From an uncultured Synergistales bacterium (GTDB lineage Bacteria; Synergistota; Synergistia; Synergistales; Aminobacteriaceae), in the NCBI GenBank assembly GCA_905233565.1, contig CAJOCL010000019.1:1-42747 (forward strand): a stretch of 42,747 nucleotides of DNA. Direction: 5' to 3'. The position numbers and the translations under genes are program-made. This document shows, piece after piece, positions 1 to 42,747 of this stretch (position 1 is the stretch's first letter; each line of letters opens with the position of its first letter). The notes under the pieces are model-generated. The model saw only the letters and a program-made list of their open reading frames with translations. It did no database searches and was not told where the DNA came from.

Positions 1-606
<606 letters not shown>

Positions 607-632
607 TCAGTAACAGTAACTGAAATTAACAG

Positions 633-668
633 CCGGGTGCAGGAAACTGCATTCGGTTTTTTTTTGCG
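633..668 (+). terminator. Rho-independent terminator after nifJ
   Basis: A 10-bp stem pairs CCGGGTGCAG (633-642) with CTGCATTCGG (647-656), with two G-T pairs and a GAAA tetraloop. A run of T follows from 657. It lies 26 bases after the nifJ stop and separates nifJ from the prepilin genes. Confidence 0.9.
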
Positions 669-698
669 TTTTTTTGAGTGTGAAAATCCTGATATGTG

Positions 699-707
699 TG
701 TTAAAAT
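699..707 (+). promoter_or_regulatory. Possible extended -10 promoter for the prepilin cluster
   Basis: TGT followed by TAAAAT (702-707) looks like an extended -10 box, 46 bases before the first prepilin start. No good -35 box is seen at 16-18 bases; TTGAGT at 674-679 is too far (22 bases). It would serve the three prepilin genes downstream of the nifJ terminator. Confidence 0.35.
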
Positions 708-753
708 GCAAAAACTCGTATAAATAATTTGCAGATAATTGGAAGGAGATTTC

Positions 754-1359
754 ATGAGGAATAAGCGAAGAGGTTTCACGCTGATTGAGCTGTTGATAGT
801 TATAGTTGTGATTGGGATTCTGGCGGCAATGATGATGTTCTCAAGCACTGAGGCTGTGAGTTCCGCTAAAGCCAGCAACATCATCAGCAATTTGCGGTAG
901 CTCAAGACCGCTACAATAGCGTGGTACACAGAAAATCTTGAAAGAGTAGTGCCGACTAATTCCTCAAGCGGCAGCAAGTACAAAATAAGAATTTATAAAA
1001 ATAATGGAACTCACAGCGATGTAGAATTTAGTAAGTTTATCCAGACCAACAGCTCAGAGTTTATGAAGTACATCAGCAACGGAAAATCAAAGAAGCTGCT
1101 GGACAGAAAAAATGCGGCTAACAATGAGGGAGAGTATATTCTGACGGCTATGGCGTACACCACAAAATGGTATGTCTGCTATAATGTCGGCAATGATTCA
1201 AGGCTAAAACAGAAACTTGCAGGCAAACAGAAGACTGCAGGGCTTTTAGGTACAAATAAAATGGATGATGTTGGCGGCAATACCGGCAATTCCCCGATTG
1301 ATGCTGCTTATACTGATCAAAAATTTGTATGTATGCTCGTTCTCGACTTTGGCGACTAG
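754..1359 (+). pseudogene. Type IV prepilin-like gene interrupted by an in-frame TAG (codon 49)
   Basis: The reading frame starts at ATG 754 after GGAAGGAG (741-748). It encodes a short basic leader, the prepilin peptidase site RRG/FTLIELL and a hydrophobic N-terminal helix, as in major or minor pilins and type II secretion pseudopilins. The frame is interrupted by TAG at 898-900 and then continues open to TAG at 1357-1359. The part after the amber still aligns with the third gene of the cluster: AWYTEN versus MWYKEN, TKWYVCYN in both, and TDQKFVCM versus TDQQFVCM. The sister proteins have NLQTMK and NMYQIK where this one has NLR-stop-LK, so a CAG-to-TAG change is the simplest explanation. 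The gene would otherwise give about 201 residues. It may be a recent nonsense mutation, a readthrough case or a sequence error. Confidence 0.8.
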
Positions 1360-1376
1360 CACAGGAGGGATTTATT

Positions 1377-2021
1377 TTGATAAATTGCAAATACGAACTA
1401 AGGCGCAAAGGGCTCACGTTAATATCGTTGTTAATCGTAATATTAGTGATAGGCATTCTTGCAACAATGATGATACTATCAAGCACCGAATCCGTAAATA
1501 CAGCTAAGGCCGCAAGGATAATCGCTAATCTTCAGACCATGAAGAGGGCGGTAGTAGCATGGTACGCGGATAATCGGGATAAAGTCGTGTGGGCCGATGG
1601 TAACAGCAAGGTTGCAGGAATGGTGCAAATCGGAAATAAGGCAAGCCCCGTTCAGGAATGGGGCGAAGATGTTATTCAGCTCGGAAAATATATCAGTCTT
1701 GCCGGAAACTCCGACATCAACATTCACTACAAAAAAGAGCACGATAATAAAACAAACACTTACAACACTAATTTGATGGAAGGCTGCTATGGAGTATGCG
1801 ACGGCGGAACTGTAAAAAACGATAGCGGTGATACTACTGCATATCATCGAAGCCAATGGTACGTCGGTTATCGTTTCAAGAAAGGTGAAGAGGCTATAAG
1901 GGAAAAGGTTAGAGGCATGATGAACACAGCCGGTGTAAGAATCGGCACTGCCGATGCCCATATAGATACAGAGGATAACGATGAAAAGCAGAATGCCGCT
2001 GTATGGATGAGAGTATTCTAA
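1377..2021 (+). CDS. Type IV prepilin-like protein, atypical (Ser at position 5)
   Basis: I chose TTG 1377 because AGGAGGG (1363-1369) sits 7 bases before it; the upstream ATG at 1329 lies inside the previous gene. The protein is 214 residues. The leader MINCKYELRRKG is followed by LTLISLLIVI, so the processing glycine is kept, but the usual Phe+1 is Leu and the nearly invariant Glu+5 is Ser. In pilins Glu5 helps recruit the next subunit, so this may be a tip-type minor subunit or a decaying copy. It is clearly a paralogue of its neighbours (AKAARIIANL, WYVGYRF). However, the two cysteines present in both of them, in WYVCYN and FVCM, are here Gly and a non-Cys position. Secretion and assembly genes are not in the window. 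The function beyond pilin-like is unknown. Confidence 0.8.
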   Translation: MINCKYELRRKGLTLISLLIVILVIGILATMMILSSTESVNTAKAARIIANLQTMKRAVVAWYADNRDKVVWADGNSKVAGMVQIGNKASPVQEWGEDVIQLGKYISLAGNSDINIHYKKEHDNKTNTYNTNLMEGCYGVCDGGTVKNDSGDTTAYHRSQWYVGYRFKKGEEAIREKVRGMMNTAGVRIGTADAHIDTEDNDEKQNAAVWMRVF

Positions 2022-2040
2022 TGAAAGGAGAGAACTTTAA

Positions 2041-2652
2041 TTGATTAAAAGCCGTAAAGGTTTCACGCTTATGGAGCTTCTGACCTGTATTGTATTGATT
2101 ATTATTGTTTCGGCAGTAACGATGTTCTCGACCCTTGAGATGACTGCTTCAGCAGAAGCAAACAATGTAATAAACAACATGTACCAGATCAAGGCAGCAA
2201 CAATTATGTGGTACAAAGAAAACCTTTCAAGAATAGTGCGTTCAGGGGATGACTACAAGATAATAACTAAAACAAGCTCGGGCAAACAAGAGCAATGGTT
2301 CAGCGATTTTATAGACTCTTATGGCTCTGATGAAATCATGAAATACTTGAAGAGCGGAACTGACATTGTCATTCGTTCAAAAAAGAGTTCAGCCAATAAT
2401 ACTGGGGATTATTCTTTGATAGCCACAAATAAGTCTACGAAATGGTATGTCTGCTACAACACCGGCAAAGTAGAAGACAACTCAGATTTAGAGGCACCTA
2501 TACTGAGAATGAAGAAGAAATTTGCCGGCAGAGCAAAACGTAACGATGAAGTAATATTTTGCGGCAAGACTTCAATAACAGATGATAATTTTTCAGATTA
2601 TTACACAGATCAGCAGTTTGTCTGTATGGAGATTCTAAGTTTTACAAAATGA
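2041..2652 (+). CDS. Type IV prepilin-like protein (third of three)
   Basis: The start is TTG 2041, with AAAGGAGA about 10 bases upstream; the previous gene stops at 2021. The protein is 203 residues. It has the short leader MIKSRKG, a cleavage site before FTLMELL with Glu5 intact, and a hydrophobic helix to about residue 33. A globular part carries TKWYVCYN near residue 140 and TDQQFVCM near the C-terminus. The cysteines in those two motifs are shared with the first gene of the cluster and could form the C-terminal disulfide typical of many pilins. It is probably membrane-inserted, processed by a prepilin peptidase and assembled into a pilus or pseudopilus. Which system it belongs to cannot be said from this window. 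Confidence 0.85.
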   Translation: MIKSRKGFTLMELLTCIVLIIIVSAVTMFSTLEMTASAEANNVINNMYQIKAATIMWYKENLSRIVRSGDDYKIITKTSSGKQEQWFSDFIDSYGSDEIMKYLKSGTDIVIRSKKSSANNTGDYSLIATNKSTKWYVCYNTGKVEDNSDLEAPILRMKKKFAGRAKRNDEVIFCGKTSITDDNFSDYYTDQQFVCMEILSFTK

Positions 2653-2660
2653 CTTCAAAT

Positions 2661-2700
2661 AAAAAAACTCCCTCGAATATGAACGAGGGAGGAAATTATT
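2661..2700. terminator. Bidirectional terminator between convergent genes
   Basis: A perfect 8-bp stem pairs CTCCCTCG (2668-2675) with CGAGGGAG (2684-2691), with an 8-base loop. The A-run at 2661-2667 gives a clean U-tract on the minus strand, ending the long minus-strand operon. On the plus strand the tail is T/A-rich and weaker. Confidence 0.85.
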
Positions 2701-2706
2701 TATTTT

Positions 2707-3042
2707 TTAGTCGTCAATTTTGAATTTGAGTATCTGGCCTGTTACAGCGTCAACGTCAACATCATACTCATCACGCCCTGCCCTGAGTTCAAGAGACCAT
2801 ATCGGCCTGAAATCCGAGCCATTCCAGTAATTGTCCTCGTCCTCAAGGTCTGCGTCTTTAACTCTGACGTTCTGCGAACCTATACGTTCACGGGCAATCC
2901 TGACGGCTTCTTCTTGGGAAATTAACTTCATGTTCCGCCGTGCTGCCTCTTCGCGGACGTAACGCTCTTCGCTGCCTGCAAAAGCCGTTCCTGAAAGTGC
3001 CGTGATAATTACGACAAGAATAACGCATAATGCTTTTTTCAT
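2707..3042 (-). CDS. Secreted PepSY-domain protein
   Basis: The start is the ATG at 3040-3042, preceded on the minus strand by AGGAGGC (3051-3057); a longer frame back to 3081 has no ribosome site. The protein is 111 residues. It begins with a Sec signal peptide (MKKALCVILVVIITALSG, probable cut after AFA) and then has a PepSY-like domain: ISQEEAVRIARERIG, an alpha-helical stretch, then WSLELRAGRDEYDVDVDAVTGQILK. PepSY domains are found in peptidase propeptides and in small periplasmic proteins thought to bind or inhibit proteins or metals. The stop of the upstream flavoprotein (3056-3058) overlaps its ribosome site, so the two are probably co-transcribed. It is the last gene before the terminator. 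Confidence 0.8.
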   Translation of the reverse strand: MKKALCVILVVIITALSGTAFAGSEERYVREEAARRNMKLISQEEAVRIARERIGSQNVRVKDADLEDEDNYWNGSDFRPIWSLELRAGRDEYDVDVDAVTGQILKFKIDD

Positions 3043-3055
3043 GTTAAAAAGCCTC

Positions 3056-4579
3056 CTAATAAATAAACTCTTTTTCATCATCAGGATTTGAATCCGGGTA
3101 ATCAGTCCTGTTATGTGTTCCCCTGCTCTCTTTCCTGTTAAGCGCAGCCTTTGATATTAAGTGAATCGCCAGTGCCGTCTGCTGCGTCATATCGTCCTTC
3201 AGCGTCTCAGGGTCATTCATGATTTTTTGTGCTGCCTCAAGTGCCGCCGTCAAATCCGTGCCGTTCCTGTAAACTCCGAGTGCATGTCCCGCAATCTTCC
3301 TGAGTTCAGAAAGATATTTCGCCCTCACTGAGTCATCACGCCTGTAAACCGCCGGACGTTCTGAGATTTCCCGGTCAAGTTCTCCCGTCCTCATTATGCC
3401 CTCAGCGCAGAGAAGACCCGACATTGTAGCCTGACTTGCCGCGTTACCGGCACACCTGCACGCGCCGTGAATCCCTCCGCAGGCCTCACCGACAGCGTAT
3501 AATCCCGGAACATCTGACTCATAATTACCGTCAACCCTTATTCCGCCGGAAAAACTGTGAGGCATCGGGCCGACTTCAAGAAGTTCTTTCTTCGGATCAC
3601 ATCCGCTCTGAATCAGCCTGTTATAGAACCAAGGGTAAGCCTTCAGAATTTCAACGTCAATGTGTCTCAGGTCTACCCATATTCCGCCGTGAGGGTTTCC
3701 CTTCCCTTTTGCAACCTGTTTCCAGATTTCATGGTTGATTAAGGATTTCGGCGCACCTGCCTCGCCCTGCGGCCTTACTTCAAGAAGGAATCTTTCACCG
3801 TCCGAATTTAACAGATAACCGCCCTCGCCAAGCATGGCCGTCGGACACGGTTCACCGACAGCACCGGCAGGAGACATCATAACCATCGGTTCAAACTCGA
3901 TAAACTCAATATCAACGAGCTTTGCCCCTGCGTTCTTCGCCATTCCCAGAGTGTAGCCGTTCACATCATCAGGATACGTTGAAGTCCCGAGAAGATTCCC
4001 GACCCCTCCCCATGACGCTATCACTACAGGCGCGTAGACATTGTAAGGCTCTCCGCCTTCGTCAACAGCCGTGAAGCCCTCGATTTTCCCGTCAGAACTT
4101 TTCAGGAGATTAACGGCAACGCTTTTTCTGTGAAATTCTATTCCCGCCTCTTCGAGTTTTTTCAGCATTACGCGCTCAATCTCAACGCCGATTAAATTCG
4201 TAGTCTGGCATAATGAACGCGGATATGTGTGTCCCGAAACATGACGAAGTTTTATGCTGCCGTCATCATTGTGTGCGAAAGTTACGCCCCACCTGCATAG
4301 AAGCTCGTAGCCCCTGAGAGTGTTTGCAGCCATTTCGTTTACTAATTCTTTATTCCCGATGTTGTAGCCTGCTGCTAACATGTCCTTTGCGTATTGCTCG
4401 GGTGTATCGCCGTAGGGATTTTCAGGAAGGACGAAGTTTATCGCCGCAATGTAGGGAGTACCGCCAAGACCGTCAGCGTAAACTGCAATGTCCTTAACTC
4501 CCTGTTCGTGCAGTCTTGCCGCCGCTGCAAGTGCCGCAAGTCCGCTACCGGCTATTGCAACTCTGTGATGTCTGCTCAT
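3056..4579 (-). CDS. FAD-binding fumarate reductase/succinate dehydrogenase flavoprotein-like oxidoreductase
   Basis: The protein is 507 residues. The N-terminal dinucleotide-binding motif VAIAGSGLAALAAAARL (residues 7-23) is followed by fumarate-reductase flavoprotein features: the substrate-domain motif HVSGHTYPRSL near residue 113, GGIRVDGNYESDVPGLYAVGE near 345 (typical of the FAD domain), and GACRCAGNAASQAT near 374. Members of this family oxidise or reduce C4 acids, aspartate or steroid-like substrates. No iron-sulfur or membrane-anchor subunit lies next to it, so it probably works as a stand-alone enzyme. Its start overlaps the stop of the TRAP permease gene by 4 bases (ATGA), tying it to uptake of the same compound. 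The exact substrate is unknown. Confidence 0.8.
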   Translation of the reverse strand: MSRHHRVAIAGSGLAALAAAARLHEQGVKDIAVYADGLGGTPYIAAINFVLPENPYGDTPEQYAKDMLAAGYNIGNKELVNEMAANTLRGYELLCRWGVTFAHNDDGSIKLRHVSGHTYPRSLCQTTNLIGVEIERVMLKKLEEAGIEFHRKSVAVNLLKSSDGKIEGFTAVDEGGEPYNVYAPVVIASWGGVGNLLGTSTYPDDVNGYTLGMAKNAGAKLVDIEFIEFEPMVMMSPAGAVGEPCPTAMLGEGGYLLNSDGERFLLEVRPQGEAGAPKSLINHEIWKQVAKGKGNPHGGIWVDLRHIDVEILKAYPWFYNRLIQSGCDPKKELLEVGPMPHSFSGGIRVDGNYESDVPGLYAVGEACGGIHGACRCAGNAASQATMSGLLCAEGIMRTGELDREISERPAVYRRDDSVRAKYLSELRKIAGHALGVYRNGTDLTAALEAAQKIMNDPETLKDDMTQQTALAIHLISKAALNRKESRGTHNRTDYPDSNPDDEKEFIY

Positions 4580-6549
4580 GCCGTCAAAGCCCCTTTCGCT
4601 CCGCGACTGTTCAGGAACAATACGGCAATTCCGATTACTGCGCCGATTATTGAGCTTATCATTTCAGGCGCGATTAAGCACAAAGCCGCCGCAAAAAGCA
4701 GCACCCTTTCAACAACATTAAGATTTCTTTTATAGAAACCTGCTACCATTATTGCAAGGAAGTATGTACCGAGCGCAAGCTGTATCACTGAAATAATAAT
4801 CTCCTGAACTGAGCCTTTAAGCAGTAACGGAGGATTATAGACGAATACAAACGGAACTAGGAATCCCACCATTGCAAACGTAAAGCCCTTTAACCCCGTT
4901 TTCATTGCGTCCCCTCCTGCAATCCCTGCAGCAGTGTATGACGCTACGCAAACGGGCGGTGTAATCTGTGCCATTATCCCGTAATAAAATACGAACATGT
5001 TCGCGCAAAGATTAGCTGTTGAAGGCTCAAGACCTGTCTGTAAAAGTATAGGCTGAATGCAGGGAACGAATAATATTACGCCGACAAGATAAGCAGCAAC
5101 TGTCGGGAGTGCCATTCCGAGTATCATACAGCCGACCATAGCAATACACATTGCGAGGAATAAGTAACTTGTTCCGAGTGAACGAATCAAGACTGATAAA
5201 TTCGTTGCAAGTGAAGTCTGCTGTGTTACAACGTTGATTATTATTCCGCATGCTGCCGTAGGAATTGCGATCGCTGCAGCCTGTTTAGCTCCGTCAACGC
5301 AGCAGTCCCAAAGCTGTTTGAGATTAAGGAAATCGGGCTTGTTTACGAAATAATTTATTACGTCACAAGCAAGGCAGGTGAAAATTCCGACCATACCGGC
5401 GCGCATTAACGAATAACCGCGAATTATCCAGACAACAAGCAGTATTGCAGGAATGAGCAAATAAAGCCTTCCCATTATGGGACGGTCAACCCTTATTGAA
5501 GCGTCTGCACTTGAGTCAAGATTAGCGGCTCTCTTTGCTGCGATCTTGTCGACAAGCACAAAAACGGCAAAATAATACGCAATCGCAGGGATTATCGCGC
5601 TTGCAGCAATTGACATGTAATTAACGCCCAGCATTTCGGCCATTATGAAAGCTCCGACTCCCATAATCGGCGGCATTATCTGGCCTCCCGTTGAAGCTAC
5701 GGCCTCGACGGCTCCTGCCTCTTCAGGCTCATAACCGATCTTTTTCATCATCGGGATTGTCATAACGCCCGTTGTTGCAACGTTCGCAACGGCTGAACCT
5801 GAAATCATACCCATCAAGCCCGAAGATAATACGGCAGCTTTTGCAGGGCCTCCAGATGACTTGTTCGAGAGTTTCATACCCATGTCAATTAAAAGCTGTC
5901 CGCCCCCGATTGTCGAGAAGAAAGCACCGAAAACGATAAAATAAAACAGCGTGTTAGCACTCGTCAGAAGAGGCGTTCCGAAAACTCCGCTTTCAGTCAT
6001 CGTCATTCCTGAAGTGAACTCTTCGATAAACTGCTCGAAAGGCTTTGCGTTAGTGTGAAGTATTCCAGGCAGGTAAGGTGATACCCACGCAAATATTATG
6101 AATACAGTTATAAATCCTGCGAGTATTCCGCCGAGCGTCCTGTAAACCGCAACAAGAAGAAGCAGTATTGCTACAACCATTGCAGCGTGGTCAATGTCGA
6201 GAACTTCATCAACTCCAAGAACATAATCATTAAGGCGCGGAAACTGCGTGAGAATATACCAGAGAAGATATGCAATTCCTGCAAATGCAAAAATGTCTAT
6301 CCAGTTCCACCATGAATGTTTATTTAACAGTGCAGGCTCCGGAACTGTTCCGGCATCTTCAGCGGCCTTTTTAATTTTTTTCCTGTAAGCATAATCCGCA
6401 GGGTAATATATAAATACGAGTGTCAATGCAAAGATTAAGTGTATCGGACTTTGAAGCATAGGCGCAAACTGTTTCACCAGTGCTATATACATCTGAAAGG
6501 CAAAGAACGCTACAGTAACAATTATTGCTGCTATAGTTCTAATGCTCAT
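4576..6549 (-). CDS. TRAP transporter fused permease (4TM/12TM), TAXI type
   Basis: The protein is 657 residues and almost entirely hydrophobic segments. It has the small DctQ-like part (roughly residues 1-170) joined to the large DctM-like part. Signature stretches are SGLMGMISGSAVANVATTG near residue 245, GAVEAVASTGGQIMPPIMG near 280, and FVFYYGIMAQITPPVC near 515. TRAP permeases import organic acids across the inner membrane using a sodium or proton gradient and a periplasmic binding protein, which here is the TAXI protein at 7329-8342. GGGAG (about 6559) precedes the ATG at 6547-6549. A paralogous permease lies at 37132-39132. Confidence 0.93.
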   Translation of the reverse strand: MSIRTIAAIIVTVAFFAFQMYIALVKQFAPMLQSPIHLIFALTLVFIYYPADYAYRKKIKKAAEDAGTVPEPALLNKHSWWNWIDIFAFAGIAYLLWYILTQFPRLNDYVLGVDEVLDIDHAAMVVAILLLLVAVYRTLGGILAGFITVFIIFAWVSPYLPGILHTNAKPFEQFIEEFTSGMTMTESGVFGTPLLTSANTLFYFIVFGAFFSTIGGGQLLIDMGMKLSNKSSGGPAKAAVLSSGLMGMISGSAVANVATTGVMTIPMMKKIGYEPEEAGAVEAVASTGGQIMPPIMGVGAFIMAEMLGVNYMSIAASAIIPAIAYYFAVFVLVDKIAAKRAANLDSSADASIRVDRPIMGRLYLLIPAILLVVWIIRGYSLMRAGMVGIFTCLACDVINYFVNKPDFLNLKQLWDCCVDGAKQAAAIAIPTAACGIIINVVTQQTSLATNLSVLIRSLGTSYLFLAMCIAMVGCMILGMALPTVAAYLVGVILFVPCIQPILLQTGLEPSTANLCANMFVFYYGIMAQITPPVCVASYTAAGIAGGDAMKTGLKGFTFAMVGFLVPFVFVYNPPLLLKGSVQEIIISVIQLALGTYFLAIMVAGFYKRNLNVVERVLLFAAALCLIAPEMISSIIGAVIGIAVLFLNSRGAKGALTA

Positions 6550-6575
6550 GAATTTTCATCTCCCGTAATTCAATT

Positions 6576-7310
6576 TTAATTCATGTAATTACCGCCGTTG
6601 ATATTAATGCTCTCACCCGTGATAAATCCGGCCATGTCTGACGCTAAGAACACGGCAAGAGACGCAATATCTTCAGCTTTTCCCAACCGTCTCAGGGGAA
6701 TGCCTGATAAAACTTTTTCCCTGTATTCTGCTGACCACTGCAAAGACATATCAGTTTCAACAGGACCCGGACATATTGAATTTACCCGTATTCCTGAAGG
6801 GGCAAATTCACCGGCCAGATTTCTTGTCATCGAGTCAATTCCGCCCTTCGATGCCCCGTAACACAATGAGGCGTTGCCGTGTGCGGTCTTTCCTGCTCTT
6901 GATGACATGTTTATGATACTTCCTGATTTACGCTCAAGCATATAAGGTATAACGCACTTACAGGCATAAAATGTCCCTGTAAGATTAACTCTCAAAACTT
7001 TTTCCCATTCGTCGGGCTGAAGGTCTAAAAATTTCGTGCGCGTGTTTATGCCTGCATTATTCACGAGAATATCAATTTTGCCGAATGATGACATACATTT
7101 TTTAGCAAGCCTCTTTGAAGTATCAAGCTCACCGATATCGCCGGCTACATATTCACAGCCCAACTCAGCAGCAAGAGGTGCCAATGATTTTTCAGATGTC
7201 CCGTGAATAACGAGGCTCGCCCCGCTTTCAGCAAAGGCAAAAGCTATTGCCCTGCCGATTCCGCGAGACGAGCCGGTAATTACTGCTGATTTTCCTTCAA
7301 GCAGTTTCAT
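6576..7310 (-). CDS. Short-chain dehydrogenase/reductase (FabG-like SDR)
   Basis: The protein is 244 residues, the usual size for a classical SDR. It has the cofactor motif TGSSRGIGRA (residues 12-21), the structural NNAG motif near residue 86, a catalytic Ser around residue 136 (NMSS) and the YGASK active site (Tyr and Lys near 151-155), then the ICPGPVETDM stretch. It should catalyse NAD(P)-dependent oxidation or reduction of a hydroxyl/keto group in the cytoplasm. It sits between the TAXI binding protein and the TRAP permease, so its substrate is probably the imported hydroxy-acid or a product of it. It is not likely to be the fatty-acid FabG, as no other fab genes are near. AGGAAA just upstream supports the start. 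Confidence 0.88.
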   Translation of the reverse strand: MKLLEGKSAVITGSSRGIGRAIAFAFAESGASLVIHGTSEKSLAPLAAELGCEYVAGDIGELDTSKRLAKKCMSSFGKIDILVNNAGINTRTKFLDLQPDEWEKVLRVNLTGTFYACKCVIPYMLERKSGSIINMSSRAGKTAHGNASLCYGASKGGIDSMTRNLAGEFAPSGIRVNSICPGPVETDMSLQWSAEYREKVLSGIPLRRLGKAEDIASLAVFLASDMAGFITGESININGGNYMN

Positions 7311-7328
7311 AATTTCCTGTTTCTGTTC

Positions 7329-8342
7329 CTATTTGAAGTTGTCAAACTCGTAGCCCATTTCCTGATAATACTTTATTGCGCCGGGATGAAGGGGTGCGCC
7401 GTTGAGATCATGTTTTCCGGCGGTCTTAGGGTCAAACCACTTCAGCGAGGCTACTGCGGCTGCGATATCGTCCTTATTTTCGCAGATTGCCTTTGTCAGG
7501 GCGTAAGCTACATCATCAGGCATTGAAGCAGACACTATGACATTCTGCTGTGATCCCATTGTCTGAATGTCCTTGTCCTGTTTGTTCCATGTTCCTGCCG
7601 TCATTGTGAGAGGAGCATAGCCCATTTTGCCGAGATTAGCGAGGGTTTCGGGCGCAAGCTGTACGAAGTGCATATCGTGTGTGAGGCAGATTTCAGTTGT
7701 TGTTGACTGCCCTGCGTCGATATGGTCAATCGTTGCATCGTACAGATCGTCCTGAATGCCTGATTTTATCGCGTCAGTTCCTGATTTTTCCCACGTTGCG
7801 AACTTCATGAAATCTTCAACGCTGATTCCGCAGGCTTCAATTACGCGCTCAGCCGTAAGCTCACCGAGTGAACCGTTTTTCTTGGTGATGAGCTTAATCG
7901 GGACTTTCTTTGCGATAACTTCCTCAAGCGTCGTGCAGCCCGTCCTGTCAACAAATGCCTTTGTGAACATGATGTTTGCGAACGCATGGCCTAAACCTCC
8001 TGCAATGCTCCTTACGTCAGGGCAGTCGCCGAACTGGTAATCAGCCTTTTTGCTCTGATAGCTCCAGAGTGAAGGGCCGGCATTTGCGACGATTAAATCT
8101 GCACGCTTACGCTGAATGAGTACGGGTGCGCCGACTCCGCCGGGTGAGTTAGTTGTCAGGTCAATCGTTGAGCCTGCCGGAAGACCTTTCAGCATTGCTC
8201 CCTGAATTGCCGCTGAAACCGAGTAAGCACCCGTTCCGACTTCCTGAGCCGCAAAGATGAGCTTTACCGGCTCGGTGAGTTCTGCACATGCCGCAACGGT
8301 AAGGCAGAACACTAACACTAATGCTGCTGCTAACTTTTTCAT
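7329..8342 (-). CDS. TAXI-family TRAP transporter solute-binding protein
   Basis: The start is the ATG at 8340-8342, with GGAGGTAAA at 8349-8357 on the minus strand; a longer frame to 8396 is rejected because it overlaps the upstream phosphatase gene. The protein is 337 residues. It has an N-terminal export signal (MKKLAAALVLVFCLTVAAC) that could be cut by signal peptidase I or, at Cys19 in VAAC, as a lipoprotein. The rest matches TAXI binding proteins: LIFAAQEVGTGAYSVSAAI, the TTNSPGGVGAPVLIQ region and a C-terminal HPGAIKYYQEMGYE. It captures the substrate in the periplasm and delivers it to the fused permease at 4576-6549. Confidence 0.92.
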   Translation of the reverse strand: MKKLAAALVLVFCLTVAACAELTEPVKLIFAAQEVGTGAYSVSAAIQGAMLKGLPAGSTIDLTTNSPGGVGAPVLIQRKRADLIVANAGPSLWSYQSKKADYQFGDCPDVRSIAGGLGHAFANIMFTKAFVDRTGCTTLEEVIAKKVPIKLITKKNGSLGELTAERVIEACGISVEDFMKFATWEKSGTDAIKSGIQDDLYDATIDHIDAGQSTTTEICLTHDMHFVQLAPETLANLGKMGYAPLTMTAGTWNKQDKDIQTMGSQQNVIVSASMPDDVAYALTKAICENKDDIAAAVASLKWFDPKTAGKHDLNGAPLHPGAIKYYQEMGYEFDNFK

Positions 8343-8370
8343 GGAAATTTTACCTCCAAATAAATATATA

Positions 8371-9354
8371 TTAATGCCCGTGATCTTCATTTTCACGGGT
8401 CATTTTCCCCGAAAACTTTTTTATGACACAAGGCCATATTGCCGTAACAAATAGCATCATAACAAACGTATGAACGAAAGTTCCTCCCCATTTCGTGAAG
8501 AGAGGCGCAAGGAATTTCGCAGAGTTTCCGCGCATCTGATTCATAAACACGTATATTACGTAACCGATGACCGTTAGAATTATGCTCTTAACGTTCAGGC
8601 CGGCCGGAGTGAACCTGATATATTTTTTCTCGATGAGACGGCCCGCAATTACTCCGGCGAGGCTGCCGCCGTAAAGATATACGCCGTTAATCATTTTTGA
8701 CACGTTCACTAAAGGTTTCCCGTCAGCGTCCAAATCAATATGGTACGGCTTCAGGGTTACATATGCAACGCCGGCGATCACCATCAGGATTCCGAGAAAC
8801 GCAAACGTATTCTCATGCTCAGGGTGAGACATAACCGCCGACACGGCATAAAGAATAATCACGCTCAAAATCAGCCCCACTATGACATCCTGCGGAGTAT
8901 GCGCCCCCAAGTAATTGCGCGAGAACATGACAGCAAAAATCATCAGGGGACATACCAGCCACAATAGAAATACACTCAGGCGCGAAGGGTGCATGTATTT
9001 TTCACGCGACAACGCCGCAAGTCCTCCCAATATCGGAGCTGCCGTCATAGTATGACCGCTCGGGAATGAAAAACCCGACGGCCTGTGTCCGTAAGGTACG
9101 AGCCTAGAATCACGGATAAACGGACGGTAAACGCAGCATGTCATCTTTATAACGTTGCAGAGGAACTGCCCGATAGTCATTGACAGAAGAAGGAAAATCC
9201 CCCCGCGCTTGCTGAGACACCAGTACACAAAGAAAGGAACTATCAGAAGCCCTATTTCCGCAAAATAATCCGACACCCATACCATAAACGGGGTCAATAT
9301 TCCGTCGCTAGCCTCCCTTAAATTCTGGAGCCACAATAAATACTCTATGTCCAT
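8371..9354 (-). CDS. PAP2-superfamily membrane phosphatase (copy 1)
   Basis: The protein is 327 residues with several membrane segments. All three PAP2 catalytic motifs are present: KMTCCVYRP (KxxxxxxRP), FPSGH, and SRNYLGAHTPQD (SRxxxxxHxxxD), including the proton-donor and nucleophile histidines. It should remove phosphate from a lipid or isoprenyl (undecaprenyl) pyrophosphate at the membrane. The C-terminal third carries extra hydrophobic segments and a segment (TPAGLNVKSIILTVIGY) shared with copy 2. The start codon overlaps the stop of copy 2 by one base (TAATG). Its role within an acid-sugar operon is not obvious. Confidence 0.9.
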   Translation of the reverse strand: MDIEYLLWLQNLREASDGILTPFMVWVSDYFAEIGLLIVPFFVYWCLSKRGGIFLLLSMTIGQFLCNVIKMTCCVYRPFIRDSRLVPYGHRPSGFSFPSGHTMTAAPILGGLAALSREKYMHPSRLSVFLLWLVCPLMIFAVMFSRNYLGAHTPQDVIVGLILSVIILYAVSAVMSHPEHENTFAFLGILMVIAGVAYVTLKPYHIDLDADGKPLVNVSKMINGVYLYGGSLAGVIAGRLIEKKYIRFTPAGLNVKSIILTVIGYVIYVFMNQMRGNSAKFLAPLFTKWGGTFVHTFVMMLFVTAIWPCVIKKFSGKMTRENEDHGH

Positions 9355-10292
9355 TACTTTTTGGCCTCCGTCATTTTAATCACAAACGGCCAGACTGCGA
9401 CAGTCCAGAGCGTGAGAACTACTCCCATAACAAAACGCCCGCCCTTAGCGCCGAACATTGAGCCGAGTAAATCATAAAGAAACTTATAATCCCCAGCAAA
9501 TGTCCACGCGATAAAGTAAACAGGAACAAGGCCGATAACAGCGAGGATTATTCCCCTGACGTTAAGCCCCGTTACGCTGAAGCCGATATACTTACGCTCT
9601 ATGAAACGCCCGGAAATAAATCCCGTCATTATTCCGACAGCGTAGAACGTATCAAGCATCATTCTGTCAGGGTCAACGAGTAATTTCCCGTCAACGTAAT
9701 CCATAGGGTAAGGCTTGAAGACCGTGTATATCACTCCGAGAACACAGAGAAGCAATCCTGCAATGAGGAACGAATTTTCACGCTCAGGACGATTCATGAT
9801 GAACGACGCAAGCCACACCGCGAAAAGCCCGGCCAATGTACCGCAAATTACGTCCTGAGGAGTGTGTACTCCAAGATACATGCGCGAGAACGCAACGAGA
9901 ATTATCAAGATTCCGCAGAGCCACGCGAAAAGCCGCGATTTCCTGCGCGTAAGGACAATAAGTCCGCCTAATATCGGCGATGCCCACATTGTATGACCGC
10001 TCGGAAATGAATAGCCAGTCGGCTTATGACCCGCAGGAATAATTCTCGAATCCCTGACAAAAGGACGGTAAGCACATGCCGTAACTTTCATTATTCCGTT
10101 CATAAACCTGCTCATACAAAGGGACATTATCATGAATAATCCTGCTTTCTTGCCTATACACCAGTATACGATGAACGGGACGAATAAAAGCCACGTTATA
10201 GCCGCATGTGAGAGCCAGTTTACAAACGGGGTTAATATGTCGCCGGTTGATTCGCGGAAATTCTGGAGCAATAACAGGATTTCAATGTCCAT
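9354..10292 (-). CDS. PAP2-superfamily membrane phosphatase (copy 2)
   Basis: The protein is 312 residues and a close paralogue of copy 1; both begin with MDIE, LL and LQN-like segments. The catalytic motifs are intact: KVTACAYRP, FPSGH and SRMYLGVHTPQD. Membrane segments flank them, and the C-terminal extension resembles copy 1. It is expected to act on membrane-bound phosphate esters such as undecaprenyl pyrophosphate or phosphatidate. Its ATG follows directly on the stop codon of a degenerate third copy (TAAATG, 10290-10295), so the tandem array arose by local duplication. Confidence 0.9.
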   Translation of the reverse strand: MDIEILLLLQNFRESTGDILTPFVNWLSHAAITWLLFVPFIVYWCIGKKAGLFMIMSLCMSRFMNGIMKVTACAYRPFVRDSRIIPAGHKPTGYSFPSGHTMWASPILGGLIVLTRRKSRLFAWLCGILIILVAFSRMYLGVHTPQDVICGTLAGLFAVWLASFIMNRPERENSFLIAGLLLCVLGVIYTVFKPYPMDYVDGKLLVDPDRMMLDTFYAVGIMTGFISGRFIERKYIGFSVTGLNVRGIILAVIGLVPVYFIAWTFAGDYKFLYDLLGSMFGAKGGRFVMGVVLTLWTVAVWPFVIKMTEAKK

Positions 10293-10453
10293 TTACTTTT
10301 TGCCCTGTGTCAGCCTTATAACGCAAGGCCATAAATACAAGGACGATAAGCACAGGCCGTCATCTTCACGAATCCGTTGAAAAACCAGCTTATACCCATT
10401 GAAGCGAGAAGAAAAAGTCTGTTCTTCACCCAAAGCAAATATGACATATCCAT
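10293..10453 (-). pseudogene. Remnant of a third PAP2 phosphatase gene
   Basis: On the minus strand from ATG 10453 the frame reads MDMSYLLW then VKNRLFLLASMGISWFFNGF and VKMTACAYRP. It matches the first 8 residues and then the YRP motif region of the two intact PAP2 proteins, with about 60 residues missing between. After YRP a further stretch of about 210 codons is gone and the frame changes: the next bases in another frame read LWPCVIRLTQGKK-stop, matching WPFVIKMTEAKK-stop at the end of copy 2. So two internal deletions, the second frame-disrupting, leave only the start, motif 1 and the C-terminal tail. The literal frame ends after 35-40 codons and cannot be an active phosphatase. Confidence 0.85.
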
Positions 10454-10459
10454 AATAAA

Positions 10460-11533
10460 TTAGTTTCTGCCTCCTGCTAATCTTATTCCGTAATCCATTG
10501 CGTTAATCAGGCTGAGATTATTCGCCTCTCCGCTTCCCGCAATGTCGTAAGCCGTTCCGTGATCCACGCTGACACGGATAATCGGCAATCCTAAAGTTAC
10601 ATTTATTCCCGCGACTGCTTCCCAGTGATGCTCTTCTTTATTATAGACAAAGCCTTTGACCTTTAACGGTATATGCCCCTGATCGTGATACATGACAACA
10701 ACAATGTCATACCATCCGCCGAGTGCCTTGCTGAAAACCGTATCGGGCGGAGTGGGCTTTTTGTCGGGAATGTTAATCCCCTCCCTCAATGCCTCGTCAA
10801 TAGCCGGCTGAATCTCGTCGATTTCCTCGCGTCCGAACATTCCGTTTTCGCCGCAGTGAGGATTTAACCCCGCAACGCCGATTTTAGGATTATCGATTCC
10901 GAGTGCTTTACAGGCATTGTTGCCGAGCCTTATGCAGTCGAGAACGCGCTCTTTTTTAACTCTGTCGCAGGCTTCGCGCAGTGATACGTGTGTTGAAACG
11001 TGAATGACGCGTAAATTTTCGTGTGCAAGCATCATCGCATACTTTTTAGTCTTCGTCTCGTCCGCGTAAATCTCCGTGTGTCCTGAATAATGATGACCGG
11101 CCATGTTTATGGCTTCTTTGCTGATTGCGTTTGTTATTGTCGCGTCAACTTCGTGATTCAATGCCATTCTTATTACTTTTACGACATATTGATACGCTGC
11201 TTCACCGCCCAGCTTAGTAGGGCCTACGTTAAAGGGCTTCGGATTTTCAGGGTCTCCGGGAATATCTGACGGCTTTATTAATCCCAAGTCGAAAACGTCA
11301 ATCGTTCCGAACTGAAATTTTGCGTCCTTAACGTCTTTTACGGGATTAATTTTAACGTCAATCCCTGAAACTTTCTTTGCGACTTTTGCGGCGTATTCCA
11401 TGCACGAGACATCACCGACAACTAACGGACGGCAGCGGTCATAAACTGTTTTATCCGCAAGAGCCTTGACCGTTATTTCCGGGCCGCTCCCGAAGGGGTC
11501 TCCCATGCTTATTCCTAATATAGGCTTATTCAT
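10460..11533 (-). CDS. pdxA2: PdxA2-like 4-phospho-D-threonate/erythronate dehydrogenase (PdxA family)
   Basis: The protein is 357 residues; the family is usually about 330. Family motifs are LGISMGDPFGSGPEI at the N-terminus, HYSGHTEIYAD near residue 145, GLNPHCGENGMFG near 220 and VVMYHDQGHIPLK near 277. The histidines in the last three are the divalent-metal ligands. PdxA oxidises 4-phosphohydroxythreonine in vitamin B6 synthesis. When it is encoded beside a DUF1537 kinase, as here (13685-14875), the known role is oxidation and decarboxylation of D-threonate- or D-erythronate-4-phosphate to dihydroxyacetone phosphate. The neighbours favour this catabolic role. The gap to the next gene upstream is 21 bases. 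Confidence 0.9.
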   Translation of the reverse strand: MNKPILGISMGDPFGSGPEITVKALADKTVYDRCRPLVVGDVSCMEYAAKVAKKVSGIDVKINPVKDVKDAKFQFGTIDVFDLGLIKPSDIPGDPENPKPFNVGPTKLGGEAAYQYVVKVIRMALNHEVDATITNAISKEAINMAGHHYSGHTEIYADETKTKKYAMMLAHENLRVIHVSTHVSLREACDRVKKERVLDCIRLGNNACKALGIDNPKIGVAGLNPHCGENGMFGREEIDEIQPAIDEALREGINIPDKKPTPPDTVFSKALGGWYDIVVVMYHDQGHIPLKVKGFVYNKEEHHWEAVAGINVTLGLPIIRVSVDHGTAYDIAGSGEANNLSLINAMDYGIRLAGGRN

Positions 11534-11554
11534 TATTATCCTTCCTTATTAATG

Positions 11555-12466
11555 TTAATGAAGGCCGTTAGCTTTGCACTGTTCTAACGTCTTTTTGAGG
11601 GCTTCCAGTCCTTCAGGCGTAATGCTGCTGAATGGTCTTCTACAAGGCCCTACGGGATCGCCGAGCAATCCTGCAGCCATTTTTACGATTGTGTTCGGAT
11701 TTCCGTACTTGAAACAGTTCCTGAATATTCTTATGCTGTCCTGAACTTTCTTTGCGCGTTCAATATCACCTGCTTTGAAGGCCTCGTAAATCTCCACCAT
11801 TGTACGCGGAAAAACGTTAGCACAGCCTGCAATACCGCCCTTGCCTCCGAACATCATGGCCGGAAGTATAAGAGAGTCATTGCCTGACAAGACGCTGAAA
11901 TCCTTGCCCTTAATCTCACTCGTAAGCTCTATATACTGCTTCATGTTGTCGAAATTTCCGCTTGAGTCCTTTGCGCCGAGAATATTCGGGACATCTTTGG
12001 CCAGTTTTGCAACTGTTGAAGGTGCCAATGCGTTCCCTGTTCTTGCAGGAATATTATAGAGAACTACGGGGATTTTGACGCTTTCCGCAACTGCCCTGTA
12101 ATGTGAATATAATTCGTCCTGTGATGCGGCCGCGAAATAAGGCACTATAACCGAAAGAATATCAGCCCCGATCTCTTCAGCCTCTTTGCTGAGAGTTATT
12201 GTTTCCTTAGTTGTCGGGCAGCCCGTACCTGCATAGACCGGGACGCGCCCTTTTGTCTCGTCAACAACTGCTTTAAGTACGCTGATTTTTTCCTTGTGGC
12301 TCAATGCGTAAGCCTCGCCGTTAGTTCCGAGCGCGAAAACTCCCGAAACTCCCGCGTCAATCATCCTGTTCACCTGATGACGTAATTCGGCCTCGTTAAT
12401 GCTCTCATCGTCATACATAGGCGTTAAAACGGGCGGTATTATTCCTTTTATTTCAGGCATTTTCAT
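11555..12466 (-). CDS. Dihydrodipicolinate-synthase-family aldolase/lyase
   Basis: The protein is 303 residues, the normal size of the DapA/NAL superfamily of class I (Schiff-base) aldolases. It shows FALGTNGEAYAL (pyruvate-binding loop) near residue 45, IVPYFAA near 132 with the catalytic Tyr, YNIPARTG near 138 with the carboxylate-binding Arg, and the Schiff-base Lys in LGAKDSSG near 165. True lysine-synthesis DapA usually has GTTGE rather than GTNGE. Together with the catabolic neighbours this suggests a lyase for a 2-keto sugar acid or a hydroxy-oxo-acid rather than DapA itself. It sits 10 bases after the alcohol dehydrogenase gene in the operon. Confidence 0.85.
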   Translation of the reverse strand: MKMPEIKGIIPPVLTPMYDDESINEAELRHQVNRMIDAGVSGVFALGTNGEAYALSHKEKISVLKAVVDETKGRVPVYAGTGCPTTKETITLSKEAEEIGADILSVIVPYFAAASQDELYSHYRAVAESVKIPVVLYNIPARTGNALAPSTVAKLAKDVPNILGAKDSSGNFDNMKQYIELTSEIKGKDFSVLSGNDSLILPAMMFGGKGGIAGCANVFPRTMVEIYEAFKAGDIERAKKVQDSIRIFRNCFKYGNPNTIVKMAAGLLGDPVGPCRRPFSSITPEGLEALKKTLEQCKANGLH

Positions 12467-12476
12467 TATCTCCTTT

Positions 12477-13631
12477 CTACATTATCTGACTGTAAATCAT
12501 TCTTGCATCTTCGGGCGTAACTTTCCTTTTGTTGTTGACGAGGAGGCGTGTTACTTCCATTCCTGAAGCAACAAGACTGTCTAAATCGCTCTCAGGGACG
12601 TTCCATTCTTTAAGGCTCTTTGGAATGTCCAAGTGTTCGACCATTTCGCCGAGACGTTCAATAACTGCCCTGCTCTTTGACTCTTCAGTTGAAGCGTTCC
12701 CATTCATGCACCTGTCATAAACCTGAGCGAGTAAGCCTCTTATTTCAGGCTCATTGAATTTCATTACGGGTACTAAGAGAATTGCATTTGATACGCCGTG
12801 AGCGATGTGATACTTTCCGCCTAACGGGTAACTGAGCGCGTGAACTGCCGTTGTTCCTGAGGCCGTAATTGCGACACCGCCGTAAAAACTCCCTATCTGC
12901 ATATTTAATTTATCCTGCATTGCGTCAGGGTCATCACAGGCTTTAATGAGGCTCTTCATGATTAATTCAAGCCCTGAAAGCGCAAAAGTATCACTGAACG
13001 GGTTAGCTTTGTTGCTTGTGAAACACTCTATGCAGTGTGCAAGAGCGTCAATGCCTGTAGCGGCTGCAATTTTTCTGGGAAGTTTTTTAATCATTACTGC
13101 GTCAAGAATTACATAATCAGAAATCATGGCATTATTGACGATTCCGACTTTTAACTGTTTTTCGGGGACTGCGACGATTGCGTTAGGTGTTGCCTCCGAA
13201 CCTGTTCCGGCTGTTGTAGGAACCATTAAAGTTTTGACGTACTTGTGAGCTTTTTTCGGGTCGTCGAGTAAGTCTTTGATCCCGTAATCGTCAGTCATTA
13301 AGACGCTTGCCAGCTTTGCCGTGTCCATGACGCTTCCGCCGCCGACTGCGAGAATGAAATCTGCTCCGTATTCCCTGCACTGGTCAACAAGTTTCTGAGC
13401 CTGTCCGTAACTTGGTTCGGGCGGTAAATCATTCAGAATGACATAATCAACGCCCGATTTTTTGACGTATTCCAACGGGAAATCAAGAAGTCCTGCACCC
13501 TGAATCCCCTTATCCGTGAAGACTGCGAGTTTTTTCACTTTTTCTGATGATAAGACATCGGGAATGTTGCTTAATGAGTTTTCACCGCCGAAAACTGTAT
13601 TCGGCATTCCTAATGTGTATTTTGTGAGCAT
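12477..13631 (-). CDS. Iron-containing (group III) alcohol dehydrogenase
   Basis: I chose the ATG at 13629-13631, preceded on the minus strand by AAAGGCAGG; a frame 11 codons longer (to 13664) is possible. The protein is 384 residues. Family motifs are AVGGGSVMDTAK near residue 87, VPTTAGTGSEAT near 130, and the metal-binding region GIDALAHCIE near 185 with the later AHGVSNAILL near 261 (Asp and His ligands). These enzymes use NAD(P) and Fe or Zn to interconvert alcohols and aldehydes or ketones. In this operon it probably oxidises a hydroxy-acid to a semialdehyde or keto-acid. The gene lies between the kinase and the DapA-like aldolase. Confidence 0.9.
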   Translation of the reverse strand: MLTKYTLGMPNTVFGGENSLSNIPDVLSSEKVKKLAVFTDKGIQGAGLLDFPLEYVKKSGVDYVILNDLPPEPSYGQAQKLVDQCREYGADFILAVGGGSVMDTAKLASVLMTDDYGIKDLLDDPKKAHKYVKTLMVPTTAGTGSEATPNAIVAVPEKQLKVGIVNNAMISDYVILDAVMIKKLPRKIAAATGIDALAHCIECFTSNKANPFSDTFALSGLELIMKSLIKACDDPDAMQDKLNMQIGSFYGGVAITASGTTAVHALSYPLGGKYHIAHGVSNAILLVPVMKFNEPEIRGLLAQVYDRCMNGNASTEESKSRAVIERLGEMVEHLDIPKSLKEWNVPESDLDSLVASGMEVTRLLVNNKRKVTPEDARMIYSQIM

Positions 13632-13684
13632 TTTATAACCTGCCTTTCTATTTTGCTGAATCAAGTATAATGCTTTTTGCCGTG

Positions 13685-14875
13685 TTATTTTATTTTTTCA
13701 GCAAGTTTAACAAGTAACTCTTTTTCTCCGAAACCGCCAGATTTCGTCATAATATAATAACTCTTAGCATTATATGTAAAACTCGTCAAAACTACCCCTT
13801 TTTCAACTTCAAACATCGGGACAAGCTCATGAACTCCGACAGCCTGCATAAGTGCGAGAAGCGTATCGCCACCGACACATATTAATCTCGCGTCAAGTCC
13901 CCCGTCAATTATTGCCTTCGCTGCTCCCGTAACTGAACGCGAAATATTCAGCCTCACTTCATCGGGCGTTAAATTATTTTCACGTATGTATTTATTCGTT
14001 TGTGATATTTCGTTTGGGTTATTAGCATCAAGTATTGAGTTACAGCCTGAAATTTCAGAAAGCCATTTTTCAGCGGCATCTATACATTCAGGACTTCCCG
14101 GCCATGAAGGATTTAACTTTTCTTTAACGCTCAGTGATACATATTTGAAGCCGTTATCCCTCGCATATTCAACCTGAGAGCGTGTTACTGGGTTGACCGA
14201 ACCGCATATCATGAAGAGTTTTTCAGGCATTTCAGGAACTGCCGAACTTTTCCCGTGATAGCCCAGAAAATGAGCCAAGACCCCCGCGAATCCTGCACAG
14301 CCGGCAGTCAGTTTTAAGCCCTTATGCCCGAGATGCCCGGCAATCTCAATCATTTCTGAATCAGTCTCAGCGTCATAAACATGTATTCCCTTTTTATCCG
14401 TCTGAGAAGCTATAATCTCTCTTACATCCGAAAATTTAACCGGCTCAAAAGGATCCTTGCCGAACATGCTTTCTGCAACGGGTACGCCGTCAATATAATG
14501 TATTCCGTTCCTCGTAACCCGTCTCATTGCCGGAAATGCAGGAATGAATGACATCTCCTCAAGCCCTAGCGCGTCCATTGCTCCGGCTAATTCACTTCCG
14601 ATATTTCCCCTCAATCCTGAGTCTGTTTTTTTATAGATATATGGGATATTGTTATTCTTCGCGCGTAATACTATGTCGTATACAGTTTTATATGCCGCTT
14701 CTGGGGAAATGTGTCTTGTTTCTGCGTCAAATATCAATACTTGAAGGTCTTCTGCTTTCTTTATGTCGTAATCATTTTCCGTAACTACGAGAGTTTTTGC
14801 GCCAAGTGAAGAAAACTGTACTCCTGCGTCCAAAGCTCCCGTAAAATCATCTGCTATGATTAATAGTTGAGGCAT
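13685..14875 (-). CDS. Four-carbon acid-sugar kinase family protein (DUF1537, D-threonate/erythronate kinase-like)
   Basis: The protein is 396 residues. The N-terminal LLIIADDFTGALDAGVQF motif and the C-terminal CVGGDTLLALMQAVG glycine-rich segment are hallmarks of the DUF1537 kinase family, which phosphorylates the 4-hydroxyl of D-threonate, D-erythronate and related acids using ATP. YKKTDSGLRGNIG near residue 82 is also typical. It is the first gene of the minus-strand operon. The product, a 4-phospho acid, would feed the PdxA2-like dehydrogenase at 10460-11533. Which acid is used cannot be read from sequence. AAGGA lies 15 bases upstream of the ATG, which is rather far. Confidence 0.88.
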   Translation of the reverse strand: MPQLLIIADDFTGALDAGVQFSSLGAKTLVVTENDYDIKKAEDLQVLIFDAETRHISPEAAYKTVYDIVLRAKNNNIPYIYKKTDSGLRGNIGSELAGAMDALGLEEMSFIPAFPAMRRVTRNGIHYIDGVPVAESMFGKDPFEPVKFSDVREIIASQTDKKGIHVYDAETDSEMIEIAGHLGHKGLKLTAGCAGFAGVLAHFLGYHGKSSAVPEMPEKLFMICGSVNPVTRSQVEYARDNGFKYVSLSVKEKLNPSWPGSPECIDAAEKWLSEISGCNSILDANNPNEISQTNKYIRENNLTPDEVRLNISRSVTGAAKAIIDGGLDARLICVGGDTLLALMQAVGVHELVPMFEVEKGVVLTSFTYNAKSYYIMTKSGGFGEKELLVKLAEKIK

Positions 14876-15126
14876 TATTATTCACTGCAATCCTTATAAC
14901 AAAATTCTCGAACATCAAAAATTTATCAGAATTTCTTTCATAGTAAATCAGCAATATTAACAATATTTTCTGCGTGAACGTCATCAAAATTTCGTGAAAG
15001 TTATCTTTTAGGTATTGTTATTATTTTCATATAGTGAAATAATCATAAATCTCAACACGGGAAATAATATTTTTTCCATTGAGATTATATTACAACAAAA
15101 ATTTTTAATTCGGAGGCGTTTTATTC
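14876..15126. promoter_or_regulatory. Divergent AT-rich intergenic region with two inverted repeats
   Basis: This 251-base region separates the minus-strand operon from the secreted protein at 15127. Two inverted repeats are visible. ATTATTTTCA and TGAAATAAT (15020-15043) are interrupted by 5 bases. AATCTCAA (15048-15055) pairs with TTGAGATT (15079-15086) and extends inward through GGAAA and TTTCC. They could be operators, or a hairpin in the leader of the gene at 15127. I see no convincing full promoter; TGTTATAAG on the minus strand at 14893-14901 resembles an extended -10 but is very close to the start. Confidence 0.45.
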
Positions 15127-15567
15127 ATGAAACGTTTAGCAGTAATCGTAACACTCATCGCGTTATTGGCGGCCTCAACGGCATTCGCGGAGGTCAAGGA
15201 TTTCGGGAAATTCACGCTTGACGTTCCGGCAGGCTGGACATCAGCTCAGGAAGGCCCGACAGCAACCATCACGAAGGACGACAAAACGGCAGCACTCACG
15301 ATAACCATAATGCCCTCTGAAGGTGCATCAGCAAAGGATCTTGCTACGGCATTTACTGAAGAGTTCAAGAAGAGCTTCAAGACAGTCGGAACACCTGAGG
15401 CAGACGCTGACGGCGACTACTCATGGGACATGAAGAACGAAAACGGCGTGAACACAAAGGCAATGCTTCATGTTGAGGGCGGAGACTGCATGCTCGTAAC
15501 AATGACGGGTCTTGAGACTGCAGGCGAGGAAATCGGAAACATTCTCGGAACGTTAAAAGACAAATAA
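15127..15567 (+). CDS. Small secreted protein, PsbP/DUF1795-like
   Basis: The start is ATG 15127, preceded by CGGAGG (15112-15117). The protein is 146 residues with a clear Sec signal peptide (MKRLAVIVTLIALLAASTAFA, cut after AFA). The mature part begins DFGKFTLDVPAGWT and continues with TITIMPSEGASAKDLATAF, a layout seen in small PsbP-like or DUF1795 domains (a beta-sheet protein with a PxGW motif near the start). A periplasmic or extracellular location is expected; the function is unknown. It stands alone, with a long hairpin terminator right after it. Confidence 0.7.
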   Translation: MKRLAVIVTLIALLAASTAFAEVKDFGKFTLDVPAGWTSAQEGPTATITKDDKTAALTITIMPSEGASAKDLATAFTEEFKKSFKTVGTPEADADGDYSWDMKNENGVNTKAMLHVEGGDCMLVTMTGLETAGEEIGNILGTLKDK

Positions 15568-15581
15568 AGCGTAAACATCTC

Positions 15582-15625
15582 AATAACTCCTCTGCTCAAT
15601 CTCCGGGCAGGGGAGTTATTTTTGT
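15582..15625. terminator. Long bidirectional terminator enclosing the mpg stop codon
   Basis: A 14-bp stem with one G-T pair joins AATAACTCCTCTGC (15582-15595) to GCAGGGGAGTTATT (15607-15620). It is followed by a T-run on the plus strand; the minus-strand tail is only mildly T-rich. The loop contains the TGA stop of the converging glycosylase gene (15596-15598), so the last codons of that gene form one arm. Confidence 0.88.
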
Positions 15626-16180
15626 GTAATAACGCCACTTGAAATTCCTGCACTCTTCAGCATAATCTATATTAATCCGTTCAGATGTCATAATGTCAAG
15701 ATCATTTCTGCCGTCATCAAGAATATAAAGCTCATCACAGCAAAGGTCAGCACCGTAATGACGCTTATTAATTCCCATTGATTCGCATAATTTGCCCGGA
15801 CCGCTGCAGAGATTGACGCGCTTTTTTGTCCTGCGCCTTTTAATCATAATTTCAATACCTTCAAGAGGCTCAAGGGAACGTATCAAAACGGCTTCAGGCT
15901 TGCCCTCAAAATTTGCAGTAACGTTGAAGCAGTAATACATTCCGTAAATCATGTAGACATAAGATAATCCGCCCTCATGGAACATTATTTCAGTCCTTGA
16001 AGTTCTTTTGTTGTTGTAGCTGTGAGCTGCTTTGTCCTCAGGCCCCTTGTATGCTTCAGTCTCGGTAATAATTCCTGAAGTTAAGCCGTCATGAGAGTTG
16101 TGAACTAATACTTTTCCGATTAAGTCATGAGCAACTAAACAGGCATCACGGAGATAAAAATCACGGTCTAACTTTTTCAT
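15596..16180 (-). CDS. mpg: 3-methyladenine DNA glycosylase (AAG/MPG family)
   Basis: The protein is 194 residues, the normal bacterial length. It excises alkylated purines such as 3-methyladenine and hypoxanthine to start base-excision repair. Diagnostic parts are the catalytic glutamate in IITETEAYKGPEDKAAHS near residue 40, the base-flipping pocket YVYMIYGMYYCFNVT near 80, and LCSGPGKLCESMGI near 123. The ATG at 16178-16180 lacks any upstream Shine-Dalgarno sequence; AT-rich -10-like boxes lie within 20 bases, so the message may be nearly leaderless. It is divergent from the glycosyltransferase gene with only 37 bases between them. Confidence 0.93.
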   Translation of the reverse strand: MKKLDRDFYLRDACLVAHDLIGKVLVHNSHDGLTSGIITETEAYKGPEDKAAHSYNNKRTSRTEIMFHEGGLSYVYMIYGMYYCFNVTANFEGKPEAVLIRSLEPLEGIEIMIKRRRTKKRVNLCSGPGKLCESMGINKRHYGADLCCDELYILDDGRNDLDIMTSERINIDYAEECRNFKWRYYTKITPLPGD

Positions 16181-16217
16181 AATGATATTATAATTTATAA
16201 AAGGAGAATGATTTTAA

Positions 16218-17381
16218 TTGAAAAAATTTGTACTTGCAGGGACGTTTTTAACACATTATATGCTGAGTTTATTTCAGAAATTTGCGGATATGCCTGACTT
16301 AGACTGCAAATTCATAGCTACAATACCATTCAGCGAAACGATGCTGAAGTGGGGTGTCCCCGATACGAATCAGCTTCCCTTTGTAGTAAGAGCCTATGAA
16401 AGCAAAGAATCGGAATCACTTGCACACAGGCTTATTGATGAGGCTGATTATGTTGCAGCCAGCGGAATACCCGTTAATTTCATAAGCAGCAGATTAAAGC
16501 TGGGCCGTTTAACCTTCATGCACTCTGAACGATTCTTCAAGGGGCCGTTATGGAAAGATGCAGTACGTTATCTGAAATATAATATTTTTCACGGCGGAAG
16601 ATCTCAGGGCAGGGATAAAAAATCAAAATTCTATCTTTTAAGCACAGGTGCTTTTGCCGCGTGGGATTACAGAATTTGCGGACTTTTCAAGGACAAAGCA
16701 TATAAATGGGGATATTTGCCGGAACTGAAAAAATATGATAACGTTTACGGGCTTATATCAAACAAAAAGAAATATAAAATATTATGGGCAGGAAGATATA
16801 TCGACTGGAAACACCCCGAAATTGCCGTTATGCTCGCAAAAAATCTGAGTGATATGGGAATTGAATTCACAATGAAGATTGCCGGCGGAGGCGAATTGAA
16901 AGACATTCTTTCAGGAATGATAAACGCTTACGGCCTTAATGATTTTGTTGACATAAATACGAGTGCCGGACTTACTCCCGAACAAATACGCAAAGAAATG
17001 GAAGAGTCTCAGATATTCCTGTTTACTTCTGACAGGGGCGAAGGCTGGGGAGCTGTACTCAATGAAGCCATGAACAGCGGATGTGCTGTTGTTGCCGGCG
17101 AAAAAATAGGGGCAGTTCCGTATTTATTGAAACACGGGAAAAACGGCTTAATATTCCGTGACAAAGATGTGAAAGATCTGACTGAAAAAGTTTTATCACT
17201 CCTCAGAAAACCTGAAATGATTCCCGTACTTGGCAGAAATGCCTATGAAACTATAGCAAACGAATGGAATCCCGAAGTTGCCGCGAAAAGATTAATAAAA
17301 CTTTCAGAGGCTTTAATTGAAAGTGATGAACCTGTCAGCCTTTGGAAAGACGGACCGGGAAGCATTGCACCCATAATATAA
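16218..17381 (+). CDS. Glycosyltransferase family 4 protein
   Basis: The start is TTG 16218, with AAAGGAG ending 11 bases upstream; an ATG at 16208 is in another frame. The protein is 387 residues. The C-terminal half has the GT-B fold signatures of GT4 enzymes: ILWAGRYIDWKHPEIAV near residue 190, KIAGGGE near 222 and DRGEGWGAVLNEAMNSGCAVV near 273, whose acidic residue contacts the donor sugar nucleotide. The N-terminal half is less conserved and should bind the acceptor. It probably acts at the cytoplasmic face in envelope polysaccharide or LPS synthesis; donor and acceptor are unknown. No other polysaccharide genes are adjacent. A stem-loop terminator follows. Confidence 0.85.
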   Translation: MKKFVLAGTFLTHYMLSLFQKFADMPDLDCKFIATIPFSETMLKWGVPDTNQLPFVVRAYESKESESLAHRLIDEADYVAASGIPVNFISSRLKLGRLTFMHSERFFKGPLWKDAVRYLKYNIFHGGRSQGRDKKSKFYLLSTGAFAAWDYRICGLFKDKAYKWGYLPELKKYDNVYGLISNKKKYKILWAGRYIDWKHPEIAVMLAKNLSDMGIEFTMKIAGGGELKDILSGMINAYGLNDFVDINTSAGLTPEQIRKEMEESQIFLFTSDRGEGWGAVLNEAMNSGCAVVAGEKIGAVPYLLKHGKNGLIFRDKDVKDLTEKVLSLLRKPEMIPVLGRNAYETIANEWNPEVAAKRLIKLSEALIESDEPVSLWKDGPGSIAPII

Positions 17382-17383
17382 TA

Positions 17384-17430
17384 ACCCCCTCCCCCGATTT
17401 TTGAGAATCGAGGAGAGGGGAAAATTTTTC
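17384..17430. terminator. Terminator between convergent GT4 and liv genes
   Basis: CCCCTC (17386-17391) pairs with GAGGGG (17415-17420), and GATT with AATC extends the stem around a short loop, with one mismatch and a bulge. AAAATTTTT follows on the plus strand. It sits between two genes transcribed towards each other. Confidence 0.7.
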
Positions 17431-17436
17431 AGCCTT

Positions 17437-18168
17437 TCATCCTCCAAGATAAGCTGCGCGGACTTTAGGATTATTGAGAAGTTCCGCCCCTGTTCCTGAA
17501 AATCCGACAGTACCGACTTCAAGAACATATGCTTTATGTGCAACTTTCAACGCCGCGAATGCGTTCTGTTCAACAAGCAGTATAGTTCTGCCCTGAGCGT
17601 TAATCTCCCTGATTATCCCGAAAACTTCATCAACAAGAATCGGCGCAAGTCCCAAGCTCGGTTCATCAAGCATTAATAAATCAGGCCTGCTCATTAACGC
17701 CCTCCCGACAGCTAACATCTGCTGTTCACCGCCTGAAAGTGTACTCCCCTTCTGTCTGTAACGTTCTTTAAGTCTGGGAAAAAGCGAGTACACATATTCC
17801 ATGTCTTTATCAATTCCCTTTGTGTCATCACGGATATATGCCCCAAGTTTCAAATTTTCCTCAACTGTAAGCTGAGGAAGTATCCTTCTGCCCTCAGGAC
17901 TGAGCGAAATTCCCAATTTTACATGGGCTTCTGCCGGTTTTCCCTGAATGCTGACGGGCTTATTGTCTCGCGGAGATATGTAGGTCATCTCTTCGGAACG
18001 TGATTTTACCAGCCCCATTATTGCGCGTATTACGCTTGATTTACCTGCACCGTTCGCGCCGATTAAAGTTACTATTTCACCCCTGTTTATTGTCAGAGAG
18101 ACATCACGGACCGCATGAATTGCCCCATAATTGACGTTGAGTTTTTCAATTTTCAGCATGGCTTCCAT
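17437..18168 (-). CDS. livF: Branched-chain amino acid ABC transporter ATP-binding protein
   Basis: The protein is 243 residues, the usual LivF size. It contains the Walker A motif GANGAGKSS near residue 39, the ABC signature LSGGEQQMLAVGRAL near 144, Walker B LLMLDEPSLGLAP near 164 and the switch histidine position in LLVEQN near 198. It powers uptake of branched-chain amino acids or related compounds together with LivG and the LivH/LivM membrane subunits. Its ATG is immediately adjacent to the stop of the upstream livM-livG gene, so it is translationally coupled. Confidence 0.92.
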   Translation of the reverse strand: MEAMLKIEKLNVNYGAIHAVRDVSLTINRGEIVTLIGANGAGKSSVIRAIMGLVKSRSEEMTYISPRDNKPVSIQGKPAEAHVKLGISLSPEGRRILPQLTVEENLKLGAYIRDDTKGIDKDMEYVYSLFPRLKERYRQKGSTLSGGEQQMLAVGRALMSRPDLLMLDEPSLGLAPILVDEVFGIIREINAQGRTILLVEQNAFAALKVAHKAYVLEVGTVGFSGTGAELLNNPKVRAAYLGG

Positions 18169-19995
18169 TTATGCCGCCCCCTTCCCTAAATATGCCTCGA
18201 TTACTCGCGGATTTGCCTTTATTTCGTCAGGCGTTCCCTGCGCTATGTGTACTCCCTGATCGAGAACATGAATGTAATCGCAGACGTTCATAACTACCTT
18301 CATATCATGTTCAATTAATAATATTGTCAGGTCAAATTCATCTCTCAGCCTTCGGATAAATTGCAGAAGTTCCTCGCTCTCCTGAGGATTCATTCCTGCA
18401 GCCGGCTCATCAAGCAGCAAAAATTTCGGACGTGTTGCCAAAGCCCTCGCAATCTCAAGCCTTCTCTGCGCTCCGTATGGAAGTGCTGAAGCCTTTTCGT
18501 ACGCAAATTCCTCAAGTCCGAGCTGCGAAAGAAGATCCATCGCCCTTGCTTTAACTGCAGCATCTTCTTTTATTACGTCAGTAAAGACAAACGGCGCGAG
18601 CGTCATCCACCATGAATATTTTTGACGTATCCTTGAACCCGTCATGACGTTCTGCAAAACTGTTTCATGGCCGAACAGCCTTATATTCTGGAAAGTCCTG
18701 CTCATTCCTTCACGGCAGACTTTATCGGGGCTTAATCCGCCGATTGATTTCCCCATGAATTTTATCGTTCCCGAAGTAGGCTTGTAAAAACCGCTGATTA
18801 CGTTAAAAGCTGATGTCTTCCCAGCACCGTTGGGGCCGATCAATCCCATAATCTGGCCATGCTTAATATCAAAGCTCAGATTTTCAATTGCTGAGAGTCC
18901 TCCGAATTTCAAGACTACATTGCGGACTTCAAGGACTATATCAGTATCAGATTTTTCACGTTTCGGAACGGCCTTTCTTCTTGGGAAAAATATATCCCAT
19001 GTAAATTCCCTCATTCCCATAATGCCCTCACGCCTGAAAATTATAACTATAATGAGAAGCAGCGAGAATATTACCATTCTCATGCCGGGAATGCCCGGAA
19101 TATGTATAGTGCCTATTGTTATCGGATTTTCTACAAATCTCAGCCATTCAAGCATCGTTGTAACTAAAACTGAACCTATCAGCGAACCGGTAACTGAGCC
19201 TAAACCGCCGACAACGATTATCATCAAAATATTATATGTCTGAGTAATCATAAACATTCTCGGATCTATCGTTGTTATCAGGTTGCCCATTAAAGCACCG
19301 CCCAAACCTCCGCCGAAACATCCGAGAGTAAACGCTATAACTTTGACCCTGAAAGTGTTTATACCCATCATTCTTGCAGCAACTTCATCATCTCTTACAG
19401 CCCTGAGAACACCGCCGAAATTGCTGCGCAACATGCAGACTGTACACAGCAAAACAACTCCCAAACATCCCCAGCTCATGAAAAGCGTTGTATATGCCGG
19501 AATGCCCTTCAAGCCCAGTGAACCGTTAGTCAGCCTTGCGGTGTTGGTGATTAATATTCGTATTATCTCGGCGAATCCAAGTGTTGCAATTCCCAGATAA
19601 TCACCGCCCAGTCTCAGAACGGGAAGCGCAACGAGAAGCCCGAAAAATGCCGCTACAATTCCAGCAATTATTATTGACGCAATGAACGGTGCATTAACGT
19701 TCAACAGCCACGGGTAAATGTCTTCAAGAATCCACATTGCATTTTTTTGAGCCGGCGATAAGACAAGCAAAGCCGAAACATAAGCACCTATAGCCATAAA
19801 TCCTGCATGGCCGAGCGAGAACATTCCCGTTATTCCGTAAATCAGATTCAGGCTTAACGCTAATATTGCGTTTATTGCGATCAAGTTAAGTATTCTCTGC
19901 CAGTAACCGTTGAGGAGAAGGGGAGCTTTTTCGAGGAAAAATGCGAACAAAATTACAGCTATAACCGTTAGAATTAAATTTCTTGTCCTGCGCAT
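18169..19995 (-). CDS. livM-livG: Fused LivM permease and LivG ATPase of a branched-chain amino acid ABC transporter
   Basis: The protein is 608 residues with two subunits in one chain. Residues 1-330 are the LivM-type permease with repeated membrane segments (GITGMFSLGHAGFMAIGAY near 53, GVLRAVRDDEVAARMMGIN near 192). Residues 345-608 are the LivG-type ATPase: Walker A IGPNGAGKTS near 389, the signature variant YGAQRRLEIARALA near 507 and Walker B FLLLDEPAAGM near 527. In many bacteria these are separate genes. The start overlaps the stop of livH by one base at 19995. The fusion fixes a 1:1 ratio of permease to ATPase. Confidence 0.92.
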   Translation of the reverse strand: MRRTRNLILTVIAVILFAFFLEKAPLLLNGYWQRILNLIAINAILALSLNLIYGITGMFSLGHAGFMAIGAYVSALLVLSPAQKNAMWILEDIYPWLLNVNAPFIASIIIAGIVAAFFGLLVALPVLRLGGDYLGIATLGFAEIIRILITNTARLTNGSLGLKGIPAYTTLFMSWGCLGVVLLCTVCMLRSNFGGVLRAVRDDEVAARMMGINTFRVKVIAFTLGCFGGGLGGALMGNLITTIDPRMFMITQTYNILMIIVVGGLGSVTGSLIGSVLVTTMLEWLRFVENPITIGTIHIPGIPGMRMVIFSLLLIIVIIFRREGIMGMREFTWDIFFPRRKAVPKREKSDTDIVLEVRNVVLKFGGLSAIENLSFDIKHGQIMGLIGPNGAGKTSAFNVISGFYKPTSGTIKFMGKSIGGLSPDKVCREGMSRTFQNIRLFGHETVLQNVMTGSRIRQKYSWWMTLAPFVFTDVIKEDAAVKARAMDLLSQLGLEEFAYEKASALPYGAQRRLEIARALATRPKFLLLDEPAAGMNPQESEELLQFIRRLRDEFDLTILLIEHDMKVVMNVCDYIHVLDQGVHIAQGTPDEIKANPRVIEAYLGKGAA

Positions 19996-20891
19996 TATAT
20001 TTTATCCTCCAATTTTTCACCTAAAAGTCCTGTCGGCCTGAAAAGCAATATCATGATTAACAGCAGGAAAGCAAAAGCATCTTTATAACCTGAGAGTGTC
20101 GGGAAAAACGCAACTGACATAATTTCAACAAAGCCGAGTATCAATCCGCCTATCATTGCGCCCGGTACTGAGCCTATTCCCCCGAAAACTGCGGCAATAA
20201 AAGCCTTTATTCCCGGTGTCATTCCCATAAACGGCTCAACTCTGGGATAACGCAGAGCCCACATTATGCCCGCAACGGCAGCAAGTGCAGAGCCGAGACC
20301 GAATGCAAGGGCTATAATTTTGTTGACTGATACCCCCATCATCCTTGTTGCTTCAATGTCGAAAGATATTGCCCGCATTGCCAGGCCGGGTTTTGTGCAG
20401 TACAAAAGCCACAGCAGCGCACCGACAAGAACGAACGATACAACAGGAACGAGAATCCCAAGCGGTATTAACCTCACTCCTCCTGATAACTCAATGGGTT
20501 TCATGAGTATGGGCGGCTGAACAACAGGGCGCGGCATTCCCGTAAAGACGACAACGGCGAAATTTTCAATAAAGAATGATACGCCTATTGCGCTTATAAG
20601 TGCTGAAATTCTCGGAGCTTCACGCAGCGGCTTGTAAGCTATCCTGTCAACAAGAAGACCGCAGACCGTTGTCCCGATTACCGCGATGATTACGCCGACA
20701 GCCCAAGGAAGATGATATACAATCGTTGCGAAATAGACGAAATACGCGCCTAACATGAAAATATCGCCGTGAGCAAAATTTATCAGCCTCAATATCCCGT
20801 AGACCATTGTATAGCCGACAGCTACGAGGCCGTAAAGTGAGCCTAAACTTAAAGCATTAATGAAGTGCTGTACAAATATGTTCAGATTCAA
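19995..20891 (-). CDS. livH: Branched-chain amino acid ABC transporter permease
   Basis: The protein is 298 residues with about eight membrane segments. The LivH signatures are GSLYGLVAVGYTMVYGILRL near residue 17 followed by FAHGDIFMLGAY, then AMRAISFDIEATRMMGVSVN near 171 (the ABC-coupling loop) and AAVFGGIGSVPGAMIGG near 231. The start is a TTG (20889-20891) with AGAAAGGA upstream. It is the first gene of the liv operon. The usual periplasmic binding protein (LivJ/LivK) is not encoded beside it. Confidence 0.92.
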   Translation of the reverse strand: MNLNIFVQHFINALSLGSLYGLVAVGYTMVYGILRLINFAHGDIFMLGAYFVYFATIVYHLPWAVGVIIAVIGTTVCGLLVDRIAYKPLREAPRISALISAIGVSFFIENFAVVVFTGMPRPVVQPPILMKPIELSGGVRLIPLGILVPVVSFVLVGALLWLLYCTKPGLAMRAISFDIEATRMMGVSVNKIIALAFGLGSALAAVAGIMWALRYPRVEPFMGMTPGIKAFIAAVFGGIGSVPGAMIGGLILGFVEIMSVAFFPTLSGYKDAFAFLLLIMILLFRPTGLLGEKLEDKI

Positions 20892-20917
20892 ATATCTCTC
20901 AATCCTTTCTGTTTATA

Positions 20918-20945
20918 TTTATATTGAATATTTACTCACTGTAAA
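20918..20945 (-). promoter_or_regulatory. Sigma70-like promoter of the liv operon
   Basis: On the minus strand, TTTACA (20940-20945) and TATAAA (20918-20923) are separated by 16 bases. Transcription would begin near 20911, about 20 bases before the livH TTG start, leaving room for the ribosome site at 20903-20910. Confidence 0.6.
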
Positions 20946-20970
20946 ATTTTATCATCACAAATAAATTTAC

Positions 20971-20979
20971 TGTTATAAT
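20971..20979 (+). promoter_or_regulatory. Extended -10 promoter upstream of citX
   Basis: TGT followed by a perfect TATAAT (20974-20979) forms an extended -10 box. No strong -35 is seen at 17 bases; TTATCA (20949-20954) is 19 bases away. A start near 20986 would give a short leader with AAGGGAG (20993-20999) before ATG 21010. Confidence 0.6.
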
Positions 20980-21009
20980 TTTCTGTAAAAATAAGGGAGT
21001 TTATATTTT

Positions 21010-21528
21010 ATGACAGGCAGAGAAATCAATTTATCCCAAATGCTCGAAAGACGTGAAAACAGAGCTTATACGCAAAAATTATTTCTGGACAGGCACCATT
21101 CGCCTCTTGTTTCCTTCTGCATGAATATACCCGGCCCGGTGAAAACTAATGAGCTTATAAGAAGGGCTTTCGACATCGGACAGATATTATTGCTTGAGGG
21201 ACTTTCTGAATTAAAAGCAGAAATTCTTGACGTTTCAGAAATTCATGAAGACACGGGAGATGAGCTGTTACTTTCCGTAAAAAATGTAAGCCCCGAAATC
21301 CTAAAAGACATGGCCGTTCAAATTGAGAATTATTCACCGTTAGGAAGGCTTTTTGATATTGATATTATTGACATCAACGGGAAAAAATTATCCCGTCAGA
21401 CTTTCAGAAAGTGTATCATATGCGGCAGACAGGCTCAGGAATGTGCCAGATCTAGAAATCATTCAGTCCCTGAACTTCAGGAAGCAGTTTCAAATTTACT
21501 CGAAAGGAGTTTTTCAACTTGTTGTTAA
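21010..21528 (+). CDS. citX: CitX-like citrate lyase holo-ACP synthase (phosphoribosyl-dephospho-CoA transferase)
   Basis: The protein is 172 residues, against about 180 for CitX. CitX attaches the 2'-(5''-phosphoribosyl)-3'-dephospho-CoA group to the acyl-carrier subunit of citrate lyase. Matching features are the N-terminal MLERRENRAYTQ, the LVSFCMNIPGPVK segment near residue 34 and the C-terminal CIICGRQAQECARSRNHSVPEL near 136, with paired cysteines and the CARSRxH motif. Citrate lyase genes (citD, citE, citF) and citG are not in the window, so the partner is elsewhere or this is a displaced gene. The next gene overlaps its end by 10 bases. Confidence 0.85.
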   Translation: MTGREINLSQMLERRENRAYTQKLFLDRHHSPLVSFCMNIPGPVKTNELIRRAFDIGQILLLEGLSELKAEILDVSEIHEDTGDELLLSVKNVSPEILKDMAVQIENYSPLGRLFDIDIIDINGKKLSRQTFRKCIICGRQAQECARSRNHSVPELQEAVSNLLERSFSTCC

Positions 21529-22874
21529 AGCGGTTAAATTATCTCGTATTACTTCCCGTTATCATCATGCTTTTCACCGGCTCAGGCTGCAATCTCGACC
21601 ACAGAAGCAAAAAAGACGAAGGAAGCAGCAGCAGTCAGACAACTACCGACAAGAACTCAATAAAATATCTCATCTCTTCTGATATTGATTACAGAAATGA
21701 ATTATCAGAAGGACGGTACGGTTACAACGTCGTCAGCGTCAGCGGAGACAGAGAGAACGTAGAATATTCTCAATACAGGTTCATGAAAACCGGCATAAAA
21801 GAGGAAAGTTCAGAAACAGCAAACTCAAACGCCGCAATAAGCGCGGAAAACGGAGCATCACCGACCATTACGAATTCTTTAATCATAACTGAAGGCACTG
21901 AAGCATTCGGCATATTGTCTTACGGGATCGGAACAAATGTTGACATTTCAGACAGCGTCATAACTACGCGCCTCGACAGTTCAGACGGTTTATTATCTGC
22001 CTCAAACGGAGATATTAACGCCGTTCATGTTACGGTTGAAACTCAGGGCAATTATTCATCAGCCGTTTACGCCGAAACAGGCGGGGGCGCAGTCATTGAC
22101 AGGGGCAGTTATACAACTCTGGGGAAAAATTCACCCGTTTTGCATTCTGCAGCCTCAATAAGTGTTATGAATGCCAGATTAACATCAAAGGCATCTCAAG
22201 CCGTTGTCATTGAAGGCAGAAATTCAGCTGTCCTTGAAAACTGTGAGATTAACGCAAATCATAATGACAGGAACAGTACGGATCCTTTGCATTTTCAGGC
22301 AGTATTGATATATCAGCCCGATAATGACAGCACGATAACGGGAAAATCAAAATTCAGCTCTTCAGGCGGAACTCTGACTAATTCAAACGGCGATATTTTT
22401 TTCGTTACAAATACCGCTGCTGATATTACGCTTGAGAACACTGACATAATAAACGAAGATACTTCAGGGAAATTTCTTAGGGCTGAAGAGTCCATCTGGG
22501 GAACTTCAGGAAATAACGGCGGAAAAATTAACCTCAACGCAAATAATCAGCTCATTCAAGGCGATATTATCGTGGATAATTCGTCCATATTAAATTTCTA
22601 TATGACTTCAGATTCAGCATTTTCAGGAGCATTAAACAGGAACAATTCTGAAGGGAAAATCTATGTTGAAATTTCATCAGGCTCAAAATGGGTTCTGACG
22701 GGAAATTCATATATAACTTCATTAACGTGTCAGACCGACAGCGTTAATCTTAATGGCTATACTCTTTACGTAAACGGAATCCTTTACGTTTCCGGGACTT
22801 CAAGTTCAGGGAATGCAATAGATTTTGATTCGTCAGGAGATTCGGGGCTGATTGAAGAAGAAGGCAAGGAGTAA
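21519..22874 (+). CDS. Putative envelope (lipo)protein with beta-helix-like repeats
   Basis: The start is TTG 21519, with GAAAGGAG at 21502-21509; a second TTG follows directly. The protein is 451 residues. The N-terminus is a signal sequence ending in FTGSGC, a weak lipobox that would make Cys24 a lipid-anchored residue. A Ser/Thr/Asp-rich linker follows. The rest has many short Asn/Ser/Thr-rich strands such as GASPTITNSLIITEG, NVDISDSVITT and NSAVLENCEIN, with the regular spacing expected of a right-handed parallel beta-helix (pectate-lyase-like or adhesin-like). I recognise no catalytic site. Location at the outer membrane or cell surface is inferred. It overlaps the end of citX and is followed immediately by the phosphatase-like gene. 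Confidence 0.65.
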   Translation: MLLKRLNYLVLLPVIIMLFTGSGCNLDHRSKKDEGSSSSQTTTDKNSIKYLISSDIDYRNELSEGRYGYNVVSVSGDRENVEYSQYRFMKTGIKEESSETANSNAAISAENGASPTITNSLIITEGTEAFGILSYGIGTNVDISDSVITTRLDSSDGLLSASNGDINAVHVTVETQGNYSSAVYAETGGGAVIDRGSYTTLGKNSPVLHSAASISVMNARLTSKASQAVVIEGRNSAVLENCEINANHNDRNSTDPLHFQAVLIYQPDNDSTITGKSKFSSSGGTLTNSNGDIFFVTNTAADITLENTDIINEDTSGKFLRAEESIWGTSGNNGGKINLNANNQLIQGDIIVDNSSILNFYMTSDSAFSGALNRNNSEGKIYVEISSGSKWVLTGNSYITSLTCQTDSVNLNGYTLYVNGILYVSGTSSSGNAIDFDSSGDSGLIEEEGKE

Positions 22875-22883
22875 TTGTTAATC

Positions 22884-23684
22884 ATGAAACGTTTTATTTG
22901 TGTACTTTTAATAATTGCGTCAGTTATCGCATCGCCCTGCCTTGCTGCTGAGTCAACATTCTCATCAAAAGATTTCTACAGGAGTTTATCCCGCAGGCTG
23001 GGCAGAAAAAGAACTGACTACCCGAATTTGACTGATAAACAGTTCGCAAATTTCAGGGAAGTTAAGACGACAGGAATTTCAGCGGGAAAATTATTCCGTT
23101 CCTCATCGCCGATAAGCACATGGGGTGAAAGAAACATAATTGCTGACAATTTCGCAAGAGAAGCAGGCATAAAGACTTTCATTAATCTTGCTGATACAAA
23201 TCAGAAAATGAGGAAACACAAGGGATTTTCAGGGAGTTATTACAGCGGACAGAAAATCATCGGCCTTAATCTGAACATGAAATACAGCAGTTCAAAATTC
23301 CGTCAGAGCCTCGCTAAAGGTATTCACTTCATGGCCGTAAACGATCCGCCTTATTTAATACATTGCAGTCTAGGCAAAGACAGGGCAGGTTTTGTCTGTG
23401 CTTTGATTGAATGCTTAATGGGCGCGGATATTCAGGAAGTTACGGAAGATTTTCTTGTATCGTTCTATAACTATTTCGGAATTGTCAAGGGTTCAGAAGA
23501 GTATAACTTTGTCGCTGAGAATGAAATTCAGAGATTTCTTGCTGAGGCTTTCGGCGTTAAAAGCCTTGCAGGGATTAATCTTTCAGAAGGCGCGGAAAGA
23601 TATTTTATCGGCATCGGCGTTTCACGCGAAGATATTAATACCATCAAAGAAAAGCTAAGAGGCAACGTACTGAACTTGCCATAG
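22884..23684 (+). CDS. Secreted tyrosine/dual-specificity phosphatase-like protein
   Basis: I prefer ATG 22884: AAGGAG (22866-22871) is 12 bases upstream, whereas a TTG at 22875 is only 3 bases away from it. The protein is 266 residues. It has a signal peptide (MKRFICVLLIIASVIASPCLA). The C-terminal half contains the Cys-phosphatase P-loop HCSLGKDRAGF, with the nucleophile Cys and invariant Arg, and the earlier TGISAGKLFRSSSP and KTFINLADT segments typical of the MptpB-like tyrosine phosphatase group. The expected activity is dephosphorylation of phosphotyrosine or of small phosphates such as inositol phosphates outside the cytoplasm. It is co-transcribed with the beta-helix-like protein. Confidence 0.8.
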   Translation: MKRFICVLLIIASVIASPCLAAESTFSSKDFYRSLSRRLGRKRTDYPNLTDKQFANFREVKTTGISAGKLFRSSSPISTWGERNIIADNFAREAGIKTFINLADTNQKMRKHKGFSGSYYSGQKIIGLNLNMKYSSSKFRQSLAKGIHFMAVNDPPYLIHCSLGKDRAGFVCALIECLMGADIQEVTEDFLVSFYNYFGIVKGSEEYNFVAENEIQRFLAEAFGVKSLAGINLSEGAERYFIGIGVSREDINTIKEKLRGNVLNLP

Positions 23685-23704
23685 TGAAAATTTGCGCGTA
23701 TAAT
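23676..23704 (+). promoter_or_regulatory. Near-consensus sigma70 promoter of the rimP-nusA-infB operon
   Basis: TTGCCA (23676-23681) and a perfect TATAAT (23699-23704) are separated by exactly 17 bases. The -35 box overlaps the last codons of the phosphatase-like gene. Transcription would start near 23711, about 95 bases before rimP. Confidence 0.8.
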
Positions 23705-23733
23705 CCAAGCTAATTTCATGATAATTATGCGTG

Positions 23734-23766
23734 AAAGGAGTGGGAAAAATCCTGCTCCTTTTTCGT
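23734..23766 (+). terminator. Terminator-like hairpin in the rimP leader (possible attenuator)
   Basis: AAAGGAG (23734-23740) pairs with CTCCTTT (23755-23761), extended by GG/CC, and is followed by T-rich sequence. It lies downstream of the promoter at 23676-23704 and before rimP. It may end the upstream operon and also act as an attenuator for rimP-nusA-infB transcripts. Confidence 0.7.
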
Positions 23767-23805
23767 TAGTTAATGATGTTAATAATATAGAATAGAGAGC
23801 AGTTA

Positions 23806-24336
23806 ATGACAGAAGAGACACAAAATTTACTGAAACATATCGAAGACATAGTAACAGGTCTCGGCTATGAATGTGTAAACGTTTCAATACGTACTGATTT
23901 CGGACGGCTTAAAGTTCAGATTTTAATTGATACTCTGGGCGGAATTAACGCCGGAGACTGCGAGCTTGTATCAGGACATGTTAATAAATTCCTTGACGAA
24001 AACGGCGAAACACCGGAACTCGAAAAAGGACGCTATTATCTCGAAGTAAGTTCTCCGGGCATTGAGAGGCCGTTATACAAACTCAATGACTATGAGAGAT
24101 TTCAAGGACGCGAAGCCCGTATAAGGCTCTCAAAGCTCATTGACGGGCGCAAGACTTTCACGGGAATAATTCAGGGCGTTAATGTTAATAATAACAGTGT
24201 TAATATTCTCTGTGAAAATGAAAACGAAGCCAGAGTTATACCGTTTGAATCCGTAAAAGGAGGAAATCTTGTATACAGATTTGAAGACAATGACGCTAAA
24301 AGCAACAACAAGAGGAGGGGAAAATCAAGGAAATGA
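23806..24336 (+). CDS. rimP: Ribosome maturation factor RimP
   Basis: The protein is 176 residues. RimP binds the 30S subunit during assembly. It shows an N-terminal alpha/beta domain (VTGLGYECVNVSIRTDFGRLKVQILID) and the family motif YYLEVSSPGIERPLYK near residue 82, then a C-terminal Sm-like domain ending in a basic tail (NNKRRGKSRK). The start is ATG 23806, with only a weak AGAGAG upstream. It is the first gene of the classic rimP-nusA-infB operon; its stop overlaps the nusA start by 4 bases. Confidence 0.95.
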   Translation: MTEETQNLLKHIEDIVTGLGYECVNVSIRTDFGRLKVQILIDTLGGINAGDCELVSGHVNKFLDENGETPELEKGRYYLEVSSPGIERPLYKLNDYERFQGREARIRLSKLIDGRKTFTGIIQGVNVNNNSVNILCENENEARVIPFESVKGGNLVYRFEDNDAKSNNKRRGKSRK

Positions 24337-25454
24337 TGCGTCTCGGACATGAATTTATTGAAGCACTTGATATGCTCGCTGAAGAACGCGGGCTCGATAT
24401 AAAAGTCGTAATTTCAACACTAGAAGCGGCGTTGTTATCGGCTTATAACAGAAGGTACCACCCTGTAACAGGTTCGGGAAGTTCAGGCGAAAAGACAACC
24501 GAAGTTAAAATCAATCACGATACGGGTGATATTGTAATTAACGAACTCCGTAAAGTTGTCGACAAGGAAAAATTCAAAGACCCAGAAAGGGAAATAACTC
24601 TCGATGACGCTCTGGCAATAGACATCGGCGCAGAAATCGGGAAAGTTGTCAGGATTGAAAGGAATCCTTCAGATTTCGGCAGAATAGCAGCCCAGACAGC
24701 CCGTCAGGTCATAACCCAGAGGCTTCGTGACGAGGAACGGAAAATCGAATACATCGCGTTTGCCGACAGGGTAGGCGATATGGTGAACGGTACAATATTC
24801 AGGGTTGACGGAGAACAGGTTATCATCCAGATTAACGACAGGGCTGATGCCGTACTTCCAAAGCGCGAAAGAATAGCCGGCGAAAAATATATTACAGGCT
24901 CAGTAATGAGATTCTACGTTCTCGATGTAAAGCGTAACACCAGAGGACCGCGAATAATGTTATCAAGGACACATCCCGGCCTGCTGAAAAGATTAATGGA
25001 GTTTGAAATTCCTGAAATCCAACAGGGCATCGTAGAAATTAAAAACGTTGTCCGTGACGCAGGATTACGCGCAAAAGTCTCACTCGTAACATTAAATCCT
25101 GATGTTGACCCGATAGGAGCATGTATAGGCGGCGGCGGATTGCGTATAAAGGCCGTAAGCACGGCACTGAAAAATGAAAAAATTGACGTTTTGCTTTACA
25201 GTGCTGACCCGCTCACATACATAAAGAATGCTTTATCGCCTGCTCAGGTCGTCAAAGTTGAACCAGTTGTCGATCACAAGGATGAAGCCATAGTTTATGT
25301 TTATCCGGATCAGTTATCGCTTGCAATCGGGAAATCAGGCCAGAATGTCAGGCTTGCAGCGAAATTAACGGGCTGGAAGATTAATATCAATACCATTGAG
25401 CCGGACAGAATGCCGACTCTTAAAGATATATTCCATGACGTATTCACAGAATAG
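24333..25454 (+). CDS. nusA: Transcription termination/antitermination factor NusA
   Basis: The protein is 373 residues, the size of NusA without the C-terminal acidic repeats. It binds RNA polymerase and RNA and modulates pausing, termination and antitermination. The order is an N-terminal polymerase-binding domain (about 1-130), an S1 domain (about 135-200, VGDMVNGTIFRVDGEQVII) and two KH domains: IGACIGGGGLRIKAV near 263 with the GxxG loop, and LAIGKSGQNVRLAAKLTG near 330. The ATG at 24333 overlaps the rimP stop. Confidence 0.95.
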   Translation: MMRLGHEFIEALDMLAEERGLDIKVVISTLEAALLSAYNRRYHPVTGSGSSGEKTTEVKINHDTGDIVINELRKVVDKEKFKDPEREITLDDALAIDIGAEIGKVVRIERNPSDFGRIAAQTARQVITQRLRDEERKIEYIAFADRVGDMVNGTIFRVDGEQVIIQINDRADAVLPKRERIAGEKYITGSVMRFYVLDVKRNTRGPRIMLSRTHPGLLKRLMEFEIPEIQQGIVEIKNVVRDAGLRAKVSLVTLNPDVDPIGACIGGGGLRIKAVSTALKNEKIDVLLYSADPLTYIKNALSPAQVVKVEPVVDHKDEAIVYVYPDQLSLAIGKSGQNVRLAAKLTGWKININTIEPDRMPTLKDIFHDVFTE

Positions 25455-26016
25455 CGGAAAGAGCAGGCATATACCCGAAAGATCCTGCGTTTCGTGCCGT
25501 TCAAAGGCTGAAAAGCAATCTTTAATCAGGATAGTAAAAAGCCCTGAAGGCCGTGCGGTTATCGACATAGCTAAAAAACTTGACGGGCGCGGAGTGTATA
25601 TCTGTCCTGATGATGACTGCATAGAATCAGCAAAAAAATCGGGCATTCTCGGGCGTTCTCTGGGAATTTCAATAGAGCCTGCATTCTGGGACGAACTGAA
25701 GGATTTTGCAAAGAGTTTCGGTGTCAATACGAGCCTGAAAATACGTTCGGTCTTGGGACTGGCCAGAAAATCAGGAACTCTTTTAATCGGCATGGATAAC
25801 ATAGAAAGTTCAAAGAAAAAAGTTTTAGTCTTGACGGCTAAAGATTGTTCCGAAAGCGTGAAAAAATTTGCATCATCTCACGAAAATATCATGCTTGACA
25901 TGAATATTGACGAATTATCTGAAGCTATAGGAATCAGGGGCGGCGTTCAGACAGCGGGGCTGCCTCTGAGCTCAGGTTTCGCAAAAAAATTATTAAACCT
26001 GAATTTGAATCATTGA
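25435..26016 (+). CDS. YlxR (DUF448) fused to an L7Ae-like (YlxQ) RNA-binding domain
   Basis: I chose ATG 25435, which overlaps the end of nusA by 20 bases; a longer frame from 25396 runs further into nusA. The protein is 193 residues. Residues 1-90 are the YlxR domain with [20 protein letters not shown] and [14 protein letters not shown]; its cysteines may bind metal or RNA. Residues 100-193 resemble the small L7Ae/YlxQ fold ([36 protein letters not shown]). In many Firmicutes the two are separate neighbouring genes (ylxR, ylxQ) between nusA and infB; here they are one chain. Both are RNA-binding proteins of poorly known role in translation or transcription. Confidence 0.88.
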
Positions 26017-26033
26017 GAAAGGGAGAAAGCTAT

Positions 26034-27975
26034 TTGAATAATAAGATAAGGATCTACGATTTAGCCAGAAAATTAAACAAGAGCAACAAAGAACTGCTTG
26101 CAGTACTCCAGCAGCTTGATATACCCGTAAAGTCTCATTCAAGCTCAATTGACGAGGATACGGCAAAAATTGTCGAGAACATAATCAACGAGGCCAGCGA
26201 AGCAAAATCACAGGAAAAAAAGCAGCACGGCAGTGAACCGTCCAAAATGAAGCCTGAAAAAAATTTCAAATCTCAGCCCAAATCAGGCGAACGCGAAGAA
26301 CGTTCGGAAAAATTGCCGCCCGAAAGAGATTTCAAGCCTGAGAGAAACCCCAAATCACCCCGCAATACTCAGCCTAATAACCCTCTTAATAATTCTCAGA
26401 AACAGAATCAGAATCAGATTCAGACTCAGAGTCAGAACCAGAATAAAAATCCCCAGCCCGTACAGAGCAATAAATCACACGGCGTTCTTTCAGAGCGTCC
26501 GCCCATTATTACCGTAATGGGTCATGTAGATCACGGGAAAACTACCCTTCTTGATAATATACGTCATTCAAGCATAGCCGCTCACGAAGCGGGAGGAATT
26601 ACCCAGCACATCGGCGCGTATGTCGTAATGCAGGACGGGAAGCCGATAGTTTTTCTTGACACTCCCGGCCATGAGGCTTTCACGGCCATGCGTGCAAGGG
26701 GTGCAGGGGTTACGGATATAGTAATTCTTGTAATCGGTGCAGATGACGGAGTTATGCCGCAGACGAAAGAGGCAATCGCTCACATTCAGGCTGCAGGAGT
26801 ACCGTTAGTCGTAGCAATTAACAAAATCGACAAGCCCGGCGCAAAACCTGACAGGGTACGGCAGCAGTTAAGCGAACTTGGAATATTCGTTGAAGGCTGG
26901 GGCGGTGATGTCGGAGCCGTTGAGATTTCAGCAAAGCAGGGAATCGGTGTCCCGGATCTTCTTGAACGAGTATTGCTTGAAGCAGAAATGCAGGAGTTAA
27001 AAGCCGATCCGAACGCTGAACCTGAAGGCGTAGTTATTGAAGCAAGGCTCGACAAGGGCAAGGGACCCGTAGCGACAGTAATCGTAAAAAATGGAACTCT
27101 TAAAGCCGGTGATATTGTCCTGTTCAATTCGACATGGGGAAAAACACGCGCTTTATTCGACTGGGCAGGAAAGGGATTAAAGAAAGCCGGACCGAGTACG
27201 CCTGTTGAAATTTTAGGGCTTGACGGAGTGCCGAATCCGGGCGAATCTTTCAGGGTCGTAAAAACTGAGCGCGAGGCAAGAGCAGCTATTGACGCGGCGA
27301 AACTCAGTGAACGCGATAATTCAGCAGAAAACAAGAAGGCTTCATTTGAAGATAGGTCAGCTCCCTCACTTAAATCTCGTCGTAAAGTGTGATGTTCAGG
27401 GTTCGCTTGAGGCTTTGTGCGCTGTCCTTGAAAAGCTGGCAACAAATGAAGTCGGCGTTTCAATCGTTCACAGGGGAGTTGGGAGAATTGCAGAAAGTGA
27501 TGTAACCCTCGCTTCAGCGTCAAATGCCGTAATAGTCGGCTTCAACGTAAGACCTGACGGCAACGCTAAACGTGTTGCGGATCTTAACGGCGTTGAAATC
27601 AGAATATATAACGTAATTTATGATGTCATTGATGACGTTAAGGCAGCTATGGCAGGACTGTTAAAACCCGTACTCCGTGAAGATACTCTCGGTGAAGTCG
27701 AAGTCCGCAAGTTATTCAGGGTTCCGAAAGTCGGCACTATCGCAGGCTCCCACGTAACTAAAGGAATCGTCAGGAGAACGGCAAAAATCCGCGTAATCCG
27801 TGACGGAATTGTCATTTGGGACGGGAAAATCGCATCCCTAAGGCACGAAAAAGACGAGGCCAGAGAACTCAAAGCAGGAATGGACTGCGGTATATCGCTC
27901 GAAGGATTTCAGGATTTCAACGAGGGCGATGTTCTCGAAGTTTATGACGTAATAGAGGAGAAGCGGACACTGTAA
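26034..27975 (+). CDS. infB: Translation initiation factor IF-2, interrupted by a frameshift near 27351-27360
   Basis: The start is TTG 26034, 8 bases after GAAAGGGAG. IF-2 is the GTPase that brings fMet-tRNA to the 30S subunit. Residues 1-50 are an IF2-N domain ([18 protein letters not shown]), followed by a Gln/Asn/Pro/Lys-rich linker. The GTPase domain runs from about residue 155, with [31 protein letters not shown] and SAK motifs, then domain II. After KKASFED (to 27353) the frame runs to TGA 27390-27392. The rest of IF-2 continues in the +1 frame from [16 protein letters not shown] (27358 on) to 27975. About 7 residues are also missing at this point compared with other IF-2 proteins. infB is essential, so an assembly or sequencing error is a serious possibility. 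Confidence 0.92.
26397..26444 (+). repeat. Hexanucleotide microsatellite (CAGAAT-like, 8 units) in infB
   Basis: Eight in-frame copies of CAGANN lie in the IF-2 linker: CAGAAA, CAGAAT twice, CAGATT, CAGACT, CAGAGT, CAGAAC, CAGAAT. They encode alternating Gln. Being hexameric, slippage would change length without changing frame. Confidence 0.9.
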
Positions 27976-28367
27976 TGAGTACAAATTTACGTATGTCGCG
28001 CATAAACAAGCAGCTTCAGCGTGAATTAGCGTTAATCTTTGAAAATGACATAAAAAAAGAAAGCGTAAAGAGCATCATAATTACAGGTGTCGAATGCAGC
28101 AAAGACCTTGAACGCGCAAAAGTATACTTCACTGCCCTTGAAGCCCGAAAATGTCCGGGAATATTAAAGGAGCTGAACGAGATTAAAGGCGCAGTAAGAG
28201 GCTTGTTAGGACAGACGATAAAATTACGGCGAGTCCCTGCGCTTGAGTTTATCATTGACACAAGCAGTGCTTACGGCGCAAAGATTGACGCTATACTTGA
28301 CAGGCTCGGTTTTTCAAGCGATTACAGGAACGGTAACAGCAGCGATGATGAAGAACAGGAATTTTGA
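27975..28367 (+). CDS. rbfA: Ribosome-binding factor A
   Basis: The protein is 130 residues. RbfA is a small KH-like protein that binds the 30S subunit during 16S 5'-end maturation. It shows the N-terminal RMSRINKQLQRELALIFE, the central ITGVECSKDLERAKVYFTAL and the C-terminal VPALEFIIDTSSAYGAKIDAIL with the conserved P-x-L-x-F-x-x-D pattern. Its ATG overlaps the last base of infB, and the nrnA-like gene begins inside its 3' end. Confidence 0.93.
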   Translation: MSTNLRMSRINKQLQRELALIFENDIKKESVKSIIITGVECSKDLERAKVYFTALEARKCPGILKELNEIKGAVRGLLGQTIKLRRVPALEFIIDTSSAYGAKIDAILDRLGFSSDYRNGNSSDDEEQEF

Positions 28368-29367
28368 CGAAAGAGACCTGCTCAGGGCTTCGGATATTTT
28401 GAAGTCAAATGATAAATGGTGCATTTTCACTCACGTAAAATCTGACGGTGACGCTCTCGGCTCAGGGTCTGCGCTGTTTGAGGCTGCAATAATTTCGGGA
28501 AAAATTGTCGAATGGTACAGCCCTGACGAAAAATTCCCGGAAGTCTATAAATATCTCAATCATTTTGAAGATTTAAGAACCAGTGAAGATTTCACGTTCA
28601 AAAATGACGGGACACTCTATATTTTTCTTGACTGTTCGACCGAGTGCCGCAGTGTTTCAGGATTTGACGCAAACGCCAGAATAAATTCCCTGAATATTGA
28701 TCATCATGAAGACAACACGAATTATGCAAAAATAAATTGTGTTGACGGCTTTGCATCTTCAACATGTGAAATGCTTTACAGGGTCTTCACGGCAGGAGAA
28801 TGGGAAATTAACAGGGACATGGCCGAGAGTTTATACACGGGAATAATCACGGACACCGGGAGTTTTTCATTTTCAAACACATCGCCTTTAACTCACAAAA
28901 TAGCTGCTGAGTTAATAGAAACCGGCGTTGACGTTGGAATGATGACAAACAGAATAGGCCAGAATAAATGCCCTGAAGATTTTTTGATATGGTCAAAAGC
29001 ATTATCGCGTGTTAAAGTTTTCGGCCCTGAAAATATTTTTGCGATCTCAATGGTTTATACTGATGATTTTTCTGAGACGGGTGCAGACCTGACAAGCACT
29101 GAAGGATTATCACAAATGCTCATGTCATTGAGGGGCGTTAAACTTGCGGCCTTTGCAACTGAACATAAAGACGGGGTTATCCGCCTCAGCGTAAGATCCC
29201 GTGAAGGCAGCCCGTTCGGAGCAGGTGAATTTGCACGGGATTTCGGCGGCGGAGGACATGAAAAAGCTGCAGGCTGTACGTTCCCTTATCCTGCTGAAAA
29301 GGCACTGTATGAGCTTGAAAAATCTATAATTAAAAAATACGATGAATGCAATATTACTCATCAATAA
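28345..29367 (+). CDS. nrnA: DHH-family phosphoesterase (NrnA-like oligoribonuclease/pAp phosphatase)
   Basis: I chose ATG 28345 (a second ATG follows at 28348); a longer frame from 28243 lies entirely within rbfA. The protein is 340 residues. It has the DHH-family metal motifs THVKSDGDALGSG near residue 28, LNIDHHEDNTNYA near 117 and the DHHA1 C-terminal motif DFGGGGHEKAAGC near 301. NrnA degrades short RNA oligonucleotides and hydrolyses 3'-phosphoadenosine 5'-phosphate. The position between rbfA and truB is conserved in many bacteria. The 3' end overlaps truB by 26 bases. Confidence 0.9.
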   Translation: MMKNRNFDERDLLRASDILKSNDKWCIFTHVKSDGDALGSGSALFEAAIISGKIVEWYSPDEKFPEVYKYLNHFEDLRTSEDFTFKNDGTLYIFLDCSTECRSVSGFDANARINSLNIDHHEDNTNYAKINCVDGFASSTCEMLYRVFTAGEWEINRDMAESLYTGIITDTGSFSFSNTSPLTHKIAAELIETGVDVGMMTNRIGQNKCPEDFLIWSKALSRVKVFGPENIFAISMVYTDDFSETGADLTSTEGLSQMLMSLRGVKLAAFATEHKDGVIRLSVRSREGSPFGAGEFARDFGGGGHEKAAGCTFPYPAEKALYELEKSIIKKYDECNITHQ

Positions 29368-30232
29368 GCCCGTAGGTTACAGAAGCACAAAATGTGTGGC
29401 AGTCGCACGGAAAAAGCTGGGCGGTATGAAAGTCGGCCATGCAGGGACGTTAGACAGTACGGCATCAGGCTTGCTGATACTTTTAACGGGTAACGCAACG
29501 AGATTTTGCGAACATGTCATGTCATTGCCGAAAGTCTACAGGGCTGTTATACAGTTCGGAGCCGAGACTGATACTTATGATTATTCAGGTCAGTTAATAT
29601 CTGAAAGAGGCTTTGAAAATTTTGACGGGGGAATTTTGACGGATTCATTATTCTTGTTTTCCGGAATACGTCTGCAAAGTCCCCCTTCAATTTCTGCCCT
29701 GAAAATTGACGGCAGACCGGCTCACAAACTTGCGCGTTCGGGCGTTGACTTGGAAATGAAGGAACGGCCTGTATTTTTCAGGAACATAAAAATATTAACG
29801 CCTTATAATCATAATGACGGTACTGTTGAGCTTGAGATTTCATGCGGTCGGGGGACTTATATACGCAGCCTTGCCCATGACTTGGGGAAAATTTCCGGCT
29901 GCGGTGCTTATGTTAAATCACTGGTCAGAAAATCAATCGGATTATTCGCGCTTGATGAGGCAAATTACCCTGATGATGATTTTAATTTTTTACCGTTAAA
30001 CAGGCTTGCTGAAAATTTCACCCGTATTTATGTCTCTCAGAAAGATTCAAAGAGTTTCACTAACGGAATGAGCATATTACTGCGTCAGTCATTGAAAGTT
30101 TTTCGCGGCATTTCTGAAATGAAGGACACGTTATGCGTTGAGGGCGATAATTTTCTTGGTTTCGGGAATTATGCCGGTTATGATTACGTCCGCCCTGCTG
30201 TCATAGTTCCGAAGGATTCGTTGTTATGCTGA
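29342..30232 (+). CDS. truB: tRNA pseudouridine-55 synthase
   Basis: The protein is 296 residues. TruB converts U55 of the T-loop of tRNAs to pseudouridine. It has the N-terminal LLINKPVGYRST, the catalytic aspartate in KVGHAGTLDSTASGLL near residue 38, the VYRAVIQFGAETDTYD segment and CGRGTYIRSLAHDLG near residue 167. The C-terminus is less typical. It starts inside the end of the nrnA-like gene and its stop overlaps the ribF start by 7 bases. Confidence 0.93.
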   Translation: MNAILLINKPVGYRSTKCVAVARKKLGGMKVGHAGTLDSTASGLLILLTGNATRFCEHVMSLPKVYRAVIQFGAETDTYDYSGQLISERGFENFDGGILTDSLFLFSGIRLQSPPSISALKIDGRPAHKLARSGVDLEMKERPVFFRNIKILTPYNHNDGTVELEISCGRGTYIRSLAHDLGKISGCGAYVKSLVRKSIGLFALDEANYPDDDFNFLPLNRLAENFTRIYVSQKDSKSFTNGMSILLRQSLKVFRGISEMKDTLCVEGDNFLGFGNYAGYDYVRPAVIVPKDSLLC

Positions 30233-31182
30233 TTACTATCGGGGCTTTTGACGGTTTCCACAGGGGACACGCTGAATTATTCGACATATGCCGCAGAAAT
30301 TCGGATAACTGGGGGATAATTACATTCTATCCTCACCCTTCGGAATATATAAAGCGCATTAAAAAGACTTTATTTACGCTTGAAGAAAAGGAATTTATAA
30401 GGCGTTTCCTTGAGATTCCTAATATGTATGTCTTGAAGTTCGATGATGATTTGATGAGGCTGAAGCCCGAAAATTTCTGGAGGCTTATACGGGATAAATT
30501 TAACGTTGACGGCCTCGTAATGGGAAGCGATTTTCATTTCGGCTTTGAACGTTCGGGAAGTGCTGAATGTTTGAAAAGACTTGCTGAAATTGACGGCGTA
30601 AAAAATATAGTCATTGCGGATCTTCTTGACAAGCCTGAATATTCAAGTTCAAAAGTCAGGGATTACGTAAGCAGCGGAGAAGTTGACAAGGCAAACGAAA
30701 TCTTAGGCTATCCGTTTTTCATTATCGGCAGCGTAATTCACGGCAATGAACGCGGAAGGACAATGAATCTCCCGACCGCTAATATATCCGTAAATTCAGG
30801 CCGTTTAATCCCTTCATACGGCGTTTATTCATGTTCAGTTCTCATTAATCATAAATATTACTGCGGTGCTTTATCAATCGGCAATAACCCGACATTCGGC
30901 GACATTCACGAAACAAGAATCGAAGTTCATATACTTGACTTTGACGGGAATATATACGGCGGTAAAGTAATGGTTATGTTCTTTGAGAAGATAAGGGATA
31001 TTGTAACGTTCAGCGATAAAGACAGTCTCATTAATCAGATTAAGAAAGACACTGAAAAATGCCGTGAGATTTTCAGCAGGTCAGTAAACGATAAGGGAAT
31101 AAAGAAATTCATGAAAAGCGCAGAAAAAATATATTATTCACAAGAAAAATTTGAACCTGAAATAATAAATATAAAAGATTAG
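30226..31182 (+). CDS. ribF: Bifunctional riboflavin kinase/FAD synthetase
   Basis: The protein is 318 residues. It makes FMN from riboflavin and then FAD. The N-terminal nucleotidyltransferase domain has TIGAFDGFHRGHAELF (the HxGH-like motif) at residue 4 and the VMGSDFHFGFERSGSAE stretch near 101. The C-terminal flavokinase domain has GNERGRTMNLPTANI near 173 and SIGNNPTFGD near 220. AAGGA lies about 10 bases before ATG 30226. The truB-ribF order is common. Confidence 0.94.
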   Translation: MLITIGAFDGFHRGHAELFDICRRNSDNWGIITFYPHPSEYIKRIKKTLFTLEEKEFIRRFLEIPNMYVLKFDDDLMRLKPENFWRLIRDKFNVDGLVMGSDFHFGFERSGSAECLKRLAEIDGVKNIVIADLLDKPEYSSSKVRDYVSSGEVDKANEILGYPFFIIGSVIHGNERGRTMNLPTANISVNSGRLIPSYGVYSCSVLINHKYYCGALSIGNNPTFGDIHETRIEVHILDFDGNIYGGKVMVMFFEKIRDIVTFSDKDSLINQIKKDTEKCREIFSRSVNDKGIKKFMKSAEKIYYSQEKFEPEIINIKD

Positions 31183-31194
31183 AGAGTAATAATA

Positions 31195-34071
<2,877 letters not shown>

Positions 34072-34125
34072 TATATAATTCAATAGAATAAACATAATAA
34101 ACTTAAAAGGAGTGATTACATAAAA

Positions 34126-35979
34126 ATGAGCTGGATAATACTTGCACTTACTCTCGGCGCGTCAATAACATCAATAATACACGGGGTATTTATGCTTTTC
34201 GGCTCACTGTCAGTCAGCGGGGGTACGGTTTTCGGGATACCGTCAACACTCCTCGCCAGTCTTCCGGTAATATCAGCAGTATTCGCGCTGATAGGAGGGA
34301 TAATAGCTTTCAATCAAAGCAAATGGGGATCAATATTCCTTTTTATTGCTATGGGGTTATGCGTTCCGGCGCGTGATACATGGCTTTACGGGGGATTGTA
34401 TTTCTTTGCCGGCCTGTTCTGTTTCTTCCTGAAGCCTAAACAGCAGGATAATATTCTTTATGACAGCTATGAAGACGGAGAGCCTTTAGACTTCGATGAA
34501 GAATCAGAACGGAATTATTATCCTGAAAATCAGGATTTCTATTACGGCAGCGATATTCCGCCCCGTCAGGCTGCGTTCAACGAAAACGCATCACCCGTAA
34601 TGACACAGCCCGTAAACCCTGTCAATATCGATACTCTTGATGACAATATGACGGTCAGCGAGGCTCTGCAGATTAACACGCCCCCGCCGAAATTACGCCG
34701 CAGAATGTCAAAATCATGTCCCGAATGCGGGGCAATAGTGTCGCGTGATAATAAATTCTGCCCTACATGCGGTGCGCAGCTCTCCGTTTCGCCTAATCCT
34801 GATGAAGATTACGGCGACAGCAGCAGCGATGACGGCATAAGTATTCAGAACGCCAGCGATCAGCTTTTACAGCCTAATATGCAGGAGATCGGGCAGGTTG
34901 AGCCTGAAAGTGATAATATTTCAGAAAGCGCGTTAAATCCTGACGCAAATAACGCTGATGATACGGGCGCGGTACAGACGGCAGAAAACTACAGAATACT
35001 TGTTAAACCCAGACAGAATGAACAGGAGGCAAATATGAGAACAGGAACAGGCAGAAGACGCAGCATTGACAATTCAGGTTTTGACGCTGCGACATCGTAT
35101 CAGGAATTTTCAAAATATACCAGACGTGCAAAGAAGCGCAAGCGTTCTGTAGGGCGCAAGGTGCTGAGTATGCTCCTTCTGGTTTCAGCGGTCGGAGGGG
35201 CTTTGTACTTCCTTCTCGGACTGAGGAAACTTCCGCCCGGAGATCTTCCGCCCATAGCAAGAACTGAAGTTACAACAACGACGGAAGAAATACTGCCGGT
35301 TAATATACCGCCGGTGAAAACTAATACTGAAGAGACAAGCACGGCTGAACCGGTCGCTCTTGTCGTAGCCGAAAACGTACTCCCTAATTTCACGCCTGAG
35401 ACTAACCCGAGAAACGGAATTATAACGGGAAGCAGCGTAAACGTACGTTCAGACCATACTACAAGCTCATCAAGGGTTGACAGGCTCAAAGTTAATACGA
35501 AAGTCGAAATAATAGGAACGTTCAACGTAACATCGGGGCAGTATCAGGGAATATGGTACAACATAAGGACAGGCGGAAAAGAAGGCTGGGTTTACGGAAG
35601 GTACGTTCAGCCCGTAGGCACGGGGCTTCCTTCAGGATATTCAAATGCCCTTCTGAAGACGTTCGGCAGCAGCAAATCACAGCTTGTTGAATCTCTCGGC
35701 AATCCGACAAGGAACACGAGTTCAAGTGCTGAATGGCAGGGGCTTACGGCAACGCTGAAGGGCGAGGATATTACGCGCATAAGGCTGACGAATGCAAACA
35801 GGGAATTACAGAACGGCCTTAAAGTCGGAATGAGCCAGACGGCATTGCTTCAGATTATGGGTTACCCGTCAAGTCAGAACGGCAGGACTATGAACTATAA
35901 CGAGAACGGAAAAACGGGGTTGAGCATTCAGCTTGACAAAAATAATTCGATAAGTTCAATAACAGTCAACGAAATATAA
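34126..35979 (+). CDS. Membrane protein with zinc ribbon, SH3b domain and BamE-like C-terminus
   Basis: The start is ATG 34126; AAAAGGAG (34105-34112) is 13 bases away. The protein is 617 residues with a mosaic layout. Four hydrophobic segments lie in residues 1-105. An acidic low-complexity linker follows. A double-CxxC zinc ribbon (CPECGAIVSRDNKFCPTCG) sits near 203-221. A basic stretch and another membrane helix (VLSMLLLVSAVGGALYFLLG) lie near 348. A Thr/Pro-rich linker leads to a bacterial SH3 domain (TGSSVNVRSDHTTSSSRV, ending GWVYGRYVQPV) at about 438-505. The C-terminus has two repeats similar to the BamE/SmpA pattern (VESLGNPTRN, LKVGMSQTALLQIMGYPSS). SH3b domains often bind peptidoglycan. 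The zinc ribbon would be cytoplasmic and the SH3b part outside. Function is unknown. Confidence 0.75.
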   Translation: MSWIILALTLGASITSIIHGVFMLFGSLSVSGGTVFGIPSTLLASLPVISAVFALIGGIIAFNQSKWGSIFLFIAMGLCVPARDTWLYGGLYFFAGLFCFFLKPKQQDNILYDSYEDGEPLDFDEESERNYYPENQDFYYGSDIPPRQAAFNENASPVMTQPVNPVNIDTLDDNMTVSEALQINTPPPKLRRRMSKSCPECGAIVSRDNKFCPTCGAQLSVSPNPDEDYGDSSSDDGISIQNASDQLLQPNMQEIGQVEPESDNISESALNPDANNADDTGAVQTAENYRILVKPRQNEQEANMRTGTGRRRSIDNSGFDAATSYQEFSKYTRRAKKRKRSVGRKVLSMLLLVSAVGGALYFLLGLRKLPPGDLPPIARTEVTTTTEEILPVNIPPVKTNTEETSTAEPVALVVAENVLPNFTPETNPRNGIITGSSVNVRSDHTTSSSRVDRLKVNTKVEIIGTFNVTSGQYQGIWYNIRTGGKEGWVYGRYVQPVGTGLPSGYSNALLKTFGSSKSQLVESLGNPTRNTSSSAEWQGLTATLKGEDITRIRLTNANRELQNGLKVGMSQTALLQIMGYPSSQNGRTMNYNENGKTGLSIQLDKNNSISSITVNEI

Positions 35980-35987
35980 AAATCTTA

Positions 35988-36030
35988 AATCCCCCTTGCA
36001 GTTAATTACAGGGGGGATATTTTTTTTTTT
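35988..36030 (+). terminator. Rho-independent terminator after the zinc-ribbon/SH3 gene
   Basis: TCCCCCTTG (35989-35997) pairs with CAGGGGGGA (36009-36017) around an 11-base loop, and a run of about 12 T follows. It ends the unit before the second TAXI-TRAP pair. Confidence 0.9.
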
Positions 36031-36121
36031 CACTTTTTCAGTAAAAATCTTCAAATTCTGGTAAAATTTAATACAATTAATTTTTCAGAAATAAAAATTT
36101 CATACAGGAGTGATTATTATC

Positions 36122-37132
36122 ATGAAGTCATTTCGTTTTTCAGTAATTGCCATTCTCATAATGGCCTTGTTAGCAGGCTGCGCATACGCAGACGAACCCG
36201 ACAAGACAGGCTGGCCCTCACAGTTAAGATTCATGGCAGGCCCTCCCGGCGGAAACTGGTTTGCACTCGGTACGGCACTGAGTGAAATGTGGACGGCTTC
36301 AGGGCTTCCGCAGACAACAAGTTCATCAGGCGGCGGTGTCTCGAACATTCTCAACGCTCACGCAAGGCGCGGTGATTTGGGCTTCTCCGTAACTTCACTG
36401 CTCGGCGCGGCTCTGAAAGGCGAGGCGGATTTCAAAGGCCGTGTTGTCGATAACGCCGTAATCATGGCTAATCTTTACACTCAGTATACGTATTTCATAA
36501 TGCGTAAGGACTTTGCTGAAAAGAACGGCATTAAATCAGTTGAGGACATAATCGCTAAAAAACTGCCGATGAGATTCGCAACGTTAAAGCCCGGAACAAG
36601 CTCGGAATTTGTAGTTAAGGCACTGTTTGAAAAAGGTTACGGCTTTGATTACAAGAAGACTTTCCAGGAATGGGGCGGAAGTGTCGAATATGCTTCATAT
36701 GACGGCGGAGCGGATCTGCTCGCTGATAATCATCTTGACTGCTTTGCCTTCTCAATAGGGAAAATCGCTTCAACAGTCATGAATATTGAAAGTCAGGTCG
36801 ATATTGTTCTCCTTCCTGTCGGTCAGGATGCACTCGATAAACTTTCAGACGCTTACGGAACAGTAACGCTTACGATAGAGCCGGGAATTTACAAGTCAGT
36901 TCCCGCTGGTGCCGAGCCCGTTAAAGCTGTCGGAGATTACACCTGCATAGTCATACGCAAGGATCTCCCTGCTTCACTCGTCTATGAACTTAACAAGGCA
37001 ATCTGGGAACACAAAGAGGCTCTTGTCGCGGCAGTAAGGGACATGGCCGAACTTGTGCCGTCAATTGCGCTTCCTGCAAAAGTCCCGGCACATGAAGGCA
37101 GTATAAAATTCTGGGGCGAGCTGAATAAATAA
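36122..37132 (+). CDS. TAXI-family TRAP transporter solute-binding protein (second system)
   Basis: The start is ATG 36122, with CAGGAG about 11 bases upstream; a frame 4 codons longer begins at 36110. The protein is 336 residues. The signal sequence contains LLAGC, a good lipobox (Cys20), although a signal peptidase I cut after AYA is also possible. The TAXI features are RFMAGPPGGNWFALGTALSEMW near residue 38 and SSGGGVSNILNAHARRGDLGF near 65. The C-terminus HEGSIKFWGELNK resembles that of the first system. It delivers an organic acid or similar compound to the permease encoded directly after it (TAATG overlap). Confidence 0.92.
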   Translation: MKSFRFSVIAILIMALLAGCAYADEPDKTGWPSQLRFMAGPPGGNWFALGTALSEMWTASGLPQTTSSSGGGVSNILNAHARRGDLGFSVTSLLGAALKGEADFKGRVVDNAVIMANLYTQYTYFIMRKDFAEKNGIKSVEDIIAKKLPMRFATLKPGTSSEFVVKALFEKGYGFDYKKTFQEWGGSVEYASYDGGADLLADNHLDCFAFSIGKIASTVMNIESQVDIVLLPVGQDALDKLSDAYGTVTLTIEPGIYKSVPAGAEPVKAVGDYTCIVIRKDLPASLVYELNKAIWEHKEALVAAVRDMAELVPSIALPAKVPAHEGSIKFWGELNK

Positions 37133-39132
37133 TGCGTAAACTTTCAGGATTTCCGAAGACACTCATTTATTTATACGTTCTTGCTATGGGTGTTTTTCAT
37201 CTTTTCACGGCAAGTGCGGGGAATTATGAGGCATATTTGCAGCGTTCAATACATCTTGCGTTCGTCCTGCCGTTAGCGTTCGTATTGTTCCCGATGACAA
37301 AGAATGCCCCCAAAGATAAAGTGCCGTTTTATGATTGGATTCTTGCAGTTTTGGCGGCTGCACCGGGCGTATATTCAACCGTCAACTACACGGCTATAAC
37401 GGAACGAATACAGCAGATTGACCCTTTGACGACAGCACAGTTAGTGCTGGGTTCGCTGCTTGTAATATTATTGCTTGAAGGTACAAGACGCATAGTCGGT
37501 CTTCCGTTGTCGTTAATCGCGGCACTGTTTGCCGTATATATGCTTTACGGCTACAAACTTCCGGGACTGTTGCAGGGCTTTCCGTTTTCATATCCTGAAG
37601 TCATCGAACAGCTTTATTTGACTGATGAGGGAATATTCGCTTCACCGCTGGGAGTTTCGGCAACTTATGTAATGATATTCCTGATATTCGGCGCATTCCT
37701 TGAGAAGTCGGGAGCCGGTGACTGGTTTATGAGCGTTGCACAGGCTTTCACGGGAACGACACCGGGAGGCCCTGCACAGATCGCAGTATTAAGCTCATGC
37801 CTTTTCGGGTCGATTTCAGGTTCAGCTGTTGCAAATGTCTACGGCACGGGAACTTTTACAATTCCCTTAATGATGAAAATCGGTTATGAGCCGTTTTTTG
37901 CCGGAGCCGTTGAGGCTGTTGCCAGTTCGGGAGGTCAGATAATGCCGCCGATTATGGGTGCAGGAGCGTTTTTAATGGCATCATTCTTGGGATTGCAGTA
38001 CAGGGAAATAATGATAGCTGCAATATTCCCAGCATTGCTTTATTACGGAGCATTATTCTTAATGGTAAGGCTGAGGGCATTGAAGACGGGCTTAAAAGGT
38101 CTTGACCCTTCAGAACTTCCGACAAAACACGATGTTTTAAGCAAGTTTTACATGATTGCGCCCATACTGGGATTAATCGTTTTTCTTTTAATCGGCTATA
38201 CGCCGATGAGGGCTGCACTGCTGGGGATCGGCCTTGCGTGGCTTGTTTCGTTCTTTAATTTCAAGCCTGATACAACGTCATCACAAAAATTAATGGCCGT
38301 AACCGTTGCTTTAATCTCGCTGGGGCTTGGAGTATTTTTCACGTTGAAGCCTGAAATTGCAAACAGCGTAAAACCCGGTATTCAGTTCGTAATAGTCGGT
38401 GCATACATGCTGATTGCCTCAATGTTCAATCCTGGAATGAATACGCGTGATTTTATTGACGCAATCGAACAGGGAGCGCGGGGAATACCGTTAGTCTGCG
38501 TTGCCTGTGCAACAGCCGGAATAGTTCTCGGAGCTGTTTCGCTGACGGGAATCGGCGGTAAACTGGTAGGCTTTGTCATTTCATTTGCAGGAGATATGAG
38601 GCTTCTTGCGCTGATTCTTGTAATGTTAATTGCAACGCTTCTCGGAATGGGACTGCCGACAACGGGAGCTTATATCCTTGCCGCTGCGTTAGGCGCACCG
38701 ATACTTGTTAAGCTGGGATTTCCTCCGATAGCGGCTCACATGTTCGTATTCTATTACGCAATAATCTCGAACATAACGCCCCCTGTAGCTCTGGCGGCAT
38801 ATGCTGCAAGTTCGATCGCAAATTCAAATCCGAACAAAACAGGTTTTCAGGCCATGCAGCTTGGATTTTTGGCTTATGTCGTACCTTTTGCGTTCTGCTA
38901 TGATCCGGGCTTATTGATGCAGGGTTCATGGGCTCAGATAGGCTGGGCATTGTTAAGCGGACTCGGCGCGGTTTTCTCGTTTGCTTATATGTGGATGGGC
39001 TATATAAAGCGTGATATTTCAGTTTTAATGAGAATATTACTGTGCGTTTCGGGCGTTTTGTGCCTGACCGTATGGCCGGCTTCGACTATTGCAGGACTTG
39101 TGATTCTTGCCGTTGTGTATTTCATATCTTAA
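37132..39132 (+). CDS. TRAP transporter fused permease (4TM/12TM), second TAXI system
   Basis: The protein is 666 residues, paralogous to the permease at 4576-6549. It has the DctQ-like N-terminal part and a DctM-like part with SSCLFGSISGSAVANVYGTG near residue 221, GAVEAVASSGGQIMPPIMG near 257, LLGMGLPTTGAYILAAALG near 505 and FVFYYAIISNITPPVALAAY near 535. It imports the ligand captured by the TAXI protein upstream. Its last codons abut a TnpB-like fragment: relative to the first permease about 10 C-terminal residues are missing, and the TAA stop at 39130-39132 coincides with the start of the fragment. The missing tail is probably not essential. Confidence 0.93.
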   Translation: MRKLSGFPKTLIYLYVLAMGVFHLFTASAGNYEAYLQRSIHLAFVLPLAFVLFPMTKNAPKDKVPFYDWILAVLAAAPGVYSTVNYTAITERIQQIDPLTTAQLVLGSLLVILLLEGTRRIVGLPLSLIAALFAVYMLYGYKLPGLLQGFPFSYPEVIEQLYLTDEGIFASPLGVSATYVMIFLIFGAFLEKSGAGDWFMSVAQAFTGTTPGGPAQIAVLSSCLFGSISGSAVANVYGTGTFTIPLMMKIGYEPFFAGAVEAVASSGGQIMPPIMGAGAFLMASFLGLQYREIMIAAIFPALLYYGALFLMVRLRALKTGLKGLDPSELPTKHDVLSKFYMIAPILGLIVFLLIGYTPMRAALLGIGLAWLVSFFNFKPDTTSSQKLMAVTVALISLGLGVFFTLKPEIANSVKPGIQFVIVGAYMLIASMFNPGMNTRDFIDAIEQGARGIPLVCVACATAGIVLGAVSLTGIGGKLVGFVISFAGDMRLLALILVMLIATLLGMGLPTTGAYILAAALGAPILVKLGFPPIAAHMFVFYYAIISNITPPVALAAYAASSIANSNPNKTGFQAMQLGFLAYVVPFAFCYDPGLLMQGSWAQIGWALLSGLGAVFSFAYMWMGYIKRDISVLMRILLCVSGVLCLTVWPASTIAGLVILAVVYFIS

Positions 39133-39290
39133 ATGCAGATATAAACGGAGCATTGAATATACTCAAAAAATGTAATCTGGTAAACCTTCAGGTTTTACAG
39201 GATAGAGGCTGTGTAAACCAGCCCCAGCGAATAAGGCTCTACGGAGCAAACTTCTCTGAAAGCTCTCGACTTTAGTCGAGAGTTGTTTAC
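39129..39290 (+). mobile_element. Relic of a TnpB (IS605/IS1341-type) 3' end with right-end hairpin
   Basis: In frame from 39129 the sequence encodes LNADINGALNILKKC, then DRGCVNQPQRIRLYG, ending at TAG 39273-39275. This is the C-terminus of TnpB/OrfB proteins (xADxNGALNIL, RGxVxxPxRIRL). A perfect 8-bp hairpin, CTCTCGAC (39263-39270) and GTCGAGAG (39275-39282) around TTTA, overlaps the stop, as right-end hairpins of IS200/IS605 elements do. The zinc ribbon, RuvC core, start and left end are absent, so only the last 50 codons remain. Because omega-RNA normally overlaps the tnpB 3' end, a remnant of that RNA gene may be kept. Confidence 0.8.
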
Positions 39291-39373
39291 TCTAACGTTA
39301 TTTTCATCGATAAGTCGCTTAACATCCTCAAGGGTTATAGTACGGCTTTTATTCTCCTTTTTGCCTGATAGTG
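39291..39373. other. Short unassigned spacer
   Basis: This stretch lies between the IS605-like right end and the first tandem unit. On the minus strand a frame continues through it (TITLEDVKRLIDENN), but its start would be in the tandem RNA unit and it runs on into the TnpB relic. I see no supported gene here. Confidence 0.3.
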
Positions 39374-39379
39374 TATAAT
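39374..39379 (+). promoter_or_regulatory. -10 box of tandem RNA unit 1
   Basis: A perfect TATAAT, preceded directly by GTG, is found at the same position in the unit as the other two. No good -35 is visible 17-18 bases upstream; the upstream sequence differs from that of units 2 and 3. Confidence 0.5.
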
Positions 39380-39384
39380 TAAAG

Positions 39385-39542
39385 TCGTCTGGGAGAGCTA
39401 CAGACAACAAACTTTAGAGCTTACACTGAAGCGGGGCTTGCATCCCCACCTCAGAGAATAAACTCTTTCTAATGGGGACTATGCTTTGAAAACCCGAATT
39501 AGATCCGTAAGTGTTCGTACAAGGTCAGTAACGGTTTGACGA
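39385..39542 (+). ncRNA. Predicted structured RNA, unit 1 of 3
   Basis: The start is set 6 bases after the -10. TCGTC (39385-39389) pairs with GACGA (39538-39542). TACAGAC (39399-39405) pairs with GTCAGTA (39524-39530) with one A-A mismatch. Inside, CTGAAGC-GGGG (39426-39436) pairs with CCCC-ACCTCAG (39444-39454), with a C-A mismatch in the middle, around loop CTTGCAT. CGAAT/ATCCG (39495-39507) forms a small hairpin with one mismatch. No open frame of useful size is present. I recognise no known family; 6S-like RNA is only a guess from the length and the end-to-end pairing. Ends are unmapped. Confidence 0.55.
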
Positions 39543-39565
39543 GCTTTATTGTAAAGTTGTATAAT
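39536..39565 (+). promoter_or_regulatory. Sigma70-like promoter of tandem RNA unit 2
   Basis: TTGACG (39536-39541) and TATAAT (39560-39565) are 18 bases apart. The GACGA of the -35 region is also the 3' strand of the closing helix of unit 1, so the same bases serve as RNA stem and promoter. Confidence 0.75.
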
Positions 39566-39570
39566 TAAAA

Positions 39571-39730
39571 TCGTCTGGGGAAGCTCAGACACTATCCTTT
39601 AGGGCTTGCCAAGCGGAGAGTGCTAGTCTCCACTTAGAAAATATAACCCTAAGGGCGGAAGACAATTAACGCTTAAGTTCGCGGATTAGATCCGTTATCG
39701 CTCGTACAAGGTCTGTTAAGGCTTTGACGA
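39571..39730 (+). ncRNA. Predicted structured RNA, unit 2 of 3
   Basis: TCGTC (39571-39575) pairs with GACGA (39726-39730), AAGC (39581-39584) with GCTT (39721-39724) and CAGAC (39586-39590) with GTCTG (39711-39715), making a long interrupted closing stem. CCTTTAGGG (39596-39604) pairs with CCCTAAGG (39647-39654) with one bulge. AAG-C-GGAGA (39611-39619) pairs with TCTCC-A-CTT (39627-39635) around loop GTGCTAG, in the same place as the GGGG/CCCC hairpin of unit 1. CGGAT/ATCCG (39682-39694) is a 5-bp hairpin. The stem sequence differs from unit 1 but the pairing is kept. It is the best-formed copy. Confidence 0.6.
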
Positions 39731-39753
39731 GCTTTATTATAAAGTTGTATAAT
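39724..39753 (+). promoter_or_regulatory. Sigma70-like promoter of tandem RNA unit 3
   Basis: TTGACG (39724-39729) and TATAAT (39748-39753) are 18 bases apart. The segment differs from the unit 2 promoter by a single base between the -35 and -10 boxes. Confidence 0.75.
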
Positions 39754-39759
39754 AAAAGC

Positions 39760-39886
39760 TATCTGGGGTAACTACAGACGGTACAAAAGCAGGGTTTACC
39801 ATGAAGCGGGGTTGCTATTCCCTCCTTTCTTGTTCAGTACTCGGAGGTTACCCCCGGCGAACCGTCTCGATGTTCTGAGACACTCC
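39760..39886 (+). ncRNA. Predicted structured RNA, unit 3 of 3 (divergent 3' half)
   Basis: The 5' half keeps TCTGGGG, CTACAGAC and the hairpin GGGG (39808-39811)/TCCC (39819-39822) with loop TTGCTAT and the same flanking mismatch pattern as unit 1. The 3' half is different. AGACGGT (39776-39782) can pair with ACCGTCT (39861-39867), and GGGGTAAC (39765-39772) with GTTACCCC (39847-39854). These two helices cross, so they would be a pseudoknot or alternatives. GTCTC/GAGAC near the end forms a last small hairpin. The 3' end is a guess. Confidence 0.45.
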
Positions 39887-40284
39887 CCGAAAAACATTTT
39901 ATCACGCCTCAAAAAAAATTCTTTTCGCAAATATTAAAGTCTCCCCGAACACCCTCCGAAAATGTCAGTGAAAAGAGAAAGGGCCCTCACAAAAACGCTG
40001 AAGGCCGAAACAAAAGAATACCTATTAGCTAATTAGGAAAAAGTTGTTTTTACAGAAAAAGCATTTTTTTAGTTTATCGTTATAATAAGTTCAAACGCCT
40101 ATCACCGCAGGAACTGGGCAGTTAAACCGAAACTCAACCGAACACTGCGCGAGTTCAACAAAAAAGTGAAGGCTTTAACCCGCAAAATTCCGGCGGAACA
40201 GGCACAGCAAACCCCCCAGTACACGGAAGCATTGGGGACAAAAAACAAAATTTTTTATCAATCACAACAAGGAGGTAACATACC
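39887..40284 (+). other. Flagellin leader region (non-coding, 398 bases)
   Basis: No gene is seen. Contents are a sigma28-like promoter (39935-39962), a near-palindrome at 40021-40037 centred on ATTAGCTAAT, an isolated TATAAT at 40081-40086 with no clear -35 box, poly-A/T tracts, and a strong AAGGAGGT (40269-40276) before the flagellin ATG. From the sigma28-like site the leader would be about 315 bases, unusually long for a flagellin mRNA. Confidence 0.5.
39935..39962 (+). promoter_or_regulatory. Candidate sigma28 (FliA) promoter for flagellin
   Basis: TAAAGTCT (39935-39942) and TCCGAAAA (39955-39962) resemble the flagellar consensus TAAAGTTT-N11-GCCGATAA (7 of 8 and 6 of 8 matches), with a 12-base spacer instead of 11. 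It points toward the flagellin gene. Confidence 0.45.
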
Positions 40285-42747
40285 ATGTCTATGGTAATTC
40301 AACACAACATACCCGCGCTGCAGACTTACAACATAGTCAACAGCACAAGCAATTCGCTCCAGAAGTCAATCGCTAAACTCTCAAGCGGACTGCGAATCAA
40401 CTCAGCCGCAGACGACGCTGCAGGTCTCGCAATTTCCGAGAAAATGCGCTCGCAGGTCAGAGGACTCGACAGAGCTGTCGCCAACACTCAGGACGGTATC
40501 AGCTTAATTCAGACCGCTGAAGGCGCTCTCAGTGAGACACATTCAATCCTTCAGAGAATGAGAGAGCTTTCTGTTCAGGCTGCCAACGACACACTAACTC
40601 AGCAGGACAGAAGCTACATTCAGGAGGAAATCGACCAGCTCAAAACTGAAGTTACCCGTATCGGCAACACTACTCAGTTCAACAAGAAAAAGCTCCTCAA
40701 CGGCGAATCAGCAGGTCTTTGGAGTTCAAGCGACATGGAGACTAAAGCCATCATCAACGGCGGACTCCGTGAAGTCGACCAGTTCGGGCAGAAGAAATCC
40801 ATCGAGGGCAACTACAAAATCCGCGTCAAGGCCGAACCCGGACAGGGCGAAGTCCAGAAGTCAGACATCATGACCATCAAGCACGCCAACGTTCTCACCG
40901 ACAAGACAATCAACGCTCCGCTGGGCATTAAGGATGTAAAAGTTGACGGGATGGCACCGGGCAGCTATTCGCTCTCAGCCACTGCCGCAACCGCTGCCGT
41001 AACAGCAAGCTCACGGGCAACAGGAGCCTACGGCGTGGGAGGAGCTAAGTACGAGGTAAAGGGTACATTGGCTAACACCGCCGCTACTAATGGTTTAGGC
41101 AATGGCGATGGGCAGGTTGCCAAATACAATGTCACGCTGGGCGGCAATAATTTGGGTACTATAACTGTAACTCAGTCCGGGACTACAGCACCCACAGAAG
41201 GAAATATAGCCGCATACCTCTTCGGTTCTACGAATACGAATGCCACTGTAAGCGGCCGTGATGAAGTTCTTGCAGCTGCTCGTGACTTGGGAATCGAGAT
41301 CAGCGGAGCCACGGATACTGTTACGCTGACGAAGTACGGCGATGGGAATTTCGGAGATTTTAACATTACGCTTGTTTCGAGTGACAACACTGCTGCAGCT
41401 ACTGCCGTAGGTAAGGCGATCTTCACAACCACCGGTAAGCCGAGTACTTCCACTACAACGTCTGCGGGCACAGCCGGAACCTCAGCAGCTGTCGCAAATG
41501 CTAACGCCGCAGGTGCTGACACGGCTACAACCATCAATCCGGTCTTCAACATCAATGCGGGAGCTATCACCAAGAACGCCAGCGTGCTGTTTGAGGTTAC
41601 AGGGATGGATTCGAAGAACAATACGGTAACACTGAAGGCAACTGCAACGCTGATGGACGCGAACGGCAACAATTCGACAGCAACCCAGGACGACATTGTT
41701 ATCACACAGGGATCAACAGGAGTATTACTCAACGAACTGTTCGGTATGACGGAAGACACCACCACCGCAACAAACAATCCATCAATCGCGCTTAATACCG
41801 GCAAGTTCGTGGCACTCTCGAAGGACAGCAAGTTTGTCGTCAACTTCAGTGCTTCCGCTACTGCTGCCGCTGCTATTGCACCCGCTACTGCTGCTACGCC
41901 CGATAACCTCACCTTCAGCCTCAGCGGCACGATTGATGAGGGCTGGGAGGACAGCTGGGACGGCGGAGTGTTTGCGAACAATAAGCCGACCTATGTATTG
42001 AACGGCAGGAAACTGGCAGACACCGAGATCAATTTCAAGAACTATATCCTGAATGAGAAGACCGGTACAGTTACACAGGGTACGGTAACAGTTGTTACTG
42101 ATGACAAGTTCTCTACGGACACAGACAACGGCGGCAAGCTCACAGCTACAACGCTTCCCGCGACAGGCACATCGCTTACTTCCTTCAAGAACACCTACAT
42201 CGGCAAGACGGCGACGGGAGACGTGAAACTGCGCGACCTCGACAAGTTCTGGAACTCAGAGGGCGTAATGATGCTCGATGACGCGAAGAAGATCACACTC
42301 AATCAGGGCGACGGCAAGACGGCGGACATCATGCTTTACGCGAACGACACGCTTGACGATGTAGCGAGAAAGATTAACGATGCGATTGCGACAGGACTCG
42401 GACAGTCGAAGTATGTTGATGACGCTACGAAGTTTGCGACGTTTGTATCGAGCAAGACAGAACTCACCTCTGAGGCAGTACCCGGAACATTCGTAATCCG
42501 CTCGGTAGTACCCGGAGCGTCAGGCGAAATCACGTTCTCAGGAGATCAGGGGATCATTGACGCATTCTCACTGAACACGATTCAGAACTCGAAGGAGACG
42601 ACATACAACGTTGACGTGGTTGACGAACACAGCGGGAAGATCATCGCCCAGAGTGTTAAGACGACCGGCAACGTAATGCACGGCATACTTCACGAGAACG
42701 TTGATGTTGAGTTCGGCGCGCTTGCGGGAGTTTCTGCGAACTGGAAC
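40285..42747 (+). CDS. fliC: Large flagellin, 5' part (open at window end)
   Basis: The start is ATG 40285, 8 bases after AAGGAGGT. The frame is open for 821 codons to the window edge without a stop. Flagellin is the exported subunit of the flagellar filament. Residues 1-150 are the conserved N-terminal D0/D1 helices: MSMVIQHNIPALQTYN, SLQKSIAKLSSGLRINSAADDAAGLAISE near residue 28 and ANDTLTQQDRSYIQEEIDQL near 103. From about residue 200 a very long Ala/Thr/Gly/Asn-rich variable region replaces the short D2/D3 of ordinary flagellins. A part near 680-800 (ADIMLYANDTLDDVARKIN) looks like flagellin hook-IN-type repeats. The C-terminal D0/D1 lies beyond the window. Common flagellins are 270-550 residues, so this one is clearly oversized. 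Confidence 0.92.
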   Translation, partial: MSMVIQHNIPALQTYNIVNSTSNSLQKSIAKLSSGLRINSAADDAAGLAISEKMRSQVRGLDRAVANTQDGISLIQTAEGALSETHSILQRMRELSVQAANDTLTQQDRSYIQEEIDQLKTEVTRIGNTTQFNKKKLLNGESAGLWSSSDMETKAIINGGLREVDQFGQKKSIEGNYKIRVKAEPGQGEVQKSDIMTIKHANVLTDKTINAPLGIKDVKVDGMAPGSYSLSATAATAAVTASSRATGAYGVGGAKYEVKGTLANTAATNGLGNGDGQVAKYNVTLGGNNLGTITVTQSGTTAPTEGNIAAYLFGSTNTNATVSGRDEVLAAARDLGIEISGATDTVTLTKYGDGNFGDFNITLVSSDNTAAATAVGKAIFTTTGKPSTSTTTSAGTAGTSAAVANANAAGADTATTINPVFNINAGAITKNASVLFEVTGMDSKNNTVTLKATATLMDANGNNSTATQDDIVITQGSTGVLLNELFGMTEDTTTATNNPSIALNTGKFVALSKDSKFVVNFSASATAAAAIAPATAATPDNLTFSLSGTIDEGWEDSWDGGVFANNKPTYVLNGRKLADTEINFKNYILNEKTGTVTQGTVTVVTDDKFSTDTDNGGKLTATTLPATGTSLTSFKNTYIGKTATGDVKLRDLDKFWNSEGVMMLDDAKKITLNQGDGKTADIMLYANDTLDDVARKINDAIATGLGQSKYVDDATKFATFVSSKTELTSEAVPGTFVIRSVVPGASGEITFSGDQGIIDAFSLNTIQNSKETTYNVDVVDEHSGKIIAQSVKTTGNVMHGILHENVDVEFGALAGVSANWN

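Follow-up and report, generated by a model that had tools for sequence, protein, structure and literature searches.

A candidate operon for uptake and breakdown of the rhamnogalacturonan II sugar Dha in a rumen-type Synergistales bacterium

Which acid sugar is served by an operon that joins a DUF1537 kinase and a PdxA2-type dehydrogenase to a DapA-like lyase, further redox enzymes and a TAXI-TRAP importer? Such an operon is carried by an uncultured, rumen-type Synergistales bacterium and lies in the window analysed here, the whole 42,747-nucleotide stretch of contig CAJOCL010000019.1. Judged from sequence comparison, it probably serves the uptake and breakdown of 3-deoxy-D-lyxo-hept-2-ulosaric acid (Dha), a C7 dicarboxylic sugar of rhamnogalacturonan II (RG-II). 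To our knowledge, Dha occurs in plants only in RG-II. Enzymes that dismantle RG-II are already known, among them a Dha hydrolase of family GH143 that acts on RG-II (passages of PMC6811678), and we found no account in the open-access literature of the bacterial fate of Dha after its release.

Layout of the operon

Eleven minus-strand genes run from 14875 to 2707 (Table 1), with gaps of -23 to +53 bp between neighbours throughout, except for 167 bp between the PdxA2 gene and the first PAP2 gene. Open reading frames and profile matches agree with the gene families that an earlier sequence-only reading had named for this segment. Its label "fumarate-reductase-like" for the flavoprotein did not hold at the level of function: all 14 aligned sequences, including those of loci L102 and L153, have LGEGG or LGEGA (reference 7d6v), where the active-site Arg of fumarate reductase and L-aspartate oxidase presumably sits in an RGEGG or RGDGG stretch. 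With this catalytic Arg missing, fumarate reductase function was rejected.

The importer genes are well matched, the TAXI protein scoring 128.4 bits against TIGR02122 (cut-off 84.35) and the permease 517 bits against TIGR02123 (cut-off 320.65). The TAXI gene probably starts at 8342 and not at 8396, and the Fe-ADH gene is likely to start at 13631 (13631-12477), with a TTG at 13664 also possible. The hairpin at 2691-2668 is weak by itself, since the terminator scan returned 18 sites against 13.2 expected by chance. The promoter scan was near chance (19 found, 19.6 expected), and no weight was placed on either scan.

Table 1. Features of the candidate Dha operon in window coordinates, from the kinase to the hairpin
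Feature	Position	Strand	Basis
DUF1537 four-carbon acid-sugar kinase (proposed D-threonate 4-kinase)	13685..14875	-	ORF and profile match
Iron-containing alcohol dehydrogenase, Fe-ADH (proposed D-threo-tetruronate reductase)	12477..13664	-	ORF and profile
DapA-like class I aldolase, DHDPS family (proposed Dha aldolase)	11555..12466	-	profiles and alignment
PdxA2-type 4-phosphate dehydrogenase (proposed D-threonate 4-phosphate to DHAP + CO2)	10460..11533	-	HGTAYDIAG motif and profiles
45-codon remnant of a third PAP2 gene (passenger)	10316..10453	-	similarity to PAP2a
PAP2 membrane phosphatase a (lineage-specific passenger)	9354..10292	-	profile
PAP2 membrane phosphatase b (lineage-specific passenger)	8371..9354	-	profile
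TAXI-family TRAP solute-binding protein (proposed Dha binder)	7329..8342	-	profile
Short-chain dehydrogenase (SDR)	6576..7310	-	profile; recurs in L079 and L102
Fused TRAP permease	4576..6549	-	profile
FAD_binding_2 flavoprotein, SdhA/NadB type, without catalytic Arg	3056..4579	-	profile and alignment
Small PepSY-domain protein, operon end	2707..3078	-	ORF and profile
Terminator-like hairpin, 3' of last gene	2668..2691	-	terminator scan

A four-gene core across phyla

Of 80 named loci, the four from Synergistaceae were set apart and the other 76 counted. The full set of kinase, Fe-ADH, DapA-like lyase and PdxA2 is present in 42 of these, while 17 pair the kinase with a neighbouring PdxA2 and contain neither lyase nor ADH; the remaining 17, several of them on short contigs, show neither pattern. 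This constant unit is found in Synergistaceae, Bacillota, Spirochaetota, Actinomycetota and Bacteroidota, and because it recurs in 42 of the 76 loci, the core of the operon is not a chance arrangement. In [Clostridium] citroniae (L102), the kinase, Fe-ADH, lyase, PdxA2, TAXI, TRAP, SDR and flavoprotein genes are all present as in the window, at 43-66% identity.

The PAP2 pair, previously counted among the operon's partners, falls outside the conserved unit. No PAP2 match was found in any of the 42 four-gene loci outside Synergistaceae, close relatives have from 0 to 4 copies, and the 167-bp gap contains what is left of one more PAP2 gene (52% identity to PAP2a over 31 aa). The phosphatases were rejected as pathway members on the first two of these grounds; by gene content, they are local, lineage-specific passengers.

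Two other families accompany the core in places. YhcH-type proteins occur in 5 of the 42 four-gene loci, and a BNR_2 protein occurs in 14, all in Bacillota, and in none of the 17 kinase-only loci. For the BNR_2 protein, the predicted model shows the sialidase fold (322 residues aligned at rmsd 2.9, Z 36.6), a class that cuts glycosides of 2-keto-3-deoxy acids; this distribution and fold speak for the Dha reading set out below. As a point against it, in an alignment of 12 of the 14 BNR_2 proteins His stands at what we take to be the position of the first Arg of the sialidase triad. The BT_1020 structure 5mqr was not among the 50 matches listed for this model, which is uninformative.

The proposed route and its rivals

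In the proposed route, the TAXI-TRAP importer would take up free Dha released by other microbes, the aldolase would cleave it between C3 and C4 to pyruvate and D-threo-tetruronate (2,3-dihydroxy-4-oxobutanoate), and Fe-ADH would convert this aldehyde to D-threonate. The last two steps would follow known family functions, the DUF1537 kinase giving D-threonate 4-phosphate and PdxA2 oxidizing and decarboxylating it to DHAP and CO2. Dha would thus yield pyruvate, DHAP and CO2, with the C4 acid ending in glycolysis. The route gives no part to the SDR, the flavoprotein or the PepSY protein, and for the first two this counts against it. The D-threonate isomer is assigned because of the D-lyxo configuration of Dha: by Fischer bookkeeping, the C5-C6 piece left by the retro-aldol cut, reduced at C4, is D-threonate. 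The threonate end that the sequence-only reading had drawn from DUF1537 and PdxA2 is thereby kept, with D-threonate as an intermediate and not the food. Its suggestion of a wider or longer acid sugar pointed in the direction supported here, that of a C7 acid, and left the substrate unnamed.

The kinase finds its best NCBIfam model in NF047819, D-threonate kinase, at 174 bits (below the cut-off of 450), compared with 89 bits for the OtnK model and 32.7 bits for OiaK (cut-off 700). D-threonate is the substrate of DtnK (Zhang 2016, as given in passages of PMC10971088). The window PdxA scores 244 and 233 bits against the PdxA2-named structures 2hi1 and 6e85, the latter named D-threonate 4-phosphate dehydrogenase, and at most 159 bits against structures named PdxA 1; its top structure match, 4jqp (270 bits), has a generic name, and its score against NF002891 is 287 bits, below the cut-off of 583.

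The lyase passes the DapA model TIGR00674 (237.7 bits, cut-off 206.15) and has the Schiff-base Lys, the Tyr and the carboxylate-binding Arg; among 27 aligned lyases of its type, Lys and Tyr are kept in all and Arg in 25. It departs from DapA in having GTNGE in place of GTTGE, which we take to be the Thr-Thr pair motif of DapA: GTNGE is found in 25 of the 27 and GSNGE in the other two, and the genome's own DapA copy on contig C11 has GTTGE. In DapA, this conserved Arg presumably serves to bind a C4 acid aldehyde by its carboxylate. Lyase and Fe-ADH also match, below the curated cut-offs, the C7-dioate aldolase TIGR02313 (219.7 bits, cut-off 396.7) and the 4-hydroxybutyrate dehydrogenase NF058672 (208 bits, cut-off 500). 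Going by the model names, the former type would cut a C7 2-oxo dicarboxylic acid so that pyruvate and a C4 acid aldehyde result, and an aldehyde of this kind would be the substrate of the latter; the substrates proposed for the window would differ in having two more hydroxyl groups. The Bacteroidota counterpart of the aldolase is only 23-32% identical and has Thr where the window has Arg; its substrate acid may therefore differ. Because of this distant relationship, Dha can only be inferred as the substrate of the window aldolase.

The established use of D-threonate by DtnK and PdxA2 involves the same two families, also adjacent, and probably has its end product DHAP in common with the window operon. 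If the window operon did only this, for D-threonate or D-erythronate, its lyase, dehydrogenases and importer would serve unrelated substrates from the same transcript, a reading that fits the kind of kinase and PdxA2 present and the 17 kinase-only loci. It is weakened by the 42 of 76 loci, from several phyla, in which lyase and ADH accompany the two genes; moreover, this genome carries a separate DUF1537-PdxA-GntP operon (L059, contig C12), which, like its DUF1537 and LtnD-like locus L060, is without lyase or ADH. We therefore keep plain threonate use as a rival, though a quite unlikely one. The window adds the aldolase and Fe-ADH, which would make D-threonate in the cell from a C7 acid, and imports by TAXI-TRAP, whereas the usual type on contig C12 has a GntP permease. 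A different 2-keto-3-deoxy acid (for example Kdo, KDN, a sialic acid or another heptulosarate) would give pyruvate and another aldehyde, and it draws some support from the YhcH-type and BNR_2 proteins and from the presence of Kdo, too, in RG-II, which is compatible with the GH143 co-occurrence described below. Kdo, KDN and sialic acids, however, would yield C5 to C6 aldoses that have no carboxylate and do not feed into PdxA2 and a kinase for C4 acids, and the Arg presumed to bind the carboxylate is nearly always kept; this alternative is unlikely.

Sister species vary the operon further, with a SerA-like gene in nine loci of relatives and a LarA-like isomerase in four, of which two score as group 22. 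These enzymes, with the SDR and flavoprotein, might do the main chemistry of a general acid-sugar operon on C4 to C6 hydroxy acids and leave the lyase route secondary, but they differ from one sister species to the next, whereas the four core genes for lyase, ADH, PdxA2 and kinase are constant, which makes such an operon highly improbable. Searching the rest of this genome with PF09861 gave no LarA epimerase, and the passages available from PMC11770544, PMC7583248 and PMC12611868 give no substrate for the group-22 nickel-pincer isomerase. Vitamin B6 salvage, in which the kinase would act on 4-hydroxythreonine and PdxA would supply the PdxJ substrate, could appeal to DUF1537 kinases that phosphorylate 4-hydroxythreonine (passages of PMC7954711 and PMC10971088). 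It leaves lyase, ADH and importer without use and was rejected as scarcely credible because PdxJ had no match in the window's genome in a search that was positive in 4 of 14 control genomes.

Co-occurrence with RG-II degradation

The Dha reading gains support from Bacteroidota genomes. In a Phocaeicola family (Bacteroidaceae, centre G118), the BT_1020/GH143-type propeller PF24067 is present in 30 of 199 genomes and DUF1537 in nine, all among those 30 (without the centre genome, 8/8 against 29/198; hypergeometric p = 8e-8, a value that ignores shared ancestry). DapA, SSS, PdxA2 and DUF1537 genes stand together in all nine, with Fe-ADH in eight. In a Flavobacterium family (centre G126), strong PF24067 matches (E < 1e-70) occur in 17 of 395 genomes and the cluster in seven, all within the 17 (without the centre, 6/6 against 16/394; p = 1.6e-9, again ignoring shared ancestry). 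Conversely, 21 of the 30 and 10 of the 17 GH143 genomes are without the cluster. In Gaoshiqia sediminis (L147), the cluster adjoins GH140, GH143, GH142, GH127, GH28 and GH78-type genes, some of these numbers being our assignment from Pfam or PDB names, and in L150 it adjoins a GH143/GH142-type fusion. Since Kdo, aceric acid and apiose are likewise components of RG-II, GH143 co-occurrence alone does not single out Dha.

These two loci resemble the RG-II loci of the Bacteroides thetaiotaomicron type and share the core functions with the window, whose operon is without a glycosidase. GH143 (PF24067) was found in none of 81 Synergistaceae genomes, the window's own included, so the host is probably a scavenger of free Dha and not a degrader. 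From these comparisons, we lean towards a dedicated Dha pathway of aldolase, tetruronate reductase, D-threonate kinase and D-threonate 4-phosphate dehydrogenase that extends over five phyla or more and has Faecalibacterium prausnitzii ATCC 27768 among its carriers. Two aldolase clades of only distant relationship would have been recruited for one step, rumen Synergistaceae would cross-feed on Dha let go by RG-II degraders, and sister species would add the SerA-like dehydrogenase and an orphan group-22 nickel-pincer isomerase. Plant food contains RG-II, and the proposed four-enzyme route for Dha is testable in one tube. For genes that many gut genomes carry under such annotations as "DapA", "PdxA" or "four-carbon acid sugar kinase", it suggests substrates to test. 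It also offers a candidate context for group-22 isomerases, and it would link pectin degraders by cross-feeding to Synergistaceae without their own Dha hydrolase.

The Flavobacterium-family kinases were split into short and long types after their scores had been seen, and the split was then checked by gene content: the cluster is present in all six short-kinase loci fetched and in the centre genome's L148, and in none of the six long-kinase loci fetched. Long-type kinases near GH143 genes lie outside the cluster (6/6 loci fetched), and our guess is that they are OiaK; apiose and apionate catabolism with OiaK has the DUF1537 kinase in common with the window, and apiose is an RG-II sugar too.

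The operon and its four-gene core

All the gene families named in the sequence-only reading are present in the window, as eleven closely spaced genes. They run in the order DUF1537 kinase, iron alcohol dehydrogenase (Fe-ADH), DHDPS-family (DapA-like) lyase, PdxA-family dehydrogenase (PdxA2), two PAP2 phosphatases, TAXI binding protein, SDR, fused TRAP permease, FAD_binding_2 flavoprotein and PepSY protein. Intergenic spacing is -23 to +53 bp, with the sole exception of 167 bp 3' of PdxA2, a gap in which 45 codons are left of a third PAP2 gene, and a terminator-like hairpin lies directly 3' of the last gene. The eleven genes probably form a single transcript.

Features of the window and of related loci
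Feature	Location	Strand	Observation
Operon	window 14875 to 2707	minus	eleven genes, tightly packed
PdxA2 end	window 10535-10563		residues about 324-333; compared with loci L039-L057; differs between sister species
TAXI binding protein and fused TRAP permease	window 36110-39132	plus	second apparent pair, by eye
LytTR response regulator and GHKL kinase	L039 17493-19600		just upstream of the DUF1537 gene in close relatives; no match in the window (14875-15127 compared)
IS605 OrfB-type (TnpB-like) gene	L059 6545-7861 (contig C12, window's genome)		beside D-threonate-type operon

A relative of the window PdxA2 occurs in 47 of 81 same-family genomes (E <= 1e-20). In relatives above about 77% identity, among loci with a readable neighbourhood, the kinase, Fe-ADH, lyase and PdxA2 stay together, while the segment behind PdxA2 varies: in some it holds 0-4 PAP2 genes, in others TctABC together with a SerA-like dehydrogenase. 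Four loci of the latter type (L048, L051, L056, L057) carry a LarA-like protein, and in L057 a DctP-type importer replaces TAXI. The two LarA-like proteins that were scored, those of L051 and L056, belong to group 22 of the nickel-pincer isomerases. Their place in sister-species operons is a context clue to what they act on, which might be a C4 or C7 hydroxy acid. The PdxA2 end is of an Asp type (HGTAYDIAG), as in NAD-dependent isopropylmalate dehydrogenases, in 11 loci, none beside SerA, and of a Gly type (HGTGFGHAG) in 10, 9 of them beside SerA (Fisher p = 3e-5). This association suggests that the coenzyme changes with the operon variant.

Scanning the named genomes yielded 80 loci, 76 of them outside Synergistaceae. 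The full core, on one strand within 9 kb, was found in 42 of the 76, kinase and PdxA2 only in 17, and neither pattern in 17. By record title, the 42 are spread over Bacillota (including Faecalibacterium prausnitzii, Enterococcus florum, Paenibacillus massiliensis and [Clostridium] citroniae), Actinomycetota (Coriobacteriaceae), Spirochaetota and Bacteroidota. The [Clostridium] citroniae locus (L102) matches eight window genes, all but PAP2 and PepSY, at 43-66% identity, and a Tepidanaerobacter locus (L153) also has TAXI, TRAP and the flavoprotein. By eye, ankyrin-repeat-like genes lie between kinase and Fe-ADH in L040, L043, L044 and L072. The kinase and PdxA2 loci without lyase or ADH (L080, L084, L098, L118 and others) carry LarA-type racemases (7/17), possibly epimerising D-erythronate to D-threonate, and KdgT permeases (5/17).

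A predicted route for a C7 acid sugar

In the proposed pathway, the DapA-type lyase would yield pyruvate and an aldehyde, the Fe-ADH would then reduce the aldehyde, and the kinase and PdxA2 would convert a C4 acid to DHAP. If the four enzymes act as one line, the lyase must free a C4 acid aldehyde, and its substrate would thus be a C7 2-keto-3-deoxy dicarboxylic acid. The aldehyde of DapA itself, aspartate semialdehyde, is likewise a C4 acid aldehyde. A fitting C7 acid, going by passages of PMC6353982 and PMC12282258, is 3-deoxy-D-lyxo-hept-2-ulosaric acid (Dha) of pectin rhamnogalacturonan II (RG-II), whose configuration predicts D-threonate once it is cut and reduced. We regard Dha catabolism as the rather probable role predicted for this operon. 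The sequence-only reading, an acid-sugar operon with a substrate wider or different from threonate, possibly an epimer or a longer acid sugar, holds in part: the predicted kinase and PdxA2 end, from a C4 acid to DHAP, is kept and a longer (C7) substrate is favoured, but the PAP2 genes vary among relatives. No account of intracellular Dha breakdown was found among the open-access papers searched, at the level of abstracts and passages.

The window lyase is close to DapA and keeps the Lys and Tyr; the Arg is kept in 25 of 27 lyases of its kind, and GTNGE replaces GTTGE. Models for a C7-dioate aldolase and 4-hydroxybutyrate dehydrogenase were among the NCBIfam matches, both under cut-off. The weakest link of the Dha reading is carrying the substrate over between the window and Bacteroidota lyases, because they share only 23-32% identity. 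The lyases of Bacillota bridge the two: most are 55-67% identical to the window lyase, and many have a sialidase-fold protein as neighbour.

The sialidase-fold neighbour is a BNR_2 protein (~387 aa), present in 14 of the 42 four-gene loci, all 14 of them in Bacillota by title. The structure predicted for it (pLDDT 87.4) matches that of sialidases (Z 36.6, rmsd 2.9, 322 residues). In the alignment, His takes the place of the first Arg of the sialidase triad, and the substrate is therefore probably not ordinary sialic acid. The flavoproteins form a coherent subfamily, and 14 of 14 aligned lack the Arg that serves catalysis in fumarate reductase and aspartate oxidase. Together with the SDR, the flavoprotein recurs in L102, and it might serve to feed related acids into the core.

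Co-occurrence with GH143 and the host genome

GH143 includes the Dha hydrolase of B. thetaiotaomicron, according to passages of PMC6811678 and PMC7761036. As its marker we used the BT_1020-type propeller PF24067, examined in the genomes behind 50 of the 80 named loci. It exceeded cut-off in 19: 17 of the 18 genomes with an SSS symporter in the cluster, plus those of L127 and L095 (Lachnospiraceae). None of the 12 genomes whose locus holds PdxA2 alone, or only the kinase with it, did so, the L154 match being below cut-off. The copy at L147 matches PDB 5mqr (E 1e-222), which we take to be BT_1020, with GH143 as its N-terminal half. GH143-type genes adjoin the cluster in L147 and L150, and GH140- and GH28-type genes lie beside it in L144.

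Two families give a background. Around G118 (Phocaeicola by record title), PF24067 occurs in 30 of 199 genomes and DUF1537 in 9, all inside the 30; each of the 9 has the cluster, with Fe-ADH seen in 8. Around G126 (Flavobacterium by record title), 17 of 395 genomes have a strong PF24067 match; any DUF1537 occurs in 45, 10 of them inside the 17, as are all seven with a short kinase in the cluster. Without the centre genomes, p = 8e-8 (DUF1537, G118 family) and 1.6e-9 (short kinase, G126 family), values that treat genomes as independent though they are related. Counting against the Dha reading, the cluster is missing in 21/30 and 10/17 GH143 genomes, respectively.

In the window's own genome, contig C12 carries DUF1537, PdxA and a GntP permease, presumably the usual D-threonate type, and C9 carries DUF1537 with an LtnD-like dehydrogenase; no match to the window lyase or ADH adjoins either locus. 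Besides the window lyase, two DHDPS genes are present in this genome, and neither PdxJ nor a Lar_N protein was found in it. PF24067 was found in 0 of the 81 Synergistaceae genomes searched, and the host would therefore, on this gene content, live on free Dha.

Five genomes of the Flavobacterium family (G382, G439, G463, G583, G718) encode a longer DUF1537 kinase at a distance of 24-34 kb from GH143-type genes; it may be OiaK, acting on apiose, which is also an RG-II sugar.

Follow-up and report, generated by a model that had tools for sequence, protein, structure and literature searches.

The window analysed here is a 42,747-nucleotide stretch of a contig of an uncultured Synergistales bacterium, and the three tandem units at positions 39374-39886 raise the question of what is encoded by a repeat that begins with a promoter and is built around a hairpin. 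The repeats are predicted to be the antisense RNA genes of a previously undescribed toxin-like peptide/antisense-RNA family of rumen and gut Synergistaceae, and the window likely contains a tandem series of type I toxin-antitoxin-like modules, partly decayed, that form a new family in the Synergistaceae. The preliminary description had proposed promoter-bearing structured RNAs of an unrecognised family. The unit spacing of 186 and 188 bp, the perfect TATAAT in every unit, the TTGACG that precedes units 2 and 3 with an 18-nt spacer (both promoter-like sites match 11/12) and the local hairpins are all found as described there, and these elements are located as follows.

39374-39379, plus strand: -10 box TATAAT of the antisense RNA gene of unit 1, at a position kept across the family
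39560-39565, plus strand: -10 box TATAAT of unit 2
39748-39753, plus strand: -10 box TATAAT of unit 3
39536-39541, plus strand: TTGACG within the antisense of the peptide ORF, a fortuitous -35 for unit 2
39724-39729, plus strand: TTGACG, a fortuitous -35 for unit 3
39433-39447, plus strand: local hairpin of unit 1, GGGG-CTTGCAT-CCCC, which is the 3'UTR hairpin of the opposite-strand peptide mRNA
39615-39631, plus strand: local hairpin of unit 2, GGAGA-GTGCTAG-TCTCC
39808-39822, plus strand: local hairpin of unit 3, GGGG-TTGCTAT-TCCC, apparently formed in part where a deletion brought in the Shine-Dalgarno (SD) region

The folding energies of the single units are no better than those of shuffled sequence (z of -0.31, -1.07 and 0.02), and structure cannot be concluded from the three units by themselves. 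Pairing between the RNA ends, as claimed for units 1 and 2, did not emerge among the conserved elements. The genome assembly is a draft of 34 contigs (96.5% completeness), in which tandem repeats such as this array can be misassembled.

A comparison with homologous units reveals a gene on the opposite strand. The minus strand of each full homologous unit carries a strong SD (typically GTGAAAGGAGGTGATAGC) followed by a short ORF, as in the peptides MRTIIKLVEAITDLVRAITDLIREFKR (L069) and MERIIKLIKALTELLRAIAEIIRLFKMR (L070). Pairwise differences at codon positions 1, 2 and 3 are 0.40, 0.16 and 0.63 with the terminator codons left out; third positions vary far more than second positions, which indicates that the ORF is coding. 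The peptides are 26-37 aa long and correspond to an amphipathic, mostly basic helix, with a strong SD in many copies, a mean net charge of about +3 and a helical hydrophobic moment above that of composition-shuffled peptides (mean z 2.8). The mean hydrophobicity of 0.10 describes an amphipathic rather than a clear transmembrane helix and counts against the type I reading. Intact members of the family thus have a small (<60 aa) amphipathic or hydrophobic peptide gene with its own promoter and SD; all copies in the window are disabled.

The strand read in the preliminary description is antisense to this ORF. The predicted antisense RNA is approximately 170 nt long; its TATAAT promoter overlies the terminator of the peptide mRNA, and it is ended by a second terminator located inside the peptide ORF. 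A perfect ATTATA (TATAAT on the other strand) is present in the A/T-rich tail of 42 of the 54 units with a peptide start and 8 of the 9 without one, compared with 4.3% of shuffled tails. The promoter shows no conserved -35 and the T run of the terminator is interrupted, both of which count against the preferred explanation. An antisense RNA gene with its own promoter that overlaps the peptide mRNA from the opposite strand is nonetheless present, as judged by sequence and conservation. Covariance model R1 was built from 49 antisense copies that include window units 1 and 2, and the bit scores of these two units therefore indicate completeness, not independent support.

39384-39555, plus strand: complete antisense (antitoxin-type) RNA gene of unit 1, from the 5' hairpin to the ORF-embedded terminator (R1 full model, positions 1-172, 122 bits)
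39570-39743, plus strand: complete antisense RNA gene of unit 2 (R1 full length, 127.9 bits)
39758-39826, plus strand: 5' part of the antisense RNA gene of unit 3, the remainder being lost (nhmmer, model positions 5-67 at 39762-39826; only 14.7 bits with the covariance model)
39387-39405, plus strand: 5' hairpin of the antisense RNA of unit 1, GTCTG-loop-CAGAC, complementary to the peptide mRNA's terminator-like hairpin
39513-39550, plus strand: terminator-like hairpin of the antisense RNA of unit 1, GTTCGT/ACGAGC followed by TTTATT
39700-39740, plus strand: terminator-like hairpin of the antisense RNA of unit 2, GCTCGT/ACGAGC followed by TTTATTAT

Four helices covary among the 49 aligned antisense copies: 88.6% of the cells are paired, and 16 of the 21 pairs contain double changes. 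The four helices hold 82 double-change cells, against 28.6 in shuffles and no more than 26 in slid structures; the shuffle control ignores the relatedness of the copies, whereas the slid-structure control does not. RNAalifold applied to the raw MAFFT alignment recovered only the 5' hairpin because the helices are misaligned there, and the named helices were counted instead. Covariation in the homologues thus establishes the structure that the three units alone do not. The proposal of promoter-bearing structured RNAs is supported, and so is the argument for selection on RNA structure. The accompanying statement that selection is not on protein does not hold, since the conserved stretch is the minus-strand peptide ORF; selection acts jointly on protein and RNA.

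The overlap of the two functions is visible in the codons. The peptide ORF contains the last antisense helix (CTCGTA...TACGAG), after which the antisense strand reads TTTATTAT, complementary to the peptide's Ile-Ile-Lys codons. ATA is used at Ile 10 and Ile 11 in 48/51 and 50/50 copies, with ATC at Ile 28 in 42/54, and CGA is used at Arg 22 in 51/55 copies and at Arg 29 in 6/62. The bias at Ile 10/11 and Arg 22 is attributed to the antisense terminator that overlaps these codons, and the position of the terminator inside the ORF means that the antisense RNA stops before the SD. The TTGACG is no family feature and derives from the antisense of peptide codons; it lies 18 nt from TATAAT in the window because the peptide leader has been lost.

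The peptide mRNA has an equally regular anatomy. Intact units possess an extended -10 promoter (TGnTARAAT), a leader of mostly 60-105 nt from the predicted start, the SD and start codon, an ORF of 26-37 codons, the 3'UTR hairpin (the local GGGG/CCCC hairpin), a terminator-like hairpin and the A/T-rich tail that carries the antisense promoter, which gives a predicted mRNA of about 245-315 nt. The 5'-terminal nucleotides of this mRNA are the complement of the loop in the terminator hairpin of the same molecule, and the two segments change together, as in GGGAAGC/GCTTCCC, GGGGAT/ATCCCC, GGAGAGG/CCTCTCC, GAAGAG/CTCTTC, CGGTGG/CCACCG, GGACAG/CTGTCC, GGCAGG/CCTGCC and others. Of the 43 distinct units, 35 have a 6-bp helix of this kind (19 different helices in all), compared with 5.1% of control segments from the same 3'UTRs and 22% of the loops of other units. 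Own pairs have a mean energy of -10.3 kcal/mol and cross-unit pairs -7.3, and 0 of 10000 permutations were as good. The SD is largely sequestered by pairing (mean probability of being unpaired 0.16, below the shuffled-leader value in 82% of mRNAs); this burial is modest relative to shuffled leaders, which weighs against the preferred explanation. In other genera, the SD is placed in CCCCC-GAAA-GGGGG. Prediction and covariation together point to a translationally inert primary transcript, and type I loci are characterised by non-translatable primary transcripts, some of which rely on a 5'-3' interaction (PMC6733600).

A mechanism may be proposed from these features. The minus-strand gene would yield the 245-315 nt mRNA that encodes the amphipathic helix, and with its 5' end paired to the terminator loop and its SD buried, the full-length mRNA is probably inert until it is processed. 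The plus-strand promoter over the mRNA terminator would produce an antisense RNA that spans the 3'UTR and the greater part of the ORF and stops at the terminator written in the peptide codons. The 5' hairpin loop of the antisense RNA, complementary to the mRNA terminator loop, would start the pairing, and the resulting duplex would block translation and probably lead to decay by RNase III; a peptide that escaped this block would insert into the membrane. The assignment to type I is based on layout and covariation. The sequences show the gene layout, the coding nature of the ORF, the promoters, the structures, their covariation and the decay, and transcription, antisense action, toxicity and processing are inferred.

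Three peptide subfamilies share one RNA cassette. Copies that match only the first half of R1 encode a different 35-aa hydrophobic peptide (subfamily III, MKDFLDxIIKLLQIIS..ATVLEIIxRVIRYLxxH), which is present in 16 genomes of the genus. Loci L133, L081, L091, L093 and L150 belong to this subfamily, its peptide being unrelated and the RNA cassette the same, and its ORF seems to hold an antisense terminator as well (AAACTG...CAGTTT followed by TATTAT on the antisense strand). Subfamily II is mostly single-copy, and one intact member on contig 21 (L109) is the only other copy found in the genome of the window. This single-copy module occupies positions 2020-2106 of L109 with the peptide MRDLIKLLEAVAKVIHAIAVLINSIKKK, and its leader has an extra 5' hairpin, placed before GGGAAGC, the predicted partner of the terminator loop.

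Related sequence was detected by DNA search in 27 of the 43 genomes of the same genus, and the RNA was detected in 34 of these 43 with R1. A peptide profile made from 23 peptides matches 51 of 188 Synergistota genomes in 12 of 63 genera, all in the single family Synergistaceae; the sequences that bear homologues include Synergistaceae and Synergistales from goat, deer and reindeer. Three SD-pattern matches in other phyla (L038, L044 and L047) precede unrelated proteins and were rejected as a sign of spread beyond Synergistota. The window RNAs have no Rfam match at the gathering threshold, in agreement with the proposal of an unrecognised family, and only chance-level matches at a relaxed threshold. 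An earlier guess of a 6S-like polymerase-binding RNA receives no support, as Rfam, which includes 6S, gave no match at the gathering score. The peptide has no match at threshold among the Pfam, NCBIfam, PHROGs and PADLOC models and is not placed in a known type I toxin family; as a known toxin or modulin it was rejected because the matches are all sub-threshold. A plasmid or phage origin was likewise rejected, one representative peptide having no match in either collection. The ORFs at 39195-39410 (minus strand) and 39042-39275 gave no Pfam match at threshold. A literature search, short on subscription journals, found nothing on type I systems in Synergistetes or Synergistaceae.

The window retains two complete antisense RNA genes and a further antisense promoter, and its three peptide genes are all disabled. 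The remains of the peptide genes are as follows.

39479-39532, minus strand: peptide ORF remnant of unit 1, frameshifted and headless, VTDLVRTLTDLIRVFKA
39666-39740, minus strand: peptide ORF body of unit 2, open, with neither SD nor start codon, IIKLVKALTDLVRAITDLIRELKR up to the stop (profile match E 5.2e-14)
39821-39828, minus strand: orphan SD AAAGGAGG of the deleted third peptide gene (compare the L095 leader)
39829-39889, minus strand: leader of the third peptide gene
39896-39904, minus strand: extended -10 promoter TGATAAAAT of the third peptide gene

The body of unit 2 lacks SD and start because the antisense promoter of the next unit directly abuts it; unit 1 has suffered the same loss and a frameshift in addition. 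Unit 3 keeps the promoter, leader and SD of the peptide gene, and its ORF is gone. On the minus strand the SD region GGAGGGAATAGC runs directly into the right arm of the hairpin, which suggests that the ORF was apparently lost through a deletion joining GGAGGGAATAGC to that arm; the local hairpin of unit 3 therefore appears to be partly a deletion junction.

Such decay is not confined to the window. The sample contains 91 distinct full-length antisense copies, of which 73 have an intact peptide gene and 18 do not; approximately 10 of these 18 are headless with the whole antisense gene kept, and the others are frameshifts. In headless copies the upstream sequence differs among species and the break lies within a few bases of the antisense terminator, a breakpoint count that is small and comes from a search that favours long matches. 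Units truncated at other places also occur, which leaves selection for antisense-only copies a hypothesis rather than a result. At 3296 and 3602 of L071, two neighbouring units are frameshifted early in the peptide ORF with the antisense RNA otherwise intact.

To the left of unit 1, at 39125-39291 on the plus strand, lies the right end of an insertion element, with a TnpB-like tail (NADINGALNILKK, a weak PF07282 match) and a perfect hairpin (CTCTCGACTTTAGTCGAGAG). Elsewhere in the genome, six sites match it (86-99%) and share nearly the same end point, as in IS200/IS605-type elements, and there is one further weak match. To the right, a flagellin gene (Flagellin_N) at 40285-42747 on the plus strand runs off the end of the window.

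The neighbours bear on two other explanations. It had been guessed that the RNAs regulate the adjacent flagellin, and the flagellin start indeed lies within about 300-500 bp of the nearest unit in the window and in eight related loci. This adjacency is common to several species of one genus and marks a site that the array has long occupied; the majority of copies are located away from flagellin, which makes a flagellin-specific role unlikely and leaves the guess unsupported. As each RNA is also perfectly antisense to a conserved peptide ORF, and no dedicated pairing with flagellin mRNA was noticed, stand-alone regulatory RNAs of this or another kind are very improbable. More weight is due to the idea that the array is an inert repeat, either a multiplying element or neutral debris whose antisense RNAs are of no present use: all three peptide genes in the window are broken, an insertion-sequence end adjoins the array, and arrays with broken units occur in many species. 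Against this, units 1 and 2 retain the promoter, helices and terminator (122-128 bits, as a measure of completeness), and headless copies break at the antisense terminator, within the limits of the small breakpoint count and the search noted above. An inert array is accordingly regarded as rather doubtful.

The peptide itself could alternatively be a secreted or signalling amphipathic peptide, bacteriocin-like and with no toxic action on its own cell, with expression merely tuned by the antisense RNA. The amphipathic basic helices and a weak, sub-threshold likeness to modulin-type peptides in Pfam and NCBIfam would suit this explanation. However, no genes for export or modification were noticed beside the copies in an unsystematic inspection, and an antidote is a better fit for the ORF-embedded antisense terminator, the inert-mRNA design and the antisense genes kept after loss of the peptide start; a secreted peptide is thus considered unlikely. 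Within the preferred type I reading, it is possible, and proposed only tentatively, that the window is a naturally evolved antitoxin-only array, in which the peptide genes were removed and the antisense genes kept for neutralising mRNAs of the same family, whether from newly arriving or from remaining copies. Such an RNA anti-addiction array would belong to a modular type I superfamily, itself new, characterised by the exchange of unrelated peptides within one cassette.

Several known systems resemble the Synergistaceae modules in part. TxpA/RatA, BsrG/SR4 and similar Bacillus modules are convergent, with an antisense RNA that overlaps the 3' part of the mRNA. The Synergistaceae modules share this arrangement and differ in toxin sequence, in the antisense terminator inside the ORF and in the interaction between 5' end and terminator loop. 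TisB, DinQ, Ldr and Ibs of enterobacteria are short amphipathic or hydrophobic peptides, Ldr and Ibs in tandem repeats; the Synergistaceae peptides and arrays are similar in these respects, but there is no sequence family match and the RNA design differs. In hok/Sok the cis antisense RNA overlaps the mRNA leader. The Synergistaceae modules are like hok/Sok in having a cis antisense RNA and a 5' end whose pairing with the 3' end would keep the full mRNA inert (the metastable folding of hok is discussed in PMC6733600), whereas their peptide is unrelated and about half as long and their antisense RNA overlaps the 3' end of the mRNA, not the leader. The aapA/IsoA family of Helicobacter pylori, also type I, likewise comprises peptides of about 30 aa in several chromosomal copies, an antisense RNA with its own -10 box, a long-distance 5'-3' interaction in the mRNA and an SD hidden in hairpins (PMC6733600). 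No sequence relation to it was recognised, and the anti-SD lies at the 3' end in aapA, whereas the Synergistaceae mRNA pairs its 5' end with the terminator loop; the Synergistaceae antisense RNA starts over the mRNA terminator and stops inside the ORF, short of the SD, and the units form tandem arrays with antitoxin-only copies. In msoT1/msoA1 of Microcystis, a type I candidate that likewise lies beyond the three classical phyla, the predicted target of the antisense RNA is the 3'UTR together with the 3' end of the coding sequence (PMC12390103), as in the Synergistaceae modules. The peptide is unrelated, and the Microcystis system is a single locus with short antisense RNAs of 56 and 83 nt (PMC12390103).

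According to a 2025 paper, type I systems were previously known only from Proteobacteria, Firmicutes and Tenericutes, to which that paper adds a cyanobacterial candidate (PMC12390103). If the present assignment is true, type I toxin-antitoxin systems extend to Synergistota. The well over 70 sequenced copies constitute unusually rich covariation data, and the interaction of the 5' end with the terminator loop, the antisense terminator hidden in codons and the swapping of peptides in one cassette are directly testable. The recurrent loss of the peptide start with the antisense gene kept can be tested as well, and it bears on whether RNA antitoxins persist as antidotes.
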